Shown here piece after piece: positions 1 to 64,000 of a stretch of 64,000 nucleotides of DNA. The DNA comes from Terriglobia bacterium (GTDB lineage: Bacteria > Acidobacteriota > Terriglobia > Bryobacterales > Bryobacteraceae), in contig JAIQFK010000008.1 in NCBI GenBank assembly GCA_020073305.1, forward strand, positions 1 through 64,000. The letters run 5' to 3'. Position 1 is the first letter of the stretch. Every line of letters begins with the position of its first letter. The position numbers and the translations under genes were made by a program. The notes beneath the pieces were generated by a model. It saw only the letters and a program-made list of their open reading frames with translations. It was not told the DNA's origin and did not search any database.

Positions 1-2
1 CG

Positions 3-140
3 GAGATCTACCTCCGCGCCGATCCGACCGAGAAGCTGGATGCTCTCGCCATGGGAATCCCGCCGACCCTCAAACGGGGAAAGTTCAACGTGCCCGACAA
101 GCTGATGGCAATGTTCAAAGAGGTCGGGAAAGCCGGGTAA
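3..140 (+). CDS. C-terminal end of a probable tyrosine recombinase (partial at window edge)
   Basis: Only the last 45 codons are present, ending at a TAA at 138-140; the 5' part lies outside the window. The peptide reads IYLRADPTEKLDAL and then a basic stretch ending in PDKLMAMF. This resembles, from memory, the extreme C-terminus of XerC/D-like integrases found in multi-recombinase elements. No catalytic residue falls in the visible part, so the family call is inference from tail similarity only. It lies where portal and capsid genes would be expected downstream of the terminase, which suggests that a recombinase-bearing element truncated the prophage here. Confidence 0.45.
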   Translation, partial: EIYLRADPTEKLDALAMGIPPTLKRGKFNVPDKLMAMFKEVGKAG

Positions 141-350
141 TTATGTAAGGCGCCAACCACGTGTTTCGGCGGCGAACCGATGATCGTCGCCGCCGACTCC
201 GCATAATAATGTGCTCCGCATACTACAAGATCGCCAAGTAAAAACAGCCCGCCTAGCCCACCCAAGCCGCCGCCGGGTTCAACCATCCGGCGGCGATTCT
301 GCTTTGTGAAAGCCCGCCGCTAGCAGCCTGATGCTTTCGGTGACATCCCT
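141..350. other. Non-coding stretch after the recombinase, with TATG-type short repeats
   Basis: No convincing gene is visible. Immediately after the recombinase stop comes TTATGTAAGGCGCC. At about 200-230 the motif CTCCGCATA occurs twice in a row around an AATAATGTG core. Together with the 738-757 palindrome, these AT-rich TATGT motifs could be recombinase-binding ends of the element. That is inference; no consensus was computed. Confidence 0.3.
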
Positions 351-626
351 TCACGGAGGTGACACTCTCCCGCGCGGACATACGTAACGTTGATCCTCGA
401 ATATCCGGTTCTCCAACTCCGCCATCTCCTTGCAGATTTCGGCGAGCAACGCCCGGTTCTGCAGGCTTACAGACGTGGCGATCAGGCGGAGGCTAAACCC
501 GAACACGGGGCACGAATACCCGCAGCACGTGATGCCTCATCGCGGTTCGCGTTCCAGAGTTCTCAACTCGGCCCGCCAGTCCGATAGCGCCCGGCAAAGT
601 TCCTCGACATCCGGATAAAGATCCAT
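351..626 (-). pseudogene. Small phage-type coding remnant with an in-frame TGA
   Basis: Read on the minus strand, one frame runs from ATG at 626 for 29 codons (MDLYPDVEELCRALSDW...), meets TGA at 537-539, then stays open for 61 more codons to TGA at 351-353 with well-behaved helical sequence (LQNRALLAEICKEMAELENR). A separate minus-strand stretch at about 792-700 reads MLDIERCRREIAINEF and may be the original N-terminus. The simplest reading is a decayed small gene downstream of TerL. Two very short adjacent genes remain possible. UGA readthrough as selenocysteine is formally possible because tRNA-Sec is present at 29.4 kb, but no SECIS-like element was recognised. Confidence 0.3.
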
Positions 627-737
627 CCAGAAGCCGGCCGAGCCCAGCTACATGAAGAAGTGACCGCAGGGTATAGGCCTGAATGTGGGTTCACTGTGGA
701 ATCCGCCAAGCGCGAGGACGGCGAGCGCATTTATTCC

Positions 738-757
738 TTATGTGGTGCACCACATAA
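738..757. repeat. Perfect 20-bp palindrome
   Basis: TTATGTGGTGCACCACATAA is identical to its reverse complement. It lies 69 bp beyond the terminase stop, between two pieces of a small broken gene. It may be a recombination or insertion site of the element whose recombinase tail is at 3-140, or an operator. The palindrome is directly visible; the role is inference. Confidence 0.6.
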
Positions 758-825
758 CGCTGGATCAGGCGCTACTCGAAACTCGTTGATCGCGATCTCG
801 CGGCGGCAACGTTCTATATCCAACA

Positions 826-2457
826 TCAAAGTGTCAAGATGCCGCGAGTGCTATAAATGCTCATCTGCCGCGGCGTCCTCACGATCGCGCGCGCCAGCGC
901 GTTGACCGTTGCTGCGATTCCATCGATGCGCGATGAACTTTTCGACCGCTCCGGCTTTGTGAACATCAAGTTATCGTTGTTCTCCTTCGTCGAGAGGCAA
1001 CTCGCGTTCCAGCGTAGCACGGGATGTCCGCCATGGTGGAGTTTCCCAGCGGCAACCAGTTCAAGCAACTTCTTGGATGGCTCCGATAGCGTGGCGACGC
1101 CCTGCCGAATCTCGACACAGGCGTAACCGTGCTCCGTCATCGGGACCGAGATCTGGCGTGAGTTCCATGGGTCGAAGCAGATCTCTTCCAGGTCAAACAA
1201 ATCGGATGCCCACTCCAGCCGTGCCGTAATGTCGCGGTAGTCGATCACGTCCCCGGACGAAAGCTCGATAAATCCCTGCTCAGCCCAGCGCTGGTACGGC
1301 ATGCCGTCGCGCCGTTCACGCTGGCGCACGGCCTGTTCTGGCATCCAGAAGAACACCAGCACGTCATAGCCATCGTCCTCGCAGGGGAACACAAGCGAGA
1401 CAGCGGAAAGGTCCGTGGTCATCGACAGGTCTACACCGGCCCAGCAGCGCCGCCCCTGGAAGCGCGCCAGCAGCGTATGAGGCAACGAGCGCACCTTGTC
1501 CCCGGGTGATTTCGCAAGCAGTCCCGAGGCATGCCAGTCACCCGCGGACGCGTCCCATTTGACCATGTCGATCGCGCGGCTTTCTTTCTGGTCCCACATA
1601 TTGAGGTAGTACCTCTTGAACGAAGTCAGGTCGCCCTCGGCCTCATGCGAGACGAATTTCTCCCGAATCTTTTCGATATCGAGGAAGCCGCCGTTTTGCT
1701 TGAGGGAAGGATTGGCCTTGATCCAGGTCGCCGGATCGGCGGGGTCATCTTCCTTGGCGGCACCGTATATGCGGCCGTAGAACTTCGCATCGGAAACAAT
1801 ACCCGCTTCGATCTTGCGGGCCTTCTCGTGCAGCCGCCAGGCCAGCGGAGATTCGTTCTGCACTCCCGCCGTGGTGATCGCAATCGTAAGCGTCTGCCGG
1901 CGCGTGATGCCGCCGTTCGAGAGCACGTCCCAGTTGTCGAGCTGCTTTCGCGTCTTCCAACGATGGATCTCGTCGGCGATCACAACGGCGGGATTTACGC
2001 CGTCTCCGAAATCTCCATCGGCTGCGACCGCGGCATAGAAGGATTCCGGGTCCGAGCGTTTGATAATTCGATGCGTGCCGCGCAGTACGCGGAGCCTCTT
2101 GCTAAGGATGGGCGATTGGTCCACCATTTTACATGCCGCGCGGAAGACGTTCAGTGCCTGGCGGGTAGCCGCGGCCGCACCGTAAACCTGGCACCCGGGA
2201 GTGTTGGTGGTCAGAAGAACGAACAGGGCAAGGCCTGCTGCCATCTCCGACTTTCCGGCCTTTTTCGGAACCTCTAAGTACGCCATTTCGATGATGCGGT
2301 TCCCGGCCTCGTCTAATTGGCCGAAGATCGTACTAAGGGCTTCTTCTTGCCACGGAACGAGCAGAAACGGTTTTCCGTACCATTCGTCCGCCGTGTGCTT
2401 GAGAATGTGCTCGAAGAAGTTGCACGCGGCATCAGCTTGAGCTTGGGAGTAAGGCAC
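826..2457 (-). CDS. Phage terminase large subunit (TerL)
   Basis: The 543-residue protein is the packaging motor that cuts phage DNA and pumps it into the procapsid. The N-terminal ATPase shows a Walker A-like VPKKAGKSE near residue 65 and a Walker B AVVIADEIH near residue 157. The C-terminal RNase H-fold nuclease starts with WAGVDLSMTTDLSAV near residue 340 and carries further acidic positions such as CFDPWNS. Length and motif order match the Terminase_1/HK97-like family. It lies 2 bp after the ParB-methyltransferase gene and just downstream of the small-subunit gene. The usual next genes (portal, protease, capsid) are missing, so the packaging module is cut off. Confidence 0.93.
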   Translation of the reverse strand: MPYSQAQADAACNFFEHILKHTADEWYGKPFLLVPWQEEALSTIFGQLDEAGNRIIEMAYLEVPKKAGKSEMAAGLALFVLLTTNTPGCQVYGAAAATRQALNVFRAACKMVDQSPILSKRLRVLRGTHRIIKRSDPESFYAAVAADGDFGDGVNPAVVIADEIHRWKTRKQLDNWDVLSNGGITRRQTLTIAITTAGVQNESPLAWRLHEKARKIEAGIVSDAKFYGRIYGAAKEDDPADPATWIKANPSLKQNGGFLDIEKIREKFVSHEAEGDLTSFKRYYLNMWDQKESRAIDMVKWDASAGDWHASGLLAKSPGDKVRSLPHTLLARFQGRRCWAGVDLSMTTDLSAVSLVFPCEDDGYDVLVFFWMPEQAVRQRERRDGMPYQRWAEQGFIELSSGDVIDYRDITARLEWASDLFDLEEICFDPWNSRQISVPMTEHGYACVEIRQGVATLSEPSKKLLELVAAGKLHHGGHPVLRWNASCLSTKENNDNLMFTKPERSKSSSRIDGIAATVNALARAIVRTPRQMSIYSTRGILTL

Positions 2458-2459
2458 AT

Positions 2460-3812
2460 CTATTCGCCGCGCGCGGCCAATTCTTCGCTGGATAACTCGG
2501 CGGTGTCTTCGCCCGCTGGTCGCCGTTCGAGCTCCACTTGCTCAAACGTCTGTTGGCAGCCGTCGAGTATCGCGGCACGGCCCGTAAAGTTCTGCCAGCG
2601 GGTCACGATCACGTCAACGAAGCGCGGCTCGATTTCGATGCAGTAGCAGTTCCTGCCGAGGGTCTCGCTAGCCATCAGCGTGGTGCCCGAGCCGCCGAAC
2701 GGCTCATAGACCGCACCGTCATGATTCTTAATCGGCCGCTCCATGAGCGCGATCGGCTTTTGCGTTGGATGGTCGAACTTCTCTTCCTTCGAGCCACTCG
2801 ATATCTGTTTCGGGCTGGCGGCTTCCCAGATCGTCGTCTGATCTTTAGTACCAATCCATTTGGCCGTCTGTCCCTTCCGCACAGCGTACCAGCAAGGCTC
2901 ATGCTTCCAGTGATAGGCTTGGCGAGAAATCGCGGCCACTGTTTTTTCCCAGATGATCTGCTGGCGAAGTTCGAACCCAATCGACCGCAGTCCCTGCGCC
3001 ACTTCGATCATGTGCGAGGTGGCGTGCCAGACATACGCGATCGCGAGACTGGGGACCAGCGCGAACGCTGGCGACCAGTCGGCAATCGTGTCTCCCGAGA
3101 TCGAGGTGGTCGTGTGGCCCTCGATCCTCTGTTTCATGTAGCTCGGCTCAGCAGGTCCACAGCCATTTAACCCGGCCCGATCGCGCCACTCCATGTCCAA
3201 TTGCACACCGTACGGCGGATCGGTGATCAGCAGCGTGGGCTTACCCCCATCGAGCACGCGGGCCACGGTAGCTTCGTCTAAGCAACTTCCACAAAGCAGG
3301 CGGTGCGGACCCAGCAACCACAGGTCGCCCGGCATTGACACGGGAGCCTCGGGAACCGGCGGGCATTCGTCGGGGTCGGTCAAACCGTCCGTCTTCTGCA
3401 TCATGGCGCTGGCCAGTTCCTGCTCATCGAAGCCCGTCAGATCGAGGCCGAAGCCCAAGCGATCGAGGTCGATCAACTCCGGCCCTAGTAGGTCGAAGTC
3501 CCACGCGGACTCCTCGTGGCTGCGGTTGTCCATCAGTCTCAGACCACGGACCTGCTCTGGCGTGAGATCGTGCGCTACGTGGACCGGGCACTCTGTCATC
3601 CCCGCCTTTCGCTCGGCCGCGCGGCGCAAATGGCCGATGACGATGACATCTTCGGAGTCGCAAACGAGTGGTTGCTTCCAGCCATACTCCTTGATCGAGG
3701 CCGCCACTTTGTCGACGGCTTGCGTGCTCCACTTCCGGGCATTCTTTGGATAATCCCGTGGTCGATCGATCGGCCACCATTCGAGTGCGAAGTTGTGTTC
3801 GGACTGGTTCAT
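2460..3812 (-). CDS. ParB-like domain fused to a DNA (N4/N6) methyltransferase
   Basis: A 450-residue two-domain protein common in temperate phages. Residues 1-120 resemble the ParB/sulfiredoxin-type fold (VIGHLRRAAERKAG, then VRGLRLMDNRSHEESAW). From about residue 165 a beta-class amino-methyltransferase follows, with the catalytic DPPYG near residue 200 and the AdoMet-binding FGGSGTTLMA near residue 370, near the C-terminus. It presumably methylates adenine or N4-cytosine in element DNA and so protects it from host restriction. The start overlaps the end of TerS by 4 bp (ATGA), and TerL follows 2 bp after its stop, giving a coupled TerS-MTase-TerL operon. Target sequence cannot be read from the protein. 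Confidence 0.9.
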   Translation of the reverse strand: MNQSEHNFALEWWPIDRPRDYPKNARKWSTQAVDKVAASIKEYGWKQPLVCDSEDVIVIGHLRRAAERKAGMTECPVHVAHDLTPEQVRGLRLMDNRSHEESAWDFDLLGPELIDLDRLGFGLDLTGFDEQELASAMMQKTDGLTDPDECPPVPEAPVSMPGDLWLLGPHRLLCGSCLDEATVARVLDGGKPTLLITDPPYGVQLDMEWRDRAGLNGCGPAEPSYMKQRIEGHTTTSISGDTIADWSPAFALVPSLAIAYVWHATSHMIEVAQGLRSIGFELRQQIIWEKTVAAISRQAYHWKHEPCWYAVRKGQTAKWIGTKDQTTIWEAASPKQISSGSKEEKFDHPTQKPIALMERPIKNHDGAVYEPFGGSGTTLMASETLGRNCYCIEIEPRFVDVIVTRWQNFTGRAAILDGCQQTFEQVELERRPAGEDTAELSSEELAARGE

Positions 3813-4357
3813 TGGATCACCTCCCCCTGCTGCTGTTGTTTCCGTTCGCGAGGCTTGGACAGAATTTCTAAGAGCTCGTCATCGCCGTCGGCTGGTTTCT
3901 CGATGGCGAGCCGTGTGCGGGAAACGGGGCTCAAACCAAATTCGCTGCAGAACATCTTGAGCAACGTCCATGCCGCGTTCATTTGCGCCACGGCCGGGTT
4001 AGGCTTGACGTTGGCCACCACCAAAGTGTTTGTCTGTGGGTCCAGAATGCGCTTCGCGACCAACCGCCCCTGCTTCTGGATGGTCTCGTAACATTCCACC
4101 GCTGCCTCGTACGCAACGCAGGCACCTTCAAGCATCTGGGCGTCCGGGCGGCAATCGAGGTTCATTCGCTCCAACTCCTCGCTCCAAACCTTCCAGGCTT
4201 TACGAGCTTTGCCTTGCAAATAAGCGGGGCACCTCGGTAACCCGCGAGACCCTTTAGCTTCCGCCTGGAGTTTTTGTTCGAGCTTCTGGGCGCCGAGCCG
4301 CCGAGGATCACCCTCAGAAATCTGCACCGCGGTCGGCTTGGGTTTTCGACCTCTCAT
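3809..4357 (-). CDS. Phage terminase small subunit, P27 family
   Basis: The reading frame is open from 4444, but the chosen start is ATG at 4357 because AAAAGGAG lies about 7 bp upstream and the protein then opens with MRGRKPKPTAVQ, a typical P27-family N-terminus. The 182-residue protein has the characteristic RKAWKVWSEELERM segment, and a C-terminal FCSEFGLSPVSRTRL. TerS recognises phage DNA and hands it to TerL. It is translationally coupled to the following methyltransferase by a 4-bp overlap. The C-terminus contains a short poly-Gln run. Confidence 0.9.
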   Translation of the reverse strand: MRGRKPKPTAVQISEGDPRRLGAQKLEQKLQAEAKGSRGLPRCPAYLQGKARKAWKVWSEELERMNLDCRPDAQMLEGACVAYEAAVECYETIQKQGRLVAKRILDPQTNTLVVANVKPNPAVAQMNAAWTLLKMFCSEFGLSPVSRTRLAIEKPADGDDELLEILSKPRERKQQQQGEVIQ

Positions 4358-4528
4358 GCTAGACTCCTTTTCAATTGGTTTACGACCTATCCTTGAAGCG
4401 GCGCGGGCACCGGGGAACCGATTCCTGGCCGCCCCATTCTGCAAATTTCATTTCGAATTTCGCGGATTTTCACACGTGCCTGCGCCATGGTCACGGAAGG
4501 CGAGAGGCCCGAGGAAATGAGGTACCCC

Positions 4529-4882
4529 CTACCGGTCCCCCTGCACACACTCCCGCATGGCGTTAGTCTGGTGACACCGATCGCACTTGGTCCGCAGGTT
4601 CCCGAGTTCAACCGGATCATCTCTGGATATCAATACCCAGCACGTAACCAAAGTGTGCACAGTCCCAAAATCCCCAGCGAGTGCCGGTGTAGTGAGCGTG
4701 CCGACCCAACCCACCAAATGCCTGTCGCAGGAATGACCAGCCCTATCCCCGCAGTCTAACGGCTTGAAGAAACGGTTGGCGGAGAAAGCGGGTATAGCCT
4801 CCGCCCATTTCCATTTCCCAACACATGTGTGCGCGCTGACGCGCGCTCCGCCAAAACGACCCCCCGCGCCGCGCGTTAGCAA
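4529..4882 (-). pseudogene. HNH endonuclease remnant upstream of terminase
   Basis: Phages with P27/HK97-type packaging often encode an HNH nuclease just before TerS, and this frame ends with that signature: DPVELGNLRTKCDRCHQTNA, matching the NL..LC..CH..K/T element of HNH proteins. The N-terminal His-containing strand is not present and the preceding roughly 75 residues look random, so the gene appears degraded. Only about the last 40 residues (from about 4648 down to 4529) are supported. It could also be an alternative frame with a lost frameshift. Confidence 0.4.
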
Positions 4883-4946
4883 CGGAACTATCCCCGCTAT
4901 CCCCGCACGATCTTTGTTTTGAATGTCATCGGCTGCGGGGATAGCG
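4743..4946. repeat. CTATCCCCGC iteron-like repeats with a 13-bp inverted pair
   Basis: The motif CTATCCCCGC occurs at 4743-4752, 4888-4897 and 4897-4906, and inverted at 4935-4944. The last two form perfect 13-bp arms, CGCTATCCCCGCA at 4895-4907 and its complement at 4934-4946, separated by an AT-rich spacer containing TTTGTTTTGAATG. The array lies between the minus-strand packaging operon and the plus-strand PRTase-DprA pair. It could be a shared operator or a replication origin of the element. The repeats are directly visible; function is inference. Confidence 0.65.
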
Positions 4947-5247
4947 ACCAGAATCCGTTAGAGTCCTCCGCCAGCGAACGACGGAACTATGAAAGGGAGG
5001 AACCCTCTCAGGCAGGGTACGATTATCGAGCGCGGGAGCATCTGGTTAGTGATGCTCGGCATGGGCGGGTGGCCGCACGATGCGCGGCCATTTTCCGCCG
5101 AGTTTGTCGCGGCCGACTGTGGTCTCTGGGCGAGTTGAGCGAAACGCGAAAAGTGAGATCGCTCCAAAGGTGAGATCCTTGATCGAGGAACGCATGCACC
5201 GGCCGCTTCCGGAGATCCGGAGCCGAGAGGGTGCATCGGAGTTGACC

Positions 5248-6152
5248 ATGCCGATCATTACGTTCGATCTTCCGCCAATTCAGGACGAATTCGCGGAAGA
5301 CGACGTTCGCAACATGGATGTCGGGCGACGCCAGTTGAGAACTGAATGGGCGAAGACGCTCTACAAACCAGACAGTCCTGAGAACGATTGGTGCTTGATC
5401 CTCCCGTTTCCGAACACGTATCAAAACGCGTACTTTAGCATGTGCGACGTTCATGCCCATCAGCACCAGGCGGCAACCGGAAACTCTGCCTCTTTCTCCG
5501 GGGAATCGGCCCTGACAAGGAGCCACCGATCGAGGTAAACCAGTGGGTAGATACCGTCGGAAGATATGTCGCAATGAAGGACTTCCTCGCTCTGTCCTTT
5601 GCACTAGACTATGAACGGAAGGGCGGCGACCCGAACCGGCCCCAAACGAAAATTGGAGCCCTCCGCTCGCAAGCGAAACCGTATGGCAGTCAGGCCGCCA
5701 CGAAGCAAACAAGCGCTGCGGCTGATCAGCTCGTTGAACATTGCCTTGCATTCTTGAATGAAATGTCCTGTTACGAATCCGCCGACTGTGTTGTAGCCAT
5801 GCCGCCGTCAGACCCCGCAAAGAGCTACAACCTTCCCCGCCATCTGGCTGGACGAATCGCCGAGAAGTGGAAGCGGGAGGATCTGACTGAGGACTTGCGG
5901 ACCGTCAAGTCGCGCACTTCGATCAAAAATGTTCGGCTCGCGAAGAAATTAGATACACTGCTTGGAACGATCAAGGCTACCAAGAACGTTTTTGACGGGA
6001 AGCGAGTATTACTTATTGATGATCTCTACCAGTCCGGTATCAGCATGAATTACTGCGCTTTGCTGCTCTTGAAAGCCGGCGCGCGGAAGGTCTTTGGCCT
6101 CGCCTGCGAGAAGACCTGCCGAAACGACGACAACGTGAGTGGGAGAATGTAA
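5248..6152 (+). pseudogene. Phosphoribosyltransferase-like protein, apparently frameshifted
   Basis: The 5' half is open in one frame from ATG 5248 (MPIITFDLPPIQDEF) and loses sense after about 5455. The 3' half continues in a second frame that is open from GTG 5442 to the stop at 6152. The 3' part carries a PRPP-binding loop typical of type I phosphoribosyltransferases and ComF proteins (VLLIDDLYQSGISMNYCALL) near its C-terminus. A single frameshift around 5440-5490 would restore one protein of about 300 residues; two overlapping genes are the alternative. It ends 2 bp before dprA, so the two are almost certainly co-transcribed. Confidence 0.6.
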
Positions 6153-6154
6153 TT

Positions 6155-7108
6155 ATGGCGGCTCATGCATTTGATCTGATGACGCTGCTTGACGCGCCCG
6201 GCGTTGGCCCTGGCCGTATTCGGAAACTGTTGAAAAAATGGCAAGGCGTACCTGAAAGCCCCTTGCTCGACAATCACTTGCTTCGTGAAGCGCTCACGGA
6301 ATCTCAGGTGGCCGCACTGCCGGCGAGCCGTGAAAGGGTGAAGCGCCAATGGGAAAAACTGGAGAAGAAGCACGTACACATCCTCTCTGTCGTTGATCCG
6401 GGCTATCCGCAGGCTTTGCGGCGGACGCTCGGAGACGAGTCTCCCGTCGTATTGCTTTGCACGGGCGACTGGGAACTCCTCGGGAAAACATCGGTCGGAT
6501 TTTGCGGCTCGCGGGAGGCAAGCGAAACGGGCTTGGCGACGGCGTGGGACTCGGCAGAACTTCTCGCTCGCGAGGACATTAACATCGTCTCAGGTTTTGC
6601 CTCCGGAGTCGACATGAGTGCGCATCGCGCCGCGCTTGTATCCGGGGGAACAACCACGGTAGTCCTCGCCGAAGGCATTCTCCGCTTTCGAGTGAAGAAG
6701 GAAATTCGGGATGAATGGGATGAACGCCGAACGCTCGTGGTCAGCGAATTTGGTCCCAACCTGCCATGGAGCGTCAATCAGGCTATGCGGCGAAATCGCA
6801 CCATTTGCGGGCTGTCTCGTGCCATGGTGCTAATTGAGGCGCGAGCCACGGGCGGCAGTATCCAGGCGGGCCGTGACTGCTTGAAGTTAGGTTTGCCCCT
6901 TTTCGCGGCGGTGTATGAAGGCGCACCAGAATCGGCGACCGGCAACGAGGAGCTACTAGCGCACGGCGCACGACGCTTGCTGAAGAGCCGCTCTGCCGAT
7001 CGTCCGAACATTCGCCCGATTTTGGACGCTATTTCCAACCCGCTAGCGAGTGCGGACAAGGTGCAAGACCTCACCGTTCAAGATGCCCAACTTGGGCTTC
7101 TCAGTTAG
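6155..7108 (+). CDS. dprA: DprA/Smf-like protein (Rossmann-fold DNA-processing family)
   Basis: The 317-residue protein opens with a helix-hairpin-helix-like segment (LLDAPGVGPGRIRKLL) and continues with the DprA Rossmann core: YPQALRR near residue 85, GFCGSREAS near 115, SGFASGVDMSAHRAAL near 148, and EARATGGSIQAGRDCLKLG near 230. Housekeeping DprA loads RecA on incoming single-stranded DNA. Here the gene is cargo of a phage-like region and directly follows a phosphoribosyltransferase, a pairing that suggests a defence or nucleotide-sensing role rather than competence. GGGAG lies 9 bp before the ATG. The C-terminal winged-helix domain of longer DprA proteins is not obvious. Confidence 0.87.
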   Translation: MAAHAFDLMTLLDAPGVGPGRIRKLLKKWQGVPESPLLDNHLLREALTESQVAALPASRERVKRQWEKLEKKHVHILSVVDPGYPQALRRTLGDESPVVLLCTGDWELLGKTSVGFCGSREASETGLATAWDSAELLAREDINIVSGFASGVDMSAHRAALVSGGTTTVVLAEGILRFRVKKEIRDEWDERRTLVVSEFGPNLPWSVNQAMRRNRTICGLSRAMVLIEARATGGSIQAGRDCLKLGLPLFAAVYEGAPESATGNEELLAHGARRLLKSRSADRPNIRPILDAISNPLASADKVQDLTVQDAQLGLLS

Positions 7109-7159
7109 GCTGTGAACCATGGCCGTCCGCAACCGCACATTTCCAACTTCGCCCGAGGA

Positions 7160-7611
7160 TTAATTGACAGGGGGCGCAAACGCGCCTTAGAACACCAGAC
7201 AGCGGGCAGGCCGCCAAGCGGAACTCGTTGTGGTACTGGACCTTGGGTCAAACAACCACGGCCGACCATACCCTCCTTGTCCGCAGCCACATCTCCTTCG
7301 CCATGCTGTGTGCCCTTGGCGGCGAACACATGCAATGCGGTGAGTAACCCGAGGATGCGATCGACCAGATCGCGGCATTGCTGGCAGCGGCGTATCGCCG
7401 GCGCGCCAGGCTCCGACCTGTTCGCACGACCCCGTCAACAAAGGGACTTGCGAATACGGGTGAAACGAGCCGCCATGAACTGACGTTGGCGCGTCGGAGA
7501 TGCGCGCCTACCAATGCCGGGGAGCTTGATCGTGAAGAAGTACAAGGCTCAGACCTTCGTAGTGAAGGTCCTTAACGATGGTTCGAATACGATGGCCGTC
7601 GATTCGCCTCG
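7160..7611 (+). repeat. Degenerate inverted copy of the 14.9-15.7 kb segment
   Basis: From TTGACAGGGGGCGC near 7163 onward this stretch matches, on the opposite strand, the segment that ends near 15736 (shared features: the GCGCC hairpin, ACACCAGACAGCGGGCAGG, AACTCGTTGTGG or GACTCGTTGTGG). After CGCGTCGGAGA at about 7500 it jumps straight to the region equivalent to about 15047, then continues to GATTCGCCTCG at about 7611. About 330 bp including the start of DUF2924 are therefore missing. The copied small gene begins ATG at 7330 but meets TAA after five codons, so both genes are dead here. Confidence 0.8.
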
Positions 7612-7821
7612 GATCACTCACGCTTGGTATGTCAAGGGAGTTCGGCCTTTGGAGCTGGCGGCTCGAGGCAAAGGCGGCCATTCGACTCGTTCCAGACGGC
7701 AATCCTGCAGCGTGCGTCGACTTGCTCGGCATGTAGTAGTCGTGGCTCGCGGTTGGCGAACGCCCCACTGGAGCAATAGCGCATGGAATATCCAAACGCA
7801 GCGTGTCCGGGGAACGCGAAT
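7612..7821. other. No recognisable gene
   Basis: This stretch follows the degenerate repeat and precedes the stop of the primase gene. Short open frames exist on both strands but none shows a ribosome-binding site, a plausible start and recognisable sequence together. It probably represents decayed element DNA. Confidence 0.4.
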
Positions 7822-10482
7822 TCAGTTGTTCGTGATCACTTTCCAGCGAGCGACCTTGCCGTGTGAATCCTCACCGTCGCGCTCGATCCGAAATTGTGCA
7901 TCGCCGTAGCGACGTCCGACGCGCTCACCGAAAGCGAAGCCAAGCCGTTGTTTGAAGAAGCCCTCGCGATCCATCATCTGTCCAATGAAGTCCGGAAGCG
8001 CGGCACGCAACTCGTCGGCGTGCTGTGTTGGCACAGTCTTGCGCGTATCCACGTTGTACGTTTTTTCGTTAATTTGTTCCCAGACTTGGGCCACGATAAA
8101 GGACTCGCTATAAAACACGCCATCGAGGGTCTTGAGAAAGGCCTCCCACTGAATCGATTCGGCATCGGCCAGCTGATATAGCTGAGAGGAGTTCGCCAGA
8201 AAACCTTCAACACCAGCGTGCTGCAATATGCCGCCGATGATCGTTGTCCAGTCTTCAAAACTGCCTACGGGTATCACATCCGGTTGTGGGCGACCGGCGA
8301 CAAACCAAGCACGGGCTAGTGTCAGCAGCGCGGCGAGAAGTTCGCCCCGATGAGCGAGCGTGTATTGCTTTAGCCGCTTATGCTGGAACCCAGTCCGTTC
8401 AAACGGTCTTGGGCACTTGGCGTCCATCCGCACCCAATAGCATCGCCGCGGCATGTCGCCACCCAGTTGGATATTGTTGCCAGTGGCGATCCAAGTGCAC
8501 CGGACCGGCAAGTTGATGATCTGTGATTGGCCGAGAATACGATCGCCGTGGATCGTCTCCGTAAGCGCCTTACAGAGGTCAGCGGAATCAAGACGATACT
8601 TCACGTTGTCGAGAATGACGATGGCTGATCCCTCACGCAGGACCGAAGTCAATTGTTTGCGCCATTCTTCCGCTTCCCGTGGGGCGGAGAATAGTGGGCC
8701 CTCGCGGCCGCTTACGATTAGTGATACGACTTCGGAAAGGAGAGTCTTCCCCGTGCCCTGAGCAGTCGCATCAAAGAGTACCAGAGGCGTGGGGCCCTTG
8801 ATGGCAGGTCGGCAAACCGGCGTCAGCATCGAGGCGACCGCATTTGCGCGGCTGGCTACATCCACAAAAGGGAACTCCCGAATTATGTCCATGACCAGTT
8901 CGATCGCCACTTCAATGTGATCCGTGGTCGGCTGCTCCGGGATCTCGGGAAGGTTCAACGCCGGGTCGGGCGCGTAGTACAGTCTACTCGCCTCATCGTA
9001 CCCCGGCGAGGTAATCAGCGTTCCATCTTCGCGGAGAGCTGGCGACTCGATAGTGCCCTGCAGCGGCGGGAATTCCCACTCGACTGGCGGCATCGCCAAG
9101 ATGTCCCTGACTACGTCCATGGGCGGCGCGCAATTCCGGACGTTCTTGTGTCCGACTTCGTAGAAATCTGCGGACCTGGTGAGCCGGTTCCGGAGAATCC
9201 GGTCGGACACCTCGGTGATGACATGCCGTCCGGTTTCCTCCTCGGTGACACACACCGACTTGCCAGCCCGCGCGAACAAGGAGGGCGGATTATTGAACAG
9301 CCTCAATGCGCCAAGCGCGTCGCGACTGATATCACGTAATTGCCGATCCGTGGTCTGGATATTCGGCAACCGAAGGCCATCAGCGGTATGCCGCTGTGCT
9401 CCAGATTTGTTGTCGACGGTTGGTCTCGCGCGCTTGGGCACCCCCAGCACGATCGGGCTCCTGATTTTGCCGCGGTGCTTGCATCGACTGCAGTATTCTC
9501 CTTGGCCCAACTCGTTTTCGATGAACGCGCAGGTGGATGGCCCCGCCGCGCCCCTAGCCTGGCGCAGTTTCTCCTCGGTCTCTGCGGCGGTGTACTTCGG
9601 ATACGGCTTGCTCATATCATGGGCGATCTGGTTGCCGTCTCGGCACCGCGCCACGATGGAGAGCATGCGATACCACTCAGGTTCCTGTAGCCTGACGGCG
9701 TCGTCTTTGCAGTGTTGCATCCAGGGGCAGCCCGCCAGTACACGGAGAAACTCCGCACTCGGGCTTTCGGGCGCCGCGCCCTGGATGTGAGCCTTGAGCT
9801 CCGGGTCGGCCTCCAGCTCGACAAGTTCCTCGAACTCTAACGGGTTGTAGCGTTGGCCGCCATCAATCACTTCATATTGGACCAGAGCCGACGTTTCCTG
9901 TTTGCGGTTGTACGTGCCGGGAACGCGCAAGAGGCGACAGAGGTCGGCGGTATTGTCGATACTCCAGCCACTGAGTGCGGCGATTCTTACCAAGAGCTCC
10001 TGAAAGCCTTTTGAAAGCCGCTTCGCGGTGGATCTATCCTTCTCCGTGACCGTTTCCATCGGCTCTCGAAACAGCCAATGGAGCTGAATACCACCACCGG
10101 AATAGACTGCGACGGTGGGCTTGAACGGTATCGTCCGGACAATACTCCAGGCATCCTCCAGGGTCGGGGGCAGATTCGTGGCGGCGTGATTTGGCCCTAG
10201 CACATCGATGTCAGCCCAAAGTCCAGGCAGTGCGATGACCCCCGCCTGCTTTCCGCGGCCCCGATGGGGTTGTTGACCCTGCACGCCGATGGCGAAGTAA
10301 ACATTCTCCTTTTCCCGCGCGAGCATCGCAATCCTTGCGGCCTCGGCGTACCAACTTTCGTTGCCGAGGCGCAGGAATGTCGAGTGCTTGCTGGGCTTGT
10401 TGAAGAGAGCGATAAAGCCGGTCTGCTGGCCGCCAAAGACACCGCGGAGGAAATCAGCGGCGATTCGCTCATGATTCCGCAC
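7822..10482 (-). CDS. Phage/plasmid replication protein: primase-polymerase plus helicase-like ATPase
   Basis: The 886-residue protein has an N-terminal archaeo-eukaryotic-type primase region with the metal-binding LWADIDVLG near residue 90 and SGGGIQLHWLF near 130. A cysteine cluster (YCSRC) lies near residue 335. A C-terminal P-loop ATPase follows with DATAQGTGKTLLSEV near 575, VILDNVK near 630 and a sensor-type WIATGNN near 675. This arrangement is that of virus and plasmid replication proteins that prime and unwind DNA at the origin. It is the main replication gene of the element, downstream of the small sigma-like gene. Confidence 0.85.
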   Translation of the reverse strand: MRNHERIAADFLRGVFGGQQTGFIALFNKPSKHSTFLRLGNESWYAEAARIAMLAREKENVYFAIGVQGQQPHRGRGKQAGVIALPGLWADIDVLGPNHAATNLPPTLEDAWSIVRTIPFKPTVAVYSGGGIQLHWLFREPMETVTEKDRSTAKRLSKGFQELLVRIAALSGWSIDNTADLCRLLRVPGTYNRKQETSALVQYEVIDGGQRYNPLEFEELVELEADPELKAHIQGAAPESPSAEFLRVLAGCPWMQHCKDDAVRLQEPEWYRMLSIVARCRDGNQIAHDMSKPYPKYTAAETEEKLRQARGAAGPSTCAFIENELGQGEYCSRCKHRGKIRSPIVLGVPKRARPTVDNKSGAQRHTADGLRLPNIQTTDRQLRDISRDALGALRLFNNPPSLFARAGKSVCVTEEETGRHVITEVSDRILRNRLTRSADFYEVGHKNVRNCAPPMDVVRDILAMPPVEWEFPPLQGTIESPALREDGTLITSPGYDEASRLYYAPDPALNLPEIPEQPTTDHIEVAIELVMDIIREFPFVDVASRANAVASMLTPVCRPAIKGPTPLVLFDATAQGTGKTLLSEVVSLIVSGREGPLFSAPREAEEWRKQLTSVLREGSAIVILDNVKYRLDSADLCKALTETIHGDRILGQSQIINLPVRCTWIATGNNIQLGGDMPRRCYWVRMDAKCPRPFERTGFQHKRLKQYTLAHRGELLAALLTLARAWFVAGRPQPDVIPVGSFEDWTTIIGGILQHAGVEGFLANSSQLYQLADAESIQWEAFLKTLDGVFYSESFIVAQVWEQINEKTYNVDTRKTVPTQHADELRAALPDFIGQMMDREGFFKQRLGFAFGERVGRRYGDAQFRIERDGEDSHGKVARWKVITNN

Positions 10483-10512
10483 GGTGTTGCCCTAATCAGC
10501 GCTCATCCGGGC

Positions 10513-11058
10513 TCACGCTGCTTCGCGGCGGTTGGTATGAAATCCGGCGCGGACGAACGCTTCTCTGATCTGACGAGTCATTTGGTAGACACGCGACCGT
10601 GATTTGCCGGTGCGCTTGCAGACCTCCTTGACCGGCATTTGGGCAAGCAAGACAGCAAGGGATCGAAGCTGGGGCGGCAAGCCTTCTACGACGCCGCGGA
10701 CGTCAAGGCCGACATGCAACGAATCCTCCAGTTCTGGACGACGGCGTCGATCAAGAACGTCCATCGGCTCTTCCGGGCTGCCATGGTCTCTTATGAACAG
10801 GTCCGCTGCAAGGACTTCCAGCGCACGCTTCCGGTGGCGCATAACCAGGACGCAAGCCTGGTTTCTGATCACACCACAAACGAAGCCTCGCCAATCGCCA
10901 CGCGCTGGATCGAACTTCGGAGACCGCCGGAAGCAATCAAGGATCATTTCCTGTTGTAGATCTTCCAGCTCATCTGTCCGGAAACCTGCAGTCGCGATTA
11001 ACAGATTGGCTTGACGAGCGGCCCGACGCGCCATGAAGTCGTCGAAACGGAAACTCAT
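10513..11058 (-). CDS. Small sigma-70-like factor (region 2 and region 4)
   Basis: A 181-residue protein resembling ECF/phage-type sigma factors. Region 2 is recognisable in LEDLQQEMILDCFRRSPKF followed by a basic RNQA...MRHRKR helix. Region 4 is a C-terminal helix-turn-helix, PVKEVCKRTGKSRSRVYQM. It may direct RNA polymerase to element promoters. The start codon overlaps the stop of the preceding 134-residue gene (ATGA at 11055-11058), so the two are translationally coupled. The replication gene begins 30 bp after its stop. Confidence 0.7.
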   Translation of the reverse strand: MSFRFDDFMARRAARQANLLIATAGFRTDELEDLQQEMILDCFRRSPKFDPARGDWRGFVCGVIRNQACVLVMRHRKRALEVLAADLFIRDHGSPEEPMDVLDRRRRPELEDSLHVGLDVRGVVEGLPPQLRSLAVLLAQMPVKEVCKRTGKSRSRVYQMTRQIREAFVRAGFHTNRREAA

Positions 11059-11459
11059 CGCAGCAGGCTCCCCACAGGCGCTTCGAACTGGATTCGCCGG
11101 GGCAAACCGGCCCGTATCTCAATGCGACTGACCTTGCCATTTTCAAGGCGGTCAAACTCCGCAAGCAAACTTCTGAGTTCGTGGCAGAGGTTGAAATCGG
11201 GCAGCGACGATTCACGACGCGGCGAGTCTTCACTATCGAGCCGGACATCGACTAGGAGACGCGAGGCGGAACCGAGAAGGGGTTCCCGATTTCTTACTTC
11301 GATGTCACGGATTTCTCCGAAGTTGATTAACTGGCAAAGCCGTACGAGGAGTTGTCGCTCACTGCAGAGTTGTGAGAAGCGGAAGGATGGCGAGTCCGCT
11401 CCGGCGCCTTTGGATGTTCCGGAGGACGTGGCCAATTCGTCTCTGTCTCGCTCTCGCAC
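11055..11459 (-). CDS. Hypothetical phage-type protein (134 aa)
   Basis: No family was recognised. The first 25 residues are polar and probably disordered; the rest has alternating strands and helices (LCQLINFGEIRDIEVRNREP, then LCHELRSLLAEFDRLENG). No transmembrane segment or metal motif is visible. Its end overlaps the start of the small sigma-like gene by 4 bp. That coupling suggests an element regulatory or replication accessory role, possibly a partner of the sigma factor, but this rests on position only. Confidence 0.55.
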   Translation of the reverse strand: MRERDRDELATSSGTSKGAGADSPSFRFSQLCSERQLLVRLCQLINFGEIRDIEVRNREPLLGSASRLLVDVRLDSEDSPRRESSLPDFNLCHELRSLLAEFDRLENGKVSRIEIRAGLPRRIQFEAPVGSLLR

Positions 11460-11603
11460 GTTCTTTCGCGAGAATAGCTAGAGCGATATTTTCGGGGAAG
11501 GTTTTGCAACGTCGGAGGGCGTATGCGATAGAAACGAGGGCGAATTGAGTTTGCGAATGTTTGCGAACTGGCCCCGGCGAAGAATTCGAAGAATTCGTGA
11601 AGA

Positions 11604-12767
11604 TTACTTCTTCGCTCGCCGCAAGCGGTATTTGATGGTCTTGATGAAGTTGACCGGATCACCTTCATGCTTGTCCAACCAAGATTCGACTCCCTTCATC
11701 CGCGATCGTTTATCGAGGGGAACGCCTTCCAAGTCCATCCGTTCGGCAAGCTGTAGTAGCTTCTCTGGGTCGCTCCGCCAGTTGCCGCCAAGACTCTCAA
11801 CCATGGAAGCGACCCGTCTATGCTCCTCGGACTGCGGTCGGCGTCCTCGTCGCGATCCGCCATCGAGAGAGAAACTCGGATTCAGCAACAGGCGGCCACT
11901 CCAGTGAGATATCCGCCCTTCGAGCGATTCAAGAAGCGCCTCCACCCGCCATGGCGGATAGAACTGCGATCCGAGGCGGACGTTGAAAATCGCCGTCGGC
12001 TCAGTCCTTCCCATTGGCTCAGCCGACCAGCCGCCGCCGTCACTGGCATCCGCAACCATCTCCGGGATGGATCGCTGTAAGACCTCCTCCGACAAGAGCC
12101 CAGCCGGATCGAATTTACCCGCGATCAAATCGTAAGTTAGGCGGCAACACTCAACGTAGCCGATCGTTCCGTCCAAGTGGGATCCATGGATTTGGAGCAA
12201 GTCGGACCTGAGCGCTCTCCGAGTATCAGCCGACAAACCGTCGAGCGGCCAAGCCAGGAAGTACATCAATGGAGTCGAAGACTCTTGTCCAGAATCGCAG
12301 GGCACCGCCGGGACTGCCAACTCGGGACGTATTCGGGCCTCGTACCTCTGCCATTGTTTGCGAGCCTCCAGCCACTCGATCAAGGCACAATCAAATTCTT
12401 GTTCTTTCCGCTCCTGGCAGCCGCGGCCTGGGACCCGTGGGTTCGGCCACTTCGTCTGCATGACTTCTTTCCGAAGAACGACAAGAGCCTGGTTCACCTG
12501 TTGTCGCAATTCGTCGACGGACAGTTGCTGCGAAGAAAGTTCGTCGAGAAAAAAGAAAAAGAGAGAGCCCCAGAATCGGAGGCAGGCTTGCTTGGTGGCA
12601 TTGTCAACGATGTCGCGGCGCTCCCATGGATCGTAGGGATCGATCCCAACAACTCCAATGTCTGTTTCGCGCGCTGAATCGACCTCTCGCTCGTATTTGC
12701 GCTCGGCGAGTTCGCTCCTTCGCTCAAAACGCTTCCACGCGGCATCTGAAAGCTCCATCATCCGCAC
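11604..12767 (-). CDS. Hypothetical protein (387 aa) in the phage-like module
   Basis: Not recognised. The protein is acidic-basic mixed with many charged helices, a hydrophobic LRFWGSLFFFFLDEL near residue 90, and a basic C-terminus (LDKHEGDPVNFIKTIKYRLR). Several ATGs cluster at the start (MRMMEL), so the exact initiation codon is uncertain; no strong Shine-Dalgarno was found. It lies between the recombinase block and the sigma-like gene and is transcribed with them. Codon use looks like a real gene because the opposite strand frames are broken into short pieces. Confidence 0.5.
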   Translation of the reverse strand: MRMMELSDAAWKRFERRSELAERKYEREVDSARETDIGVVGIDPYDPWERRDIVDNATKQACLRFWGSLFFFFLDELSSQQLSVDELRQQVNQALVVLRKEVMQTKWPNPRVPGRGCQERKEQEFDCALIEWLEARKQWQRYEARIRPELAVPAVPCDSGQESSTPLMYFLAWPLDGLSADTRRALRSDLLQIHGSHLDGTIGYVECCRLTYDLIAGKFDPAGLLSEEVLQRSIPEMVADASDGGGWSAEPMGRTEPTAIFNVRLGSQFYPPWRVEALLESLEGRISHWSGRLLLNPSFSLDGGSRRGRRPQSEEHRRVASMVESLGGNWRSDPEKLLQLAERMDLEGVPLDKRSRMKGVESWLDKHEGDPVNFIKTIKYRLRRAKK

Positions 12768-12850
12768 CTATGACATTTTCTAACTTGCGGAGGATTTTTG
12801 CATTGCCTTGTCCAGCCGCGGGGGGACGGAACAGGCTCCAGTGAGCTAGG

Positions 12851-13261
12851 TCAAACGACCTTGTGATGCGCCTTAAGTGTTGTCCACTCCCGGCGCTGGT
12901 CCGGCCAAGAAAGAGAATTGGCGATCCGACGCACAGCCGCTTCGCTGATGGGATACCGGCCGCCAGTGGGCGGCAGATAGAGAATTTCTTGCTGAATGTC
13001 CGGTGCGAGCCAGACCAGCTCCATGATCTGGCTCATCCGTTCCCGCGTGAGACAGCCAAGCCGGGCCAGGTCGGCGTAATCCCGCGCCTCCCCTCGCTGG
13101 ATCATGTCCTGGAACTGAATAGCCAGCGCCATGACCTGCGTGACCCGGGGCAGACGCCCATTTCCGGAAGCTGGCGCATCAAGCGGCCCCGTTTTCCCCG
13201 GCGGCCGTCCTGTAGCGTGCAAGCGGAACTGAATCTCAACGGTGCTGTTTGGCATGCTCAT
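12851..13261 (-). CDS. Small helical protein adjoining the serine recombinase
   Basis: A 136-residue protein whose ATG overlaps the recombinase 3' end by 26 bp. After a disordered N-terminus it contains a helix-turn-helix-like stretch (DYADLARLGCLTRERMSQIM) followed by WLAPDIQQEILYLP, which recalls the DNA-binding part of ParB/KorB-type proteins. Proteins like this commonly accompany large serine recombinases in phage elements, and a role as recombination directionality or DNA-binding partner is possible but unproven. Confidence 0.6.
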   Translation of the reverse strand: MSMPNSTVEIQFRLHATGRPPGKTGPLDAPASGNGRLPRVTQVMALAIQFQDMIQRGEARDYADLARLGCLTRERMSQIMELVWLAPDIQQEILYLPPTGGRYPISEAAVRRIANSLSWPDQRREWTTLKAHHKVV

Positions 13262-14855
13262 GCTTCTCGGTCAGGGCTGGCGCCCAACCGCAAAATTCTT
13301 TGATTCCCCGTGAACGAAAACTAAGGGTCACCGTCCCGGTCTTGCCGTCATAGCGGACGTGCTCAACCAGCGTATGGATGAACCGCTCTTGCTCCCATGT
13401 AGACAGCTGCTCCCAAAGCGGATCGAAGTCATGGAGTGCCGCTTCCACGCCTTGGGCGTCGACGCCTTCTGCTTCGATGGCAGCCAACTGCTGGCGAAGG
13501 TCGGTCAATCGGCTGCTTAGGTACGACACTCGGTCCTGGAGTTCGGCTAAGCGGCTGGTGGCAATATCGGCCGAGGAACCGGCGCTGCCGGCCGCCGAGA
13601 CGGTCTCCTTCATCTCCTGCGCGATGCTCTGGAGTTCCTTCTCGATGTCCGTCTTTTCCCTTTCTGTCTCCGCCGATTCTCTGTTCCGATGCTCAGCGAG
13701 CTGTCGTAGGACCCCGAGCAGCATGGTGGGATTCTGGCCAATACCTCGGAGTTGCTCTACTACCGCGTTCTCAAGCGCTGGAGCGGACACGGACCGCGTC
13801 TCGCACTGGGTCCAGCCCCGCTGGTGGGCTTTCACGCACACGTAGTAGCGATAAAGCCGATCCTTCTTGTTGACGTAGGTGTGAATCATGCCGACGTTGC
13901 AGCTAGCACACCGTACCAGTCCTTTGAGCAGCGCGGCATACTTGTTGCCAATGTTGCGGCCGCCGCGACGGCCATTCCGGTTGAGGGCACTCTGGACCCC
14001 GTTCCAGGTTTCGTCATCAACAATGCGGTCGTGTTCGCCGTCGTAGACCTGGCCGCCGTAGTCGACTTTGCCCACGTAGATCATATTCGTGAGCAAGTTG
14101 TAGAGGCTGTTTTTTGCAATTGGCTTCCCGCCCGCCTGCCGGCCTTCGCGCGTCGTCCAGGATTTCATCCGCCATCCACGGCGGTCGAGTTCCTCCACCA
14201 CCGGGATCAGTGATCCAAGCTCAAGGTAAAGCGCGAAGATGTCCCGTACTCGCCGCGCCTCCTCAGGGTTCACAACCAGGGCGCCTCCTTTCGGAGCGAC
14301 GTCATAACCGATCACGGGAACGCCGCCAACCCATTTGCCTTTGCGGCGCGCCGCCCCCATCTTGTCGCGAGTGCGCTCGGAGATCATTTCCCGCTCAAAC
14401 TGGGCGAATGAGAGCAGGATATTAAGGGTCAGGCGGCCCATGGAACTGGTCGTATTGAACTGCTGCGTCACCGACACGAACGTCGCGCCGTGCTTGTCCA
14501 GGATCTCCATGATCCGCGCAAAATCGAGCAGCGATCGCGAAAGTCGGTCCACCTTGTAGACCACAACGCAGTTCACGGTACCGGCTTGGACATCGGCGAG
14601 GAGCCGCTTCAGCGCCGGGCGCTCCATGTTGGCTCCGGTGTAGCCGCCGTCGTCGTACTTCTGTGGCAACGCCCGCCACCCTTCCTGGCGCTGGCTGCTG
14701 ATGAACGACTCCGCAGCCTCACGCTGGGCGTCGAGAGTGTTGAAAGCCTGGTCGAGGCCTTCATCCGTCGATTTGCGCGTGTAGATCCCGCACCGAACAC
14801 CCGTCGGTGTCCTGAAGCCGTTGCCGTTTTCCTTCGGCCTCTTGTCACCGCGCAC
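13236..14855 (-). CDS. Large serine recombinase (site-specific integrase/invertase family)
   Basis: The 539-residue protein has the resolvase catalytic domain with the nucleophile serine in IYTRKSTDE near residue 25, an arginine-rich VVYKVDRLSRSLLDF, and FAQFEREMISERTRDKM. The recombinase domain follows, then a zinc ribbon (VRCASC...YYVC...C) and a coiled coil around residues 395-470. It excises or integrates DNA between short att sites. The frame extends to 14894, but GTG at 14855 is preferred because AGGAG lies 7 bp upstream; it overlaps the DUF2924 stop by 11 bp. It is probably the integrase of the element and could also act on the flanking inverted copies. Confidence 0.92.
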   Translation of the reverse strand: MRGDKRPKENGNGFRTPTGVRCGIYTRKSTDEGLDQAFNTLDAQREAAESFISSQRQEGWRALPQKYDDGGYTGANMERPALKRLLADVQAGTVNCVVVYKVDRLSRSLLDFARIMEILDKHGATFVSVTQQFNTTSSMGRLTLNILLSFAQFEREMISERTRDKMGAARRKGKWVGGVPVIGYDVAPKGGALVVNPEEARRVRDIFALYLELGSLIPVVEELDRRGWRMKSWTTREGRQAGGKPIAKNSLYNLLTNMIYVGKVDYGGQVYDGEHDRIVDDETWNGVQSALNRNGRRGGRNIGNKYAALLKGLVRCASCNVGMIHTYVNKKDRLYRYYVCVKAHQRGWTQCETRSVSAPALENAVVEQLRGIGQNPTMLLGVLRQLAEHRNRESAETEREKTDIEKELQSIAQEMKETVSAAGSAGSSADIATSRLAELQDRVSYLSSRLTDLRQQLAAIEAEGVDAQGVEAALHDFDPLWEQLSTWEQERFIHTLVEHVRYDGKTGTVTLSFRSRGIKEFCGWAPALTEKHEHAKQHR

Positions 14856-15357
14856 GACGCCTCTCCTTCTCCAGCCCAAAAAACGCGAAGCCATTCCAAC
14901 GCGTGCCGGTTATCTCGCCGGCGATCGCACTGAGCGAGGCGAATCGCCGGCCATCGTATTCGAATCCCTCGTTGAGGACCTTCACCACGACGGTTTCGGC
15001 CTTGTACTTCTTCACGATCAAGCTCCCCGGCATCGGAAGGCGCGCGTCCCGCGTCTGTATGACCGTCGTTGTCACGGTCTGCTCCAGCGGGACCTGAGCC
15101 AGTCGCCGGGCTGCGTTCTCTGAGATACGCAATCGCAATTCTGTTCCGCGGGCTATGGCGATAGCGTATTGCCGGACCGATTCCGGAAGGCCGTCATTCT
15201 TCGCCGCCTGCAGGTGCCAGGCTATCTTCCGCCTCAGGTGCTGGCAGTTCGCAATCGGATGCTCCGCTCCGAACAATTCCCGGTGTACGGCCTGTAACTG
15301 TGGAGCGTTCATCATCGGCAGATCCCCGATTGCTGGCAGCCCACCACGTTTCTTCAT
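14845..15357 (-). CDS. DUF2924 family protein
   Basis: A 170-residue protein matching the DUF2924 pattern: an N-terminal helical HRELFG motif (LQAVHRELFGAEHPIANC), a central RRKIAWHLQA, and a C-terminal basic beta region (PGSLIVKKYKAETVVV, then FEYDGRRFASLSAIAGEITG). That C-terminal block looks like a small DNA-binding domain. Function is unknown; the family is known for sitting directly upstream of phage serine recombinases, as here. A 4-bp overlap with the preceding small gene and an 11-bp overlap with the recombinase make a tight three-gene operon. A truncated second copy of its 3' part lies near 7514-7611. Confidence 0.8.
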   Translation of the reverse strand: MKKRGGLPAIGDLPMMNAPQLQAVHRELFGAEHPIANCQHLRRKIAWHLQAAKNDGLPESVRQYAIAIARGTELRLRISENAARRLAQVPLEQTVTTTVIQTRDARLPMPGSLIVKKYKAETVVVKVLNEGFEYDGRRFASLSAIAGEITGTRWNGFAFFGLEKERRRAR

Positions 15358-15736
15358 GATCTCGCTGACTCCTTTCTCCGACGCGTCAACGTCAGTTCAT
15401 GACGGCTCGTTTCACCCGTATTAGCAAGTCCCTCTGTTGACTGGAGCGGCTCGGGCGTCGTGTGAACAAGCCGGATTCTGGCGCGCCGCGTATACGCCGC
15501 GGCCAGTAACGCCGCGATCTCATTGATGGCATCGTCAACCTTGGGTTCTTCGCCACGCTGCATGTGTTCGACTCCAAGGGTGCGCAGCCTGGCGAGGATG
15601 ATGTGGGCGTGGACAAAGGAGGGGCATGGCCGCCGTGGTTGCTTGACCCAATGTCCAGCACCCACAACGAGTCCCGCTTGGCGGCCTGCCCGCTGTCTGG
15701 TGTTCCGGGGCGCGTTCGCGCTCCCTGTCAACTAAT
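14935..15736 (-). repeat. Intact partner of the inverted repeat at 7160-7611
   Basis: The outer part (about 15391-15736) and the inner part (about 14935-15047) match the minus complement of 7160-7500 and 7500-7611, respectively. The 330 bp between them are present only here. The two copies bracket the primase, sigma-like, recombinase and hypothetical genes in inverted orientation. Confidence 0.8.
15354..15563 (-). CDS. Small hypothetical protein upstream of DUF2924
   Basis: The frame is open to 15731, but ATG at 15563 is chosen because GGAG lies 8 bp upstream. It gives a 69-residue protein opening MQRGEEPKVDDAINEIAALL and ending in a Thr/Arg-rich tail. No known domain was recognised. It overlaps the DUF2924 start by 4 bp. 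The degenerate copy at 7330 keeps the start codon but stops after five codons, which supports this start and shows that the copy is non-functional. Confidence 0.5.
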   Translation of the reverse strand: MQRGEEPKVDDAINEIAALLAAAYTRRARIRLVHTTPEPLQSTEGLANTGETSRHELTLTRRRKESARS

Positions 15737-15808
15737 ACTCAGGGAAGTTGGAAGATGTGCAACATTGTTTGGCCGAACTGGACGGGGCCGTCAACAAACT
15801 CGCAGAGG

Positions 15809-16144
15809 CTACAGCCACTCCAGCGCCAACGAGTCCGGAATGCTGTGTCGCTGAAAACAGTTTGGGCACTCAAGTAGAAGTCTCTCGCCCTCCTCCGAAA
15901 CGGCCGAAGACCTCCCATCCCAGCCTTTCGCCTCCATCCGGGTTCCGGATAGCTTGATGAGATTGTGTGTGACCGTCATGCCTTCTTCAAGCAGCGCTGG
16001 GGTGCCTGGCAGTTTGCATTTCGCGCAAATCAGTTCTCCTCCGACGACGGTTGCCTCTGAGTACAGCATGCGTTTAGCACCATCAATCAGCGAAAACAAC
16101 TGTTCCTTGGTGAACTCGCTCATATCAATCGTTGTGAGAGCCAC
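15809..16144 (-). CDS. Small zinc-ribbon protein of unknown function
   Basis: The protein carries two CxxC knuckles, ELICAKCKLPG and LLLECPNCFQRH, as in zinc-ribbon proteins. The N-terminal helix reads MSEFTKEQLFSLIDGAKRML. GTG at 16144 is chosen as start because AAGGAAG lies 6 bp upstream; the next ATG is at 16123 and the frame is open to 16186. It is transcribed away from the sigma factor gene of the defence island, so the 16145-16364 interval is a divergent promoter region. Role unknown. Confidence 0.6.
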   Translation of the reverse strand: MALTTIDMSEFTKEQLFSLIDGAKRMLYSEATVVGGELICAKCKLPGTPALLEEGMTVTHNLIKLSGTRMEAKGWDGRSSAVSEEGERLLLECPNCFQRHSIPDSLALEWL

Positions 16145-16310
16145 TTTGCGCTTCCTTTCTCGACATGCCAAGGTCGACAATAGCATTTGGACAACCGGCT
16201 TCGACCAGTTTGGACCGAACCTGAAGTGAGGTCAAGAAGCCAACCCTCTTGTGGGGGTCCGGTTTAGAATGGTCCGCTCGCGCGAAGAAGCCAGACGGAC
16301 GCGGAAAGCG

Positions 16311-16355
16311 TTGGAATTCCACTGGATAGCGTGATTCCAAGCCTTCAGATATGAT
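16311..16355 (+). promoter_or_regulatory. Candidate operator and -10 element before the island sigma gene
   Basis: A 7-bp inverted repeat, TTGGAAT at 16311-16317 and ATTCCAA at 16334-16340, is followed by TATGAT at 16350-16355, only 9 bp before the ATG of the sigma gene. No clear -35 hexamer at the right spacing and no Shine-Dalgarno are seen, so transcription may start almost at the start codon. The inverted repeat could bind a regulator or be part of a self-recognised promoter. Evidence is visual only. Confidence 0.35.
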
Positions 16356-16364
16356 CGGTGCAGC

Positions 16365-17666
16365 ATGTCTTCGCTTGTCGAAGAACCGATCGACAAGGCA
16401 GCGCTGATTGCCAAGGTTGCCAGCAGCCTGGCTGACGACTACCACCGGCGCGGAGGGTATCTCTCCGGCGATCACGTCCTTCGGGCAGTCGAAAAGCGGG
16501 GCTTGGACCCGGAAGACGATGTCCTGATTCGACAACAACTGCGCGACCTTGGAATCGAGGTCGACGATCCCGAAAGCGCCCTCGATTTCGAACGACTTGA
16601 AGAAACTGACGCAAGATCTGAGGACCTAGTTCGCAAGTACTTGCTGGAGATTGGCTCCATCCGGCTACTGAAACCGGAGGATGAGATAACCCTAGCCAGA
16701 AGGATTCAGGCAGGCAAACAGGCAGCTCAGGCGCTGGAAACAAACTCCTTTGAGCAAACCACCTCGGCAGAGCTCGGCAAACGCGTAATCGAGGGACAAG
16801 ACGCAGAGAACCACATGATAGCCGCTAACTTGCGGCTGGTCGTCAGCATCGCGAAGCTGTATTCAACGCGAAGTAGCCTGGAGCTCCTCGATCTGATTCA
16901 AGAGGGCACCTTTGGCCTTTTCAAGGCGGTCGACAAATTCGATCACCAAAAGGGATTCAAGTTGTCCACGTATGCCACTTGGTGGATACGCCAGAGCATT
17001 ACCCGGGCGATCGCCGACACTGGTCGACTGATCAGACTCCCAGTTCATGTTAACGAGTCTATAGCGCGGATCACAAAGATCAAACGAGCACTGACAAGGG
17101 AGAGATTTGGGAAAGAGCCGTCGATAAAGGAGATAGCGGAACAGCTTGGGTGGAAGCCGGAAAAGGTGCAGTTCCTGATGGACATAACCATGGAGCCCCT
17201 CTCTTTGGACACCCCAGTCGGGGATGACAAGGAATCTCTGGCCAGTTTTGTGAGGAGTGCTGCAGAGAGGAGCCCCGAGAGAATCATGATGGCCCTGGAG
17301 CAGTCGATGTTAATCGACGGCGTTCTGTTACAGTTATCTCCCCGCGAGCGCAGTGTTTTGAGACGGCGCTTCGGACTCGATGGGTCTAGGCCAGAGACCC
17401 TTGAAAGGATTAGCCGGACTTTTGATATCACGCGCGAGCGGATCAGGCAGATTGAAGAAAAGGCCCTGAAAAAGCTCAGACACCCTGCCCGAAGGCGCCT
17501 ACTGAGGGAGTTGTGGCCTGCGGCCAGCGGAGATTCACAACCCGACACCGATGGCGGAGCCGCCGCAGAGGCCGGTGGCAAGAAACCTAAGCAGAAGACC
17601 GGACCGAAAGGAAAGAAGAAGCGTGACGGCACAACAGGCAACGACTCGATTCCTCGCATGGCTTGA
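16365..17666 (+). CDS. RpoD-like sigma-70 factor heading the defence island
   Basis: A 433-residue primary-type sigma factor. Residues 85-120 look like region 1.2 ([19 protein letters not shown]). Region 2 spans about 145-215 ([47 protein letters not shown]-type with [13 protein letters not shown]). Region 3 spans about 215-290, and region 4 about 310-385 with a clear helix-turn-helix ([20 protein letters not shown]). A lysine- and glycine-rich tail is unusual. The N-terminus (to about 75) is a separate helical domain. The drmA-like start lies inside its 3' end (44 bp overlap), so it is part of the same operon. It may dedicate RNA polymerase to the island's promoters; that role is inference. 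Confidence 0.88.
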
Positions 17667-20661
17667 TCAGCAGGTGCGGAATGCAGGCCGCGGCGACTCC
17701 CTGAATGAATTGTCAGTAGAGCCGAAAGGGCGTTTTTGGCTTGGGCGCCTCGCATCGGAAGAAGCCGTCATTGATTCCGGCCTTGGAGAGCGCGGCGAAC
17801 GCCTCGATCCGTGCGCAGTTGGAGTCCGTCTCAGGCCTTCGGGAAACGCTCCGTGGACTTTCGTTGTCGAAGTAGTCGCCTGTGTTTGGATGCGGGAAGC
17901 AAACGGAACGTGGCGTAAGTGCCCGAAAATTCGTGAGCCGATTCCGGTTTCCATAGGCGATGCGGAGGGGGACTACGAGTTGGGAGAGGTGCAGTTGACA
18001 GAGGCGCTCCGATTAAGCTGCGGCGAGGCCGGTTTTACCTGTGTTATTCGAGTCGAGGTGCGGAGGGACATGGCTTCGCGCACGGAGCTGACGATTCTCC
18101 TGGTCAACACCTCGCCGAAGGATTCGCCTCCGTTGAGGGACACGACACTCTACGAGTGCGCAGTGGAAGTCAATGGGATCTTGACCGAACCGTTCGTCCT
18201 CGAGTCATTGCCGGATTCTTTCCGTTATGACCGACGCGTCCCCGCATATGGGATTAATTGTGGCGTCCAACTGACGGAGAACAATGGCGTCAGGACGACC
18301 GATGCCATCGTCGCTGACAAGCCCCGCCCGAAGTATTGGAGTGTCGACGATCCCCCTCCCGATCTGACGTTTGCAAAGCTTGCCACGGACCCGGTGCGGA
18401 GTCTTACGCAATTGGTTGAGGCGCACACGAAATGGGGTCGCGAAATATGGACGGCAAGTGGTTTGGACGATCGTTCGCGGAAAGGCTCTTGGTCGTCGGC
18501 GATGAGAGCCCAAGCCGACGTCGCGGCAGCCGAGTTCTGGGCGGAAAACAAACGGTTGATCGACGGTTTGGAACTACTGGGAAGCGCTACCCAGCTTTTG
18601 AAAGCCTTCACATTGATGAATCGGGCGATGTCGTATGCAGCGAACGGCAAGTACGACGAGTGGCGTCCTTTCCAGATCGGCTTTCTTCTCGCCAACCTCT
18701 CGTGCATTACATCTAGCGACAACGAGGCGGAAATCGCTGACGTTGTTTGGTTTGCCACAGGAGGAGGGAAAACCGAGACGTACCTTGGATTGCTGATCAC
18801 TGCCGCTCTCTATGATCGCCTGCGCGGCAAGATTGCGGGCATAACCGCCTGGAGCCGATTCCCGCTCAGGATGCTGTCGCTCCAGCAGACACAACGATTC
18901 GCAGACGCAATGGCAGGGGCGGAGCGTGTGCGTCGCGAGGAGGCAATTTCGGGAGATCCGTTTTCGGTCGGTTTTCTTGTCGGGCAGGGCGCAACCCCCA
19001 ATTCAATTTCGGAGGATCCGCCACCTGGTGATCCCGACCCCGAAGACGACAAGATGCCGGGGCGATATAGAGTGCTGTTGAAATGTCCCTTCTGCCATGA
19101 GAAGTCAATCACGATGGCGTTCGATCGTCGATATTGGCGTCTCGCCCATCAGTGTTCGGGCGAAAATTGTCCGTGGCCCGAGCGAGATTTGCCTTTCTAC
19201 ATTGTTGACGACGAGATCTACCGATTTCTTCCAACCGTCATCGTCGGGACTCTGGACAAAGCCGCGTCGATTGCGATGCAAGGAGGAATGCGCTGTCTCG
19301 TGGGCTCCCCGCTGGGCGTGTGTTCCGAGGAGGGCCACGGCTATACCTATGCACCCCGCAGCAAAAAGCCGAATGGTTGTCTCGTTCCAGGATGTCAAGG
19401 GCGTCCTGTCGGTCTTGCTAGCGGAGAGGAACTTTACGCGCCGACCTTTCGACTACAAGACGAGTTGCACCTCTTGAAGGACAGTCTGGGCGCAGTGGAT
19501 TCCCATTACGAATCGCTTCTAGATCACCTTGAGTCGGAGGTTTCCGGGAGAAAGCCCAAGATCCTTGCATCGTCCGCAACACTGACTGGCTACGAGAGGC
19601 AAATAAGGCTCCTCTATCGGAGGGAGGCTCGGGTCTTCCCTGTCCAAGGTCCGTCTTCAGAGGAGGGATTCTGGACATCGACATCAGACGATTTAGCCCG
19701 TCGTTATGTGGCTGTGGCCCCTCGTGGCGTGACGATTGAGTATGCCGTCGACCGAACGGTGACAGAGCTGCAAAGTGCCGTTCGTAGATTGACAACCGAA
19801 CCGCAGGCAGTGTGCGCCGAAGCTTCAATCGACGCGAGCTGGGTCGAGCAGCTTCTATCGTTGTATGGGGTTGATGTAACCTACGGCAACACTCTTCGCG
19901 ATCTTGACGCGGTCGCACGTTCCTTGGAAACGCAGGTCGACGTCGATGGATCACTGAACACCGCCTCTCTTACCGGAAGAACAGACTTTGAGGACGTAAG
20001 AGCAACGCTCGACCGGCTTGAAAAACCCGAGTTGGCGTTCGATGATCGACTCCACGTCATCACGGCCAGTTCGATGATGTCACACGGCGTGGATATCGAC
20101 CGATTGAATGTGATGGTCATGCTGGGAATCCCCCTCACCGCCGCCGAATTCATCCAGGCGACGGCTCGCGTCGGGCGTCGTTGGCCTGGCTTGGTCTACG
20201 TGATGCACAAGATGGCTCGCGAGAGGGACGCGAGTGTGTTCCGGAGCTTCAAGAAGTTCGTCCAGCAGGGAGACCGATTTGTCGAACCAATCCCTATCAC
20301 TAGGCGAAGTCGACGGGTTCTCGAAAAAACAATTACAGGGCTGGTCTTAGCCCGAATACTGATGGTTCACGAGCCAGGAAGCCGGGACGCTTTGACGACT
20401 GTCAACAAGCTGAGGGGCTACTTCGTCAAGAACGGAGTTACAGAAGGGGCCGAACTTGAAGCCGTCATCAGGATGCTGGGTTTCGACAGCAATCTGGATG
20501 AGGCGCTTCGGAACGATCTTCAGAAATGGTTTCGGCGCTTCTTTGAGAACCTCATGGACCCGGGTGGAACCTTTAAGTGGCCCTCCGATCTTTCCCCAAC
20601 CGGCAAGGCGATGCGATCACTTCGCGATGTTGAAGAGGAGGCTCCGATTCTCGGAGTCTAA
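17623..20661 (+). CDS. drmA: DrmA-like SF2 helicase (DISARM-type)
   Basis: The 1012-residue protein starts at GTG 17623 inside the sigma gene; the frame is open to 17551 but the purine-rich GGAAAGAAGAAG just upstream favours this start. SF2 helicase motifs are visible: VWFATGGGKTETYLG (Walker A, near residue 380), RLQDELHLL (DExH-type, near 612), LASSATLTG (motif III, near 650), TASSMMSHGVDIDR near 820 and QATARVGR (motif VI, near 845). Between motifs I and II lies a cysteine-rich insert (CPFC near 488, CSGENC near 511). Size, insert and the following DUF1998 gene match DrmA of DISARM, which with DrmB restricts incoming phage DNA. Other SF2 defence helicases are possible. Confidence 0.8.
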   Translation: MTAQQATTRFLAWLDQQVRNAGRGDSLNELSVEPKGRFWLGRLASEEAVIDSGLGERGERLDPCAVGVRLRPSGNAPWTFVVEVVACVWMREANGTWRKCPKIREPIPVSIGDAEGDYELGEVQLTEALRLSCGEAGFTCVIRVEVRRDMASRTELTILLVNTSPKDSPPLRDTTLYECAVEVNGILTEPFVLESLPDSFRYDRRVPAYGINCGVQLTENNGVRTTDAIVADKPRPKYWSVDDPPPDLTFAKLATDPVRSLTQLVEAHTKWGREIWTASGLDDRSRKGSWSSAMRAQADVAAAEFWAENKRLIDGLELLGSATQLLKAFTLMNRAMSYAANGKYDEWRPFQIGFLLANLSCITSSDNEAEIADVVWFATGGGKTETYLGLLITAALYDRLRGKIAGITAWSRFPLRMLSLQQTQRFADAMAGAERVRREEAISGDPFSVGFLVGQGATPNSISEDPPPGDPDPEDDKMPGRYRVLLKCPFCHEKSITMAFDRRYWRLAHQCSGENCPWPERDLPFYIVDDEIYRFLPTVIVGTLDKAASIAMQGGMRCLVGSPLGVCSEEGHGYTYAPRSKKPNGCLVPGCQGRPVGLASGEELYAPTFRLQDELHLLKDSLGAVDSHYESLLDHLESEVSGRKPKILASSATLTGYERQIRLLYRREARVFPVQGPSSEEGFWTSTSDDLARRYVAVAPRGVTIEYAVDRTVTELQSAVRRLTTEPQAVCAEASIDASWVEQLLSLYGVDVTYGNTLRDLDAVARSLETQVDVDGSLNTASLTGRTDFEDVRATLDRLEKPELAFDDRLHVITASSMMSHGVDIDRLNVMVMLGIPLTAAEFIQATARVGRRWPGLVYVMHKMARERDASVFRSFKKFVQQGDRFVEPIPITRRSRRVLEKTITGLVLARILMVHEPGSRDALTTVNKLRGYFVKNGVTEGAELEAVIRMLGFDSNLDEALRNDLQKWFRRFFENLMDPGGTFKWPSDLSPTGKAMRSLRDVEEEAPILGV

Positions 20662-20669
20662 GGACGCCA

Positions 20670-22424
20670 ATGAAAGAATATCGAAGCGCATCGCAGATTC
20701 TCTTCGGCTTCCTTCCCGAACAAACGGTTGACCTGAAGGGTATGGTTTGGAAGGTCAAGGAATGGGTCGAGCCTTACGGTCGTTCGATTGAACAAGAGAG
20801 TCTTCGTCAGGAACTGGCGCGGGTTGCTGCTCCGTGGGATGTCGCGGGCAAAGACGGAAAATACGTCGACAATCTGAGGCAGGGCTATACGGTTCGCGTT
20901 CTGGCTTTGAACAAGGAGCTCGGCGTCAAGGTCGAGAAGTTCCCAAAGCTATGGGTGTGCAAAAGCTGTGATCGGCTGCACCAAGGGAACGAGCCCACCA
21001 GGTGTATTTGCATCGGCACGAGATTTGGCCAGCTCCCCTTCGTTGGATATCATGATGAATGCGGCGGGGTTCGGTCGCCTTACATTTCCTCCTGTCCAAC
21101 CCACAAACAAGTGAAGATCATCCTGCCCGGCACGGCGCGGGCGGAGGAAATCCGATTCGTGTGTCCAATTTGCAGCAGGACCTTACAGAAGGGATTCGGA
21201 TTTCCAAAATGTGACTGCGGAAGAGGAAGCTGGACTTTCAACGTACACCGTGCGGCATCGGTCTTCACGCCGCGCACGATTGTAATGATCAACCCACCCT
21301 CGCTTGAAAAGGTTGCGAAGATCCGTGATGCGGGAGGAGCGGCACGAGCTTTATCCTGGGTCCTAAGCGGACTCAGTGCCAACTCCTTCGACGAGACCGG
21401 CACCACTATTGAATCATTCAAGGCAACTCTTCTCAAACAAGGAATACCCGAGGCACTGGCGGATCAGATGGTCGACCAGGCGACCAACAGCGGCGCAATC
21501 AGCAAAGCGGATGGTGGCCCAATCAATCTTCAGGGTGAGTACCTTAGAGAGGCGCAGGCCGGTGCAGTCAGCATCGCACTCGCCTTGTCTGACTCCAGGT
21601 TACGGGTAGGTGATCTGGCAAAGGCGACGGACGCCAGTTCAGAGCTTGGTAGGAAGTATCGGTCGGCATATCCGAAGGCATCGCGATTTATGGGGATCGA
21701 AGATATCGAGTTTATGGACTCGTTTCCGGTTCTGACGGGGTGTTACGGCTATACGCGCGGCGATTCCGATCCTGGCGCCTCGAGGCTCGTCCCCTTCAAG
21801 AACAAAAAAGGGGACTACGTAGTATACGGCGAGGTCATCCAAACGGAGGCACTCTTCGTGCGTCTCGATCCACGCCGTGTCGCTGAATGGCTGGTTAGGA
21901 ATGGCTGGGCAATTCCCCCATGGACCGACGCGAGGAGCGCGCGCGTATCGATACTGAGAAACGCTTTGGTACCGGCACCAGGATCTGAAACGAACCCTCC
22001 AACCGCGGGATCGCGATTGCTCACGCTCGTGCACAGCTATGCTCATTGGTTTACCCGTCAACTTGCCGTGAGAGCAGGGATCGAACGAAGCTCACTCTCC
22101 GAATTTCTGGTGCCGCAGCACTGCGGCTTTTTCATCTATGCTGCAACAAGGGGCGACTTCGTGCTCGGCGGCCTCCAGGCGGTCTTTGAGACGGAGCTCG
22201 ACTCGTTCTTGAGCGAGTTGGCGTCTTTGGACTTGAGGTGCCCTCTCGATCCGGGTTGCATGCGGATCGCCGGCGCCTGCATGGCCTGCCTCCACTTGGG
22301 AGAACCGTCCTGCCGCTACTACAACGGCTATTTGAATCGTCAGACCCTTGTCGGCCCCGGAGGTTTTCTTTCCGTTGTGGCTGCTAACCGGCGGCTGGAA
22401 GAGGGCTCGGCAATTTCAACGTGA
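20670..22424 (+). CDS. drmB: DrmB-like protein with C-terminal DUF1998
   Basis: A 584-residue protein starting 8 bp after the helicase stop. Two zinc-binding regions are visible: CKSCDRLHQG...CICIG near residue 97-115 and CPICSRTL...CDCG near 165-182. The C-terminal third is a DUF1998 region, LLTLVHSYAHWFTRQLA near 450 followed by a cysteine cluster (LRCPLDPGCM...CMACLHLG) and YNGYLNR. DrmB forms a complex with DrmA in DISARM and is needed for the DNA-blocking activity; the order here, helicase then DUF1998 protein, is that of DISARM. No drmC (PLD), drmD or drmE follows. Confidence 0.8.
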   Translation: MKEYRSASQILFGFLPEQTVDLKGMVWKVKEWVEPYGRSIEQESLRQELARVAAPWDVAGKDGKYVDNLRQGYTVRVLALNKELGVKVEKFPKLWVCKSCDRLHQGNEPTRCICIGTRFGQLPFVGYHDECGGVRSPYISSCPTHKQVKIILPGTARAEEIRFVCPICSRTLQKGFGFPKCDCGRGSWTFNVHRAASVFTPRTIVMINPPSLEKVAKIRDAGGAARALSWVLSGLSANSFDETGTTIESFKATLLKQGIPEALADQMVDQATNSGAISKADGGPINLQGEYLREAQAGAVSIALALSDSRLRVGDLAKATDASSELGRKYRSAYPKASRFMGIEDIEFMDSFPVLTGCYGYTRGDSDPGASRLVPFKNKKGDYVVYGEVIQTEALFVRLDPRRVAEWLVRNGWAIPPWTDARSARVSILRNALVPAPGSETNPPTAGSRLLTLVHSYAHWFTRQLAVRAGIERSSLSEFLVPQHCGFFIYAATRGDFVLGGLQAVFETELDSFLSELASLDLRCPLDPGCMRIAGACMACLHLGEPSCRYYNGYLNRQTLVGPGGFLSVVAANRRLEEGSAIST

Positions 22425-22657
22425 CGACTGGCGTTCGTCAGCAAAACCATCATTCCGGCGTGCTTTTCGACACTCCAAGCTCTTGAATCCAAATAACCTC
22501 TGGCCATAGGGAGGTTCCTGCACCAAAGCCAGGCAGCCGGTCACTGCACTCTGCGCCCTCCAAGGCGTCGGGCTGCCGGACATTCCTTTGAACGAGCCGC
22601 TTACAAAAAGCTGTTCGGCCACTTGACCGATAGACGATTATAGGAGATTATAGATTC
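22425..22657 (+). other. Gap between drmB and the four-gene block
   Basis: No gene is recognised. The 3' end contains a direct repeat GATTATAG / GATTATAG around AGGAG, just before the next ATG at 22658, so the Shine-Dalgarno lies 11 bp from the start. A separate promoter for the downstream four genes could lie here, but no clear -35/-10 pair was found. Confidence 0.35.
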
Positions 22658-23470
22658 ATGCCCGCAAGTAACCACAAGAATAGAGTTCAGCCGGCACAGT
22701 CTCGACGAGAAGAACTGCTGAGGATGAAGAGCCAACTGGAGGACCTGCTGAGTGGCGTCGAAGCACAGATCAGGGAGACAGGAACTCCCGAAATGGTTGA
22801 CCCGAAGGAATCCAGCGGCAGAGCGCACGAAATTCGTTGGACTGGATCAAAACGGCCCGTTCGTGAATTAGTGCTCGATTCCCTGGACGAGCTTGGTTGG
22901 CCCGCATACACGCGGGAGATCACTCAATACAGCGCAGCCCGTTTTGGCCGCGAAATCGCCGCCACCCGCTACGGATCTCTAATGAAGGATGAGATGCAAG
23001 CATTTCGCCCCGGTACCAGTCGGCGGCCGGTTTGGCTTTGCTTCGCGCTCACGAGCGATCGGCATCAAGCAATCAAGCGGCTTCTGTGTCGTTCGGACTG
23101 GCCTCTGGATCGGCGCATTCTAGCGCCCACCTCGGGTCTGGTGCAGTATCTGAACCTCACGGCTCGCTTGTGTGAGCTTGCAGCAAAGTTCGAGTCCTCG
23201 GCGGCAGACCCGCAGATGCTGAGGATCATTGCAGCCGACCATGCACGCGACCTGCCAGGTGTTCGATTGATCAAAGGGAAATTCGATCTGGAAGGCTGGC
23301 GTTCGGTCGCGCTAGAGCAACTTCGCGACGCCGCAGAACGGGACGAAGTAGCACGGAAGGCTTCTGCCGAACGCTTGGAAGCAAGGTCTGAACTCTACCA
23401 GCTCTTCGGGATGCCGGACCTTCATGAAGGGCCGGCGACCGAGGCCAATGAGCAGAGGGTGGGATCGTAG
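22658..23470 (+). CDS. Coiled-coil / winged-helix-like protein of the defence island
   Basis: No family was recognised for this 270-residue protein. Residues 15-45 are a heptad-like coiled coil (REELLRMKSQLEDLLSGVEA). Residues 70-135 look like a winged-helix domain: RPVRELVLDSLDELGWP, then ITQYSAARFGREIAATRYGS and a strand ending in RPVWLCFAL. The C-terminal part is helical and charged. It ends 6 bp before the Cas4-like gene and heads the four-gene block, so a DNA-binding sensor or regulator of the system is plausible. That is inference from fold impression and position. Confidence 0.6.
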   Translation: MPASNHKNRVQPAQSRREELLRMKSQLEDLLSGVEAQIRETGTPEMVDPKESSGRAHEIRWTGSKRPVRELVLDSLDELGWPAYTREITQYSAARFGREIAATRYGSLMKDEMQAFRPGTSRRPVWLCFALTSDRHQAIKRLLCRSDWPLDRRILAPTSGLVQYLNLTARLCELAAKFESSAADPQMLRIIAADHARDLPGVRLIKGKFDLEGWRSVALEQLRDAAERDEVARKASAERLEARSELYQLFGMPDLHEGPATEANEQRVGS

Positions 23471-23476
23471 GACCGC

Positions 23477-24547
23477 ATGAGCCTCTCAAGCACTCGCGGC
23501 TTAGTCAGGATCTCCATCAATCCAAGATGCGAGTTCCAGGCGGCCATGGTAGCGGAGGGCGTCCGGGAGCCGGAGTTGTTCCGGCGGGTGACCGGTCGGG
23601 AGTACGATCGCGAATATGGCGAGCGGGCTTCAGCGCGTAGCCGCGGGGCCAAGTTTGAAGAGAACTTATGCATGAATAATGCCGCGTTGCTTAGGTCGGC
23701 ACTTGCTCGCCTTTATGGTTACAACCCCGAAGAAATGGTGGTTCGCAATTTCGCCGACGAGGTCCCTGGAGTGAAAGGTGTGCGGGTGATACGGCTCAAC
23801 CGGACTAGGCAGGTTCTGCGAGACTTGGCCGCCGGGAACGAGGTCCCACATCTGCTCATTCAACCGCAACTATCTCTTCCTATTGAGCTCGATCGGAGCT
23901 TCGTCGAATACGTGGCTCCAGATTTCATGGTTCTCGATGGTCGAACAAACATCTATCGCCCCGGCGAAATGAAGAGCTTCATTATCCGTGAGGGTAGAGC
24001 AGACAAGGCAGACTTAAACCTTACCCGCAGGCAAGCCGCCGCGCAGATCCTCGCATTGCGCAGTGAATGCGTGCCCTACGATCTTGCCGGACGGGTGACC
24101 AGCGCGGCGACGTTTATTTTTGCGACACCCTACGGACTCTCGCCCGCTGCGCCGTTCGAGGATGTCCTTGAAGGGCCAATTCGAGAGATCGGCCGCGCAA
24201 TTGAGGTGCTTCGAGCGGCCCGCCGCCGTCTGGAATCTCGGCGGCAGCAGGATGGAGCACGGCTGGAGATGCTTTACGACGAGATCCCGGTCAGTTTCCA
24301 GGAATCATGCCTCGGCTCATGCATTATGGCGGGCGAATGCAAGAAGAAAATGGCCGCTTCTGGACGAGTCCTGGGTGACGAGATCGGTGATCTGCTTGGC
24401 GAGGACATCAGCCTCGAGCGCGCCGTCGAGCTACTGGGCGGAGCGGAGCCGGAGAACCCGGCTGAGCGCGAAATCGCGGAACGGCTCTCTGATGGAGCTT
24501 CTATTCTGGGTTCCGGCGAACCCGGCACGGGGCGGAGGGTGGCATGA
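23477..24547 (+). CDS. Cas4/RecB-like PD-(D/E)XK nuclease with probable Fe-S cysteines
   Basis: The 356-residue protein shows the PD-(D/E)XK core: PDFMVLDG (D149 or D154), GEMKSF with E164-x-K166, and a following RQAAAQILALR helix (QxxxQ/Y-type motif III, near 185). One cysteine lies near the N-terminus (C18, NPRCEFQ) and three cluster at the C-terminus (C278, C282, C288 in CLGSCIMAGECKK). One N-terminal plus three C-terminal cysteines around a RecB-type nuclease is the layout of Cas4, AddB and Dna2 Fe-S nucleases. It should cleave or resect single-stranded ends. No CRISPR array or cas gene is nearby. ATGA overlap with the next gene shows coupling. Confidence 0.75.
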   Translation: MSLSSTRGLVRISINPRCEFQAAMVAEGVREPELFRRVTGREYDREYGERASARSRGAKFEENLCMNNAALLRSALARLYGYNPEEMVVRNFADEVPGVKGVRVIRLNRTRQVLRDLAAGNEVPHLLIQPQLSLPIELDRSFVEYVAPDFMVLDGRTNIYRPGEMKSFIIREGRADKADLNLTRRQAAAQILALRSECVPYDLAGRVTSAATFIFATPYGLSPAAPFEDVLEGPIREIGRAIEVLRAARRRLESRRQQDGARLEMLYDEIPVSFQESCLGSCIMAGECKKKMAASGRVLGDEIGDLLGEDISLERAVELLGGAEPENPAEREIAERLSDGASILGSGEPGTGRRVA

Positions 24548-25947
24548 TCGACAATTCGATACTGACCGCTCGCCTATTGGCGCATCGAGACCGGCGAGCG
24601 GTGCGGGTACGGGATAGAAGAACCGTATGCGATGACCCGCTTATTGTCTTTGGAATCGCTCCAATTCGCGTGGTGGCTGAGCAACGGGTCCAGGCCATCG
24701 CATTCGGACAGGTTGGAGAGACGCCCCAGATCGTGGTGAGCTGGAATCCTCTCAGCCGCGAATCGGCCAATATGAACCCGTTTGCGGAGGCGTTGAATGA
24801 CTACTTCCAAACGGCCATATCCAGCGATCAGCTTCCAAGGATATGGCTGCCACATCCAGCTGCCGTCGAATTAATCGATATTCTCGGGTACCGTTACCGG
24901 ACTAATTCACAGGCCAGCGATGCGCTGAAGCGCATGGGGGCCCAATGTCGCGCCATCATAGAAGAGGCTGCGTACAACGACCAGCAAGTCGTCATGGTTG
25001 CCTCAGAACTCTTGAATCGGCACATCGTGACAGGCCAAAGCGGAGTCGAAGAACTTCATCTCGGCGCACTGCTAGCATGGGTCAACTCGCCAGCGGGTGT
25101 CGACCCAAGGGAAGAGGCGGATCGGCGTTCAGCCATGCCAGCCGCAGCGATGTTGGATTGGAGGGATGACGAGCGAGTCGAGGAGCTTAGACGCCAAGCG
25201 AAGGAGGAGTCGCCGCGGGGGCTCGCAGCGCGCAGCCGTATTGAGCGGATTCTGACAAATGGAGCGCAGGCAGAGTGGAATTTGCTCGAAGAAGCTCGAA
25301 CAGCTTTTTGGGCGTTGGCTATTCCCCCTGTCTCAGGCGTCGATATCTTGCGATCCGAATCACAAAGACGATTCGCCGACGCGCTTTCAACTCCCTTGAA
25401 TCCTCCCACGCGCGTCCACAGCTTGGGTCGCCTAATGGATGATTACGAGCTAGCCTTCGACGTAGCGGAGGACAGGGAGATCAGTTCCGACTCAATGTCC
25501 AGGGAGCGTGCTCGGCGGGCTGGCCGTGTCGTCCGTGCAGAAATCGAGCAGATCGTCCAACCACGTTCAAGCCGGAAGCCGTGCACCATCAAGCTCCTCT
25601 GCGACCAGCCGGTGATTCGTATTCGTCGCGGGACGGCGCTCAAATCGCTGAATGGTCGGGTCCATGGAATTGTGACTGACCTAGCCGAAGCCCGCCCTGG
25701 GCTGGTGCGAATCAACATAGATGTGACGAAGGGAGTCAGAAGGGGCGACCTCTCAAGCATCCCGCGGACCGGAGATTGGATTGACACGATCATTGTCGAT
25801 CTCCGATTCCGACGGCGACAAATCTACGGACGTCTGAGGAATGCCGCTCCTGCAATCGTCTATCAAGGGACGCTACCTTCGCCGATAGTTCGACAGGGCG
25901 GTCCAATCGACTGGATCTCTATTGCGGAGGCGTTGCGGCGATCATGA
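24544..25947 (+). CDS. Unknown 467-residue protein between nuclease and helicase
   Basis: No family was recognised. The N-terminal third mixes strands and helices (DPLIVFGIAPIRVVAEQRVQ, then IVVSWNP). The middle is helical and charged (about 200-260, EERVEELRRQAKEES-like). The C-terminal 120 residues are rich in short strands (IKLLCDQPVIRIRR, GRVHGIVTDLAEA, RINIDVTKGVRRGDL, DTIIVDLRFR) and could form a small beta-barrel. It overlaps both neighbours by 4 bp, so the three proteins are probably made in a fixed ratio. By analogy with Dna2, which has a barrel between nuclease and helicase, it may bridge the two enzymes; this is speculative. Confidence 0.6.
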   Translation: MIDNSILTARLLAHRDRRAVRVRDRRTVCDDPLIVFGIAPIRVVAEQRVQAIAFGQVGETPQIVVSWNPLSRESANMNPFAEALNDYFQTAISSDQLPRIWLPHPAAVELIDILGYRYRTNSQASDALKRMGAQCRAIIEEAAYNDQQVVMVASELLNRHIVTGQSGVEELHLGALLAWVNSPAGVDPREEADRRSAMPAAAMLDWRDDERVEELRRQAKEESPRGLAARSRIERILTNGAQAEWNLLEEARTAFWALAIPPVSGVDILRSESQRRFADALSTPLNPPTRVHSLGRLMDDYELAFDVAEDREISSDSMSRERARRAGRVVRAEIEQIVQPRSSRKPCTIKLLCDQPVIRIRRGTALKSLNGRVHGIVTDLAEARPGLVRINIDVTKGVRRGDLSSIPRTGDWIDTIIVDLRFRRRQIYGRLRNAAPAIVYQGTLPSPIVRQGGPIDWISIAEALRRS

Positions 25948-27296
25948 GACCGGTATTGACTGTGGAACAGCTGATGAGACGGACGGCCAACCGTGTATTC
26001 GAGACCCTCTTCAACGAGGGTGCGCGGATCACTATCGTTGACTCGCCCCCAGGCGCGGGTAAAACGGACCTCGTCGAGAAGACGGCCGCTCTGGCAGTTC
26101 AACAGCTCGGATTGAGTGTCGCCGTGGTCACGCCCACTGTTGAACAGTCCTTTGACCTAATCCGCCGCCTCGTAGCCAACTTCGAAAGGCTACCGATCGA
26201 GATTCTGCTCAGCGAGAGTCGCCAGCTGCCCGCCGACTTGGCGGCAGATCCGCGTGTACCTGCGCCCATATCGATGCCCCGCGCATTACGTCGCGGCCGT
26301 AGCATCGTTATCGGAACCGTAGACAAGTTCTTCTTTGGCTCGGACGATGCCGGACTGCAGGGATTTGATGTGATGGTGTGCGACGAAGCTTACCAGGTCG
26401 CATATAGGAAATTCGCGCCCCTTCTTACCCTCGCCGAGCAGTTCCTTTTCGTCGGTGATCCCGGTCAGCTCCCCCCGTTATCGCGAGTCGAACTTGCGAG
26501 ATTTGAAGGAGCACCATCCAAAGTGCATTGGGCCGTGCCCAAAGAGTTGCTGCGCCTGCATCCCGAGATTCCGGTAATCCAACTGCCGGCATCCAGGCGC
26601 CTGCCTCAAGACACAATCGATTTCCTCCAGCCGAGCTTCTATCCGACATTGCCCTTTCAGTCTTCTGCTCCGGTGCAGCAGCGGCGGCTCTCCGTTAGAA
26701 ACCGAGGTTTCGGCGGGTTGATCGACATAGCTGTTGATCGTTTATGTCGTGGTGAAACGGTGGTATCGCTGATTCTGCCTCCGTCGCCGACGTTAACCCC
26801 TGATTTCGATGAGGAGGTTGCGGAGACGATGGCAGACGTTGTGCGCCGAATCATCGATCGTGGGATGACGATGGGTGCCGGGCTCCGACTCACGGGCGAC
26901 AACATCGGGTGCGTGGATGCTCACGTGGCGTCTGGGGCAAATGTAACCAAGGCATTGCGTGCTCGCACCCTCGGGAGCGAGATCATGGTGGGCACACCTG
27001 AGATTTGGCAGGGCCTTCAACGGCCAGTGATGGTTGTCAAGCATCCGCTCAGCGGGCTCAAAAAATTGGATCGGTTTGCTCTAGACCCTGGACGCTGCTG
27101 CGTCATGCTGTCACGACATCAGGCAGGCTGTGTAGTCGTTGCGCGGGACGGTGTTGAGCAGGTTCTCGACGCGCACCAGCATGACTGTGAGTCGACTCCA
27201 ATGGCCGCCGTCGACGCGGAATGGAACGGATGGCGCGCCCACCGTACTCTATGGGACGGACTAAGGAGCGGAGGTCGCTTGCTGTCCGCCAACTGA
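25944..27296 (+). CDS. SF1 helicase-like ATPase of the defence island
   Basis: The 450-residue protein has the motifs of a superfamily 1 helicase: PPGAGKT (K40), a motif Ia VAVVTPTVEQSFDLI, motif II CDEAYQ (D147-E148), motif III FLFVGDPGQLPPLS near 171, and motif VI-like CCVMLSRHQAGCVVV near 388. It is short for SF1B enzymes and lacks an obvious 1B/2B insertion. With the Cas4-like nuclease two genes upstream it resembles a split Dna2 or AddAB-type helicase-nuclease. It is translationally coupled to the upstream gene (ATGA) and is the last gene of the plus-strand operon, ending 28 bp before the convergent methyltransferase. Confidence 0.8.
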   Translation: MRPVLTVEQLMRRTANRVFETLFNEGARITIVDSPPGAGKTDLVEKTAALAVQQLGLSVAVVTPTVEQSFDLIRRLVANFERLPIEILLSESRQLPADLAADPRVPAPISMPRALRRGRSIVIGTVDKFFFGSDDAGLQGFDVMVCDEAYQVAYRKFAPLLTLAEQFLFVGDPGQLPPLSRVELARFEGAPSKVHWAVPKELLRLHPEIPVIQLPASRRLPQDTIDFLQPSFYPTLPFQSSAPVQQRRLSVRNRGFGGLIDIAVDRLCRGETVVSLILPPSPTLTPDFDEEVAETMADVVRRIIDRGMTMGAGLRLTGDNIGCVDAHVASGANVTKALRARTLGSEIMVGTPEIWQGLQRPVMVVKHPLSGLKKLDRFALDPGRCCVMLSRHQAGCVVVARDGVEQVLDAHQHDCESTPMAAVDAEWNGWRAHRTLWDGLRSGGRLLSAN

Positions 27297-27324
27297 ACCA
27301 CATCCAAGAAATTTCACAACCGCG

Positions 27325-28473
27325 TTAGTCCGAATGGTCAATGTGCCTCTTCAAGTCATGTGCGAAGCGCGACGGGTAATGAAGAGTACTTGCCATCAAG
27401 CGGCGATAGAAGCCTTCCGCCGCCTTCCGAGATAGCGGTCGGCAGGGGAACTGAAGAAATCTATCGATTCGCGTCATGGCCTTGTTGACGGGCCACGTAG
27501 AAACCACCCCTGCGTACCGCTTGCCTTTTCCTCCGAAAGCGGCCTTGGGCCATCCCATCCTGACATTGAGTTCACACGCGTCGTTCGGCTCACTCGCAGG
27601 AGAACAGCGTAATGCCATGCCCAGCCATTCGGAGACTGGGGTGGTGACTGCGTTTCCGACAAGACGCCACCTACACCCTCGAGTTGCGACTTGTTCGGCG
27701 GGTGCGGTCCAGTCGGCGGAAAATCCTTGAAGCCGCTCGGCGTCACGGATATCTAGCGTCATGATGTGTCCTTTGGGCATCCAGATCGCGGGTGGCGAAG
27801 GTATTCCCAGAGTTGATCCACCTTTGAGGGTCGGTACACAGCCCTGGGCCCAGCCAAGCCCGTTATTACCCTCTGTCCAATAGAACCCGCACGGAGGAGT
27901 GTCAGTCTGGATAGAGTCCTCTGGCCCTGCGTCTTGACTCAGCAGCACGCTGGCGGGGTCGCCATGGATTGATGCGAGCAAGAACACACGGAGCCGTCTT
28001 TGAGGGATGCCGAAAGCCCTGGTGTCGATCGTGCGATATGCCCACTTATAGCCCAAGTCTTCAAGGGAACGCACGACGTAGTCAATCATGGCACCTCTGT
28101 GAAGCTGCAGCATGAACGGAACGTTTTCGAGAAGCACCCATGGCGTTTGTATTTGCTTGAGGATTCTGAAAACGTGAGACACGATTGTCGACTTCTTGCC
28201 GTTCAATCCTTGGGTAAGCCCCACTTGCGACAAATCCTGGCAAGGGAACCCAGCAGTGAGCAGATCAACATCTCGCGGAACAGCATCGATTTCTGCGACA
28301 TCTGTGATGAGGAGCCTTCTCTTGAAGTGCTTCCGCAAGACAGCCTGCGCGGCCAAGTCGTTCTCGCAAAGAAGAACGGACTTGTGGCCAGCCCTCTCTA
28401 AACCGACTTCGAAGCCGCCAATACCAGCGAAGATGCCCGCCACTCTTAGCGCCTTTTGGCGTTTGAATTTCAT
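27325..28473 (-). CDS. DNA (cytosine-5) methyltransferase
   Basis: The frame is open to 28605, but ATG at 28473 is chosen because it overlaps the Vsr stop (TGATG) and begins just before motif I. All key motifs are present: AGIFAGIGGFEVGLE (motif I), GFPCQDLSQ (catalytic Cys, motif IV), LLENVPFM (motif VI), IPQRRLRVFLLA (motif VIII) and the C-terminal GNAVTTPV (motif X). It methylates cytosine C5 in a specific site and presumably marks self DNA. DISARM class 2 also pairs DrmA/DrmB with a 5mC methyltransferase. It is convergent with the helicase operon, so its promoter is separate. The recognition sequence cannot be read here. Confidence 0.92.
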   Translation of the reverse strand: MKFKRQKALRVAGIFAGIGGFEVGLERAGHKSVLLCENDLAAQAVLRKHFKRRLLITDVAEIDAVPRDVDLLTAGFPCQDLSQVGLTQGLNGKKSTIVSHVFRILKQIQTPWVLLENVPFMLQLHRGAMIDYVVRSLEDLGYKWAYRTIDTRAFGIPQRRLRVFLLASIHGDPASVLLSQDAGPEDSIQTDTPPCGFYWTEGNNGLGWAQGCVPTLKGGSTLGIPSPPAIWMPKGHIMTLDIRDAERLQGFSADWTAPAEQVATRGCRWRLVGNAVTTPVSEWLGMALRCSPASEPNDACELNVRMGWPKAAFGGKGKRYAGVVSTWPVNKAMTRIDRFLQFPCRPLSRKAAEGFYRRLMASTLHYPSRFAHDLKRHIDHSD

Positions 28474-28934
28474 CACGATCCTTGTTTTTGGCCGGCGTGC
28501 GAGAAGAGAAGCCTCGCCAGGCGGCCGCGAAGCTGGGCGACGTTTCGTAGCTGGCACTCCCAGACAATGACAACACGAAAGCCGAGGCGCCTCAACGCCC
28601 GGCACTTGTGCGCGTCGCGACGCCTGTTATCTTCAAGCTTGTTCCTCCAGAAGTGATGCCTCACTTTCGGTATGCGGGAGCCAGCCCCCCCTTTCGTCTT
28701 TGGGCAATTCTTGTGCCCGTGCCAGAAACACCCGTTCACGAAGACCGCCCACCGCTTCGTTCGATTCGCAAGGTCCGGGGACCCTGGCAGATCTCCATTT
28801 CCCAGACGGTATCGAGTACCAAGAGCTGTCATCAGCTTTCGCACCTTGAGCTCCGCACCGGTGTTGGTCTGCTTGACCGCTTTCATCATACGAGAGCGGG
28901 TGGCTGGCGAAACAATGTCCCTTGGGCGTACCAA
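28473..28934 (-). CDS. vsr: Very short patch repair endonuclease (Vsr)
   Basis: The 153-residue protein matches Vsr: a start region ATRSRMMKAVKQTNTGAE, the catalytic Asp in GSPDLANR, then FVNGCFWHGHKNCP with the zinc and active-site Cys/His residues, and VRHHFWRNKLEDNRRRD. Vsr nicks T:G mismatches left by deamination of 5-methylcytosine. It is encoded directly before, and overlapping, the C5 methyltransferase, the usual arrangement. The start used is TTG at 28934; no good Shine-Dalgarno is seen, so an internal start is possible. Confidence 0.92.
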   Translation of the reverse strand: MVRPRDIVSPATRSRMMKAVKQTNTGAELKVRKLMTALGTRYRLGNGDLPGSPDLANRTKRWAVFVNGCFWHGHKNCPKTKGGAGSRIPKVRHHFWRNKLEDNRRRDAHKCRALRRLGFRVVIVWECQLRNVAQLRGRLARLLFSHAGQKQGS

Positions 28935-29272
28935 AGCAACATTCTAGGATGTTGAACGTCCGCCCGGCTGCTACTCTGCTTTCCCTGCCGCCTGGAACGA
29001 TGTTGTTTTGATCGGAGGTTGCGGCCGCCCAGCTTGTACGGGGCTGTCAACAAACGCTTCCTGTCAACCGGAGAAACCGGAGAATTCGCAAGTGAAAACG
29101 TGGGGTTCGGCCTCAACCCTGGGGTTGAGCTTGCGCCCCCGCGAAACCTCTCTTTAAACCGGAGAGCACTGGCGACGCGCGAAAACCTGCGGAATGTTGC
29201 GAATACGGGCGGGGTAGATGCGGGGCGCTGCTGTCAACAAAACAGGCGCTACGAGTTGCGGTAAGAATGTAG
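28935..29272. other. Intergenic region between vsr and tRNA-Gln
   Basis: No gene is supported. The sequence CTGTCAAC occurs three times (about 29045, 29062 and 29230), and the same octamer marks the outer end of the inverted repeat near 15728. Its inverse also appears near 7163 as ATTGACAGG. This could reflect element-end or recombination sequences. Promoters for vsr and tRNA-Gln should lie here or just beyond. Confidence 0.35.
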
Positions 29273-29346
29273 TGGCTCCCCGGCATGGATTCGAACCACG
29301 ATTCACGGCTCCAAAGGCCGCTGTCCTACCATTAGACGACCGGGGA
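29273..29346 (-). tRNA. tRNA-Gln (anticodon TTG)
   Basis: On the minus strand TCCCCGG pairs with CCGGGGA, the D arm and T arm (GGTTCGAATCC) are complete, and the anticodon loop CTTTGGA gives anticodon TTG. CCA is encoded at 29273-29275, giving 74 nt. The defence island ends next to its 3' end, the side where integrases usually recombine, so this gene is a candidate attachment site. Confidence 0.95.
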
Positions 29347-29415
29347 AAACGGGAGAGCGATTCCAGTGTAGCGTTCACGCACAAGTCCGCGCAAATGATC
29401 TGTTAGAATCGGCGA

Positions 29416-29511
29416 GGAAGCTAGTCTTGGCCGGTGCCCGGCGCGGGCTTCAAACCCGTCGTGCGGCACTTTCGTGTCGCAGGTGGGTTCGACTCCCACT
29501 AGCTTCCGCCA
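29416..29511 (+). tRNA. selC: tRNA-Sec (selenocysteine, anticodon TCA)
   Basis: The 96-nt gene has an extended acceptor stem (GGAAGCTAG with CTAGCTTCC), a long D stem, a long variable arm (GTGCGGCA/TGTCGCA-type hairpin), T-arm GGGTTCGACTCCC and encoded CCA. The anticodon loop gives TCA at 29450-29452, which reads UGA. These features identify selC and imply that the organism makes selenoproteins. No selA, selB or selD is in the window. Confidence 0.93.
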
Positions 29512-29534
29512 GCCATCTTTCTCTTTCGCATTGC

Positions 29535-30045
29535 CTACGACGTGGGTTTCTCCCGGGGTGCGAGGTATGCCTGGAAATCGCGCTGGACGCGTTCGACATA
29601 GCTCCCGAGCAGTTCGCGGATCCGCGCGGCGCTGGGCGACTTTACGATAAGACCTACATGGTGCGGCCGGTCCATGCGCCACACGATTTCGGGATCGGTG
29701 TAGGCGGAAGTATCCGGGTGCTCCTGCCGGGCCAGCGAAACCAGCAGGCCGGCGTAATCCTGCTTCGGCTGGGGCGGCGCATACGGCGCTTTGCCGCCTG
29801 CAACCTCCACCTTCGCCCACTCGGCCCAAAGATTCAGGCCCGTCGCGGCTTCCACCAGTTCGACAATATGCGCACCCCCGACGCGGGCGGATGTCTCCAG
29901 GAAATGGATCTCGCCAGTATCGCGCGCCTGAATAAACTCAGTGTGCGAAACGCCATTCACGAGTCCGAATGCAGCCATCCCACGTTGGTTCATGCCGAGC
30001 AGATCTCGAACCAGCTCCGAGTCGCGCTCGAGGATCGCCCGGTTA
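29535..30045 (-). pseudogene. C-terminal fragment of an ATP-grasp ligase
   Basis: The conserved part reads AILERDSELVRDLLG, GMAAFGLVNGVSHTEFIQ, and IHFLETSARVGGAHIVELVEAATG, which is the C-terminal half of the ATP-grasp fold in carbamoyl-phosphate-synthetase-like ligases, with the metal-binding E and N/R residues. The N-terminal domain and the P-loop part are missing; similarity stops near 30045, where the frame runs on into the antisense of the esterase fragment. The gene has lost its 5' half and promoter and is unlikely to be functional. Confidence 0.7.
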
Positions 30046-30735
30046 CAGCGAATCGGACGCGCGACATCCGGTTCTCTATTTGCAGGACGGCCAGAATCTT
30101 TTCGATCCTGCCACCGCATTTGGCGGCCAGGACTGGCGTGCGGATGTCACCGCCGATGACCTGATCTGCCGCGGCGAAATCGAACCGGTCATCATGGTCG
30201 GGATTTATAACACCGGCGTGCGCCGTGTATCCGAATACACGCCGACGCGGGACCGCCGCCTGCGGAAGGGCGGCAAGGCCGTCCGCTATACAGAAATGCT
30301 CGCCCGCGAAATCAAGCCGCTCATCGATCACGAATACCGCACGCTGAAAAGCGCTCGACACACGGCAGTTGGCGGATCCTCGCTCGGCGCGCTGGCTTCT
30401 TTGATTGCCGCGCTCGAATATCCGCGGGTATTCGGACAGGTCGCCATGCTGTCTCCGTCGGTCGCTGGGACGGGCAGTCCATCGTCGCCGCGGCGCGCGC
30501 TTATCGATCCCGATTACGGCCGCGCATCTGGCTGGACATGGGCACGAAGGAGAGTGATGCCGCGCAGTTGGCGGTTGAGGAGGCGCGCCTCCTGCGGGAC
30601 ACCCTGGTTGAAAGCGGATGGCGCATCGGAGCCGATCTCGAGTACGAGGAAATTGAAGGAGCCGGCCACAATGAAGCCGCCCGGGCGGCGCGATTCGGGC
30701 AGGTGCTCGCTTATCTATTCGGCAAGCGGCAGTAA
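30040..30735 (+). pseudogene. Truncated and frameshifted esterase (enterochelin-esterase-like alpha/beta hydrolase)
   Basis: Sense starts abruptly at about 30040 with GYSESDARHPVLYLQDGQ, the typical first conserved block of the putative-esterase family, and continues through the nucleophile motif VGGSSLGALASL. After MLSPSV (about 30460) the correct reading moves to another frame (GRWDGQSIVAAARAY), which runs to TAA at 30735 and includes the catalytic His in GAGHNEAAR. A one-base deletion near 30463 explains this. The N-terminus is lost at the same junction that removed the 5' end of the divergent ATP-grasp gene. Confidence 0.7.
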
Positions 30736-33700
30736 TTAAGCAGTTGTCGCTTCTGCCTTGGTGAGGGTCGCAAGCGCCGACTTGACCTGGCTGACGGTTT
30801 CGTTCACGCGGGCGCAAGCTTCTGTGGCGCCACTCAGGTCGCCGCTGCGAGCTAAATCTTCCAACTGCTGCGCCGCCTGGAACGCGTCCTTGGCCAGAAA
30901 GTTTCCCACAGCGCCCTTGAGCGCGTGCGCCGCGTATTGCAGCGCCGGTGCGTCCTGCCTGGCAACCGCCTCCTCGATCTCCTTGCTTATTCTGGCGTGT
31001 TCGGTCACGAATAAACCAGCCAGTTCTTTGAGCAGGCTGGTATCGCCGCGGAATCGGGCCATCAGCGCCCGCACGTCGATCGCCGTGCTCTCGATGCCGG
31101 GCAACGGGCTGGCTGCGCTCTGCGCCGGCTTAGAACCGGCTTCGCCGATTACTTGCGCGAGTTCCTCGGCTTGCACGGGCTTTGAGATATAGGCGTCCAT
31201 GCCGGCCTCCAGACATCGTTCCCGATCGCCCTTCATGGCATGCGCGGTCATGGCCACAATCGGCAAGTGCCCGCCCGTGTGCTTCTCGCGGGCGCGAATG
31301 GCGCGCGTAGCCTCGAATCCTCCCATCTCGGGCATCTGCACGTCCATCAGGACAAGATCAAATGGCCGCTGCTTCACCGCCTCGAGCGCCTCTTTGCCGT
31401 TGGTGACGATCACCACCTCATGGCCCCACCTTTCGATGAAGCGGAGCGCCACCCGCTGGTTGACGGCATTGTCCTCGGCCAGCAGGATGGTGAGCCGCCG
31501 GTTGACTCCGGGAGCCGGGGGTACCAAAGCAGCTTGTCCCTTGACCACGCGCTCGGCGCCCAGACACGTCAGGATGGAATCCAGCAACGTCGAATGCTGC
31601 ACCGGCTTCGTCAGGTAGGCCGCCACTCCGATCTCGCGGCAGCGGGCCGCGTCACGGCCCTGGCCCGCCGACGACAGCATCATCAGCGTGGCTCCCGCAA
31701 AATCCTTGCGATTGCGGATCCGCTCGGCTAGTTCGAAGCCGTCCATTTCGGGCATCATGGCGTCCAACAGCACCAGCGCAAAAGGCTCACCCGCTACGCC
31801 CGCTTGCTCGAGCGCAGCCAACGCCGCAGCCCCGCTGGCCGCTGTGGCCGGCCGCATGCGCCAACTGGTTAGCATTTCCTGCAGGATTCGCCGGTTGGTG
31901 GCATTGTCATCGACCACCAGCACACGCAGATTCTCGAGGGACGCCAGATCCGGCGCGGTTCTCGTTGCCGCTTCCGCCGCCCGCCCGAACGTGGCCGTGA
32001 AATGAAACGTGCTTCCTTTCCCCACCTCGCTCTCGACCCAGATGCGTCCCCCCATCAGCTCCACCAGTTGTGCCGCGATGGCGAGGCCCAGCCCCGTGCC
32101 TCCGTAGTGACGGGTCGTCGAGCTGTCGGCCTGCGCAAAGGCCTCAAAAATCACCTGCCGCTTCTCGGCGGGGATGCCGATTCCGGTATCGCTGACGATG
32201 AAGTGCAACTGCACCACGCCCGCGAGCAGCCGCTCCGCCTGCACGCGCACGACGACCTCGCCGTGCTCGGTAAACTTGATCGCGTTGCCCACCAGGTTGA
32301 CGATGACCTGCCGCAGCCGCCCTGGATCGCCCACCAGAGCGTCCGGCACGTCGGGCAGGATGTCGCCGGCCAACTCCAGGCCCTTCTGCTCGGCCCGCAG
32401 AGCGAGAATACCCAGCGTGCTTCCCAGGCTGTCTCGCAGATTGAAATCGATCGATTCCAGTTCCAGTCGTCCCGCTTCAATCTTGGAGAAATCGAGAATG
32501 TCATTGAGCAAGGTGAGAAGATCGCCGGCGGACTGCTTGACGGTGGTTAGATATTCCCGCTGCTCGTCGGTGAGCCTCGTATAGAGCGCCAGTTCCGTCA
32601 TGCCGATGATGGCGTTCATCGGAGTGCGAATCTCATGGCTCATATTGGCCAGGAAATCGCTCTTGGCGCGAGTGGCGGCTTCCGCACGAACCTTGGCCGC
32701 CTCCAGTTCCGCGAGCAAGTGCTGCTGCTGCGCGTTGGCGGTTTTCAGCTCGGCGGTATACCGCTTCAACTGCTCCTCGGCCTGTTTTCGATCCGTGATG
32801 TCCAGCATGGCGGAACGGATTCCCGTCACATTGCCCTGGTCGTCCCGAATCAGGCTTTCATGAATCTCCTGGATGCGCTGCCGGCCGTCCGCGCGCACGT
32901 ACTCTCGCTCAAACGGGGCAATCGCCATACCTCCCGCGAGTTTCCTCCGCACGGCCTCCCGGCTGGCGTCCCGCTGCTCGGGAGACACAAACTCCCAGAT
33001 GTGCCGGCCAATCATTTGTTCCGGTTTGGTGCCCAGCATCAGGCATTCGGCCCGGTTAACGCGGCGCACGATGCCCTCGGCATCGATCTCGTGGTACGCC
33101 ACCGGAGCCTCGTCAAACAGCAGACGAAATCTTTCTTCGCTCTGCCGCCGCCCTTGCTCCGCCCGCATGCGCTCGGTGAACTGTCCGATCTGGCTGCCCA
33201 CGGTCGCCATCATTTCTAGCAGGTCCTGGTCCGGCTGGCGAATCTCATGGCTGAAGAATTCCATCACGCCCAGGAATTCGTCGTCGAGCAGGATGGGGAA
33301 ACCGAAGGCTGCATGCAGCCCCACCAGAGCCGCGGCAGACGCCCGCGGGAAGTTGGCGTCCTGGACCACGTCCGGAATCCACGCGGGCGCCTTGCTGGCC
33401 CAGACACGGCCCGGCAAACCGACACCCTCCGGGAACACCGACTCCTCGCTGAGTGCCTCGAAATCCCAGAAGTCGGCTCGCGCAGCATGCCACGTCTCCA
33501 GGCAGCGCAGCGCGTTTGCATCCCGGTCAATGATCCACAACGCCCCGTGTTCCCACTCGAGGCTCTCGCAAATCGCTTGAAGAATCTTCGGCGCCGAATC
33601 CGCAAGCCCGCCCGATTCGGCCAGCACACGGCTGACTGAATACTGGGTCTTGAGGTGCGCTTCCACGCGCTTCTGATCGACTACAGCGTGCTCGGACTCA

Positions 33701-34173
33701 GCCAGCTTGCGCCGCGATTCGAGGTGCTCCATCAACTGTCTGCCCAAGGCCTCGAGCGCCCGAATCTGTTCAGAGCTTGCCTCGCGGGGGACGTAATCCA
33801 TGATGCGCAGGGCCCCCAGTGCATGGCCAACGGGAGTAATGAGAGGAACACCCGCATAGAAGCGAAACCCGGCGTCGGCGAATCGCTCGTCCCTGGCGGC
33901 ATCGGAGACCACCAGCGCCTCGGACCCCAGAATGACATGGGCGGAAAAGGAATTGTCCCTGGAGGTCGCGCTGGCGTCCAATCCGATCTGGGATTGGAAG
34001 GACTCCCGGTCCTCTTCGACGAAACCGATAGCGGCGGCCGGCGCTCCGAACAGCCGCGCGGCTATCGCTGTAACGTCATCAAAGGTGGTTTGAACCGAAC
34101 CCGCCAGCTCGCGATATTCGCGAACAGCAACGAGTCGTTCGGCCTCATTCGTGGGCAACGTCGCGGGTATCAT
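30736..34173 (-). CDS. Hybrid sensor histidine kinase with GAF-GAF-PAS, two receivers and HPt
   Basis: A 1145-residue soluble phosphorelay protein. Two N-terminal GAF-like domains (about 20-165 and 190-340) precede a PAS domain (about 355-470) and a coiled coil. HisKA is marked by [18 protein letters not shown] with the phospho-accepting His near 520. HATPase_c follows with NLVGNAIKFT, DTGIGIP and GGTGLGLAI. Two receivers carry VVDDNATN/LLDAMMPEMDG and [19 protein letters not shown]. The C-terminal HPt ends with YAAHALKGAVGNF. No transmembrane segment is visible, so it senses a cytosolic signal. It is monocistronic; the promoter candidate lies at 34202-34220. The output regulator is not in the neighbourhood. 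Confidence 0.93.
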   Translation of the reverse strand: MIPATLPTNEAERLVAVREYRELAGSVQTTFDDVTAIAARLFGAPAAAIGFVEEDRESFQSQIGLDASATSRDNSFSAHVILGSEALVVSDAARDERFADAGFRFYAGVPLITPVGHALGALRIMDYVPREASSEQIRALEALGRQLMEHLESRRKLAESEHAVVDQKRVEAHLKTQYSVSRVLAESGGLADSAPKILQAICESLEWEHGALWIIDRDANALRCLETWHAARADFWDFEALSEESVFPEGVGLPGRVWASKAPAWIPDVVQDANFPRASAAALVGLHAAFGFPILLDDEFLGVMEFFSHEIRQPDQDLLEMMATVGSQIGQFTERMRAEQGRRQSEERFRLLFDEAPVAYHEIDAEGIVRRVNRAECLMLGTKPEQMIGRHIWEFVSPEQRDASREAVRRKLAGGMAIAPFEREYVRADGRQRIQEIHESLIRDDQGNVTGIRSAMLDITDRKQAEEQLKRYTAELKTANAQQQHLLAELEAAKVRAEAATRAKSDFLANMSHEIRTPMNAIIGMTELALYTRLTDEQREYLTTVKQSAGDLLTLLNDILDFSKIEAGRLELESIDFNLRDSLGSTLGILALRAEQKGLELAGDILPDVPDALVGDPGRLRQVIVNLVGNAIKFTEHGEVVVRVQAERLLAGVVQLHFIVSDTGIGIPAEKRQVIFEAFAQADSSTTRHYGGTGLGLAIAAQLVELMGGRIWVESEVGKGSTFHFTATFGRAAEAATRTAPDLASLENLRVLVVDDNATNRRILQEMLTSWRMRPATAASGAAALAALEQAGVAGEPFALVLLDAMMPEMDGFELAERIRNRKDFAGATLMMLSSAGQGRDAARCREIGVAAYLTKPVQHSTLLDSILTCLGAERVVKGQAALVPPAPGVNRRLTILLAEDNAVNQRVALRFIERWGHEVVIVTNGKEALEAVKQRPFDLVLMDVQMPEMGGFEATRAIRAREKHTGGHLPIVAMTAHAMKGDRERCLEAGMDAYISKPVQAEELAQVIGEAGSKPAQSAASPLPGIESTAIDVRALMARFRGDTSLLKELAGLFVTEHARISKEIEEAVARQDAPALQYAAHALKGAVGNFLAKDAFQAAQQLEDLARSGDLSGATEACARVNETVSQVKSALATLTKAEATTA

Positions 34174-34201
34174 AGACAGCTGTAGGGTACCGTACTTACT
34201 T

Positions 34202-34220
34202 GCGGTGAATTATACACCGC
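34202..34220 (-). promoter_or_regulatory. Candidate -10 inside a 6-bp inverted repeat before the hybrid kinase
   Basis: On the minus strand TATAAT (34214-34209) lies in the centre of GCGGTG/CACCGC, a perfect 6-bp inverted repeat with a 7-bp spacer, 36 bp upstream of the kinase ATG. A -35 element is poor. The overlap of palindrome and -10 would suit repressor control. Confidence 0.4.
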
Positions 34221-34298
34221 GCCGATGCGGTACTTCGGGGTACGGGTGCAAGGTTAGTTTCCCGCCTGCCAACATCCGTCCGTGCATCCGTCCGATCA

Positions 34299-36557
34299 CT
34301 ACTTTACCCACACGATCATCGGCATGGGTATGCCTGGTGGTGAGAAGTTCAGGACCGGGCCAGCGGCGTCAGCCGGCACAAACAGGGGTCCTACCGGCGC
34401 GCCGTTGAAGCTCAAGGCCACTGCAAAATAGCTTTCCACCTGACTCGAGCCGAAAACTTCGATGCAGGGCAGCGGTGACGCAGGCAGGCTCACGTCCACT
34501 TTATAGACGAAGCCATCGATCAACGACGCGTTAGTGACCGCGGCCGAGCAGGGGCCTACCGAAGCCTGCAGGTTTAGCAACTGCGGGGGCGGCGACCCGA
34601 ACCCTCCGACGCCATGCACGAAGAACGACACCGTCGAGCCGAACCGGGCCGGATTCGTACACGAATTTAGCGAGCCATCCGCGTTGGTTGCCAGCGGCTG
34701 AAACCCGACGGCGGTGGGGGCGTTAGGGCAGGAAATCTGGTTTGAAGACAGGTCGGCGAATAGGTTCAGGTTGGACGCGGTGATTGGAAATTGCCGCTCG
34801 ACGCTGGAGCCGTTCACTGTCACCTGCATGACCGTGGCGGAGGGCAGGGAACTCGCCGAGGCGGGTATAGCCGGCTCTGGGACTGCCACGTTGATCTGCG
34901 ACGCGGAAGCGTACAGCACCTGGGCGGGCTGGCCGTCGAAGGTGACGGACACCCCGGCGGTGGATAGCTCGGTTCCATCCGGGGCTGCAACACCGGCTGC
35001 GGGTCCGAGGTTGGCGCCGAAAATCGAAATCAACTGGAACGGCGCGACAGCACCCACGTGCGTCAGGTTGCCGGCGTCCAACACGCACGCAATCACCGGC
35101 CTGTTGTTTACGCCGCCCGGGAAATCGACCGCGGACAAGTAGGCGCCTTCCAGAAATCCAGGTCCAAGATTTTGCGGAGTAAGTACTCCGGGCGAGAACG
35201 GCACCTCGGGCCCGGGAGTGGGGCCAGTGATCCACACCTTGCCGCCAGCCAACGTAATCCCCGTCGCGCCTGGCGCCGAGCCGTCGATCCACTGCGCGTC
35301 CCGCACCGTGCCTGTGGCCGGGTCGACTTTCATCACATACGCCTCGCTTGGCGCCGTGATGAAGTTGGGCTGGCACACCTTGGGAAGCCAGGAGAATACG
35401 GATGGAAGCGCAACCGGCGGCGCCGGGGGTATAGGCAGGAAAGGAGCGATACTGATGACCGTGCCGCCCACATAGACCGAGCCGGACGAGTCCAGTTGCA
35501 CCCCGCCCCCTCCCACTGGGACCGAAAAGAGCGCGTTCGCGCCCGTCGGATCGAGCTTAGTCAGGTAGCCCGTAGAACCGGTCGGCGAGGTCACGGTGAA
35601 AGGATACTCCGCTTGGAATAGCGTGCCCGTGACGTACGCGTTCCCCGCGGCGTCCACCGCCAGGCCGGTGTTGGTGGTGGACCCGGCGAAGCCTGTGATG
35701 TCGTTGAGTCCCGTCGAGTAGATCAGCTTGGAGCCTGCCGGGTCGACCTTGGTCACGTGCTGCAGGACACCGGGAAAGCTGATCCGGCAAAAACCAAAGC
35801 AATAGGACCCCTGAACCAACGTGGTCTGATACGCGCCCGGTGTCGTGGGGTAGTCCGTCCCGATGCTGCTGCCGGCCATATAGATGTTGCCCGCCGCATC
35901 CAGTGCGATAGATCTGCCGCCGATTCCGGTGGCGGAGAAAATCGTCTTGGCGGCGGCCGCGTCCAACTCCATCAGGAACCACTGATTCGTCGAGTCTGCC
36001 ACGTTGTAGGCTCCGGGCGTGGAGCGAAATCCGCTGGAACCCGCGATTCCGCTGACCAGAATCTGTCCTTGCGGCGTGAGTGCGATGCCCCGCGCCGTGG
36101 ACTTTGCGGAGCCGCCGAGCAGCACCGAAAACACCACCACGCCTTGCGGGTTCAACTTGGTGATGAACGACCGCGTGTCGCTGCTGCCCGCCGGAGCAGT
36201 TCCGAGCGCGCCGCCACCGAAGGCCGGGAAGTTCGGATTCGTGGTCCATCCCGTGACGTAAGCGTTGCCTGAGCTGTCGATCGCGATCGCCGACACCTGG
36301 TCGCCGGCGGCGCTGTCGAGATAGACGAGATACAGATATTGCGTGGCTTTCGGATCAAGCTTCGCCACTACAGCGCCGGTGGTCTCGGACACAGCGTCAA
36401 TCACCGCGCTGCCGGCGAGGTAGATGTTGCCTTGCGAGTCCGAGGCGATGGCGGTAGGCGTGAAGCCGTCTTTCAAATAGGTCGAGATGGCAAGGTTGGC
36501 CGGCAAGAGGGTTCGCACCATTGCGGCCGCGAGAAGAAGTGGACGGAGTATGTTCAC
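34299..36557 (-). CDS. Secreted SBBP-repeat beta-propeller protein with soli_TIGR03437 C-terminus
   Basis: The 752-residue protein starts with a signal peptide (LLLAAAMVRTLLPANLA) and contains repeated blade motifs of the SBBP type (AIAIDSSGNAYVTGWT, ALDAAGNIYMAGSSIGTDYP, AVDAAGNAYVTGT). From about residue 505 the C-terminal domain reads VGAVAPFQLISIFGANLGP...VTFDGQPAQVLYASASQINV, the pattern known as soli_TIGR03437. That domain is typical of Solibacter/Bryobacterales proteins and is the best taxonomic marker here. It is probably exported to the cell surface; a substrate is unknown. Its neighbours are two signalling genes. Confidence 0.9.
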   Translation of the reverse strand: MNILRPLLLAAAMVRTLLPANLAISTYLKDGFTPTAIASDSQGNIYLAGSAVIDAVSETTGAVVAKLDPKATQYLYLVYLDSAAGDQVSAIAIDSSGNAYVTGWTTNPNFPAFGGGALGTAPAGSSDTRSFITKLNPQGVVVFSVLLGGSAKSTARGIALTPQGQILVSGIAGSSGFRSTPGAYNVADSTNQWFLMELDAAAAKTIFSATGIGGRSIALDAAGNIYMAGSSIGTDYPTTPGAYQTTLVQGSYCFGFCRISFPGVLQHVTKVDPAGSKLIYSTGLNDITGFAGSTTNTGLAVDAAGNAYVTGTLFQAEYPFTVTSPTGSTGYLTKLDPTGANALFSVPVGGGGVQLDSSGSVYVGGTVISIAPFLPIPPAPPVALPSVFSWLPKVCQPNFITAPSEAYVMKVDPATGTVRDAQWIDGSAPGATGITLAGGKVWITGPTPGPEVPFSPGVLTPQNLGPGFLEGAYLSAVDFPGGVNNRPVIACVLDAGNLTHVGAVAPFQLISIFGANLGPAAGVAAPDGTELSTAGVSVTFDGQPAQVLYASASQINVAVPEPAIPASASSLPSATVMQVTVNGSSVERQFPITASNLNLFADLSSNQISCPNAPTAVGFQPLATNADGSLNSCTNPARFGSTVSFFVHGVGGFGSPPPQLLNLQASVGPCSAAVTNASLIDGFVYKVDVSLPASPLPCIEVFGSSQVESYFAVALSFNGAPVGPLFVPADAAGPVLNFSPPGIPMPMIVWVK

Positions 36558-36739
36558 TGGAGATCCTCCGGAACGGGGGCACGCGGCAGAGTTATTTTAT
36601 CAAGGTGCCGCGAGACGTTTTGTTAAAACTCCGAATCTGCCCGCGACTTCTCGCGTTACGAGGATCTCCGCCGCGCGCGCCGCATGATATGATTCCCGCG
36701 CACGGGCTTCGCTGGCCCACACCGGACCCGGAGGGTGCG

Positions 36740-37567
36740 ATGAAACGAATTCTCATCGTGGACGACGATCCTGTCAGCCGCCACTTTCTCACCAAGATCC
36801 TCGAGAGCGAGCGGTACTCCGTAGCCAGCGCTGCCGACGGCGCCGCCGGACTGGAACAACTCAGAACCAAGCAGGTGGACCTCGCCCTGGTGGATGTCTG
36901 GATGCCTCGTATGACCGGCCTCGAACTGCTGAGCCACATGCGCAACGAGGGGATCGGAACCAAAGCCGTGATCATGACGTCAGACGACACGCCCGAGACG
37001 CTGCTCCAGGCTATCCGCGAACAGGCATACCAGTACCTCTCCAAGCCCGTAGACCCGGACCAACTGGTGAATCTGGTCGCCGACGCTCTCTCCGCCAGCC
37101 CCGTGCCGCCCATCGAGGTGCTTTCCGCGAAACCGCACTGGGTGGAACTGCTGGTGCCTTGCGAGATGGCGGCCGCCGAGCGCATTCAGGAATTCATGTC
37201 GCGGCTGCAGTCCACGCTGCCTGACGATGTGCGTGACTCGGTGGCGCAGGTTTTTCGTGAAATGCTGTCCAACGCCATCGAATGGGGAGGGCAGTTGGAC
37301 CCGAATCGCAAAGTGCGCATCTCTTACGTGCACGCGCGCCGCATGGTGCTGTACCGCATCGCAGACCCCGGGCCCGGCTTCAAATTCGAGGAACTCAGTC
37401 ACGCCGCCGTCGCCTACTCTCCAGGCGACCTGACGCACACCGTGGTCCGCCAGGACAAAGGCATAAGGCCCGGCGGTTTCGGCATTCTCATGGCCAAACA
37501 AATGGTGGATGAATTGTTATATAACGAGGCGCAGAACGAAGTGATGTTCGTCAAGTACCTGGACTGA
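36740..37567 (+). CDS. Response regulator fused to an anti-sigma/HATPase-type kinase domain
   Basis: The frame is open to 36521, but ATG at 36740 with GGAGGG 4 bp upstream gives a protein that opens at once with the receiver motif MKRILIVDDDPVSR. Residues 1-120 form the receiver (phospho-Asp in LALVDVWMPRMTG, then KAVIMTSDD and the Lys in YLSKPVD). Residues 135-275 are a GHKL ATPase of the RsbW-like type: FREMLSNAIEWGG (N box), IADPGPGF (G1) and GIRPGGFGILMAKQMVDE. No HisKA domain is present. It may act as a phosphorylation-controlled serine kinase or anti-sigma factor. Confidence 0.85.
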   Translation: MKRILIVDDDPVSRHFLTKILESERYSVASAADGAAGLEQLRTKQVDLALVDVWMPRMTGLELLSHMRNEGIGTKAVIMTSDDTPETLLQAIREQAYQYLSKPVDPDQLVNLVADALSASPVPPIEVLSAKPHWVELLVPCEMAAAERIQEFMSRLQSTLPDDVRDSVAQVFREMLSNAIEWGGQLDPNRKVRISYVHARRMVLYRIADPGPGFKFEELSHAAVAYSPGDLTHTVVRQDKGIRPGGFGILMAKQMVDELLYNEAQNEVMFVKYLD

Positions 37568-37575
37568 CGCCGGCC

Positions 37576-38391
37576 CTACTTCCCTTGCCCCATCGCCGCC
37601 GTGAGCTCGCTGCTGAGCACGCTCGGCGCCCAGTACTTCTCGATGTGCTCGACAACAAGTTCCGTTCCGCGGTCGTGCGCGACAAAAGGCCGGTCCTTGG
37701 GGTTGTACATGGAATCCGTCAAGTCGCGGACCAAGACGCAGTGCACGCCCCATTTGGTCATCTGCTTGATGGCGAAGGAGCGGTTCAGGACGCACATATT
37801 CGTGTGCACGCCCATGATGAGCAGGTTCTCGATGCCGCGGCCGCGCAGAAAGCTGTAGATCTCTCCGCCGTTGTCTGAAATAACATCTTCCGGCGCGATG
37901 TGAAGCGTGGCGATTTCGCGCGCCCAGGCCTTATAAAAGCTGTCGGCAGTGTCGCATCCGCCACCGGCGTCGTCGATGGGCAGAGGCGGATCCGCGAGCA
38001 CCGCTGGCGATGGTGGTTCAATCTTCGCGAGCGCGAGCATCCGCTGGCGCTGCGGCGCATCCTTATAGAAGTCCATCACCTCCGAAGGCGCATGGATGAT
38101 CTGGATGCCATACGCCCGCGCACGGTCCAACACCGGAGCCATGCGCGCGGCCAGCGCTCCCACGCGCCCAGTTGCGCCCGTGCACCAATGCTTGTCCCAC
38201 ATGTCGCAAATCAGGATCGCGGTGCGCGCTACCGGCACCGCCCGCTCTACGTAAACTTCCTGCCAGTCGCCGGAACCCTTGAACGGCTCCACTCGCGTGC
38301 GGAGGTGCAGCCTAAACGTGCCGCTCGGGGCGTCCGCCGCCATCCCGCACGCACACGCAAGAATCGCGCAGAGCGAAAGCCGCTGGATCAC
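37576..38391 (-). CDS. Exported isochorismatase-family cysteine hydrolase
   Basis: A 271-residue protein with a short signal peptide (LSLCAILACACGMAADA). The isochorismatase-like fold carries the catalytic triad candidates Asp in ILICDMWDKHWC, a Lys in the middle region, and Cys in MGVHTNMCVLNRS. Family members hydrolyse amides or vinyl ethers (isochorismate, nicotinamide, ureido compounds); the actual substrate cannot be told. It is the last gene of a coupled minus-strand operon: hydrolase, PPIase, isochorismatase, each overlapping the next by 4 bp. It is convergent with the response-regulator gene 8 bp away. Confidence 0.88.
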   Translation of the reverse strand: MIQRLSLCAILACACGMAADAPSGTFRLHLRTRVEPFKGSGDWQEVYVERAVPVARTAILICDMWDKHWCTGATGRVGALAARMAPVLDRARAYGIQIIHAPSEVMDFYKDAPQRQRMLALAKIEPPSPAVLADPPLPIDDAGGGCDTADSFYKAWAREIATLHIAPEDVISDNGGEIYSFLRGRGIENLLIMGVHTNMCVLNRSFAIKQMTKWGVHCVLVRDLTDSMYNPKDRPFVAHDRGTELVVEHIEKYWAPSVLSSELTAAMGQGK

Positions 38392-39008
38392 TTCTCGATG
38401 CTCGCTTTCTTGATGTAGTCGAGCTTGGGGAACTCGCGCATCAAATACGCATTGCCGTCCGACTCGGCGGTGGGTTGCGCCGGGCCGTTTCCGTTCGGTG
38501 CGCCTTCCCCGTAGCCGCTGTAGAACTGATCGACAACCTCCATCCCCTGCGTAACTGCTCCGAACGGAGAGAAGCCCTGGCCATCAAGCCGCGCGTTGTC
38601 CGCCAGGTTGACGAAGACCTGGGTGGTGCGCGTGTTCGGGCCTCCGGTGGCGAACGTAATTGTGCCTCGCCGGTTACTCTGCTTCACCGGATCGTCGGTC
38701 AGGTTGGCATTGCGCCACTTGGCCGTCACTGCCGGATCCGCGGCAATCCCGAACTGTACGACGAACCCCGGCAGCACGCGGAAAAACCGCGCCCCGTCGT
38801 AGAATCCGCTCTTCACCAGCGTATGGAAACGGTCCGCGCCAAGCGGCGCCCACTCTCGAGTTACGGTCAGAACAAAATCGCCTTTGCTGGTCTCGAACCG
38901 GACTTTGTAGGAATCCGGAGCGTGCTCCTCCGCGGCGGAAGATTCCGGTTTCTGGCTCGAACAGCCGCCGCAAACCAGCAAGGCGAGAATCACCGCGGCG
39001 GTTCTCAT
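38388..39008 (-). CDS. Exported cyclophilin-type peptidyl-prolyl isomerase
   Basis: The 206-residue protein starts at ATG 39008, overlapping the stop of the upstream hydrolase (ATGA). A short hydrophobic leader ending in VCGGCSS suggests export, possibly as a lipoprotein. The cyclophilin core is clear: [37 protein letters not shown] (active-site Arg-Phe-Phe), [20 protein letters not shown] and [20 protein letters not shown]. It speeds folding of exported proteins at Xaa-Pro bonds. The longer open frame to 39590 is antisense-like sequence of the neighbouring gene and was not used. Confidence 0.9.
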
Positions 39009-39850
39009 GCCGCACCGTATTTCTTGAACCACTGCTGGAGGCGTTTCCACCCGTCCTGGGCGGCTTCCTTGTTGTAGCCCGGCCTGTAATCCGCGTTGAA
39101 CCCGTGTCCGGCCTCGGGATACACCACGATCTCCGAAGAATTCCCGGCGGCTTTCAACGCGGCGCGCATCTGCTCTACGGTGTCCTGCGGAATTCCCTGG
39201 TCCTTGCCGCCGTAGAGGCCCAGCACTGGCGCTTTGAGCGACCCGGCCAGATCGATCGGATGCTTCGGCTGCAACTCGCTCGCTTGCCCCACCAGGCGGC
39301 CGTACCAGGCAACGCCCGCTTTCAACTTCGGACTGTGCGCGGCATACAGCCAAACCACCCGGCCACCCCAACAAAAGCCGGTGATGCCCAGCCGGCTGGT
39401 GTCGCCCTTGCCGGTTTTCGCCGCCCAATCGACCGCGGCGTCGAGATCCGACATCACCTGCGCATCCGGGACCTTGCTCACCACTTTCGAGATGACTTCT
39501 TGAATGTCCGCAAGCTTCGAGACATCGCCCTGGCGTGCGTACAGCTCCGGTGCCACCGCCATGTGGCCCAGCTTGGCGAACCGGCGGCACATGTCTTTGA
39601 TGTGCTCGTGCACGCCGAAGATCTCTTGCACCACGAGCACCACGGGAAATGATTTCCCGGATTTCGGCATAGCGCGGTAGCCGGGAATCCGGCCGTCCGC
39701 GGTCGGAATGGAAACCTCGCCGGCCTCCAGGCCTTCGGTGTCGGTGGTGATGGTCTGCGCTGAAACCGGCAAAACCGCCAGCGCAAATCCGGTTGAGAGT
39801 TTAGTTACGAGAAACCGCCGGCGATCAAGCCCGGCCGCAAGTTCAGGCAT
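39005..39850 (-). CDS. Tat-exported dienelactone hydrolase family protein
   Basis: A 281-residue alpha/beta hydrolase. Its N-terminus has a twin-arginine signal ([20 protein letters not shown]). Catalytic elements of the DLH family are visible: [15 protein letters not shown], the nucleophile in [13 protein letters not shown] (Cys), an acid in [12 protein letters not shown], and His in [12 protein letters not shown]. It hydrolyses lactones or esters in the periplasm; the natural substrate is unknown. It heads the three-gene operon with the PPIase and the isochorismatase-family protein. Confidence 0.9.
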
Positions 39851-39905
39851 AGGGCGATTTTATCGCAGCGCGATGGGGTTGTTCCCTAACCCCTGGAACC
39901 TGTTC

Positions 39906-40262
39906 TTACACCCACTCCAGCGCGCCTTTTTTCCACGCCCAGATGTAGCCCACAATCAGGATCGCCAGGAACACCACCACCTCAACCACGCCGAACCAGC
40001 CCAGCGTGCGGTATTTCACCGCCCACGGAAACAGGAAGATCGTTTCCACGTCGAAGATCACGAACAGGATGGCGATGATATAAAACCGCACGGTGTAGCG
40101 GCCGCGCGAGTCCGACGCCGCCTTGATGCCGCACTCGTAGGCTTCGAGCTTGGCGAGAAACGGCGCTGACGGCCGGATCAGCTTCGCAATGATGATCGTG
40201 ACCGCCGGGAATGCGATCGCAATCGCCAGAAAGATAAAGATCGGGATATAGGCGCTCGGCAT
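39906..40262 (-). CDS. nuoA: NADH-quinone oxidoreductase subunit A
   Basis: The 118-residue membrane protein has three hydrophobic segments (IPIFIFLAIAIAFPAVTIII, YIIAILFVIFDVETIFLFPW and FGVVEVVVFLAILIVGYIWA) and the conserved Glu/Cys loop LEAYECGI before FDVETIFLFPW, which define NuoA/ND3. ATG at 40262 is used; an in-frame TTG at 40286 has no better signal. The following genes are not nuoB-N: the next gene on this strand is the hydrolase, so nuoA stands alone or the rest of complex I is encoded elsewhere. Confidence 0.93.
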   Translation of the reverse strand: MPSAYIPIFIFLAIAIAFPAVTIIIAKLIRPSAPFLAKLEAYECGIKAASDSRGRYTVRFYIIAILFVIFDVETIFLFPWAVKYRTLGWFGVVEVVVFLAILIVGYIWAWKKGALEWV

Positions 40263-40289
40263 CGCTGAGATGATAACACGCAGCAAATC

Positions 40290-41180
40290 CTACTGCGTGG
40301 TTGTGAATGTGACCCCCACGGTCGTTCCGTCAGCCGCGGCTGTGGCGTTGACCATCGCCTTCCGCTTATTCCCTGTTTCTTCCGCGGTCACGAATCCGAG
40401 GCCCGTCTTGCCGTTAGCCTGAACGGTATTGGTGCTGACCTTCAACCCAGCCTTCTTGAGCGCATCCTCGTAATAGCTCATCACCTGCTCGACGGAATCT
40501 TTGGTCGCGAAGTGGAAGCTGCCGGTCGTCCCTGTGGCGTTCTGCATCGAAACCGCTCCCTGGGCCGCGGCGCCCGGGTAAGCCGGCAGCCAGTCCGGCA
40601 GTTTGTCGGCGCCGGCTCCGGCGTTGAACTTCATCGACCCTTCGCTCGACTTCAGTTCGAGCGAGCCCTTGTCCCCGTCTCCGTGCGCCTCCAAGGCGAG
40701 TTTCTGGCCATCCTGCTCGAAGACGAACTTGCCTTTCTGCGCATCGGCAAGATTCATGGTGAGGGTTTTGCCGGTCTTTTTGTCGCGTACCGTGATCGTG
40801 CCCTTGTCTTCATCCGTAGACACGACCTCCACATCGGGATTGACGGCGGCCATCATTCTGGCGACGGCGTACCCCGGATTCTTCTCGATCATGTGGGCCG
40901 CCTGTTTGGCTTTGTGCGCGATGTAGTACATGGCGAGCCCGCCCACGATGGCGCCGATGACCATCAACCCGAAGCAGCCCCCAAGAATCCAGATGATGGG
41001 ACTGGTCTTGGTTGCCGTCGCCGGCCCGACCGGCGGCGCCGCCGCGGCTGGCGCTGGAGGCGTCACAGGCGGTGGCGCACTCGGGGCTGGGGGCTGAGCC
41101 CCGCTCGCGGGCGCAGGAGCGCCGCAACTTCCGCAGAACGGGCCCTGTACCTGGGCCCCACATTTTGTACAAAATGCCAT
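40290..41180 (-). CDS. Zinc-ribbon membrane protein of unknown function
   Basis: ATG at 41180 with GGAGGTGAA just upstream gives 296 residues. The N-terminus is a double-CxxC zinc ribbon (MAFCTKCGAQVQGPFCGSCG), followed by a Pro/Ala-rich linker and one transmembrane helix (IIWILGGCFGLMVIGAIVGGL). The C-terminal part is soluble and beta-rich, with TGKTLTMNLADAQKGKFVFE and a sequence resembling lipoprotein-like folds (FATKDSVEQVMSYYEDALKKA). Proteins of this build are frequent in Acidobacteriota; function is unknown. It lies 27 bp upstream of nuoA. Confidence 0.75.
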   Translation of the reverse strand: MAFCTKCGAQVQGPFCGSCGAPAPASGAQPPAPSAPPPVTPPAPAAAAPPVGPATATKTSPIIWILGGCFGLMVIGAIVGGLAMYYIAHKAKQAAHMIEKNPGYAVARMMAAVNPDVEVVSTDEDKGTITVRDKKTGKTLTMNLADAQKGKFVFEQDGQKLALEAHGDGDKGSLELKSSEGSMKFNAGAGADKLPDWLPAYPGAAAQGAVSMQNATGTTGSFHFATKDSVEQVMSYYEDALKKAGLKVSTNTVQANGKTGLGFVTAEETGNKRKAMVNATAAADGTTVGVTFTTTQ

Positions 41181-41276
41181 TTCACCTCCGGAAGGGTCTA
41201 AGGTACGAAAACTCGCTGCAGTTGGCAAGCCCGGCATTTCCGCTAAAGAGTTGCTCGATTTAAGCCGAATCCTCTA

Positions 41277-41935
41277 GTGATGGATTGGCACCACGCCCTT
41301 CGTGTGCAGGCAGGCTCGGGCTATCAGTTCTGTGCGGGCATAGTGACTTTGACTCATCGCCCGCCGCTGGTCCGAGCCCTGCGTGTTTTCGCGGCGCTGA
41401 TGCTGTTCGTCACGTGCCAGGGAGCCGGGCGTACCGCACGCGCGCAAACGCAATGGCACGAGCAGCGCATCGAGGCGGCTTTCCTCTACAACTTTGCCAA
41501 GTTCGTCGAGTGGCCGGGCGAGCCCGGTGCGCCTGGCTCCGCTCCGCTCACATTTTGCGTGCTGGGAGACGGGCCCGTTCAGAGTGCTCTCGAGGAGGGC
41601 CTCGCCGGCAAAGCCATCAACGGGCACGCCCTGCTAGTCCGCCAAATTGCCCGTGCGGAAGATGCGCCGAACTGCCAGGTCGCGTTCATTGGATGGGCAG
41701 AGAAGAAGCGCTTACCCGCCGTGCTCGTAGCGCTGAAAGCAGCAGCCGTGCTGACGGTCGCCGACTTCGAGCAGTTCGCAAGTCACGGCGGGATGATCCA
41801 GCTCATTAAAGAAGGGAACAAATTCCGCTTCGCCATCAACGTGGACATCGTGAACCGCCATGGGCTCCACGTCAGCTCGAGACTGCTGCAACTGGCCGAG
41901 GTGGTGCACGAATCTGCGCCAGCGGGGAGCAAGCC

Positions 41936-41939
<4 letters not shown>
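41277..41939 (+). CDS. YfiR-family periplasmic protein (DUF4154)
   Basis: The 220-residue product has an N-terminal hydrophobic export segment ([18 protein letters not shown]) and the YfiR pattern: [19 protein letters not shown], a central [40 protein letters not shown] and a C-terminal [21 protein letters not shown]. In Pseudomonas YfiR binds and represses the CHASE8-containing cyclase YfiN in the periplasm. Here the next gene, overlapping by 4 bp, encodes a CHASE8-like kinase, so this protein is probably its periplasmic regulator. The start is uncertain (GTG 41277 or ATG 41280). Confidence 0.85.
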
Positions 41940-44299
<2,360 letters not shown>

Positions 44300-44363
44300 G
44301 ATTTGTTAGCACCAAGCGTATGTTCATGTTAAAATGGGGCTTACATCCCACTAAGGAGTTCGC

Positions 44364-46907
44364 TTGGCAGATCAGGAAAACCCACCTCAGGGCCCTCCCT
44401 CTACGCCTCCATTGCCGCTAGGTGGCGGGGGTGGGGACGCAGGCAAAGACATCGTTCCCATCAATATCGAAGATGAGATGCGGCGGTCGTATCTCGATTA
44501 CGCCATGAGCGTAATCGTGGGCCGGGCGCTTCCCGACATCCGCGACGGCCTGAAGCCCGTGCATCGCCGTATCTTATTCGGAATGCACGAGATGGGCCTC
44601 ACACCTAGCCGCCCTACCCGCAAGTGCGCCAAGATCTCGGGCGAAGTAATGGGTAAATATCATCCGCACGGCGATGCACCCATCTACGACTCTTTGGTGC
44701 GTATGGCCCAGCCCTTCACCATGCGGTATCCGCTGGTGGAAGGCCAGGGGAACTTCGGGTCCATCGACGGCGACCCGCCGGCGGCGTCGCGGTACACCGA
44801 GGCACGGTTGTCGCGGATCGCGACCGCGATGCTGGAGGATATCGACAAGGAGACGGTCGACTTCCGGCCCAATTACGACGAGAGCGAAGTGGAGCCGGAA
44901 GCGCTGCCCACGCGCATTCCGAACCTGCTGGTGAACGGATCCTCAGGCATCGCCGTCGGCATGGCGACCAACATTCCGCCCCACAATCTGACGGAAATCA
45001 TCAACGCCACCATCGCTTTGATCCAGAATCCCAATACGCCGTTCGCGAAGATCGCGGAAATGGTCCCGGGGCCGGACTTCCCCACGGGCGGATTCATTTT
45101 GGGCAAGCAGGGCATCGTGGATGCGTTCACCAGAGGCCGCGGCCAGCTCAAGCTGCGGGCGCGCGCCGGCATCGAGAAGATGGGAAAAGACCGCGAGCAG
45201 ATCGTGGTGACGGAGATTCCGTACCAGGTGAACAAGTCGCGGCTGATCGAACATGCCGCGTCGCTGCTGAACGACAAGAAGATCGAAGGCATCTCCGACA
45301 TTCGCGACGAAAGCGATCGCGACGGCTTGCGCATCGTGTTTGAGCTCAAGCGTGGTGAGCAGGCCGAGGTCATTCTCAACAACCTCTACAAGCACACCCA
45401 ACTGCAGATCGGCTTCGGCGTCATCATGCTGTCCATCGTCAACGGCCAGCCGCGCGAGCTGGGGCTGATCGACTGCCTGAAGTACTTCATCGACCACCGC
45501 CTGGATGTGGTGCGGCGCCGCACCGATTATGAGCTGCGCAAAGCCAGGGCCCGGGAACACATCCTGCTCGGGTTCCAGAAAGCTCTCGACAATCTGGATG
45601 AGGTCATCCGGTTGATTCGTGCCGCCAAGGCTCCGCGGGAGGCGCGCGATTCACTGATCGCCAGATTCGCGTTCACGGAGAAGCAGGCGCAAGCCATCAT
45701 CGAGCTGCAACTGCAGCGGCTCACGGGCATGGAACGCCAGAACATTTTGAATGAACTGGCGGACATCCAGCGGCGCATCGCCGAATACCTGGAAATCCTG
45801 GGCTCCGAGAAAGTTCTGCGTGATCTGGTCATCAAGGAACTGAAGGAGGTTCAAAAGGAGTACGGCGACGAGAGGCGCACTGAGATTGTTGAAGACACGG
45901 GCGAGATTCTGCTGGAAGATCTGGTCCCGGTCGAGGACGTGGCCGTCACCGTCACGCACGGCGGGTATCTGAAGCGCACGGCGGTCGATACCTACCGGCG
46001 CCAGTCACGAGGCGGCAAGGGCCGCATCGGCATGGGCACGCGGACCGAGGATTTCGTGGAATATTTTCTCGTTGCCTCCACGCACAGCTATCTGCTGATT
46101 TTCACCGACCGCGGGCAGCTTTACTGGCTCAAGATTTACGAGATTCCGGACGCAGCCACCAGCGGCAAAGGGAAGCACATCTCCAACCTGATCAACCTGC
46201 AGCCGGGTGAAACCGTCAAAGCGTTCCTCGCCCTGCGCGAGTTTCAGCCGGGCAAATTTGTCGTCATGGTCACCAACCACGGAGTCATCAAGAAGTGCGA
46301 AGTGACCGAGTTCGATAACCCCATGGCGCGAGGGATCCGAGCGCTCACGCTCGACGGGGGGGACGAGCTGATTGACGCCAACCTGACCAACGGGAGCAAT
46401 TTCATCTTCCTGGGTTCGCACGAAGGACAGGCGCTCCGATTTAACGAGGAGGAGGTGCGCCCCATGGGCCGCACCGCCCGCGGCGTGCGCGCCATGGATC
46501 TCGCCGAAGGGGATCACCTGGTGGGCATGGAGATCGTGGAAAAGGAAGGCCTCATTCTCTCCATTTCCGAACTCGGCTACGGAAAGCGCACGACGCTCGA
46601 AAACTACCGTCTCACCCATCGTGGCGGCAAAGGCATCATCAACATGAAGACCACGGCCAAGACCGGCAAGGTGGTGGCGATTCTCTCGGTCCGGGAGGAA
46701 TCTGACCTGATGATCGTCACCAAGGACGGCAAAATCATCCGCATTGAAGCAGGTGAGATCCGCCAGGCGGGCCGGTCCACGCAGGGCGTGCGTCTCGTCC
46801 GGATGGAAGAAGGCGACCAGGTAGCGGCCGCTTCCGTACTTCCTGAAGCTGACCCGGATGAGGCGAAAAACGGATCCAACGGCCAAGGCGATTTGCCGTT
46901 GCAGTAG
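44364..46907 (+). CDS. gyrA: DNA gyrase subunit A
   Basis: The 847-residue protein is the DNA-cutting subunit of gyrase. The start is TTG with AAGGAG 5 bp upstream; -10-like TAAAAT lies at 44331-44336. A Pro/Gly-rich 35-residue extension precedes the core SYLDYAMSVIVGRALPD. Catalytic Tyr is in AASRYTEARLS (Y144). The C-terminal domain begins with a GyrA-box-like RQSRGGKG, which supports gyrase over topoisomerase IV. In the quinolone-determining region the sequence is HPHGDAPIYDS: position equivalent to E. coli Ser83 is Ala (A105), Ala84 is Pro (P106), and Asp87 is kept (D109). gyrB is not adjacent. Confidence 0.96.
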   Translation: MADQENPPQGPPSTPPLPLGGGGGDAGKDIVPINIEDEMRRSYLDYAMSVIVGRALPDIRDGLKPVHRRILFGMHEMGLTPSRPTRKCAKISGEVMGKYHPHGDAPIYDSLVRMAQPFTMRYPLVEGQGNFGSIDGDPPAASRYTEARLSRIATAMLEDIDKETVDFRPNYDESEVEPEALPTRIPNLLVNGSSGIAVGMATNIPPHNLTEIINATIALIQNPNTPFAKIAEMVPGPDFPTGGFILGKQGIVDAFTRGRGQLKLRARAGIEKMGKDREQIVVTEIPYQVNKSRLIEHAASLLNDKKIEGISDIRDESDRDGLRIVFELKRGEQAEVILNNLYKHTQLQIGFGVIMLSIVNGQPRELGLIDCLKYFIDHRLDVVRRRTDYELRKARAREHILLGFQKALDNLDEVIRLIRAAKAPREARDSLIARFAFTEKQAQAIIELQLQRLTGMERQNILNELADIQRRIAEYLEILGSEKVLRDLVIKELKEVQKEYGDERRTEIVEDTGEILLEDLVPVEDVAVTVTHGGYLKRTAVDTYRRQSRGGKGRIGMGTRTEDFVEYFLVASTHSYLLIFTDRGQLYWLKIYEIPDAATSGKGKHISNLINLQPGETVKAFLALREFQPGKFVVMVTNHGVIKKCEVTEFDNPMARGIRALTLDGGDELIDANLTNGSNFIFLGSHEGQALRFNEEEVRPMGRTARGVRAMDLAEGDHLVGMEIVEKEGLILSISELGYGKRTTLENYRLTHRGGKGIINMKTTAKTGKVVAILSVREESDLMIVTKDGKIIRIEAGEIRQAGRSTQGVRLVRMEEGDQVAAASVLPEADPDEAKNGSNGQGDLPLQ

Positions 46908-46912
46908 GAAAG

Positions 46913-46990
46913 CAGGTGCCAGGTGTTAGGTGCCAGGTGTCAGGGAAAACAAAACCTAACACCTAAAACCTAGGACCTGGCACCTTTTAT
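46913..46990. terminator. Inverted-repeat bidirectional terminator between gyrA and tolC-type gene
   Basis: Runs of AGGTGCCAGGTGTTAGG face ACCTAACACC...CCTGGCACCT, forming a long imperfect hairpin, followed by TTTTATTT on the plus strand. It lies between two convergent genes. The tandem GGTGCCAGGTGTTAGGTGCC pattern suggests a short intergenic repeat family rather than a simple terminator. Confidence 0.6.
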
Positions 46991-48277
46991 TTACTGCAAC
47001 GCGGTCATGACGGTTCCGGTCTGGCGCAGCAGATCCCAGGCGGCCTTCTCGGCGGCGTACAGCGCGTCGTAGAACGCAATCCACTTCTCATCCTCGTTGA
47101 AGCGCACCTGCTCCATCTGCTGCAGTGACGCGCGGCCCTCGTTCATTTGAGCCAGCAGAACGGAGACTTCGTCGCGCGCGACTTCCAGGTCCAGCCGCGC
47201 CACGTCACGGGCGGTTTCGGCCTTGCGCAGGGTCTGGTAGGACTGGCGGGTTTCGAGTGAGATGCGGTTGCGCGCGGCATTCATTTCAATGCGTAGCCGC
47301 GCCGCCTCAACCTCTGCCTGAGCCACTGCGGCGCTGACCCCGGGTCCGGGCAGCACCGGCACGGTGATGGACACCCCGATCTCGCCGTTGTTGCTTTGAA
47401 ACGCGCGGAAGTAATCGGCGTAGTGATTGTATTTGGCAAACAGGGCCCACTGTGCAATGAGGTCCAGAGTGGGCAGGCGCGCGGCCTTCTGCGCCCGAAC
47501 GTCCAGCCCCTTGGCGATGAGCGCGGATTCCAGGCGCCGCAGCTCTTTGCTGGACTCGATCGCGCTTTGAATCGCAGCGTCTTCGCTGGCGGGCAGCGCG
47601 GGCACGGGGGGCTCCTCCAGGGTGGCGCGCACCTGGTCATCCGCGCCGAAGCCCAGCACTACGGCCAGCGAGCGCTCGGTCGAGTCCTGGTCTGCACCCA
47701 ATTGCTCCACGCGTTCGCCTGCACGCGCTACGCTCAAGGCCGCGCGCTTCAATTGCAGCGGAAGCTCACGGCCCTCTTTCACGCGCGCTTCGATGGCCTG
47801 CTCGATCTTGCGCAGGCTGTCCACCTGTTTGCGGGCCAGCTCAGCCAGCCGCGCCGACCGCTGCGCATCCAGAAGCAAAGACGCCGTTCGGAACGCGACC
47901 TCATCGCGTTTGGCTGAAGTGGTGATGCCGGCGCCGCGCGCGTTTTCCCGCGCCGCCGCTACCGTGTAGCTCTGCTGCCGGTTGAAAATGTCCTGCCGTG
48001 CCCGCGCTTGGACGATCGAAGGGGCGGAACCCTCGACGCTCATGGGAAAGCCGTTGGCGTATGCGATTCCGCTCCCGGCATAGATGGCGGGACTGAATGG
48101 CGCCTTGGCGAGCCGCACGGCCTGTGCCGCCTTCTGCTCGTCCAGGCGCGCGAGGGCGATGTCGGGATTTTGCTCCAGCGCGCGATCCACCGCCTGCCGC
48201 AGGGTCATGGTATGGACCTCAGCGTGAATGCTAGCCGCCAGCGATCCCAGAAGAAGAAAACGAAAGAACCTTTCCAT
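46991..48277 (-). CDS. TolC-family outer membrane efflux protein
   Basis: A 428-residue exported protein with a short signal (FLLLGSLAASIHA). It has the paired coiled-coil repeats of the outer-membrane-factor family: MTLRQAVDRALEQNPDIALARLDE at the N-terminus and the second repeat LETRQSYQTLRKAETARDVA toward the C-terminus, plus LPTLDLIAQWALF and GEIGVSITVPVLPG strands. It should form the trimeric exit duct of a tripartite efflux or secretion system. No membrane-fusion or inner-membrane pump gene lies next to it, so its partner is elsewhere. It is convergent with gyrA. Confidence 0.88.
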   Translation of the reverse strand: MERFFRFLLLGSLAASIHAEVHTMTLRQAVDRALEQNPDIALARLDEQKAAQAVRLAKAPFSPAIYAGSGIAYANGFPMSVEGSAPSIVQARARQDIFNRQQSYTVAAARENARGAGITTSAKRDEVAFRTASLLLDAQRSARLAELARKQVDSLRKIEQAIEARVKEGRELPLQLKRAALSVARAGERVEQLGADQDSTERSLAVVLGFGADDQVRATLEEPPVPALPASEDAAIQSAIESSKELRRLESALIAKGLDVRAQKAARLPTLDLIAQWALFAKYNHYADYFRAFQSNNGEIGVSITVPVLPGPGVSAAVAQAEVEAARLRIEMNAARNRISLETRQSYQTLRKAETARDVARLDLEVARDEVSVLLAQMNEGRASLQQMEQVRFNEDEKWIAFYDALYAAEKAAWDLLRQTGTVMTALQ

Positions 48278-48442
48278 GAGGCTATTGTAAGTTCAGGGAT
48301 CGACGACCGTGCTGCCCCTGACGCAATCCATCGGTGGAGTGAGGTGCGACAAACCGCTTGCTTCGCGCACGGCTCAGTCAGAGGCCATGCTGATCCGCGA
48401 TGCGTGGAGCGGCGCGCTTTCCGGATGATGTCGCCCCACGGA

Positions 48443-48472
48443 TTGACAGCGCCCGCCTGCGTTTGATATATC
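48443..48472 (+). promoter_or_regulatory. Sigma-70-type promoter for the HU gene
   Basis: TTGACA at 48443-48448 and TATATC at 48467-48472 are separated by 18 bp. The predicted start would be near 48479, about 22 bp before the GTG of the HU gene. The -35 is a perfect consensus match. Confidence 0.55.
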
Positions 48473-48500
48473 TCGCGCGACCTCGATTCGTGGAGATGCG

Positions 48501-48803
48501 GTGAACAAGCGCGATTTGGTCAAGAAGATCGCTCAGGATGCGCGCCTCAGCAATGTGCAGGCGGCCAGGGCGCTGGATGCCTTCCTGGACAGCGTGCAAT
48601 CGAGCCTTATCAAAGGGGACAGGGTGACGCTGGTGGGTTTTGGCACCTTCGCGGTTTCTCAGCATAAGGCACGCCTGGTGCGCGTCCCGCGGCGCGGGGG
48701 TACCATGCAGATCGCAGCGCGGCGCGTGGCGCGGTTCGCTCCCGGCCTGGATCTCAAGCTCGCCGTCCAAAGTTCCATGAAGACGAGCCGAACGCCTTCG
48801 TGA
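48501..48803 (+). CDS. HU-family DNA-binding protein
   Basis: The 100-residue protein starts at GTG with GGAG 6 bp upstream. It matches bacterial HU/IHF: MNKRDLVKKIAQDARLSNVQ, then VTLVGFGTFAVSQHKAR followed by the DNA-binding arm and the C-terminal FAPGLDLKLAVQ. The usual GRNPxTGxxI arm sequence is changed to PRRGGTMQIAARRV, so it is a divergent HU. HU bends and compacts DNA as a dimer. It overlaps the PIG-L gene by 4 bp. Confidence 0.9.
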   Translation: MNKRDLVKKIAQDARLSNVQAARALDAFLDSVQSSLIKGDRVTLVGFGTFAVSQHKARLVRVPRRGGTMQIAARRVARFAPGLDLKLAVQSSMKTSRTPS

Positions 48804-49564
48804 AGAAAAACATTCTTGCGATTCACGCGCACCCCGACGATATCGAGATCCTGGCCGCCGGAACGCTCGTACAGCTAGCGGCCGCCGGGCACAAGATCAC
48901 CATCGTCACCATGTCTCCGGGCGATTGCGGCTCGGATATCCATTCGCGGGAGGAGATCGCCCGAATCCGGCGCGGGGAAGGCGCACGCTCCGCGGCGCGC
49001 ATCGGGGCCGGTTATCGCTGCGCCGAATTCAGCGACATGAATATTTTCAGTGATGACGCCTCACGCCGCCGCGTGGTAGAGATCTTGCGGCAGGTTGCGG
49101 CCGAATTGGTGATCACCGCGTCGCCCGTCGACTACCTCTGCGACCACGAAGCCACCAGCCAGCTCGTGCGCGATGCTTGTTTCGCAGCCATGATTCCCAA
49201 CTATGCAACGGGCGCGCGGGACGCCGCGCCTCCTCTCCGCGCCATTCCTCATCTCTATTTCATGGATCCCATCGGCGGAGTGGACCGTGAGGGCCGCCCA
49301 GTGCTGCCGGAGTTTTTCGTGAACGTGGCCGCGCAGATGGAGACCAAGACCGCCATGCTGGCCGAGCACGCGAGCCAGCGCGAGTGGCTCCTCAGGCACC
49401 ACGGCATCGACGACTATCTGGAAACCATGAAAGCCTGGACACGAGAAAACGGCCGGCGCGCGGGAGTCGAATATGCCGAAGGCTTTCGCCGGTACAAGGG
49501 GCACCCGTATCCGGAATCGCCATTGCTCCAAGAATTGCTGAGTTCGACGGTGGTGCGACCCTAA
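48800..49564 (+). CDS. PIG-L family deacetylase
   Basis: A 254-residue zinc-dependent deacetylase of the PIG-L/MshB/BshB type. The metal site is visible in AIHAHPDDIEILAAGTL (HPDD) and in the later DYLCDHEATSQLVRDAC (His). Family members remove N-acetyl groups from N-acetylglucosaminyl compounds, including bacillithiol and mycothiol precursors. The substrate cannot be told here. Start is GTG overlapping the HU stop (GTGA). This operon with HU is unusual. The gene ends 280 bp before the divergent-end of the Gfo/Idh gene, with a terminator at 49796. Confidence 0.88.
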   Translation: MKKNILAIHAHPDDIEILAAGTLVQLAAAGHKITIVTMSPGDCGSDIHSREEIARIRRGEGARSAARIGAGYRCAEFSDMNIFSDDASRRRVVEILRQVAAELVITASPVDYLCDHEATSQLVRDACFAAMIPNYATGARDAAPPLRAIPHLYFMDPIGGVDREGRPVLPEFFVNVAAQMETKTAMLAEHASQREWLLRHHGIDDYLETMKAWTRENGRRAGVEYAEGFRRYKGHPYPESPLLQELLSSTVVRP

Positions 49565-49795
49565 GCGTTTGGGCTAGTGGGTTAGAATCTGAAGCCCCTT
49601 TCCGAATTGCACCTGGTGGAAGGACTGAAGTAGCCGGAGTGTAAGTGCAGGAAGACACGGCACGTTACCCACGTTACACGCGGGGTATCGAAAGATGCGA
49701 TTGCGGCAAATGCCGCCCGGCTGAAAGATGGCTTGCGCGGAGTTGGGGGTTCAGGCAAATTGGTTCCAACAGCATGGGTTTGCTCCGAATTTGAA
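49565..49795. other. Structured intergenic stretch upstream of a terminator
   Basis: No gene is supported. Several hairpins can be drawn: GGGCT at about 49571 with AGCCC at about 49594, and GCGGC/GCCGC with an AAAT loop near 49703-49716. It ends at the strong hairpin 49796-49821. A small RNA or long 3' UTR is possible; no known RNA family was recognised. Confidence 0.3.
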
Positions 49796-49821
49796 TGAGG
49801 CCCCCCCAGGGCGGGGCCTCA
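49796..49821 (+). terminator. Rho-independent-type hairpin
   Basis: TGAGGCCCC at the left pairs perfectly with GGGGCCTCA at the right, 9 bp with an 8-nt loop, followed by CCCCTTTTCT on the plus strand. It lies 230 bp after the PIG-L stop and 24 bp before the end of the convergent oxidoreductase gene. Confidence 0.65.
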
Positions 49822-49845
49822 CCCCTTTTCTAATCTCAAAAGCTT

Positions 49846-51177
49846 TTACACCGGGTGATCGACGATTTGCTCGGCCTTCGCATCCCAATAGAGCTTCTTG
49901 CCTTCGCGGTAGGCGCGCGCCGCCATCGTCACAACCACTGAGTGCGCGAAACCGTTGAGGACGGTAGCGTTGGGGGCTTTGCGGCTGCGCAGGCACTCCA
50001 GCCAGTTGGTCATATGCGAGAGGTCCGTGTCGCCCATGCCGATGGGTGGCACCTTGTCACTGCCTGGAAGCAGCACGTACTTCTCGGCCCGTTTGATGTA
50101 GGGGTTGTCCTCGTGGTTGCCTTTCTCTTCCACCCACTTCCAGCGCGGGCTGCCCTCGCCGCCGATGTTAACCAGCGTGGCGTTCTTGCCCATGATGCGG
50201 CTGAAGCTGTCGCTATCGTTGCCGAAACTGGTTGAAAAGCTCATGAGGAAACCTTTGGGGTACTCCAGGAGCGCCTGAAAGGTATCGGGATTCTCGCGGC
50301 CATCTTTCCACGCGAACACGCCGCCGTGGGCCACAACAGATTTTGGAAAGTGATCGTCCAGGAAGTAGTGCATCAAGTCACTGGCGTGGCTGAGCCACTG
50401 GTCGGCGATGCCACTCGAGAAGTCCTGGTAGAGCCGGAACTCGAAATAGGCGCGGGGATCGAACGGGCGTTGCGGTTTATGCATCAGCCACTTTCGCCAG
50501 TCGGTGTCTTCCTCGCGGATGTGCTGCACTTCGGGCCGGCCGCGCCAGCGCGGGCCATGGTAGTTCCACACCAACTCCACTTTGGTTACGTCCCCTAAAG
50601 CGCCCGAATCGATGAGCTGTTTGGTGGCAATCTGGTAAGGCTCGCTGCGGTGTTGCGTGCCGATCTGCACAATGAGATTGCGGGAGAGCACGGCGTCGCG
50701 CGCCGCCTTGGCCTCGCCCAGATCGTTGGCCATGGGTTTTTCGCAGTAAGCATCCTTGCCGGCCTCGGCCACCGCCCGCAGCACGGGGGCGTGTTGAAAA
50801 TCCGCGGTGGAAATGATGACGGCGTCGATGTCTTTCTGCGCGAGCAGATCTTCCATGTACTGGAACGCGCGCGGCGCACGGCCATACACGCTCCCGGCCC
50901 GCGACGCGGCTTTCTCGCGGTTCACTTTCCAGAGATCGCACACGGCCGCCATTTCAACGTTGTGCTTGTCCTTCAGCTGCGATGTGATCCAAGCCAGCTC
51001 AGAGCCGCGGTCGCCGATTCCGATGTGGCCGAGAACAATGCGCTCGTTCGCGCCCTTGATTCGCGAGTAGGAGAATGCCGGGGAACTGAGGACACCGGCG
51101 CCAGCAATCGTGGCAGCCGTTTGATTGAGGAACGTCCTCCGGTTGATGTTCGCGCGCGGCGCAGCCGAATCCGTCAT
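49846..51177 (-). CDS. Tat-exported Gfo/Idh/MocA-family oxidoreductase
   Basis: The 443-residue protein begins with a twin-arginine leader (NINRRTFLNQTAATIAGAGVL). The Rossmann NAD(P)-binding part reads VLGHIGIGDRGSELA, and the conserved catalytic motif is AYCEKPMANDLGEAK (EKP). The C-terminal alpha/beta domain contains FSSGIADQWLSHASDLMHYF with the substrate-site His. Exported members of this family are numerous in Acidobacteriota and Planctomycetota and act on sugars or sugar derivatives; the substrate is unknown. No sugar transporter or partner is adjacent. Confidence 0.9.
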   Translation of the reverse strand: MTDSAAPRANINRRTFLNQTAATIAGAGVLSSPAFSYSRIKGANERIVLGHIGIGDRGSELAWITSQLKDKHNVEMAAVCDLWKVNREKAASRAGSVYGRAPRAFQYMEDLLAQKDIDAVIISTADFQHAPVLRAVAEAGKDAYCEKPMANDLGEAKAARDAVLSRNLIVQIGTQHRSEPYQIATKQLIDSGALGDVTKVELVWNYHGPRWRGRPEVQHIREEDTDWRKWLMHKPQRPFDPRAYFEFRLYQDFSSGIADQWLSHASDLMHYFLDDHFPKSVVAHGGVFAWKDGRENPDTFQALLEYPKGFLMSFSTSFGNDSDSFSRIMGKNATLVNIGGEGSPRWKWVEEKGNHEDNPYIKRAEKYVLLPGSDKVPPIGMGDTDLSHMTNWLECLRSRKAPNATVLNGFAHSVVVTMAARAYREGKKLYWDAKAEQIVDHPV

Positions 51178-51246
51178 AGTTTCTGCCTGTTTTTGACAGT
51201 CTACCAGGATGGACGTGGCAGTTTGTAAATGGTCAGGAAAACGCGA

Positions 51247-51630
51247 CTAGGCGCTGGCGGCCAGGAGTTGCTCTTTCATGTCCTGAGCGAACACGTAGAA
51301 ACCGAACAGAGGCTGGCTATTGCCCTTACCCCAGCGCTGCGCGGACCACTTCACTCGCAGGAGACGGACATGGGGATGCGCGCCCAGATCGAGAAGGATC
51401 TGGTAAGTGCCGCAATAGAATTTTTGAGGGAAGGCAACCAGGGGTTTGGATCCCCATTCCTGGCCATCCACCGAGCCCCAGATCGAAACATCCAGGCTCT
51501 CCTGTTCGATGATGCGGGTGATTCCGAGCGTCAGCAGGACCAAACGGCCTGTCGAATCGCCCAGGTCCACTTCGGAACCGTTGCCGGCTTCGCGAACTGT
51601 GATTTCCGGGAGCAGAAAACTTGGTAACAT
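51247..51630 (-). CDS. Conserved-looking hypothetical protein (127 aa)
   Basis: ATG at 51630 with GGAGGG upstream gives a small all-beta protein (MLPSFLLPEITVREAGNGSE, LLTLGITRIIEQESLDVSIWG, FYCGTYQILLDL, VRLLRVKWSAQRW). The pattern resembles a jelly-roll or discoidin-like fold but is not a confident family match. No signal peptide or membrane segment is seen. It precedes the aminotransferase stop in the reverse direction by about 30 bp and is probably in the same transcript. Confidence 0.55.
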   Translation of the reverse strand: MLPSFLLPEITVREAGNGSEVDLGDSTGRLVLLTLGITRIIEQESLDVSIWGSVDGQEWGSKPLVAFPQKFYCGTYQILLDLGAHPHVRLLRVKWSAQRWGKGNSQPLFGFYVFAQDMKEQLLAASA

Positions 51631-51658
51631 CGACACCCTCCGTGGGCGTTTCTTGCTG

Positions 51659-52873
51659 CTATCTGGAAAGAGAAAACAACTTTTTTCCGGCTTGTTCCAG
51701 CGTCTCATACTTCTTACAAAAACAAAAGCGAATTTGTTGATAACCATTGGCTGGATTATCGTAAAAACTCGAGCCTGGAACAGCCGCTACACCGATGTCC
51801 TGGATTAAATGCCGGACAAAACTCACGTCGTCCGGAAAGCCGAAGCTGGAAATATCTGTAATTACGTAATATGCGCCGCGCGGCTGGTAACATCGAAAGC
51901 CCGCACGCTCCAGAATGTCTAAGATCAACGCCCGACGCTTCTCGTATTCCTTTGTAAGCTGATGGTAATAGTCATCACCAAAGGTTAGCGCCAGTGCGCT
52001 AGCTTCCTGTAGGGGAGCGGCCGCGCCCACGGTGAGAAAGTCGTGGACTTTGCGGATGGACTCCGACAAATCCGGCGCGGCCAGCACCCAACCGACGCGC
52101 CAACCCGTCACCGAAAACGTTTTACTCATGCTGTTGACTAGCACAGAACGGTTGCGCATGCCGTCGAGGGTCATGATCGGAATGTGAGGGTGGCCGTCGT
52201 AGGTAATGTGTTCGTAAATTTCATCGGTGATGGCGAGCGCGTCAAACTCCTGGCAGAGGCCGGCGATGAACTGTAACTCCTCGCGCGTAAAGACCTTCCC
52301 TGTAGGATTATTGGGCGAGTTCAAAATGATGGCTTTCGTGCGAGGCGAGAATGCGCGGCGCAACTCGTCGCGGTCAAAGCTCCAGTCCGGGGGCCGGAGC
52401 TGCACCAGGCGAGGTACGGCTCCGCACAGTTTGGTATCCGGCCTGTAGTTTTCGTAGAACGGCTCGAAGATCACCACCTCATCGCCGGGATTGGTGACGG
52501 CGGTGAGGGAAGCGATCATGCCTTCGGTAGAGCCGCAGCAGACGGTCACCTCCGCTTCGGGATTCACTTCGAGACCATAGGTGCGCCGGTATTTTGCGGC
52601 GATGGCGTCGCGCAGTGACTTCGCACCCCAGGTAATGGCGTACTGATTGAAGTTGTTGCTGATCGCTTCACGGGCCGCTTGTTTGAGGGCTTCCGGCGCG
52701 CTGAAATCGGGGAAGCCCTGCGCCAGATTGATGGCGCCATGTCGCGCGGCGAGCCGCGTCATCTCGCGGATGACTGACTCGGTGAAGTCTCTGGTGCGAA
52801 AGCTGCGAAACCGATCACGACCGGTTTCGCTTGCCTCGGTTCGCGCGGGATTTTGCCGCTGCAGGGACGCCAT
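51659..52873 (-). CDS. Class I/II PLP-dependent aminotransferase
   Basis: A fold-type I aminotransferase of about 404 residues. The conserved parts are INLAQGFPDFSAPEALK, ILNSPNNPTGKVFTREEL, ITDEIYEHITYDG (Asp/Tyr contacting PLP), the Schiff-base Lys in VNSMSKTFSVTGWRVGW and the carboxylate-binding Arg in YQQIRFCFCK. This matches the kynurenine/methionine-type branch. ATG at 52873 overlaps the transglycosylase 3' end by about 59 bp; a start nearer MTRLAARHG is possible. The amino donor and keto-acid cannot be specified. Confidence 0.88.
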   Translation of the reverse strand: MASLQRQNPARTEASETGRDRFRSFRTRDFTESVIREMTRLAARHGAINLAQGFPDFSAPEALKQAAREAISNNFNQYAITWGAKSLRDAIAAKYRRTYGLEVNPEAEVTVCCGSTEGMIASLTAVTNPGDEVVIFEPFYENYRPDTKLCGAVPRLVQLRPPDWSFDRDELRRAFSPRTKAIILNSPNNPTGKVFTREELQFIAGLCQEFDALAITDEIYEHITYDGHPHIPIMTLDGMRNRSVLVNSMSKTFSVTGWRVGWVLAAPDLSESIRKVHDFLTVGAAAPLQEASALALTFGDDYYHQLTKEYEKRRALILDILERAGFRCYQPRGAYYVITDISSFGFPDDVSFVRHLIQDIGVAAVPGSSFYDNPANGYQQIRFCFCKKYETLEQAGKKLFSLSR

Positions 52874-55082
52874 CTGTTGAGGGTAACGCGGCCCTTGCGG
52901 TCCCGTAAAGGCGCCGGTAGATGGCGGCGTTACGCAGCACGGCCTGCACGTACTCCCGCGTCTCGGTGAAGGGGATGGTTTCGACAAACTCCGCCGGCTC
53001 CTGGAAAGAGTCCCAGGTTCGCCACTGGTCGACGTGCGTTTTTCCCGCGTTGTAGGACGCCAGCGTCTCCTCCCATTTTCCCCCGCATTCGTCCAGCATC
53101 GTGCGCAAGTAGCGCGAGCCCAGCCGGAGGTTGGTCGAAGGCTGGAGCAGCATCGAGGTGCGGAAGCGGCGTACGCCGCTGCGGCGCGCCAGTTGCCTTG
53201 CCGTGGAGGGGAGGAGTTGAGTGAGCCCGTAGGCGCTTTTCCGGGAAACGGCGGCGGGATTGAATTCCGACTCCTGGCGGATCAGCGCGGCCACGATGTA
53301 AGGATCCAGATTCTGAGACGCGGCGCTACCCACCAGGTCCTTCTGGTACGGCAACGGAAACAGAAATTCCCAGAAGGCGCGCGGCATTTCTTCGATCGGC
53401 GTAGAAAGGTAGTCGGGCGCAAGGCTCTTCATGTACCGCAGCCCGACATAGGGCGCAGGGGCCGTGCGCGCCAGTTCCAGGGCAAGCAGATGCGGCTGGC
53501 CGTCGTTCCGGGCGCCAAACCGCAGCTCACTCTCCGCCAGATCCGTTAAGCCGGCAGATGCCAGCAGCCGCGCACGCTCGATGCGGAGCCTGGTAGTGGA
53601 TGAGAGTTCCCGCTCCGCGGAAACTCGCCGCTCGGAGAACGGGATGCCATTCAGATACTGAACTACTTTCGGCGAAGGCTCACTGGCCACGAGCTTGGGA
53701 TCCGCGAGCCTTTCACGCGCCCGCGTCGCGTAATAGAAATTGGGATAGAGGCTGAGGATCCTGGAGTAATAGGTGCGTGCGGCGCTGAACTCGTTGTGCG
53801 CCTCGCTCAACCTTCCCAGAAAGTACATGGCGGCGCTCGCCCGCGGGTCGGTTGGATAGCGCTCCAGTTGTTCGTGCAAGCGCTCTCCGGCATCCGGACG
53901 CCTCTGCACGTAAGCGCTCCAGGTCACCTTCCAGTGACAGTAGGGAGCCATCGGATCATCCGGGAAATCTTCGTAGACGGCGCGATACAGGGGCGCGAAG
54001 AGGTCGGGACGGTTCTGCAACAAATAGTAATTGCCGGCAGACACCAGCGCTTTGAGCCGCCAGGGAGATGCGCGATACTCCCTGGACAGGCGCTTGAGGG
54101 TTTCGAGCCTTTCGTCGTTGTCGTTGGCGCGCCGCTGGCACTCGGCGAGATAGTAGAGGCGCTCGGCGTCGGCATCCGAGCGGGCGAGATCCAGGGATTC
54201 GAGATACCGGGAAGCCGCCGCCGTTTCCCCCCGGAGAAAATCGGACGCGCCCACCCGCACGCGAGCTCGATCTTGCTCGATGCCCGTGAGCTGCGGGGCC
54301 ATCGCAGCGAATTCCTGCCGCGCATGGACATATTCGTGCTCTGCCAGCAACTTGTCGCCGCGCCCCAGCATCAACGCGGGCGTCGGAGGAGGATAAGCAG
54401 AGCCCATAGCGTCTTTGAGCAGCACCAGGGCGGCGGAAGCGCGGTTCGCCGCATCGGTGTCGGGATAACCGAAATACACGCGTTGGTAGTAGAGGGCCGC
54501 GTTGAGCGGGTCGGAAGCCGCTTCGTAGGCGGCGGCGAGCGTGAGGTCCGCGTCGGGTTGCGGCAACTCTCCGTCGCGCTCGCGGAGAGCGCGCACGGCC
54601 TCGGTGGGATTCTTGAGATCGACCAGGGCCTTGGCCTTTAGCACAACGGCTCTCGACGCCAGCGGCGACGCGATCTGCGCGTCTTCGAAGACGGCCAGCT
54701 CCTTCGCGATGTCCGCTTCGTCTTTGGCCTGGAGTTGGGCTGAAGCCAGGTAGTAATCGGCGTAATCCTGGATCTTGGGCAAGCGGGCCGCGGCGGTCTT
54801 CATGTGCTGGATCGAGCGCGGGAAATCCTTCTGCTCCAGCGAGGCGACCCCCAGGGCCAAGTGCGCCAGCGCGCCGCTCTGATCCTTGGAATGCTGGGAC
54901 GCAAAGCGCTCGATCTTCGTGCGCCGTGCCACCGACGGCTTCTCCCGGTAGACCTTGACCAGGGACGCCAGATCTTCGGCGGCGGCCGCCGGGTGCGCAG
55001 CCGCACTGACCAGGATCAGCGCCGCAAGCAAGCTAGACCAGCGGGCCGGGATAGTGGGGGCCAAGCCGAGTGGCATCATCAT
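52815..55082 (-). CDS. slt: Soluble lytic murein transglycosylase with TPR-like N-terminal part
   Basis: The 755-residue exported protein has a signal peptide (SLLAALILVSAAAHPAAAAED), a long superhelical tetratricopeptide-type region (about 40-560) and a C-terminal SLT domain. The catalytic Glu is in ALIRQESEFNPAAVS, followed by AYGLTQLLPSTARQLAR, LGSRYLRTMLDE and LASYNAGKTHVDQW. It cleaves peptidoglycan between MurNAc and GlcNAc to form anhydromuropeptides. A basic tail (KSRANRGKRNRS) closes the protein. Its 5' end overlaps the preceding gene by 50 bp. Confidence 0.92.
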   Translation of the reverse strand: MMMPLGLAPTIPARWSSLLAALILVSAAAHPAAAAEDLASLVKVYREKPSVARRTKIERFASQHSKDQSGALAHLALGVASLEQKDFPRSIQHMKTAAARLPKIQDYADYYLASAQLQAKDEADIAKELAVFEDAQIASPLASRAVVLKAKALVDLKNPTEAVRALRERDGELPQPDADLTLAAAYEAASDPLNAALYYQRVYFGYPDTDAANRASAALVLLKDAMGSAYPPPTPALMLGRGDKLLAEHEYVHARQEFAAMAPQLTGIEQDRARVRVGASDFLRGETAAASRYLESLDLARSDADAERLYYLAECQRRANDNDERLETLKRLSREYRASPWRLKALVSAGNYYLLQNRPDLFAPLYRAVYEDFPDDPMAPYCHWKVTWSAYVQRRPDAGERLHEQLERYPTDPRASAAMYFLGRLSEAHNEFSAARTYYSRILSLYPNFYYATRARERLADPKLVASEPSPKVVQYLNGIPFSERRVSAERELSSTTRLRIERARLLASAGLTDLAESELRFGARNDGQPHLLALELARTAPAPYVGLRYMKSLAPDYLSTPIEEMPRAFWEFLFPLPYQKDLVGSAASQNLDPYIVAALIRQESEFNPAAVSRKSAYGLTQLLPSTARQLARRSGVRRFRTSMLLQPSTNLRLGSRYLRTMLDECGGKWEETLASYNAGKTHVDQWRTWDSFQEPAEFVETIPFTETREYVQAVLRNAAIYRRLYGTARAALPSTDGVPAAAKSRANRGKRNRS

Positions 55083-56133
55083 TCGCTAAACTGCGCACCA
55101 TTTCGAGATGCAAGTAATCGACCATGGTGGGAGACGCGGTCATGTGCTTCTCCCGGAACTCTGCGCGCGCCTCATCGATGGGTGATTTGAGGGCTCCATA
55201 GATGTCGCGCGACTCACGGGCAGACCGCACCACGCCGGCTCTCGAAAGGCGCATCTCGGCGACCTGTACGCGAGCGAACCGCTGCGCCGCCAGGTGCAGG
55301 TGCTGCTCGCTGCGGGAAAGGGCCCGCCATTCTTGATGCTGCGCGGCAGCGGCGGGTTTCAGTGCGGACGATTCCGCCTTGGCGGGACTTTGCGGCGCTG
55401 TTCCCGAAAGGGTCGCCATCTGACCTGAGGGCTTTTGTTGGGTTCGGGAAGCGGCAGCTGGTGCGGCGGGCCGCATCGACGCGAGTGTGAAAATCTGACA
55501 CTGTAGCCCCGCCACTTCCGAGAGCAATTCGAGCGGCGGCGCCTGCACTCTTCCGGCTGCGTAGAGAATGGCTACCACGGCATCGTTCACCACCAACGGC
55601 AACAGGTAGATGCGGTCGTCCGGTTTATGGCCGAAAAGACGAACCAGAGCGCCCGTAACCTCACCGGGTGCGCTGATGGCGATCACGGGGTCCCGCGTTT
55701 CGATGGCGGCGGCAAAGGCGGCGGCTTGGGAAATGGGGATTTCGAGTGGCGGCGAACTGTGGTCCGCGGCCATTTCGACAGGCTGCAGCCTGGCGGAGCG
55801 ACGCATCCGCTCAGCGAGAAGGTGCTTGTCGTGTACGGAGAACACGGCTGCCTGATCGCAGAACGGAACGGTGACATCGAGCAGAGTGGCGTAGAGATCC
55901 TGACGGCTCGCGGTCTTGCGCACGCGGCGCACGCACTGATTTAACTCTTCGGCCAGTGCGCGGCGGCTCTCACCAATGGAGGCGGGTGCGGTTCCGCGCG
56001 CGCCGGATCCAATGGTTGCGGTAACCCGCGAGGCCACCTCGGCTTCGACCTGCTGCTCGAGGTCTTCAATGAGGCGCGAGAAATTCTCTTCGCAAACTTT
56101 ACGCCAGTGAGCGGTCGGCGCGGCAGGCGTCAT
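55033..56133 (-). CDS. GAF-like domain protein of unknown function
   Basis: No family was firmly recognised. Residues 75-220 look like a GAF fold (LYATLLDVTVPFCDQAAVFSV, then DRIYLLPLVVNDAVVAILYAAG). The C-terminal 140 residues are Ala/Pro-rich and then helical (HLAAQRFARVQVAEMRL, MVDYLHLEMVRSLANDD). It is soluble. It overlaps the transglycosylase start by 50 bp, so co-expression with the cell-wall enzyme is likely. In Acidobacteriota comparable proteins often accompany signalling genes. Start at the second ATG (56133) or at 56151 is possible. Confidence 0.6.
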   Translation of the reverse strand: MTPAAPTAHWRKVCEENFSRLIEDLEQQVEAEVASRVTATIGSGARGTAPASIGESRRALAEELNQCVRRVRKTASRQDLYATLLDVTVPFCDQAAVFSVHDKHLLAERMRRSARLQPVEMAADHSSPPLEIPISQAAAFAAAIETRDPVIAISAPGEVTGALVRLFGHKPDDRIYLLPLVVNDAVVAILYAAGRVQAPPLELLSEVAGLQCQIFTLASMRPAAPAAASRTQQKPSGQMATLSGTAPQSPAKAESSALKPAAAAQHQEWRALSRSEQHLHLAAQRFARVQVAEMRLSRAGVVRSARESRDIYGALKSPIDEARAEFREKHMTASPTMVDYLHLEMVRSLANDDATRLGPHYPGPLV

Positions 56134-56205
56134 TTGACACTTTCTGTACATATTTTAACAGACTGGACGGCAATCGAAGCCGCGGAGGCCGCGTAAGATC
56201 TATTG

Positions 56206-56925
56206 ATGGACAAATTTCTCACCGGCAAAGTGGCAGTTGTAACGGGCGGGACACGCGGGATCGGCCGCGCCATCGCCGAGCGGTTGCTGCGCGAAGGCGC
56301 ATCCGTCGCCATTTGCGGCCGTTCCGGCGAAACCGTGGCACGTGCTGTCAAGGAAATGACAGCCACCACCGGAGGAACGGTGTTCGGCCAGGCCGCCGAT
56401 ATCACCCATCCGGAGGATGTCCACCGCCTGTTCCAAAGCGTGGACGAGCGTTTTGGCAATTTAGGGGTCTTAATCAACAACGCAGGGTTAGGAATATTCC
56501 GCCGAGTGGCCGATATGAGTATTGGAGAGTGGCACCAGATGATGGACCTCAATTTAAGCGGGGTCTTTTACTGTTGCCGGGAGGCTTTACCAAGATTTAA
56601 TAACTCTGGAGAGGGTTACATCATCAACATAAGTAGCCTGGCCGGGAAGAATGCGTTCTCGGGTGGCGCGGGATACAACGCGTCGAAGTTCGGGCTCAAC
56701 GGGTTTAGTGAGGCGCTGATGCTCGACCACAGATACGACAACGTCCGGGTGAGCTACATCATGCCGGGCAGCGTCGATACTGAGTTTGGTTCGGGCAGAG
56801 GAGCCCATGCGGACTGGAAGATTGCGCCGGAAGACGTAGCAGAAGTTGTGATCGGCCTGCTGCGGTTGCCGCAGCGCACATTGGTCAGCCGGGTGGAAAT
56901 GAGACCTTTGAAACCGCCCAAATAG
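56206..56925 (+). CDS. Short-chain dehydrogenase/reductase
   Basis: A 239-residue classical SDR. The cofactor motif is AVVTGGTRGIGRAIAERLL and the catalytic residues are Ser in IINISSLAGKNAF and Tyr-x-x-x-Lys in GYNASKFGLNG. The NNAG motif appears as LINNAGLGIF. Such enzymes use NAD(P)H to reduce carbonyls of sugars, steroids or acyl chains; the substrate is not evident. An in-frame TTG at 56203 gives no gain, so ATG 56206 is used. It is transcribed divergently from the GAF-like gene. Confidence 0.93.
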   Translation: MDKFLTGKVAVVTGGTRGIGRAIAERLLREGASVAICGRSGETVARAVKEMTATTGGTVFGQAADITHPEDVHRLFQSVDERFGNLGVLINNAGLGIFRRVADMSIGEWHQMMDLNLSGVFYCCREALPRFNNSGEGYIINISSLAGKNAFSGGAGYNASKFGLNGFSEALMLDHRYDNVRVSYIMPGSVDTEFGSGRGAHADWKIAPEDVAEVVIGLLRLPQRTLVSRVEMRPLKPPK

Positions 56926-57009
56926 GCGTTGTTTCGCGTTGGCATGGAACTTGCTTTGACTGGAGCGTAGGTCTTTGGGGCCAAGGATCACAGAAGTGGA
57001 GAGGGCAAC

Positions 57010-58191
57010 ATGGTACGGCTGAATCGAAAACTGGATCCAACACGAACGGGCCAAGAGGCTGAGAAGCTCCACGCGGACCTGCACAAACGGATTGTTGGTC
57101 AGGACGAGGCGATTGACCAGATCGTCAACATCTACCAGATGTATCTGGCGGGGATGAACGGTCCCGGCCGGCCGATCGGCAATTTCCTGTTTCTCGGCCC
57201 CACCGGATCCGGCAAAACCCGGCTGGTGGAATCCACCGCCGAAGGCCTGGTGGGCGATGCCCGCGCCATGATTAAGATTGATTGCGCGGAGTTTCAGCAC
57301 AGCCATGAAATCGCCAAGCTGATCGGTTCGCCTCCCGGATATTTGGGACACCGCGAAACGCATCCCTTGCTCAGCCAGGAAGTGCTGAACCAGTACCACT
57401 CGGAAAAGATCAAGCTGAGCTTCGTGCTGTTCGACGAGATTGAGAAGGCCAGTGACGCTCTGTGGAATCTGTTGCTGGGTATTTTGGACAAGGCCACTTT
57501 AACCCTGGGCGACAACCGCCGAGTGGACTTCTCTCGCGCCCTGATTTTCATGACCAGCAACCTGGGAGCTACCGAAATGGGTTCCATTTTGAGACCCAAT
57601 TTGGGATTTGGCGCTGCCGAAATCGCGCGGCGTCATGAGTCCGGGCAGCTCGATGAAAGCACCGCGGGCAAAATCTCCAAGGCGGGTGTTGAAGCCGCGC
57701 GGCGCAAGTTCACGCCGGAATTCATGAACCGCATCGACAAGGTGGTGGTGTTCAAGCCGCTGGGCCAGGCCGAACTGCGGCAGATCCTGGGGCTCGAGCT
57801 AAACATCCTGCAGCAACGCGTCTTCAATACGTCGGCGACCACGCCTTTTGTGTTCTCCGTCACCGAGCCTGCCAAGGAATTCCTGTTGCGCGAAGGGACA
57901 GATCTCAAGTACGGTGCGCGTCATCTGAAGCGAGCCATCGATCGGGCCCTGGTGCATCCCATGTCGAACCTGATCGCCACGCAGCAAATCCGCGGCGGCG
58001 ACTTGATCAAGGTCGACTTTGATCCCGATGCCAACGAGATGACGTTCTCCAAGGAAGCCGAGGACATGCCGGCCTACGCCATGGTGCAGATGGTCGAGTC
58101 CTCCGGCCTCCCCATGCCGCAGCTTTCGACCGGCGCTGTGGTGGAGGTCCCCAAGATCGCGGCGCGCGGCCGTCGGACGCTAGCCAGCTAG
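57010..58191 (+). CDS. Stand-alone AAA+ ATPase similar to the ClpB/ClpA second ring
   Basis: The 393-residue protein holds a single AAA+ module: RIVGQDEAIDQIVNIYQ, Walker A FLFLGPTGSGKTRLVE, Walker B VLFDEIEKASDAL, sensor-1 LIFMTSNLGATE, arginine-finger EFMNRIDKVVVF and the C-terminal small domain GARHLKRAIDRALVHPM. It has no N-terminal domain, no first AAA ring, no middle coiled coil, and no ClpP-binding tripeptide was noticed. It could be a single-ring unfoldase or chaperone. It lies 84 bp after the SDR gene. ClpX was considered, but there is no zinc domain. Confidence 0.85.
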   Translation: MVRLNRKLDPTRTGQEAEKLHADLHKRIVGQDEAIDQIVNIYQMYLAGMNGPGRPIGNFLFLGPTGSGKTRLVESTAEGLVGDARAMIKIDCAEFQHSHEIAKLIGSPPGYLGHRETHPLLSQEVLNQYHSEKIKLSFVLFDEIEKASDALWNLLLGILDKATLTLGDNRRVDFSRALIFMTSNLGATEMGSILRPNLGFGAAEIARRHESGQLDESTAGKISKAGVEAARRKFTPEFMNRIDKVVVFKPLGQAELRQILGLELNILQQRVFNTSATTPFVFSVTEPAKEFLLREGTDLKYGARHLKRAIDRALVHPMSNLIATQQIRGGDLIKVDFDPDANEMTFSKEAEDMPAYAMVQMVESSGLPMPQLSTGAVVEVPKIAARGRRTLAS

Positions 58192-58274
58192 CCGAACGGG
58201 ATTTAGGATTTGTGATGTGGCGGCGGCAAGGTCGCCAACCCAGATCCGCTGCTCTGCTATAATCCAGCCTTCGT

Positions 58275-58979
58275 TTGAAGGCTCCCGCAGAAAAACAAGA
58301 TTCCCGTCTGATGCGCGATATGTTCTCGACGATCGCGCCCAAATACGATCTAATCACACGCGTCTTTTCTTACGGGATGGACCAGCGCTGGAAACGTCTG
58401 GCGGTTCGCAGCGCCATGCTGCCCGCGAGGGCCAGAGTCCTGGATCTGGCGTGCGGAACCGGCGACTTTGCCAAGCTGGTCGCACAAGTATCTCCGGAAA
58501 CAAGTGTCACAGCGGCTGACCTTACGGAGACCATGCTGCGCCTGTCGAAACTGCGGCAGGTGGTCTGCGCCGACGCGGCCTTGCTGCCCTTTGCCGATGA
58601 CTGTTTCGACGCCGTATTCGTCGGCTACGGTCTTCGGAATTTTCCCCGCCTGACAGTCGCGATCGACGAAGTGCGCCGGGTGTTGAAACCCGGCGGCGTG
58701 CTGGTCAGCCTCGACTTTTTCCTGCCCTCGCGCCGTTGGCTCCGGCGCTTTTATCTTGCATACCTCTACGCTCAGGGCGCCTTCTGGGGGCTGATTCTTC
58801 ACCGGCGCGCACGCGTCTACACCTACATTCCAGACTCGTTGCAGAGCTTTCTCTCGGCAAAGGAGTTTTCGAACGTATTGGAGAAGATGCAGTTCGCCGG
58901 TGTCACGGCCCGGCCGTTCATTCTGGGAGGCATCGCGGTTCACCGGGCAAAGAAGCCTTCCTCGAACTCCGCGAGATAA
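58275..58979 (+). CDS. menG: Demethylmenaquinone/ubiquinone C-methyltransferase (MenG/UbiE family)
   Basis: The 234-residue SAM methyltransferase has the UbiE signatures MFSTIAPKYDLITRVFSYGMD, the AdoMet motif VLDLACGTGDFAKL, and VFVGYGLRNFPRLTVAIDEVRRVLKPGGVL. It catalyses the last methylation of menaquinone (or ubiquinone). A menaquinone-using Acidobacteriota suits MenG. The start is a TTG at 58275 or an in-frame ATG at 58311; neither has a clear Shine-Dalgarno. It ends 47 bp before the DgoD-type gene. Confidence 0.9.
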   Translation: MKAPAEKQDSRLMRDMFSTIAPKYDLITRVFSYGMDQRWKRLAVRSAMLPARARVLDLACGTGDFAKLVAQVSPETSVTAADLTETMLRLSKLRQVVCADAALLPFADDCFDAVFVGYGLRNFPRLTVAIDEVRRVLKPGGVLVSLDFFLPSRRWLRRFYLAYLYAQGAFWGLILHRRARVYTYIPDSLQSFLSAKEFSNVLEKMQFAGVTARPFILGGIAVHRAKKPSSNSAR

Positions 58980-59026
58980 AATGAGTGCGCCGCGGGATTT
59001 ATCCGTGCGGCTGGGGAACTGGACAC

Positions 59027-60247
59027 ATGAAACACATCAACCGCCGCTCGATCCTTGCCGGCGCTTTCGCCGGGCTCGCCGCGTTCGATCGCGCTGAAGC
59101 CGCCGCGCAATCGAACAACGCTCCCATATCTCCGAAAGACAACCTCAAGATCACGCGACTAGAGACTTTCCTGGTGAAGCCGCGCTGGCTGTTCCTGAAG
59201 GTCCACACCAATGCCGGTATCGTCGGCCTGGGCGAACCGATCACCGAAGGCCGCGCTCTCACGTGCGCCGAAGCGGTGAAGGAGATCGAGCCATACCTGG
59301 TCGGCAAAGACCCGCGCCGCGTGGTACACCACTGGCAAGCCATTTACCGCCACGCGTTCTATCGCGGCGGTCCGATTCTCACCAGCGCACTCAGCGGCAT
59401 CGATCAGGCGCTCTGGGATATCAAGGGCAAGGCGCTCGGCGTGCCCGTTTACGAACTGCTCGGGGGGCCGACGCGCGACCGCGTCCGGGTTTACGCGCAT
59501 GGCGACAGCGTGGAGGCGCTCCGAGCCGGCATGGCCAAGGGCTTCACCGCATTCAAAACCGGGCCCGCCAAGAAACGGCCTTCTCGCTACATCGAAACAC
59601 CCGCGGCTGTCGAATACGCAGCGGAGCAGTTTGCCGAACTGCGCCATGCGGCCGGCAAAGATATCGATATCGCCATCGATTTCCACGGCGCCATCAGCCC
59701 GGCGACGGCGAAGCTTCTGATCAAGGCGCTCGAGCCGCATCAGCCCATGTTTGTCGAAGAGCCGATCAACTGCCAGGAACACGACATTATGGCGGAGATC
59801 GCGCGCGGGACTTTCCTGCCCATCGCCACCGGCGAGCGTGTCTTCACCAAGTGGGGCTTTCGCGAAGTGTTGGAGAAGAGAGCGGCCACTGTGCTGCAAC
59901 CGGACTTGTGCCACGCCGGAGGCATCACCGAGGTGCGGCTCATCGCCGGAATGGCGGAGGCTTTCTATGCCACTATCGCTCCGCACAACCCGCTGGGGCC
60001 GATTTCACTCGCCGCGGGAGTGCAGATGGCGGCTTCCATTCCCAACTTTCTATGCCAGGAGCAAGTCTCCCTGGGCGAGGGCTATCTCAAGAAACCATTC
60101 ACCGTTCGCAACGGCTACCTCGACCTGCCCAGCGGCCCCGGGCTCGGGATCGAACTGGATGAAAATGCGATGGCTGACAAGATCGGCCACGACTGGCGCA
60201 ATCCGGAGAGCTACGATGCGGATGACGGAGCGGCTGTGGACTGGTAG
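59027..60247 (+). CDS. D-galactonate-dehydratase-like enolase-superfamily protein with Tat leader
   Basis: ATG at 59027 gives 406 residues starting with a twin-arginine leader (INRRSILAGAFAGLAAF); the frame is open to 58985. The enolase-superfamily barrel has metal ligands Asp in AIDFHGAISP, Glu in FVEEPINCQ and Glu in IATGERVFT, and catalytic His in IAPHNPLGP. The combined DFHG and PHNP motifs are those of galactonate dehydratase DgoD, which makes 2-keto-3-deoxygalactonate. A KDPG/KDPGal-type aldolase follows 970 bp later, which suits a galactonate-type pathway. Export of such an enzyme is unusual outside this group. Confidence 0.85.
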   Translation: MKHINRRSILAGAFAGLAAFDRAEAAAQSNNAPISPKDNLKITRLETFLVKPRWLFLKVHTNAGIVGLGEPITEGRALTCAEAVKEIEPYLVGKDPRRVVHHWQAIYRHAFYRGGPILTSALSGIDQALWDIKGKALGVPVYELLGGPTRDRVRVYAHGDSVEALRAGMAKGFTAFKTGPAKKRPSRYIETPAAVEYAAEQFAELRHAAGKDIDIAIDFHGAISPATAKLLIKALEPHQPMFVEEPINCQEHDIMAEIARGTFLPIATGERVFTKWGFREVLEKRAATVLQPDLCHAGGITEVRLIAGMAEAFYATIAPHNPLGPISLAAGVQMAASIPNFLCQEQVSLGEGYLKKPFTVRNGYLDLPSGPGLGIELDENAMADKIGHDWRNPESYDADDGAAVDW

Positions 60248-60255
60248 GCTGATGG

Positions 60256-60284
60256 GTAGTGTCTGAAAAGATTTCAGACACTAC
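60256..60284. repeat. Perfect 13-bp inverted repeat (hairpin) after the dehydratase gene
   Basis: GTAGTGTCTGAAA and TTTCAGACACTAC are separated by AGA, a perfect hairpin 8 bp after the stop of the dehydratase gene. No T-run follows. GGCTGATG occurs on both sides, 60247-60254 and 60286-60293. It could be a terminator, an autoregulatory operator of the toxin-antitoxin pair, or a mobile short repeat. Confidence 0.55.
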
Positions 60285-60328
60285 CGGCTGATGCAGTTTG
60301 ATGCATCGAGTGATGCTAAACTGTATAC

Positions 60329-60655
60329 GTGCTGAAGACCAAGGCGCGCCGCACCATTGAGCCTTCTTCGAAGGTCTCGCGCCGTACCTCACGACCGCGA
60401 ACTCGCCGGACGACCTTGTCTCTGCCGGAGGAGTTGTTGAAGAAGGTGGAGCGGTTTGCGGCAGCCCGCCACCAAACGTTAAGCTCTGCCGTAACCTACC
60501 TGGTCGAAGGGGCGCTCCGGAACGAGCCCGAATCATCGAGGGTCATCCCTGGCATTCTTGATGCGTGGCGCAAATCCTATCTCCCGCTGACGGAAGAGGA
60601 ACGGCTGCTGGTGGATGGAATCATTCTGGACGAGCCCACAACTGAAGCGGAGTGA
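60329..60655 (+). CDS. Antitoxin-like ribbon-helix-helix protein
   Basis: A 108-residue protein with a basic N-terminus and a ribbon-helix-helix segment near residues 30-65 (RRTTLSLPEELLKKVERFAA, then TLSSAVTYLVEGAL). The C-terminal part, acidic with LPLTEEERLLVDG, may cover the toxin active site. The start is GTG; no Shine-Dalgarno is visible. It overlaps the PIN-domain gene by 4 bp (GTGA), the usual order antitoxin then toxin. Confidence 0.8.
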   Translation: MLKTKARRTIEPSSKVSRRTSRPRTRRTTLSLPEELLKKVERFAAARHQTLSSAVTYLVEGALRNEPESSRVIPGILDAWRKSYLPLTEEERLLVDGIILDEPTTEAE

Positions 60656-61200
60656 TCGAACCCCAGGCTGGACCCTACTTGTTTGACACGAGTGCTCAAA
60701 GCTATCTCACGGCTTCGAGAACTCCGGCAGAATCCGAATGGCTGGCGAGTTATTCGATGCTTTTTCCAGTCCATGTTTCTGCCGTGACTGTGATAGAGCG
60801 GATGCGAGGTTACCTGGTTGCTGAGATACAGGCGGAGCCCTTGCGGCGGGATGTTCTCAAACGGTTCACTCAGGTCTACATGAGCAGTTTGGGTTTGACG
60901 AAGGTATTGCCGTTCGGGCAGGACGAGGCCTTGATCGCAGCACAACTGATGGCCCTACTGCCCAATGCCCCGAGTCCGGCACGGCGGGCGCACCGGCTGG
61001 TGGAATCCCGGCAACAGCGCCTGGCTCGCTGGCGCTTTGACGTCCTCATCGCGGCGACCGCGTTGGCTCACAACCTGCCGCTGATCCATAACAACCCGCA
61101 AGACTTCGAACCTTTGCGCGCGGTGATCGAGCGGATTCCCCAGCGCTTTCCCGGTGTCGGGCCGCTGAACGTCATCTCGGTCAAGAGGCTGGCCGCGTAA
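60652..61200 (+). CDS. PIN-domain toxin, VapC-like
   Basis: The 182-residue protein has the acidic residues of PIN nucleases: Asp in GPYLFDTSAQSYL, Glu in VSAVTVIERMRGYL, Asp in ARWRFDVLIAATALAH and the final NNPQDFEPL. VapC toxins cut tRNA or rRNA when freed from their antitoxin. The start is GTG overlapping the antitoxin stop. The pair sits between a DgoD-type dehydratase and a KDPG-type aldolase, 18 bp before the latter. Its targets cannot be predicted. Confidence 0.85.
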   Translation: MIEPQAGPYLFDTSAQSYLTASRTPAESEWLASYSMLFPVHVSAVTVIERMRGYLVAEIQAEPLRRDVLKRFTQVYMSSLGLTKVLPFGQDEALIAAQLMALLPNAPSPARRAHRLVESRQQRLARWRFDVLIAATALAHNLPLIHNNPQDFEPLRAVIERIPQRFPGVGPLNVISVKRLAA

Positions 61201-61218
61201 CTTGATAATCTGGAACTT

Positions 61219-61884
61219 ATGACTAAGGACCAGATTCTGTCGGGTATCCTCGAAATCGGCATCGTGCCGGTGGTTCGCACATCGAGCGCCGAGGGCGCCA
61301 TTCGGGCGATCGACGCCATCTACCGCGGCGGGATACGCGCGGCCGAGATCACCATGACGGTGCCCGGCGCCATCCACGCGCTCGAGAAAGTCGCCGATCA
61401 GTTCGGCGACAAAATTGTGCTCGGAGCCGGAACGGTGCTCGATCCGGAGACGGCGCGTGCCTGTATGCTGGCCGGCGCGGAGTTCTTCGTGACGCCCAGT
61501 CTGAAGACCTCGACCATCGAAATCGTGAAGCGTTATTCGAAAGTCATTTGCCCCGGCGCGCTGACGCCCACCGAAGTGGTGACGGCTTGGGACGCCGGCG
61601 CGGACATCGTCAAGATTTTCCCGTGCGGCAATGTGGGTGGTCCGAAGTACATCAAAGCGCTGCGAGGGCCATTCCCGCACATCGAGATGATTCCCACCGG
61701 CGGCGTGAATCTCGAAACCGCGGGCGAGTTTCTGAAGGCGGGCGCGTGCGCGGTAGCCGTGGGCAGCGAACTGGTGGATGCCAAGAGCGTGAAGGAAGGG
61801 CGGTTCGACGTCATTGAAGACCGCGCCCGGCAATACCTCGGGGTGATCGCGCGGGCCCGGTCGGAGATGAAGTCGGCTGCATAA
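61219..61884 (+). CDS. eda: KDPG/KDPGal aldolase
   Basis: A 221-residue class I aldolase. The conserved parts are GIVPVVRTSSAEGAIRAIDAI, AAEITMTVPGAIHAL (catalytic Glu), LGAGTVLDPETARACMLAGA, and the Schiff-base Lys in ADIVKIFPCGNVGG, followed by IPTGGVNLETAGEFLKAG. It splits 2-keto-3-deoxy-6-phosphogluconate or -galactonate into pyruvate and glyceraldehyde-3-phosphate. With the DgoD-type enzyme upstream it fits galactonate or Entner-Doudoroff use. The kinase step is not in this window. The symbol is tentative because DgoA has the same fold. Confidence 0.9.
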   Translation: MTKDQILSGILEIGIVPVVRTSSAEGAIRAIDAIYRGGIRAAEITMTVPGAIHALEKVADQFGDKIVLGAGTVLDPETARACMLAGAEFFVTPSLKTSTIEIVKRYSKVICPGALTPTEVVTAWDAGADIVKIFPCGNVGGPKYIKALRGPFPHIEMIPTGGVNLETAGEFLKAGACAVAVGSELVDAKSVKEGRFDVIEDRARQYLGVIARARSEMKSAA

Positions 61885-61907
61885 AAGCTGATAAACTGGA
61901 CACGCAT

Positions 61908-62078
61908 ATGGCCCTCAGCAAGGAACTGCTGGAAATATTAGTGTGCCCGCTTTGCAAGGCCACCCTTGAGCTGAAGCCGGACGGCAGCGGGCTGAAGTGC
62001 GTCCAATGCCATCGCGTATTTCCCATTCGCGACGACATTCCCGTAATGCTGATTGACGAAGCCCGCGTGGAGGAATAG
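61908..62078 (+). CDS. Trm112-like zinc-binding small protein
   Basis: A 56-residue protein. It carries a Trm112 pattern: LLEILVCPLCKATLELKPDG, then LKCVQCHRVFPIRDDIPVMLID, with two CxxC knuckles and the C-terminal IPVMLIDEA tail. Such proteins activate methyltransferases or stabilise partner enzymes. It lies between the aldolase gene and the glycosyltransferase gene (12 bp). Confidence 0.85.
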   Translation: MALSKELLEILVCPLCKATLELKPDGSGLKCVQCHRVFPIRDDIPVMLIDEARVEE

Positions 62079-62090
62079 CGGCGCCACGGC

Positions 62091-63014
62091 ATGAGTTCTG
62101 TCCTTGAACGGATCCCTGAGAGGGGGCGAGTTGCGGTCATTCGAATTCGCTCGATGGGGGACTGTATCCTCAGCACACCCGCACTGGATGTCCTCCAGCG
62201 AGCCAGGCCGGATCTCTCTGTCGCCATCGTCGTAGAGGACCGCTTTCGCGCGCTGTTCGAAGGCAACCCGGACGTTGCCGGGATCCTGCCACCGGAGTGG
62301 AAACGAGTGCGCCGTTGGCGCCCGGACTTGTGCCTGAACCTGCATGGAGGCGTTTCGAGCGCAATCCTGACCGCGCTGTCCGGAGCGCGCTTCCGTGCCG
62401 GATTTGCGCATTTTCGTCATTCCCGCATTTACAACGTCAGGATTCCGCGTGCGCAGGAGATCCTGGGAGTCGCCCGCAAGGTCCACACGGCGGAGCATTT
62501 GGCGTCAGCCATCTTCTATCTGGGAGTGCCGCGAGTGGAGATTCCGCGGGCAAGGTTGTTTACCTCGCAGCCAGCCCAGGCAGGAATTCCGGCTCTGCCT
62601 TATGCGGTGATCCATCCGGTCGCCGCAGCGTCCGGCAAGACGTGGCCGGCGGAACGATTTCTTGCGGTCGCTGACCATCTGCACCATTCGTGTGAACTCA
62701 AGCCGGTGTTCATCGCCGGACCGGGCGAAGATCTTTCGGCTTTTCGTTCGTGGCAAACCGTGCCCGCCGCGCCTCTGGAGCAGATCAAATCCTTGATCGC
62801 CGGTGCGGCGCTGTTCGTGGGCAATGATTCCGGGCCGGCGCACATGGCCGCGGCGTTCGGAATTCCCGTGGTTGTCATTTTCGGCCCGTCCGATCCCGTG
62901 GTCTGGGCGCCGTGGCGTACGCAGGCGGAAGTGCTGTCGTCAACTAGCGGAATTGCATCGGTGAGCGTGCCCCAGGTGATCGGTGCTCTGGAGAAATTGC
63001 GAGTGCACGCATGA
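62091..63014 (+). CDS. Glycosyltransferase family 9 (ADP-heptose:LPS heptosyltransferase-like)
   Basis: A 307-residue protein. The N-terminal part has VAVIRIRSMGDCILSTPALDVLQ and the C-terminal part has FVGNDSGPAHMAAAFGIPVVVIFGPSDP, the hallmark motifs of GT9 heptosyltransferases (the DSGPAH nucleotide-sugar site). Such enzymes add heptose to the lipopolysaccharide core in the cytosol. The following gene, overlapping by 4 bp, is an MsbA-like lipid A exporter, so both serve the outer membrane. Confidence 0.88.
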   Translation: MSSVLERIPERGRVAVIRIRSMGDCILSTPALDVLQRARPDLSVAIVVEDRFRALFEGNPDVAGILPPEWKRVRRWRPDLCLNLHGGVSSAILTALSGARFRAGFAHFRHSRIYNVRIPRAQEILGVARKVHTAEHLASAIFYLGVPRVEIPRARLFTSQPAQAGIPALPYAVIHPVAAASGKTWPAERFLAVADHLHHSCELKPVFIAGPGEDLSAFRSWQTVPAAPLEQIKSLIAGAALFVGNDSGPAHMAAAFGIPVVVIFGPSDPVVWAPWRTQAEVLSSTSGIASVSVPQVIGALEKLRVHA

Positions 63015-64000
63015 AAGAGCTCCTGCGCCTGCTCGCCTACGCCCGCCGCTACTGGTTTTTCCTGATTTGTTCCGTTCTCCTGATGGCCCTGGTGGGCGCA
63101 GCTCACGCTTCCATCGCGCTGTTGATCGGGCCGATCTTTGACCGGGTGCTTAACCCCCGTTCACCCGACACCCCCGTGCTGCTGTTCACCGCTCCGGTAT
63201 TCGATCGTCCTGTGTACCTGGATCAGCTCGCGCCGGCAGGGGTGCACAATGTCTGGACCATGGTGGCGTTCGCGATCCTGGTGGTGTTCGCGGTTAAAGG
63301 AATCTGCGACTATCTGGCCAACTACATGGTGAATTATGTCGGCTGCTCTGCGGTCACCGACTTGCGCAACACGGTGTTCGAGAAGGTTTTGCGACACGGG
63401 TCCGAGTTTTTCGAAGCGCATTCCACCGGCCGCTTGATGTCGTCGATCATGAACGACATCGAAAAAATCCAGGTGGCCACCTCGCACATTCTGGCCGACC
63501 TGCTGCGCCAGAGTTTCGTGATTTTAGGCCTGCTCTTTGTGGTACTGCACAAGGACTGGAGGCTCGCCATTGCCAGCCTGGTGGTCACGCCGTTGATTCT
63601 GGTGCCGACCGCGCGCATCGGCCGCCGCATCCGCCGCACCAGCCGCCGTACGCAGGACCACGCCGCGGAGGTGAACCAGATCCTGCAGGAGGCGCTGAGC
63701 GGGCACCAGGTGGTGAAAGCGTTCCACACAGAGGTCTATGAATCCAGAAAGTTTCGCGATGCCGCGCGGCGCTTGCTGAGGAGCAATCTGAAGTATGTAC
63801 GGCAACAAGCGATTTCCTCGCCGCTCATCGAAATGTTCGGCGCGCTGACCATCGTGGCGCTGCTCTACTATGCGCGTACGGAGATCAAGGCGGGCGCCAT
63901 GACCGCCGGACAATTCACGAGCTTCGTCATCGCCCTGCTGATGATGTATGAGCCGCTCAAGCGCCTCACCGGCATTCACAACATCTTTCAGCAGGCCATT
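63011..64000 (+). CDS. ABC exporter, MsbA-like (transmembrane part; cut by window end)
   Basis: The first 330 codons are visible; the reading frame is open at 64000. The protein begins MKELLRLLAYARRYWFFLIC and has transmembrane helices of the ABC exporter fold, including FAILVVFAVKGICDYLANYM, FVILGLLFVVLHKDWRLAIA with the conserved exporter sequence DWRLA, and VSSPLIEMFGALTIVALL-type helices. The nucleotide-binding domain lies outside the window. Overlap with a heptosyltransferase gene supports a lipid A or LPS-core flippase (MsbA). Other type I exporters are possible. Confidence 0.85.
   Translation, partial: MKELLRLLAYARRYWFFLICSVLLMALVGAAHASIALLIGPIFDRVLNPRSPDTPVLLFTAPVFDRPVYLDQLAPAGVHNVWTMVAFAILVVFAVKGICDYLANYMVNYVGCSAVTDLRNTVFEKVLRHGSEFFEAHSTGRLMSSIMNDIEKIQVATSHILADLLRQSFVILGLLFVVLHKDWRLAIASLVVTPLILVPTARIGRRIRRTSRRTQDHAAEVNQILQEALSGHQVVKAFHTEVYESRKFRDAARRLLRSNLKYVRQQAISSPLIEMFGALTIVALLYYARTEIKAGAMTAGQFTSFVIALLMMYEPLKRLTGIHNIFQQAI

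What the first reader, a model, noticed from the sequence alone, without database searches (positions are those of the whole stretch)
23477..27296. Cas4-like Fe-S nuclease, unknown protein and SF1 helicase: a split Dna2/AddAB-type machine
Seen: D149/D154, E164-x-K166 and a following Q-rich helix in the 356-aa protein, with C18 plus C278, C282, C288; and GAGKT, DEAY, GDPGQLPP in the 450-aa protein. Three genes overlap by 4 bp each. Known: Dna2 combines a Fe-S nuclease with an SF1 helicase, and AddAB does so in two subunits. Inference: the middle 467-aa protein may provide the bridge or beta-barrel; with no CRISPR array nearby, the nuclease is not a CRISPR adaptation Cas4.
Basis: partly seen in the sequence, partly recalled or inferred. 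Interest (0 to 1): 0.78.

Follow-up and report, generated by a model that had tools for sequence, protein, structure and literature searches.

The report
Split DNA2-like helicase-nuclease gene module
Three neighbouring genes look like one DNA-unwinding-and-cutting enzyme (resembling DNA2 of human cells) broken into three proteins; the same gene set recurs in many soil bacteria, sometimes beside genes for DNA repair or defence against viruses, and here it sits behind a partial DISARM-type defence system.

Summary
In detail: three genes overlapping by 4 bp encode an iron-staple (Cas4/DNA2-type) nuclease B, a protein C of no known family, and a 450-aa SF1B motor D. They are part of a larger unit. 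With the upstream 270-aa gene A they form a cassette, present in that order in 39 of 84 sources examined (window included) and as B-C-D in 37 more, chiefly Actinomycetota. B's four cysteines are invariant in 23 of 23 aligned sequences, and its model matches Cas4 best (Z 12.6). D's best solved relative by profile is DNA2 (E 7e-16), but D lacks the stalk and beta-barrel that precede the motor in DNA2/Upf1-type helicases. C's model carries a barrel whose best matches are Senataxin, Sen1, DNA2 and Ighmbp2. Complex formation and activity are untested. In the window the cassette follows DISARM-like DrmA-DrmB, in the slot held by the DrmC nuclease in a relative; that pairing was seen only here. Elsewhere it adjoins SbcCD, Wadjet, Shango or restriction genes. 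Single-chain bacterial DNA2 (Bad) is known; my literature searches listed no split form. New variant of a known kind.

The parts
22658..23470 (+). gene A, 270 aa: conserved fourth member of the cassette; coiled-coil-like N-terminus plus a conserved core, possibly DNA-binding
   Evidence: homologues upstream of B in 39 of 84 sources, window included; 34% over 131 aa to Streptomyces; no Pfam family for the window protein, only weak hits, coiled-coil-like, in relatives; the DNA-binding reading is mine
23477..24547 (+). gene B, 356 aa: iron-staple Cas4/RecB-type nuclease
   Evidence: C18, C278, C282, C288, K166, Q186 in 23/23, E164 22/23; model pLDDT 73, best VIA-align Cas4 7mi4_A Z 12.6, 3.7 A over 198 residues; PDDEXK_1 Pfam hit in 4 of 23 members, not the window's, best E 0.0015
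24544..25947 (+). gene C, 467 aa: conserved partner; C-terminal helices plus beta-barrel (about 286-425) resembling the stalk/barrel of DNA2/Upf1-type helicases
   Evidence: model pLDDT 79; best VIA-align Senataxin Z 10.1, Sen1 9.6, DNA2 8.9, Ighmbp2 8.7; no credible Pfam family in 30 members and no solved relative by sequence
25944..27296 (+). gene D, 450 aa: SF1B motor (domains 1A and 2A only) of the DNA2/Upf1 type
   Evidence: profile against PDB: DNA2 7e-16, SMUBP-2 1.6e-15, UPF1 1.4e-12; Walker A lysine at residue 40
17551..20661 (+). DrmA-like (YprA-family) helicase; a GTG at 17623 is a likelier start (my reading, from where relatives align)
   Evidence: PADLOC DrmA 2e-105; 48% over 1027 aa to the DrmA of L103
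20670..22424 (+). DrmB-like protein
   Evidence: PADLOC DrmB 6e-26; 43% over 571 aa to the DrmB of L103
16365..17666 (+). RpoD-type sigma factor heading the DrmA-DrmB genes
   Evidence: Pfam sigma-70 regions 1.2, 2, 3, 4
27325..28605 (-). cytosine-5 DNA methyltransferase, convergent with the cassette (likely start near 28476, my reading)
   Evidence: PADLOC MTase_II 6e-132, Pfam DNA_methylase 2.5e-46
28473..28934 (-). Vsr-type endonuclease
   Evidence: NCBIfam vsr 1e-34

Best explanation
Genes B, C and D encode one DNA2-like helicase-nuclease divided among three polypeptides. B is a Fe-S nuclease. D is the 1A-2A motor of a 5'-to-3' SF1B helicase. C brings the stalk and beta-barrel that D lacks and would hold nuclease and motor together, so that single-stranded DNA with a free 5' end is threaded, moved and cut. 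A is an accessory, possibly DNA-binding, subunit. In this window the cassette follows DISARM-like DrmA-DrmB and takes the place of the DrmC nuclease; it most likely supplies the nuclease arm of a DISARM-like defence whose methyltransferase is the convergent 5mC enzyme. Shown: gene order, conservation, fold matches, recurrence. Inferred: complex formation, Fe-S cluster, 5'-to-3' polarity, threading, cooperation with DrmAB, anti-phage role.
For: All four genes have homologues in the same order in unrelated bacteria. Of 73 genome loci with at least 5 kb upstream of D, 69 have B and C, one of these (L006) with a broken B. B fold and cysteines. Motor closest to DNA2. Its length (450 aa) equals the ~450-residue DNA2 helicase domain, and in DNA2 a barrel on a two-helix stalk lies between nuclease and helicase (PMC4716839 passages). 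The barrel/stalk of C matches Senataxin, Sen1, DNA2 and Ighmbp2. In a profile comparison with eight single-chain helicase ORFs, C residues 286-425 hit the stretch before the motor with E 0.0067, against 0.34-0.82 for three other C segments. A C-like protein stays with D on two of four checked plasmids that lack B and A in the held stretch. The DrmAB relative in L103 has a PLD nuclease DrmC directly after DrmB. The window has no DrmC hit among 8 proteins, and the one PLDc_2 match found in the genome is on another contig. DrmAB prefers 5'-overhang DNA and DrmC is dispensable (PMC9142583 passages). Bad and DNA2 prefer 5' flaps (PMC7430649).
Against: No complex was modelled. Foldseek gave no match with E below 0.001 for either model. 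Generic barrels reach Z 8.7 against C, so DNA2 (8.9) and Ighmbp2 (8.7) tie with them; Sen1 (9.4-9.6) is within 1 Z, and only Senataxin (10.1, but 6.7 A over 125 residues) stands more than 1 above. The C profile match to single-chain proteins has an HH-suite probability of only 6%, and the barrel alone (320-425) gives E 0.10; nothing in the PDB matches C by sequence. Profile comparison of B with nine single-chain proteins found nothing. Three of 23 sequences lack D149, and one of these also lacks E164; in L006 B is broken while C and D are intact. Two of the four plasmid C candidates score no better than shuffled sequence. The link to DrmAB is seen only in this window: none of the 83 other sources has a DrmA or DrmB hit in the held flanks, and L103's DrmAB has no cassette. 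A 233-bp gap separates DrmB from A. In many Streptomyces the cassette sits in a conserved neighbourhood that looks ordinary, which fits DNA repair better than defence.
Confidence: 0.68

Rival explanations
1. The cassette is a DNA-repair end-resection machine, the bacterial counterpart of Mre11-Rad50 plus DNA2, and its place behind DrmAB is an accident of a defence island.
For: SbcD and SbcC homologues lie next to the cassette in 7 of the 83 sources besides the window (L004, L007, L008, L014, L019, L035, L067; in L019 and L035 the SbcC hit covers only about 185 aa), plus SbcCD fragments in L002. A single-chain TM0106-type relative on a Sphingobium plasmid is followed by genes annotated 'DNA repair exonuclease' and a double-strand-break-repair 'AAA family ATPase'. 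Syntenic chromosomal location in Streptomyces and Nonomuraea. DrmAB linkage unique to the window.
Against: The cassette is patchy: 2 of 396 genomes of the window's phylum, the window's own included. In plasmid and variable contexts it adjoins Wadjet (L002, L004), Shango SngC (L008), restriction genes (L051, L067) and here DrmAB. The window genome also carries another helicase-nuclease-like ORF (L107, by my reading of its sequence).
Confidence: 0.4
2. The cassette is a stand-alone anti-phage or anti-plasmid system that merely shares an island with DrmAB.
For: No DrmAB hit in the 83 other sources; on plasmids and beside several different defence systems; own potential start after a 233-bp gap.
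Against: Conserved ordinary-looking neighbourhood in Streptomyces; no phage assay; no PADLOC model matches A, B or C of the window.
Confidence: 0.4
3. C is not the missing barrel/stalk but an unrelated adaptor; D is a minimal RecD2-like SF1B helicase working alone, and B acts separately.
For: Generic barrels score nearly as well as DNA2 against C. D occurs without B or C within the held flanks in L062, L071 and L072, and with C only far away in L015. RecD2-type SF1B helicases lack barrel and stalk (PMC4716839).
Against: D's profile prefers DNA2/Upf1 (7e-16) over the listed RecD entry (3e1s, 3.6e-5). C accompanies D in 69 of 73 loci, and a C-like gene precedes D on two of four plasmids without B.
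Confidence: 0.22
4. The three genes are an AddAB/RecBCD-type machine.
For: B's fold also matches AddAB chains (Z 9.3 and 8.2) and AdnA (9.1).
Against: The motor is Upf1/DNA2-type, not UvrD-type; there is one motor gene and no UvrD-like partner in the cassette.
Confidence: 0.05

Closest known systems
Bad, bacterial DNA2-like helicase-nuclease of Geobacillus stearothermophilus (PMC7430649)
   Same: Fe-S nuclease with four cysteines spanning the domain, SF1B motor, long central region between them (Walker A at K815; B+C+40 = 863 here); bad lies next to a DNA methyltransferase gene (two sections read)
   Different: Bad is one polypeptide, described as rare; here three genes, common in the Actinomycetota genomes found. 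Whether C corresponds to Bad's central domain was not tested
Eukaryotic DNA2 (PDB 5eax/5ean; PMC4716839, passages)
   Same: domain order nuclease - stalk/barrel - 1A-2A motor equals gene order B-C-D; motor profile best hit; barrel match Z 8.9
   Different: split in three; extra N-terminal half of C; accessory A; an OB domain was not looked for
TM0106-type single-chain RecB-like nuclease-helicases (NCBI name; e.g. L152)
   Same: motor matches D (1.5e-21); this copy is followed by genes that look like SbcD and SbcC
   Different: single chain with other inserts
PLuB system helicase-like protein (NCBIfam NF040671)
   Same: best NCBIfam match of D: 15 of 15 members, best E 9.1e-19, ahead of IGHMBP2 family (13 of 15, 1.8e-12)
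   Different: 1256-position model, far above in length and under its cut-off; the PLuB system itself was not looked into
DISARM (DrmABC + methyltransferase; PMC9142583, passages)
   Same: DrmA-like and DrmB-like genes, 5mC methyltransferase nearby
   Different: no DrmC PLD nuclease; A-B-C-D in its slot; sigma factor at the head; scores under NCBIfam cut-offs
Cas4-like nucleases next to YprA-family (COG1205) helicases, and UvrD-Cas4 fusions with Dcm/Vsr (PMC5704561, passages)
   Same: Cas4-like nuclease with a YprA-family helicase, or with Dcm/Vsr, nearby
   Different: no separate SF1B motor or C-like protein is mentioned in the passages seen

Membership tests
DNA2-like helicase-nuclease | RecB-type nuclease domain with four iron-staple cysteines | tested here: met
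   C18, C278, C282, C288 in 23/23; Cas4 fold Z 12.6. The Fe-S cluster itself needs an experiment
DNA2-like helicase-nuclease | SF1B motor of the Upf1/DNA2 type | tested here: met
   profile best hits DNA2 7e-16, SMUBP-2, UPF1
DNA2-like helicase-nuclease | beta-barrel on a helical stalk before the motor | tested here: inconclusive
   no room for it in D; C's barrel best matches Senataxin/Sen1/DNA2/Ighmbp2 but generic barrels come within about 1 Z of all but Senataxin; weak profile match at the right place
DNA2-like helicase-nuclease | nuclease and helicase in one polypeptide | tested here: not met
   three genes with 4-bp overlaps, separate in the relatives too
DNA2-like helicase-nuclease | 5'-to-3' translocation and ssDNA nuclease activity | not testable with these tools
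   biochemistry needed
AddAB/RecBCD | UvrD-type motor subunit(s) | tested here: not met
   the only motor is Upf1/DNA2-type; the UvrD criterion is recalled
DISARM | DrmA and DrmB | tested here: met
   PADLOC 2e-105 and 6e-26, though under NCBIfam cut-offs
DISARM | DrmC PLD nuclease | tested here: not met
   no DrmC among 8 proteins; the one PLDc_2 hit found in the genome is on another contig. PMC9142583 says DrmC is often missing
DISARM | DNA methyltransferase in the operon | tested here: inconclusive
   5mC methyltransferase adjacent but convergent
CRISPR adaptation Cas4 | CRISPR array nearby | tested here: not met
   no direct-repeat family of 22 bp or more in the window; cas1/cas2 were not searched as such

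The most novel reading that the evidence does not exclude
C-D is a general split SF1B motor, its barrel/stalk on one polypeptide and its RecA domains on another, that is coupled to exchangeable effectors: the Fe-S nuclease B together with SbcCD (a bacterial MRN-DNA2-like end-resection machine), B behind DISARM-like DrmAB in place of DrmC, and MoxR-VWA proteins without B on actinobacterial plasmids. In this window it would answer how a DISARM-type complex without DrmC cuts phage DNA.
Probability: 0.33. Interest if true: 0.8.

Novelty: new variant of a known kind. Interest (0 to 1): 0.62.

Why it matters
[quoted passage not shown] A three-gene form found across actinobacterial genera, cultured Streptomyces among them, would give a natural dissection of nuclease, barrel/stalk and motor. 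Its recurring neighbours (SbcCD and several defence systems) would link DNA end resection with antiviral defence, and it offers a testable candidate for the missing nuclease of DrmC-less DISARM systems.

Tried and rejected
Direct family look-ups failed: no PADLOC, Pfam-A or NCBIfam model at a useful score for the window's A, B or C. A tblastn of B against plasmids and the viral-contig scans for B and C found nothing; B against 151 related genomes found only the window's own. The break came from C's weak hits on actinobacterial plasmids. The search for a single-chain homologue in the window's own genome (TIGR03491) returned what I read as a UvrD/AddA-type helicase-nuclease ORF; A-D profiles did not match it. 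The PDB profile search with B gave only designed repeat proteins through a 30-residue helical stretch, judged spurious; with C only a heat-shock protein at E 0.83 and with A only coiled-coil-like stretches, E 0.035 and up. Profile comparison of B with single-chain proteins gave no match. Distance matrices of A-D correlate at 0.93-0.98, but shared organismal phylogeny explains that, so it is weak evidence. No match of D in phages. With default filters the C profile missed the plasmid C-like genes; without filters two of four scored 18.7 and 14.0 bits against at most 5.2 in 1000 shuffles, the other two under zero. A tRNA attachment-site search was dropped because the window starts at a contig end. 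A 434-aa 'putative deoxyribonuclease' chain (9kwf_B, E 3.6e-9) was not followed up. Literature: eight searches were run and two left unused; some searches listed only 20 of 23, 12 of 21 and 15 of 87 papers. No title or abstract start shown named a split DNA2.

Only the 84 sources were examined for A-D with one set of profiles, plus the stretches. Alignments used chosen subsets: 23 of 67 B, 30 of 74 C, 15 of 82 D and 18 of 36 A sequences of the wanted length, less two plasmid rows and plus one genome row each. Neighbour genes came from my own crude gene caller, which misplaces some; 10 chosen proteins per library were typed, and the Streptomyces and Nonomuraea neighbours were judged ordinary by my reading alone.


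Full report
What is there. The three genes of the finding exist as described, with 4-bp overlaps. B (356 aa) and C (467 aa) match no curated family at a useful score, while D (450 aa) matches AAA_30 and AAA_11. They are the tail of a longer row on the + strand: an RpoD-type sigma factor (16365-17666), a DrmA-like helicase (PADLOC E 2e-105), a DrmB-like protein (6e-26), then a 270-aa gene A, B, C and D. On the opposite strand follow a 5mC methyltransferase and a Vsr nuclease. GC is 0.56-0.60 up to about 30 kb and mostly 0.60-0.65 beyond, with two later dips to 0.57-0.58. A tRNA-Gln lies at the change, and a serine recombinase lies upstream. The low-GC part therefore looks like an acquired island (inference).

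The cassette. C gave weak tblastn hits on three actinobacterial plasmid records. There all four genes A-B-C-D stand in the same order, and those of Streptomyces are homologous to the window's: A 34% (E 2e-19), B 26% (1e-14), C 23% (1e-12), D 32% (3e-41) in pairwise BLAST. With profiles of A-D, the 84 sources (window, 3 plasmid loci, 80 genome loci) divide into A-B-C-D 39, B-C-D 37, C-D 3 and D alone 5, in that order in all 84. Of 73 genome loci with at least 5 kb upstream of D, 69 have both B and C (B broken in L006); the exceptions are L015, L062, L071 and L072. The median gap is -4 bp for both B-C and C-D. In the window's own phylum the cassette is rare: 2 of 396 genomes, the window's included. 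The other (L089) has B-C-D, but its contig ends 231 bp upstream of B, so what precedes it is unknown.

B is an iron-staple nuclease. In 23 aligned sequences (window included) C18, C278, C282, C288, K166 and Q186 are invariant, E164 22/23, D149 20/23; D154 is not conserved. The model (pLDDT 73) matches Cas4 best (7mi4 Z 12.6, 3.7 A over 198 residues); MGME1, RecE, AddAB, AdnA and Exo5 follow at 8-10, DNA2 at 7.7. Foldseek alone gave nothing under E 0.001.

D is a bare motor. Its profile finds DNA2 first (7e-16), then SMUBP-2 and UPF1; a RecD entry follows at 3.6e-5. Among NCBIfam models its best match is a 'PLuB system helicase-like protein' (15 of 15 members, best 9e-19), then the IGHMBP2 family (13 of 15, 1.8e-12). 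It also matches the motor of nine single-chain helicase ORFs of the same phylum (hhalign 99.9%, E 2e-32). In DNA2 and the Upf1 group a barrel on a two-helix stalk lies before the motor, and DNA2's helicase domain is about 450 residues; RecD2 lacks barrel and stalk (PMC4716839, passages). In D the Walker A lysine is at residue 31-56 in 15 of 15 sequences, so there is no room for them.

C supplies what D lacks, probably. The model (pLDDT 79) has long helices and a barrel at 328-420. Best matches: Senataxin Z 10.1 (6.7 A, 125 residues), Sen1 9.6 (2.3 A, 86) and 9.4, DNA2 8.9 (2.8 A, 105), Ighmbp2 8.7 (2.2 A, 87); generic barrels run from 8.7 downward. In a profile comparison with eight single-chain ORFs, C residues 286-425 landed on the stretch before the motor (L139 622-699, Walker A at 788) with E 0.0067; three other C segments gave 0.34-0.82, but the barrel alone (320-425) gave 0.10 and HH-suite probability is only 6%. 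On plasmids of Rhodococcus, Mycobacterium, Xylanimonas and Pseudarthrobacter, D-like motors lie in MoxR/VWA gene groups, with no B or A hit in the held stretch. A gene of 368-395 aa lies just before D in each (in Pseudarthrobacter on the opposite strand). Two of these four score as remote C homologues (18.7 and 14.0 bits; best of 1000 shuffles 5.2), two do not; the four aligned match C by hhalign at 91%, E 1.2e-6, while a reversed copy and a VWA control give 0.11 and 0.6. So C can follow D where B is absent.

How it may work. Gene order B-C-D equals the DNA2 order nuclease - stalk/barrel - motor. By analogy with Bad and DNA2 (5'-to-3' motor, 5'-flap preference, threading; PMC7430649, sections 14 and 22 and passages) the assembled proteins would load on a free 5' single strand and cut it. 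This is inference; no complex or activity was tested.

Context and role. SbcCD homologues adjoin the cassette in seven sources (L004, L007, L008, L014, L019, L035, L067), with fragments in L002. A single-chain TM0106-type relative on a Sphingobium plasmid is followed by a DNA repair exonuclease and a double-strand-break-repair ATPase. Defence genes adjoin it in other loci: Wadjet (L002, L004), Shango SngC 5.5e-268 (L008), an nSTAND3 protein (L014), a GmrSD gene between C and D and HsdR (L051), type IV restriction (L067). Against a purely defensive role, in many Streptomyces and Nonomuraea loci it sits in a conserved neighbourhood that reads as ordinary. DrmA/DrmB adjoin it only in the window (no hit in 83 others within the held flanks). 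The nearest DrmAB relatives (L103; 48% and 43%) have a methyltransferase-Vsr fusion upstream and a PLD DrmC directly after DrmB (DrmC 2.7e-15), and no cassette. DISARM's DrmAB loads on 5' overhangs, and DrmC is dispensable and often missing, leaving the nuclease open (PMC9142583, passages). The window arrangement suggests the cassette as that nuclease; one example cannot prove it.

Known and new. Single-chain bacterial DNA2 (Bad) is published, and Cas4-like nucleases beside YprA-family helicases, and UvrD-Cas4 fusions with Dcm/Vsr, have been noted (PMC5704561, passages). The 2025 survey of YprA-family systems mentions many uncharacterised DISARM-like classes (PMC12458937; abstract, section 4 parts 1-2 of 3 and figure legends read). 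None of what I read, and none of the papers listed by the title and abstract start shown, names a three-gene DNA2. I rate it a new variant of a known kind.

Noticed in passing
window 16365-17666: A full-length RpoD-type sigma factor heads the DrmA-DrmB genes; no sigma homologue was hit by BLAST in the held stretches around the related DrmAB loci L103, L105 and L106. It may drive the island's own transcription.
   Followed up: partly
window 29273-29346 and 29416-29511: tRNA-Gln and a selenocysteine tRNA (Rfam 76.5 bits) stand together at the right edge of the low-GC island.
   Followed up: partly
window 826-3812 and 13236-15357: Terminase large subunit, ParB-N/N6-N4 methylase, large serine recombinase and DUF2924: a phage-like or mobile element left of the defence genes.
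   Followed up: no
L148, L149, L150, L151: Actinobacterial plasmids carry D-like motors in MoxR/VWA gene groups, two of the four with a C-like gene before D, without a nuclease B: possibly a separate system using the same split motor.
   Followed up: partly
L152:2853-9892: Sphingobium plasmid row of a TM0106-type single-chain helicase-nuclease, SbcD-like and SbcC-like genes by annotation, followed by a methyltransferase.
   Followed up: no
L006:8016-8598: In Candidatus Viridilinea the nuclease gene is broken while C and D are intact.
   Followed up: no
L103:4487-6979: An 830-aa protein without a PADLOC match lies before DrmA in the DISARM-like row of an unnamed relative.
   Followed up: no
window 25944-27296: D's profile also hits a 434-aa solved chain called 'putative deoxyribonuclease' (9kwf_B, E 3.6e-9), close to D in length.
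   Followed up: no
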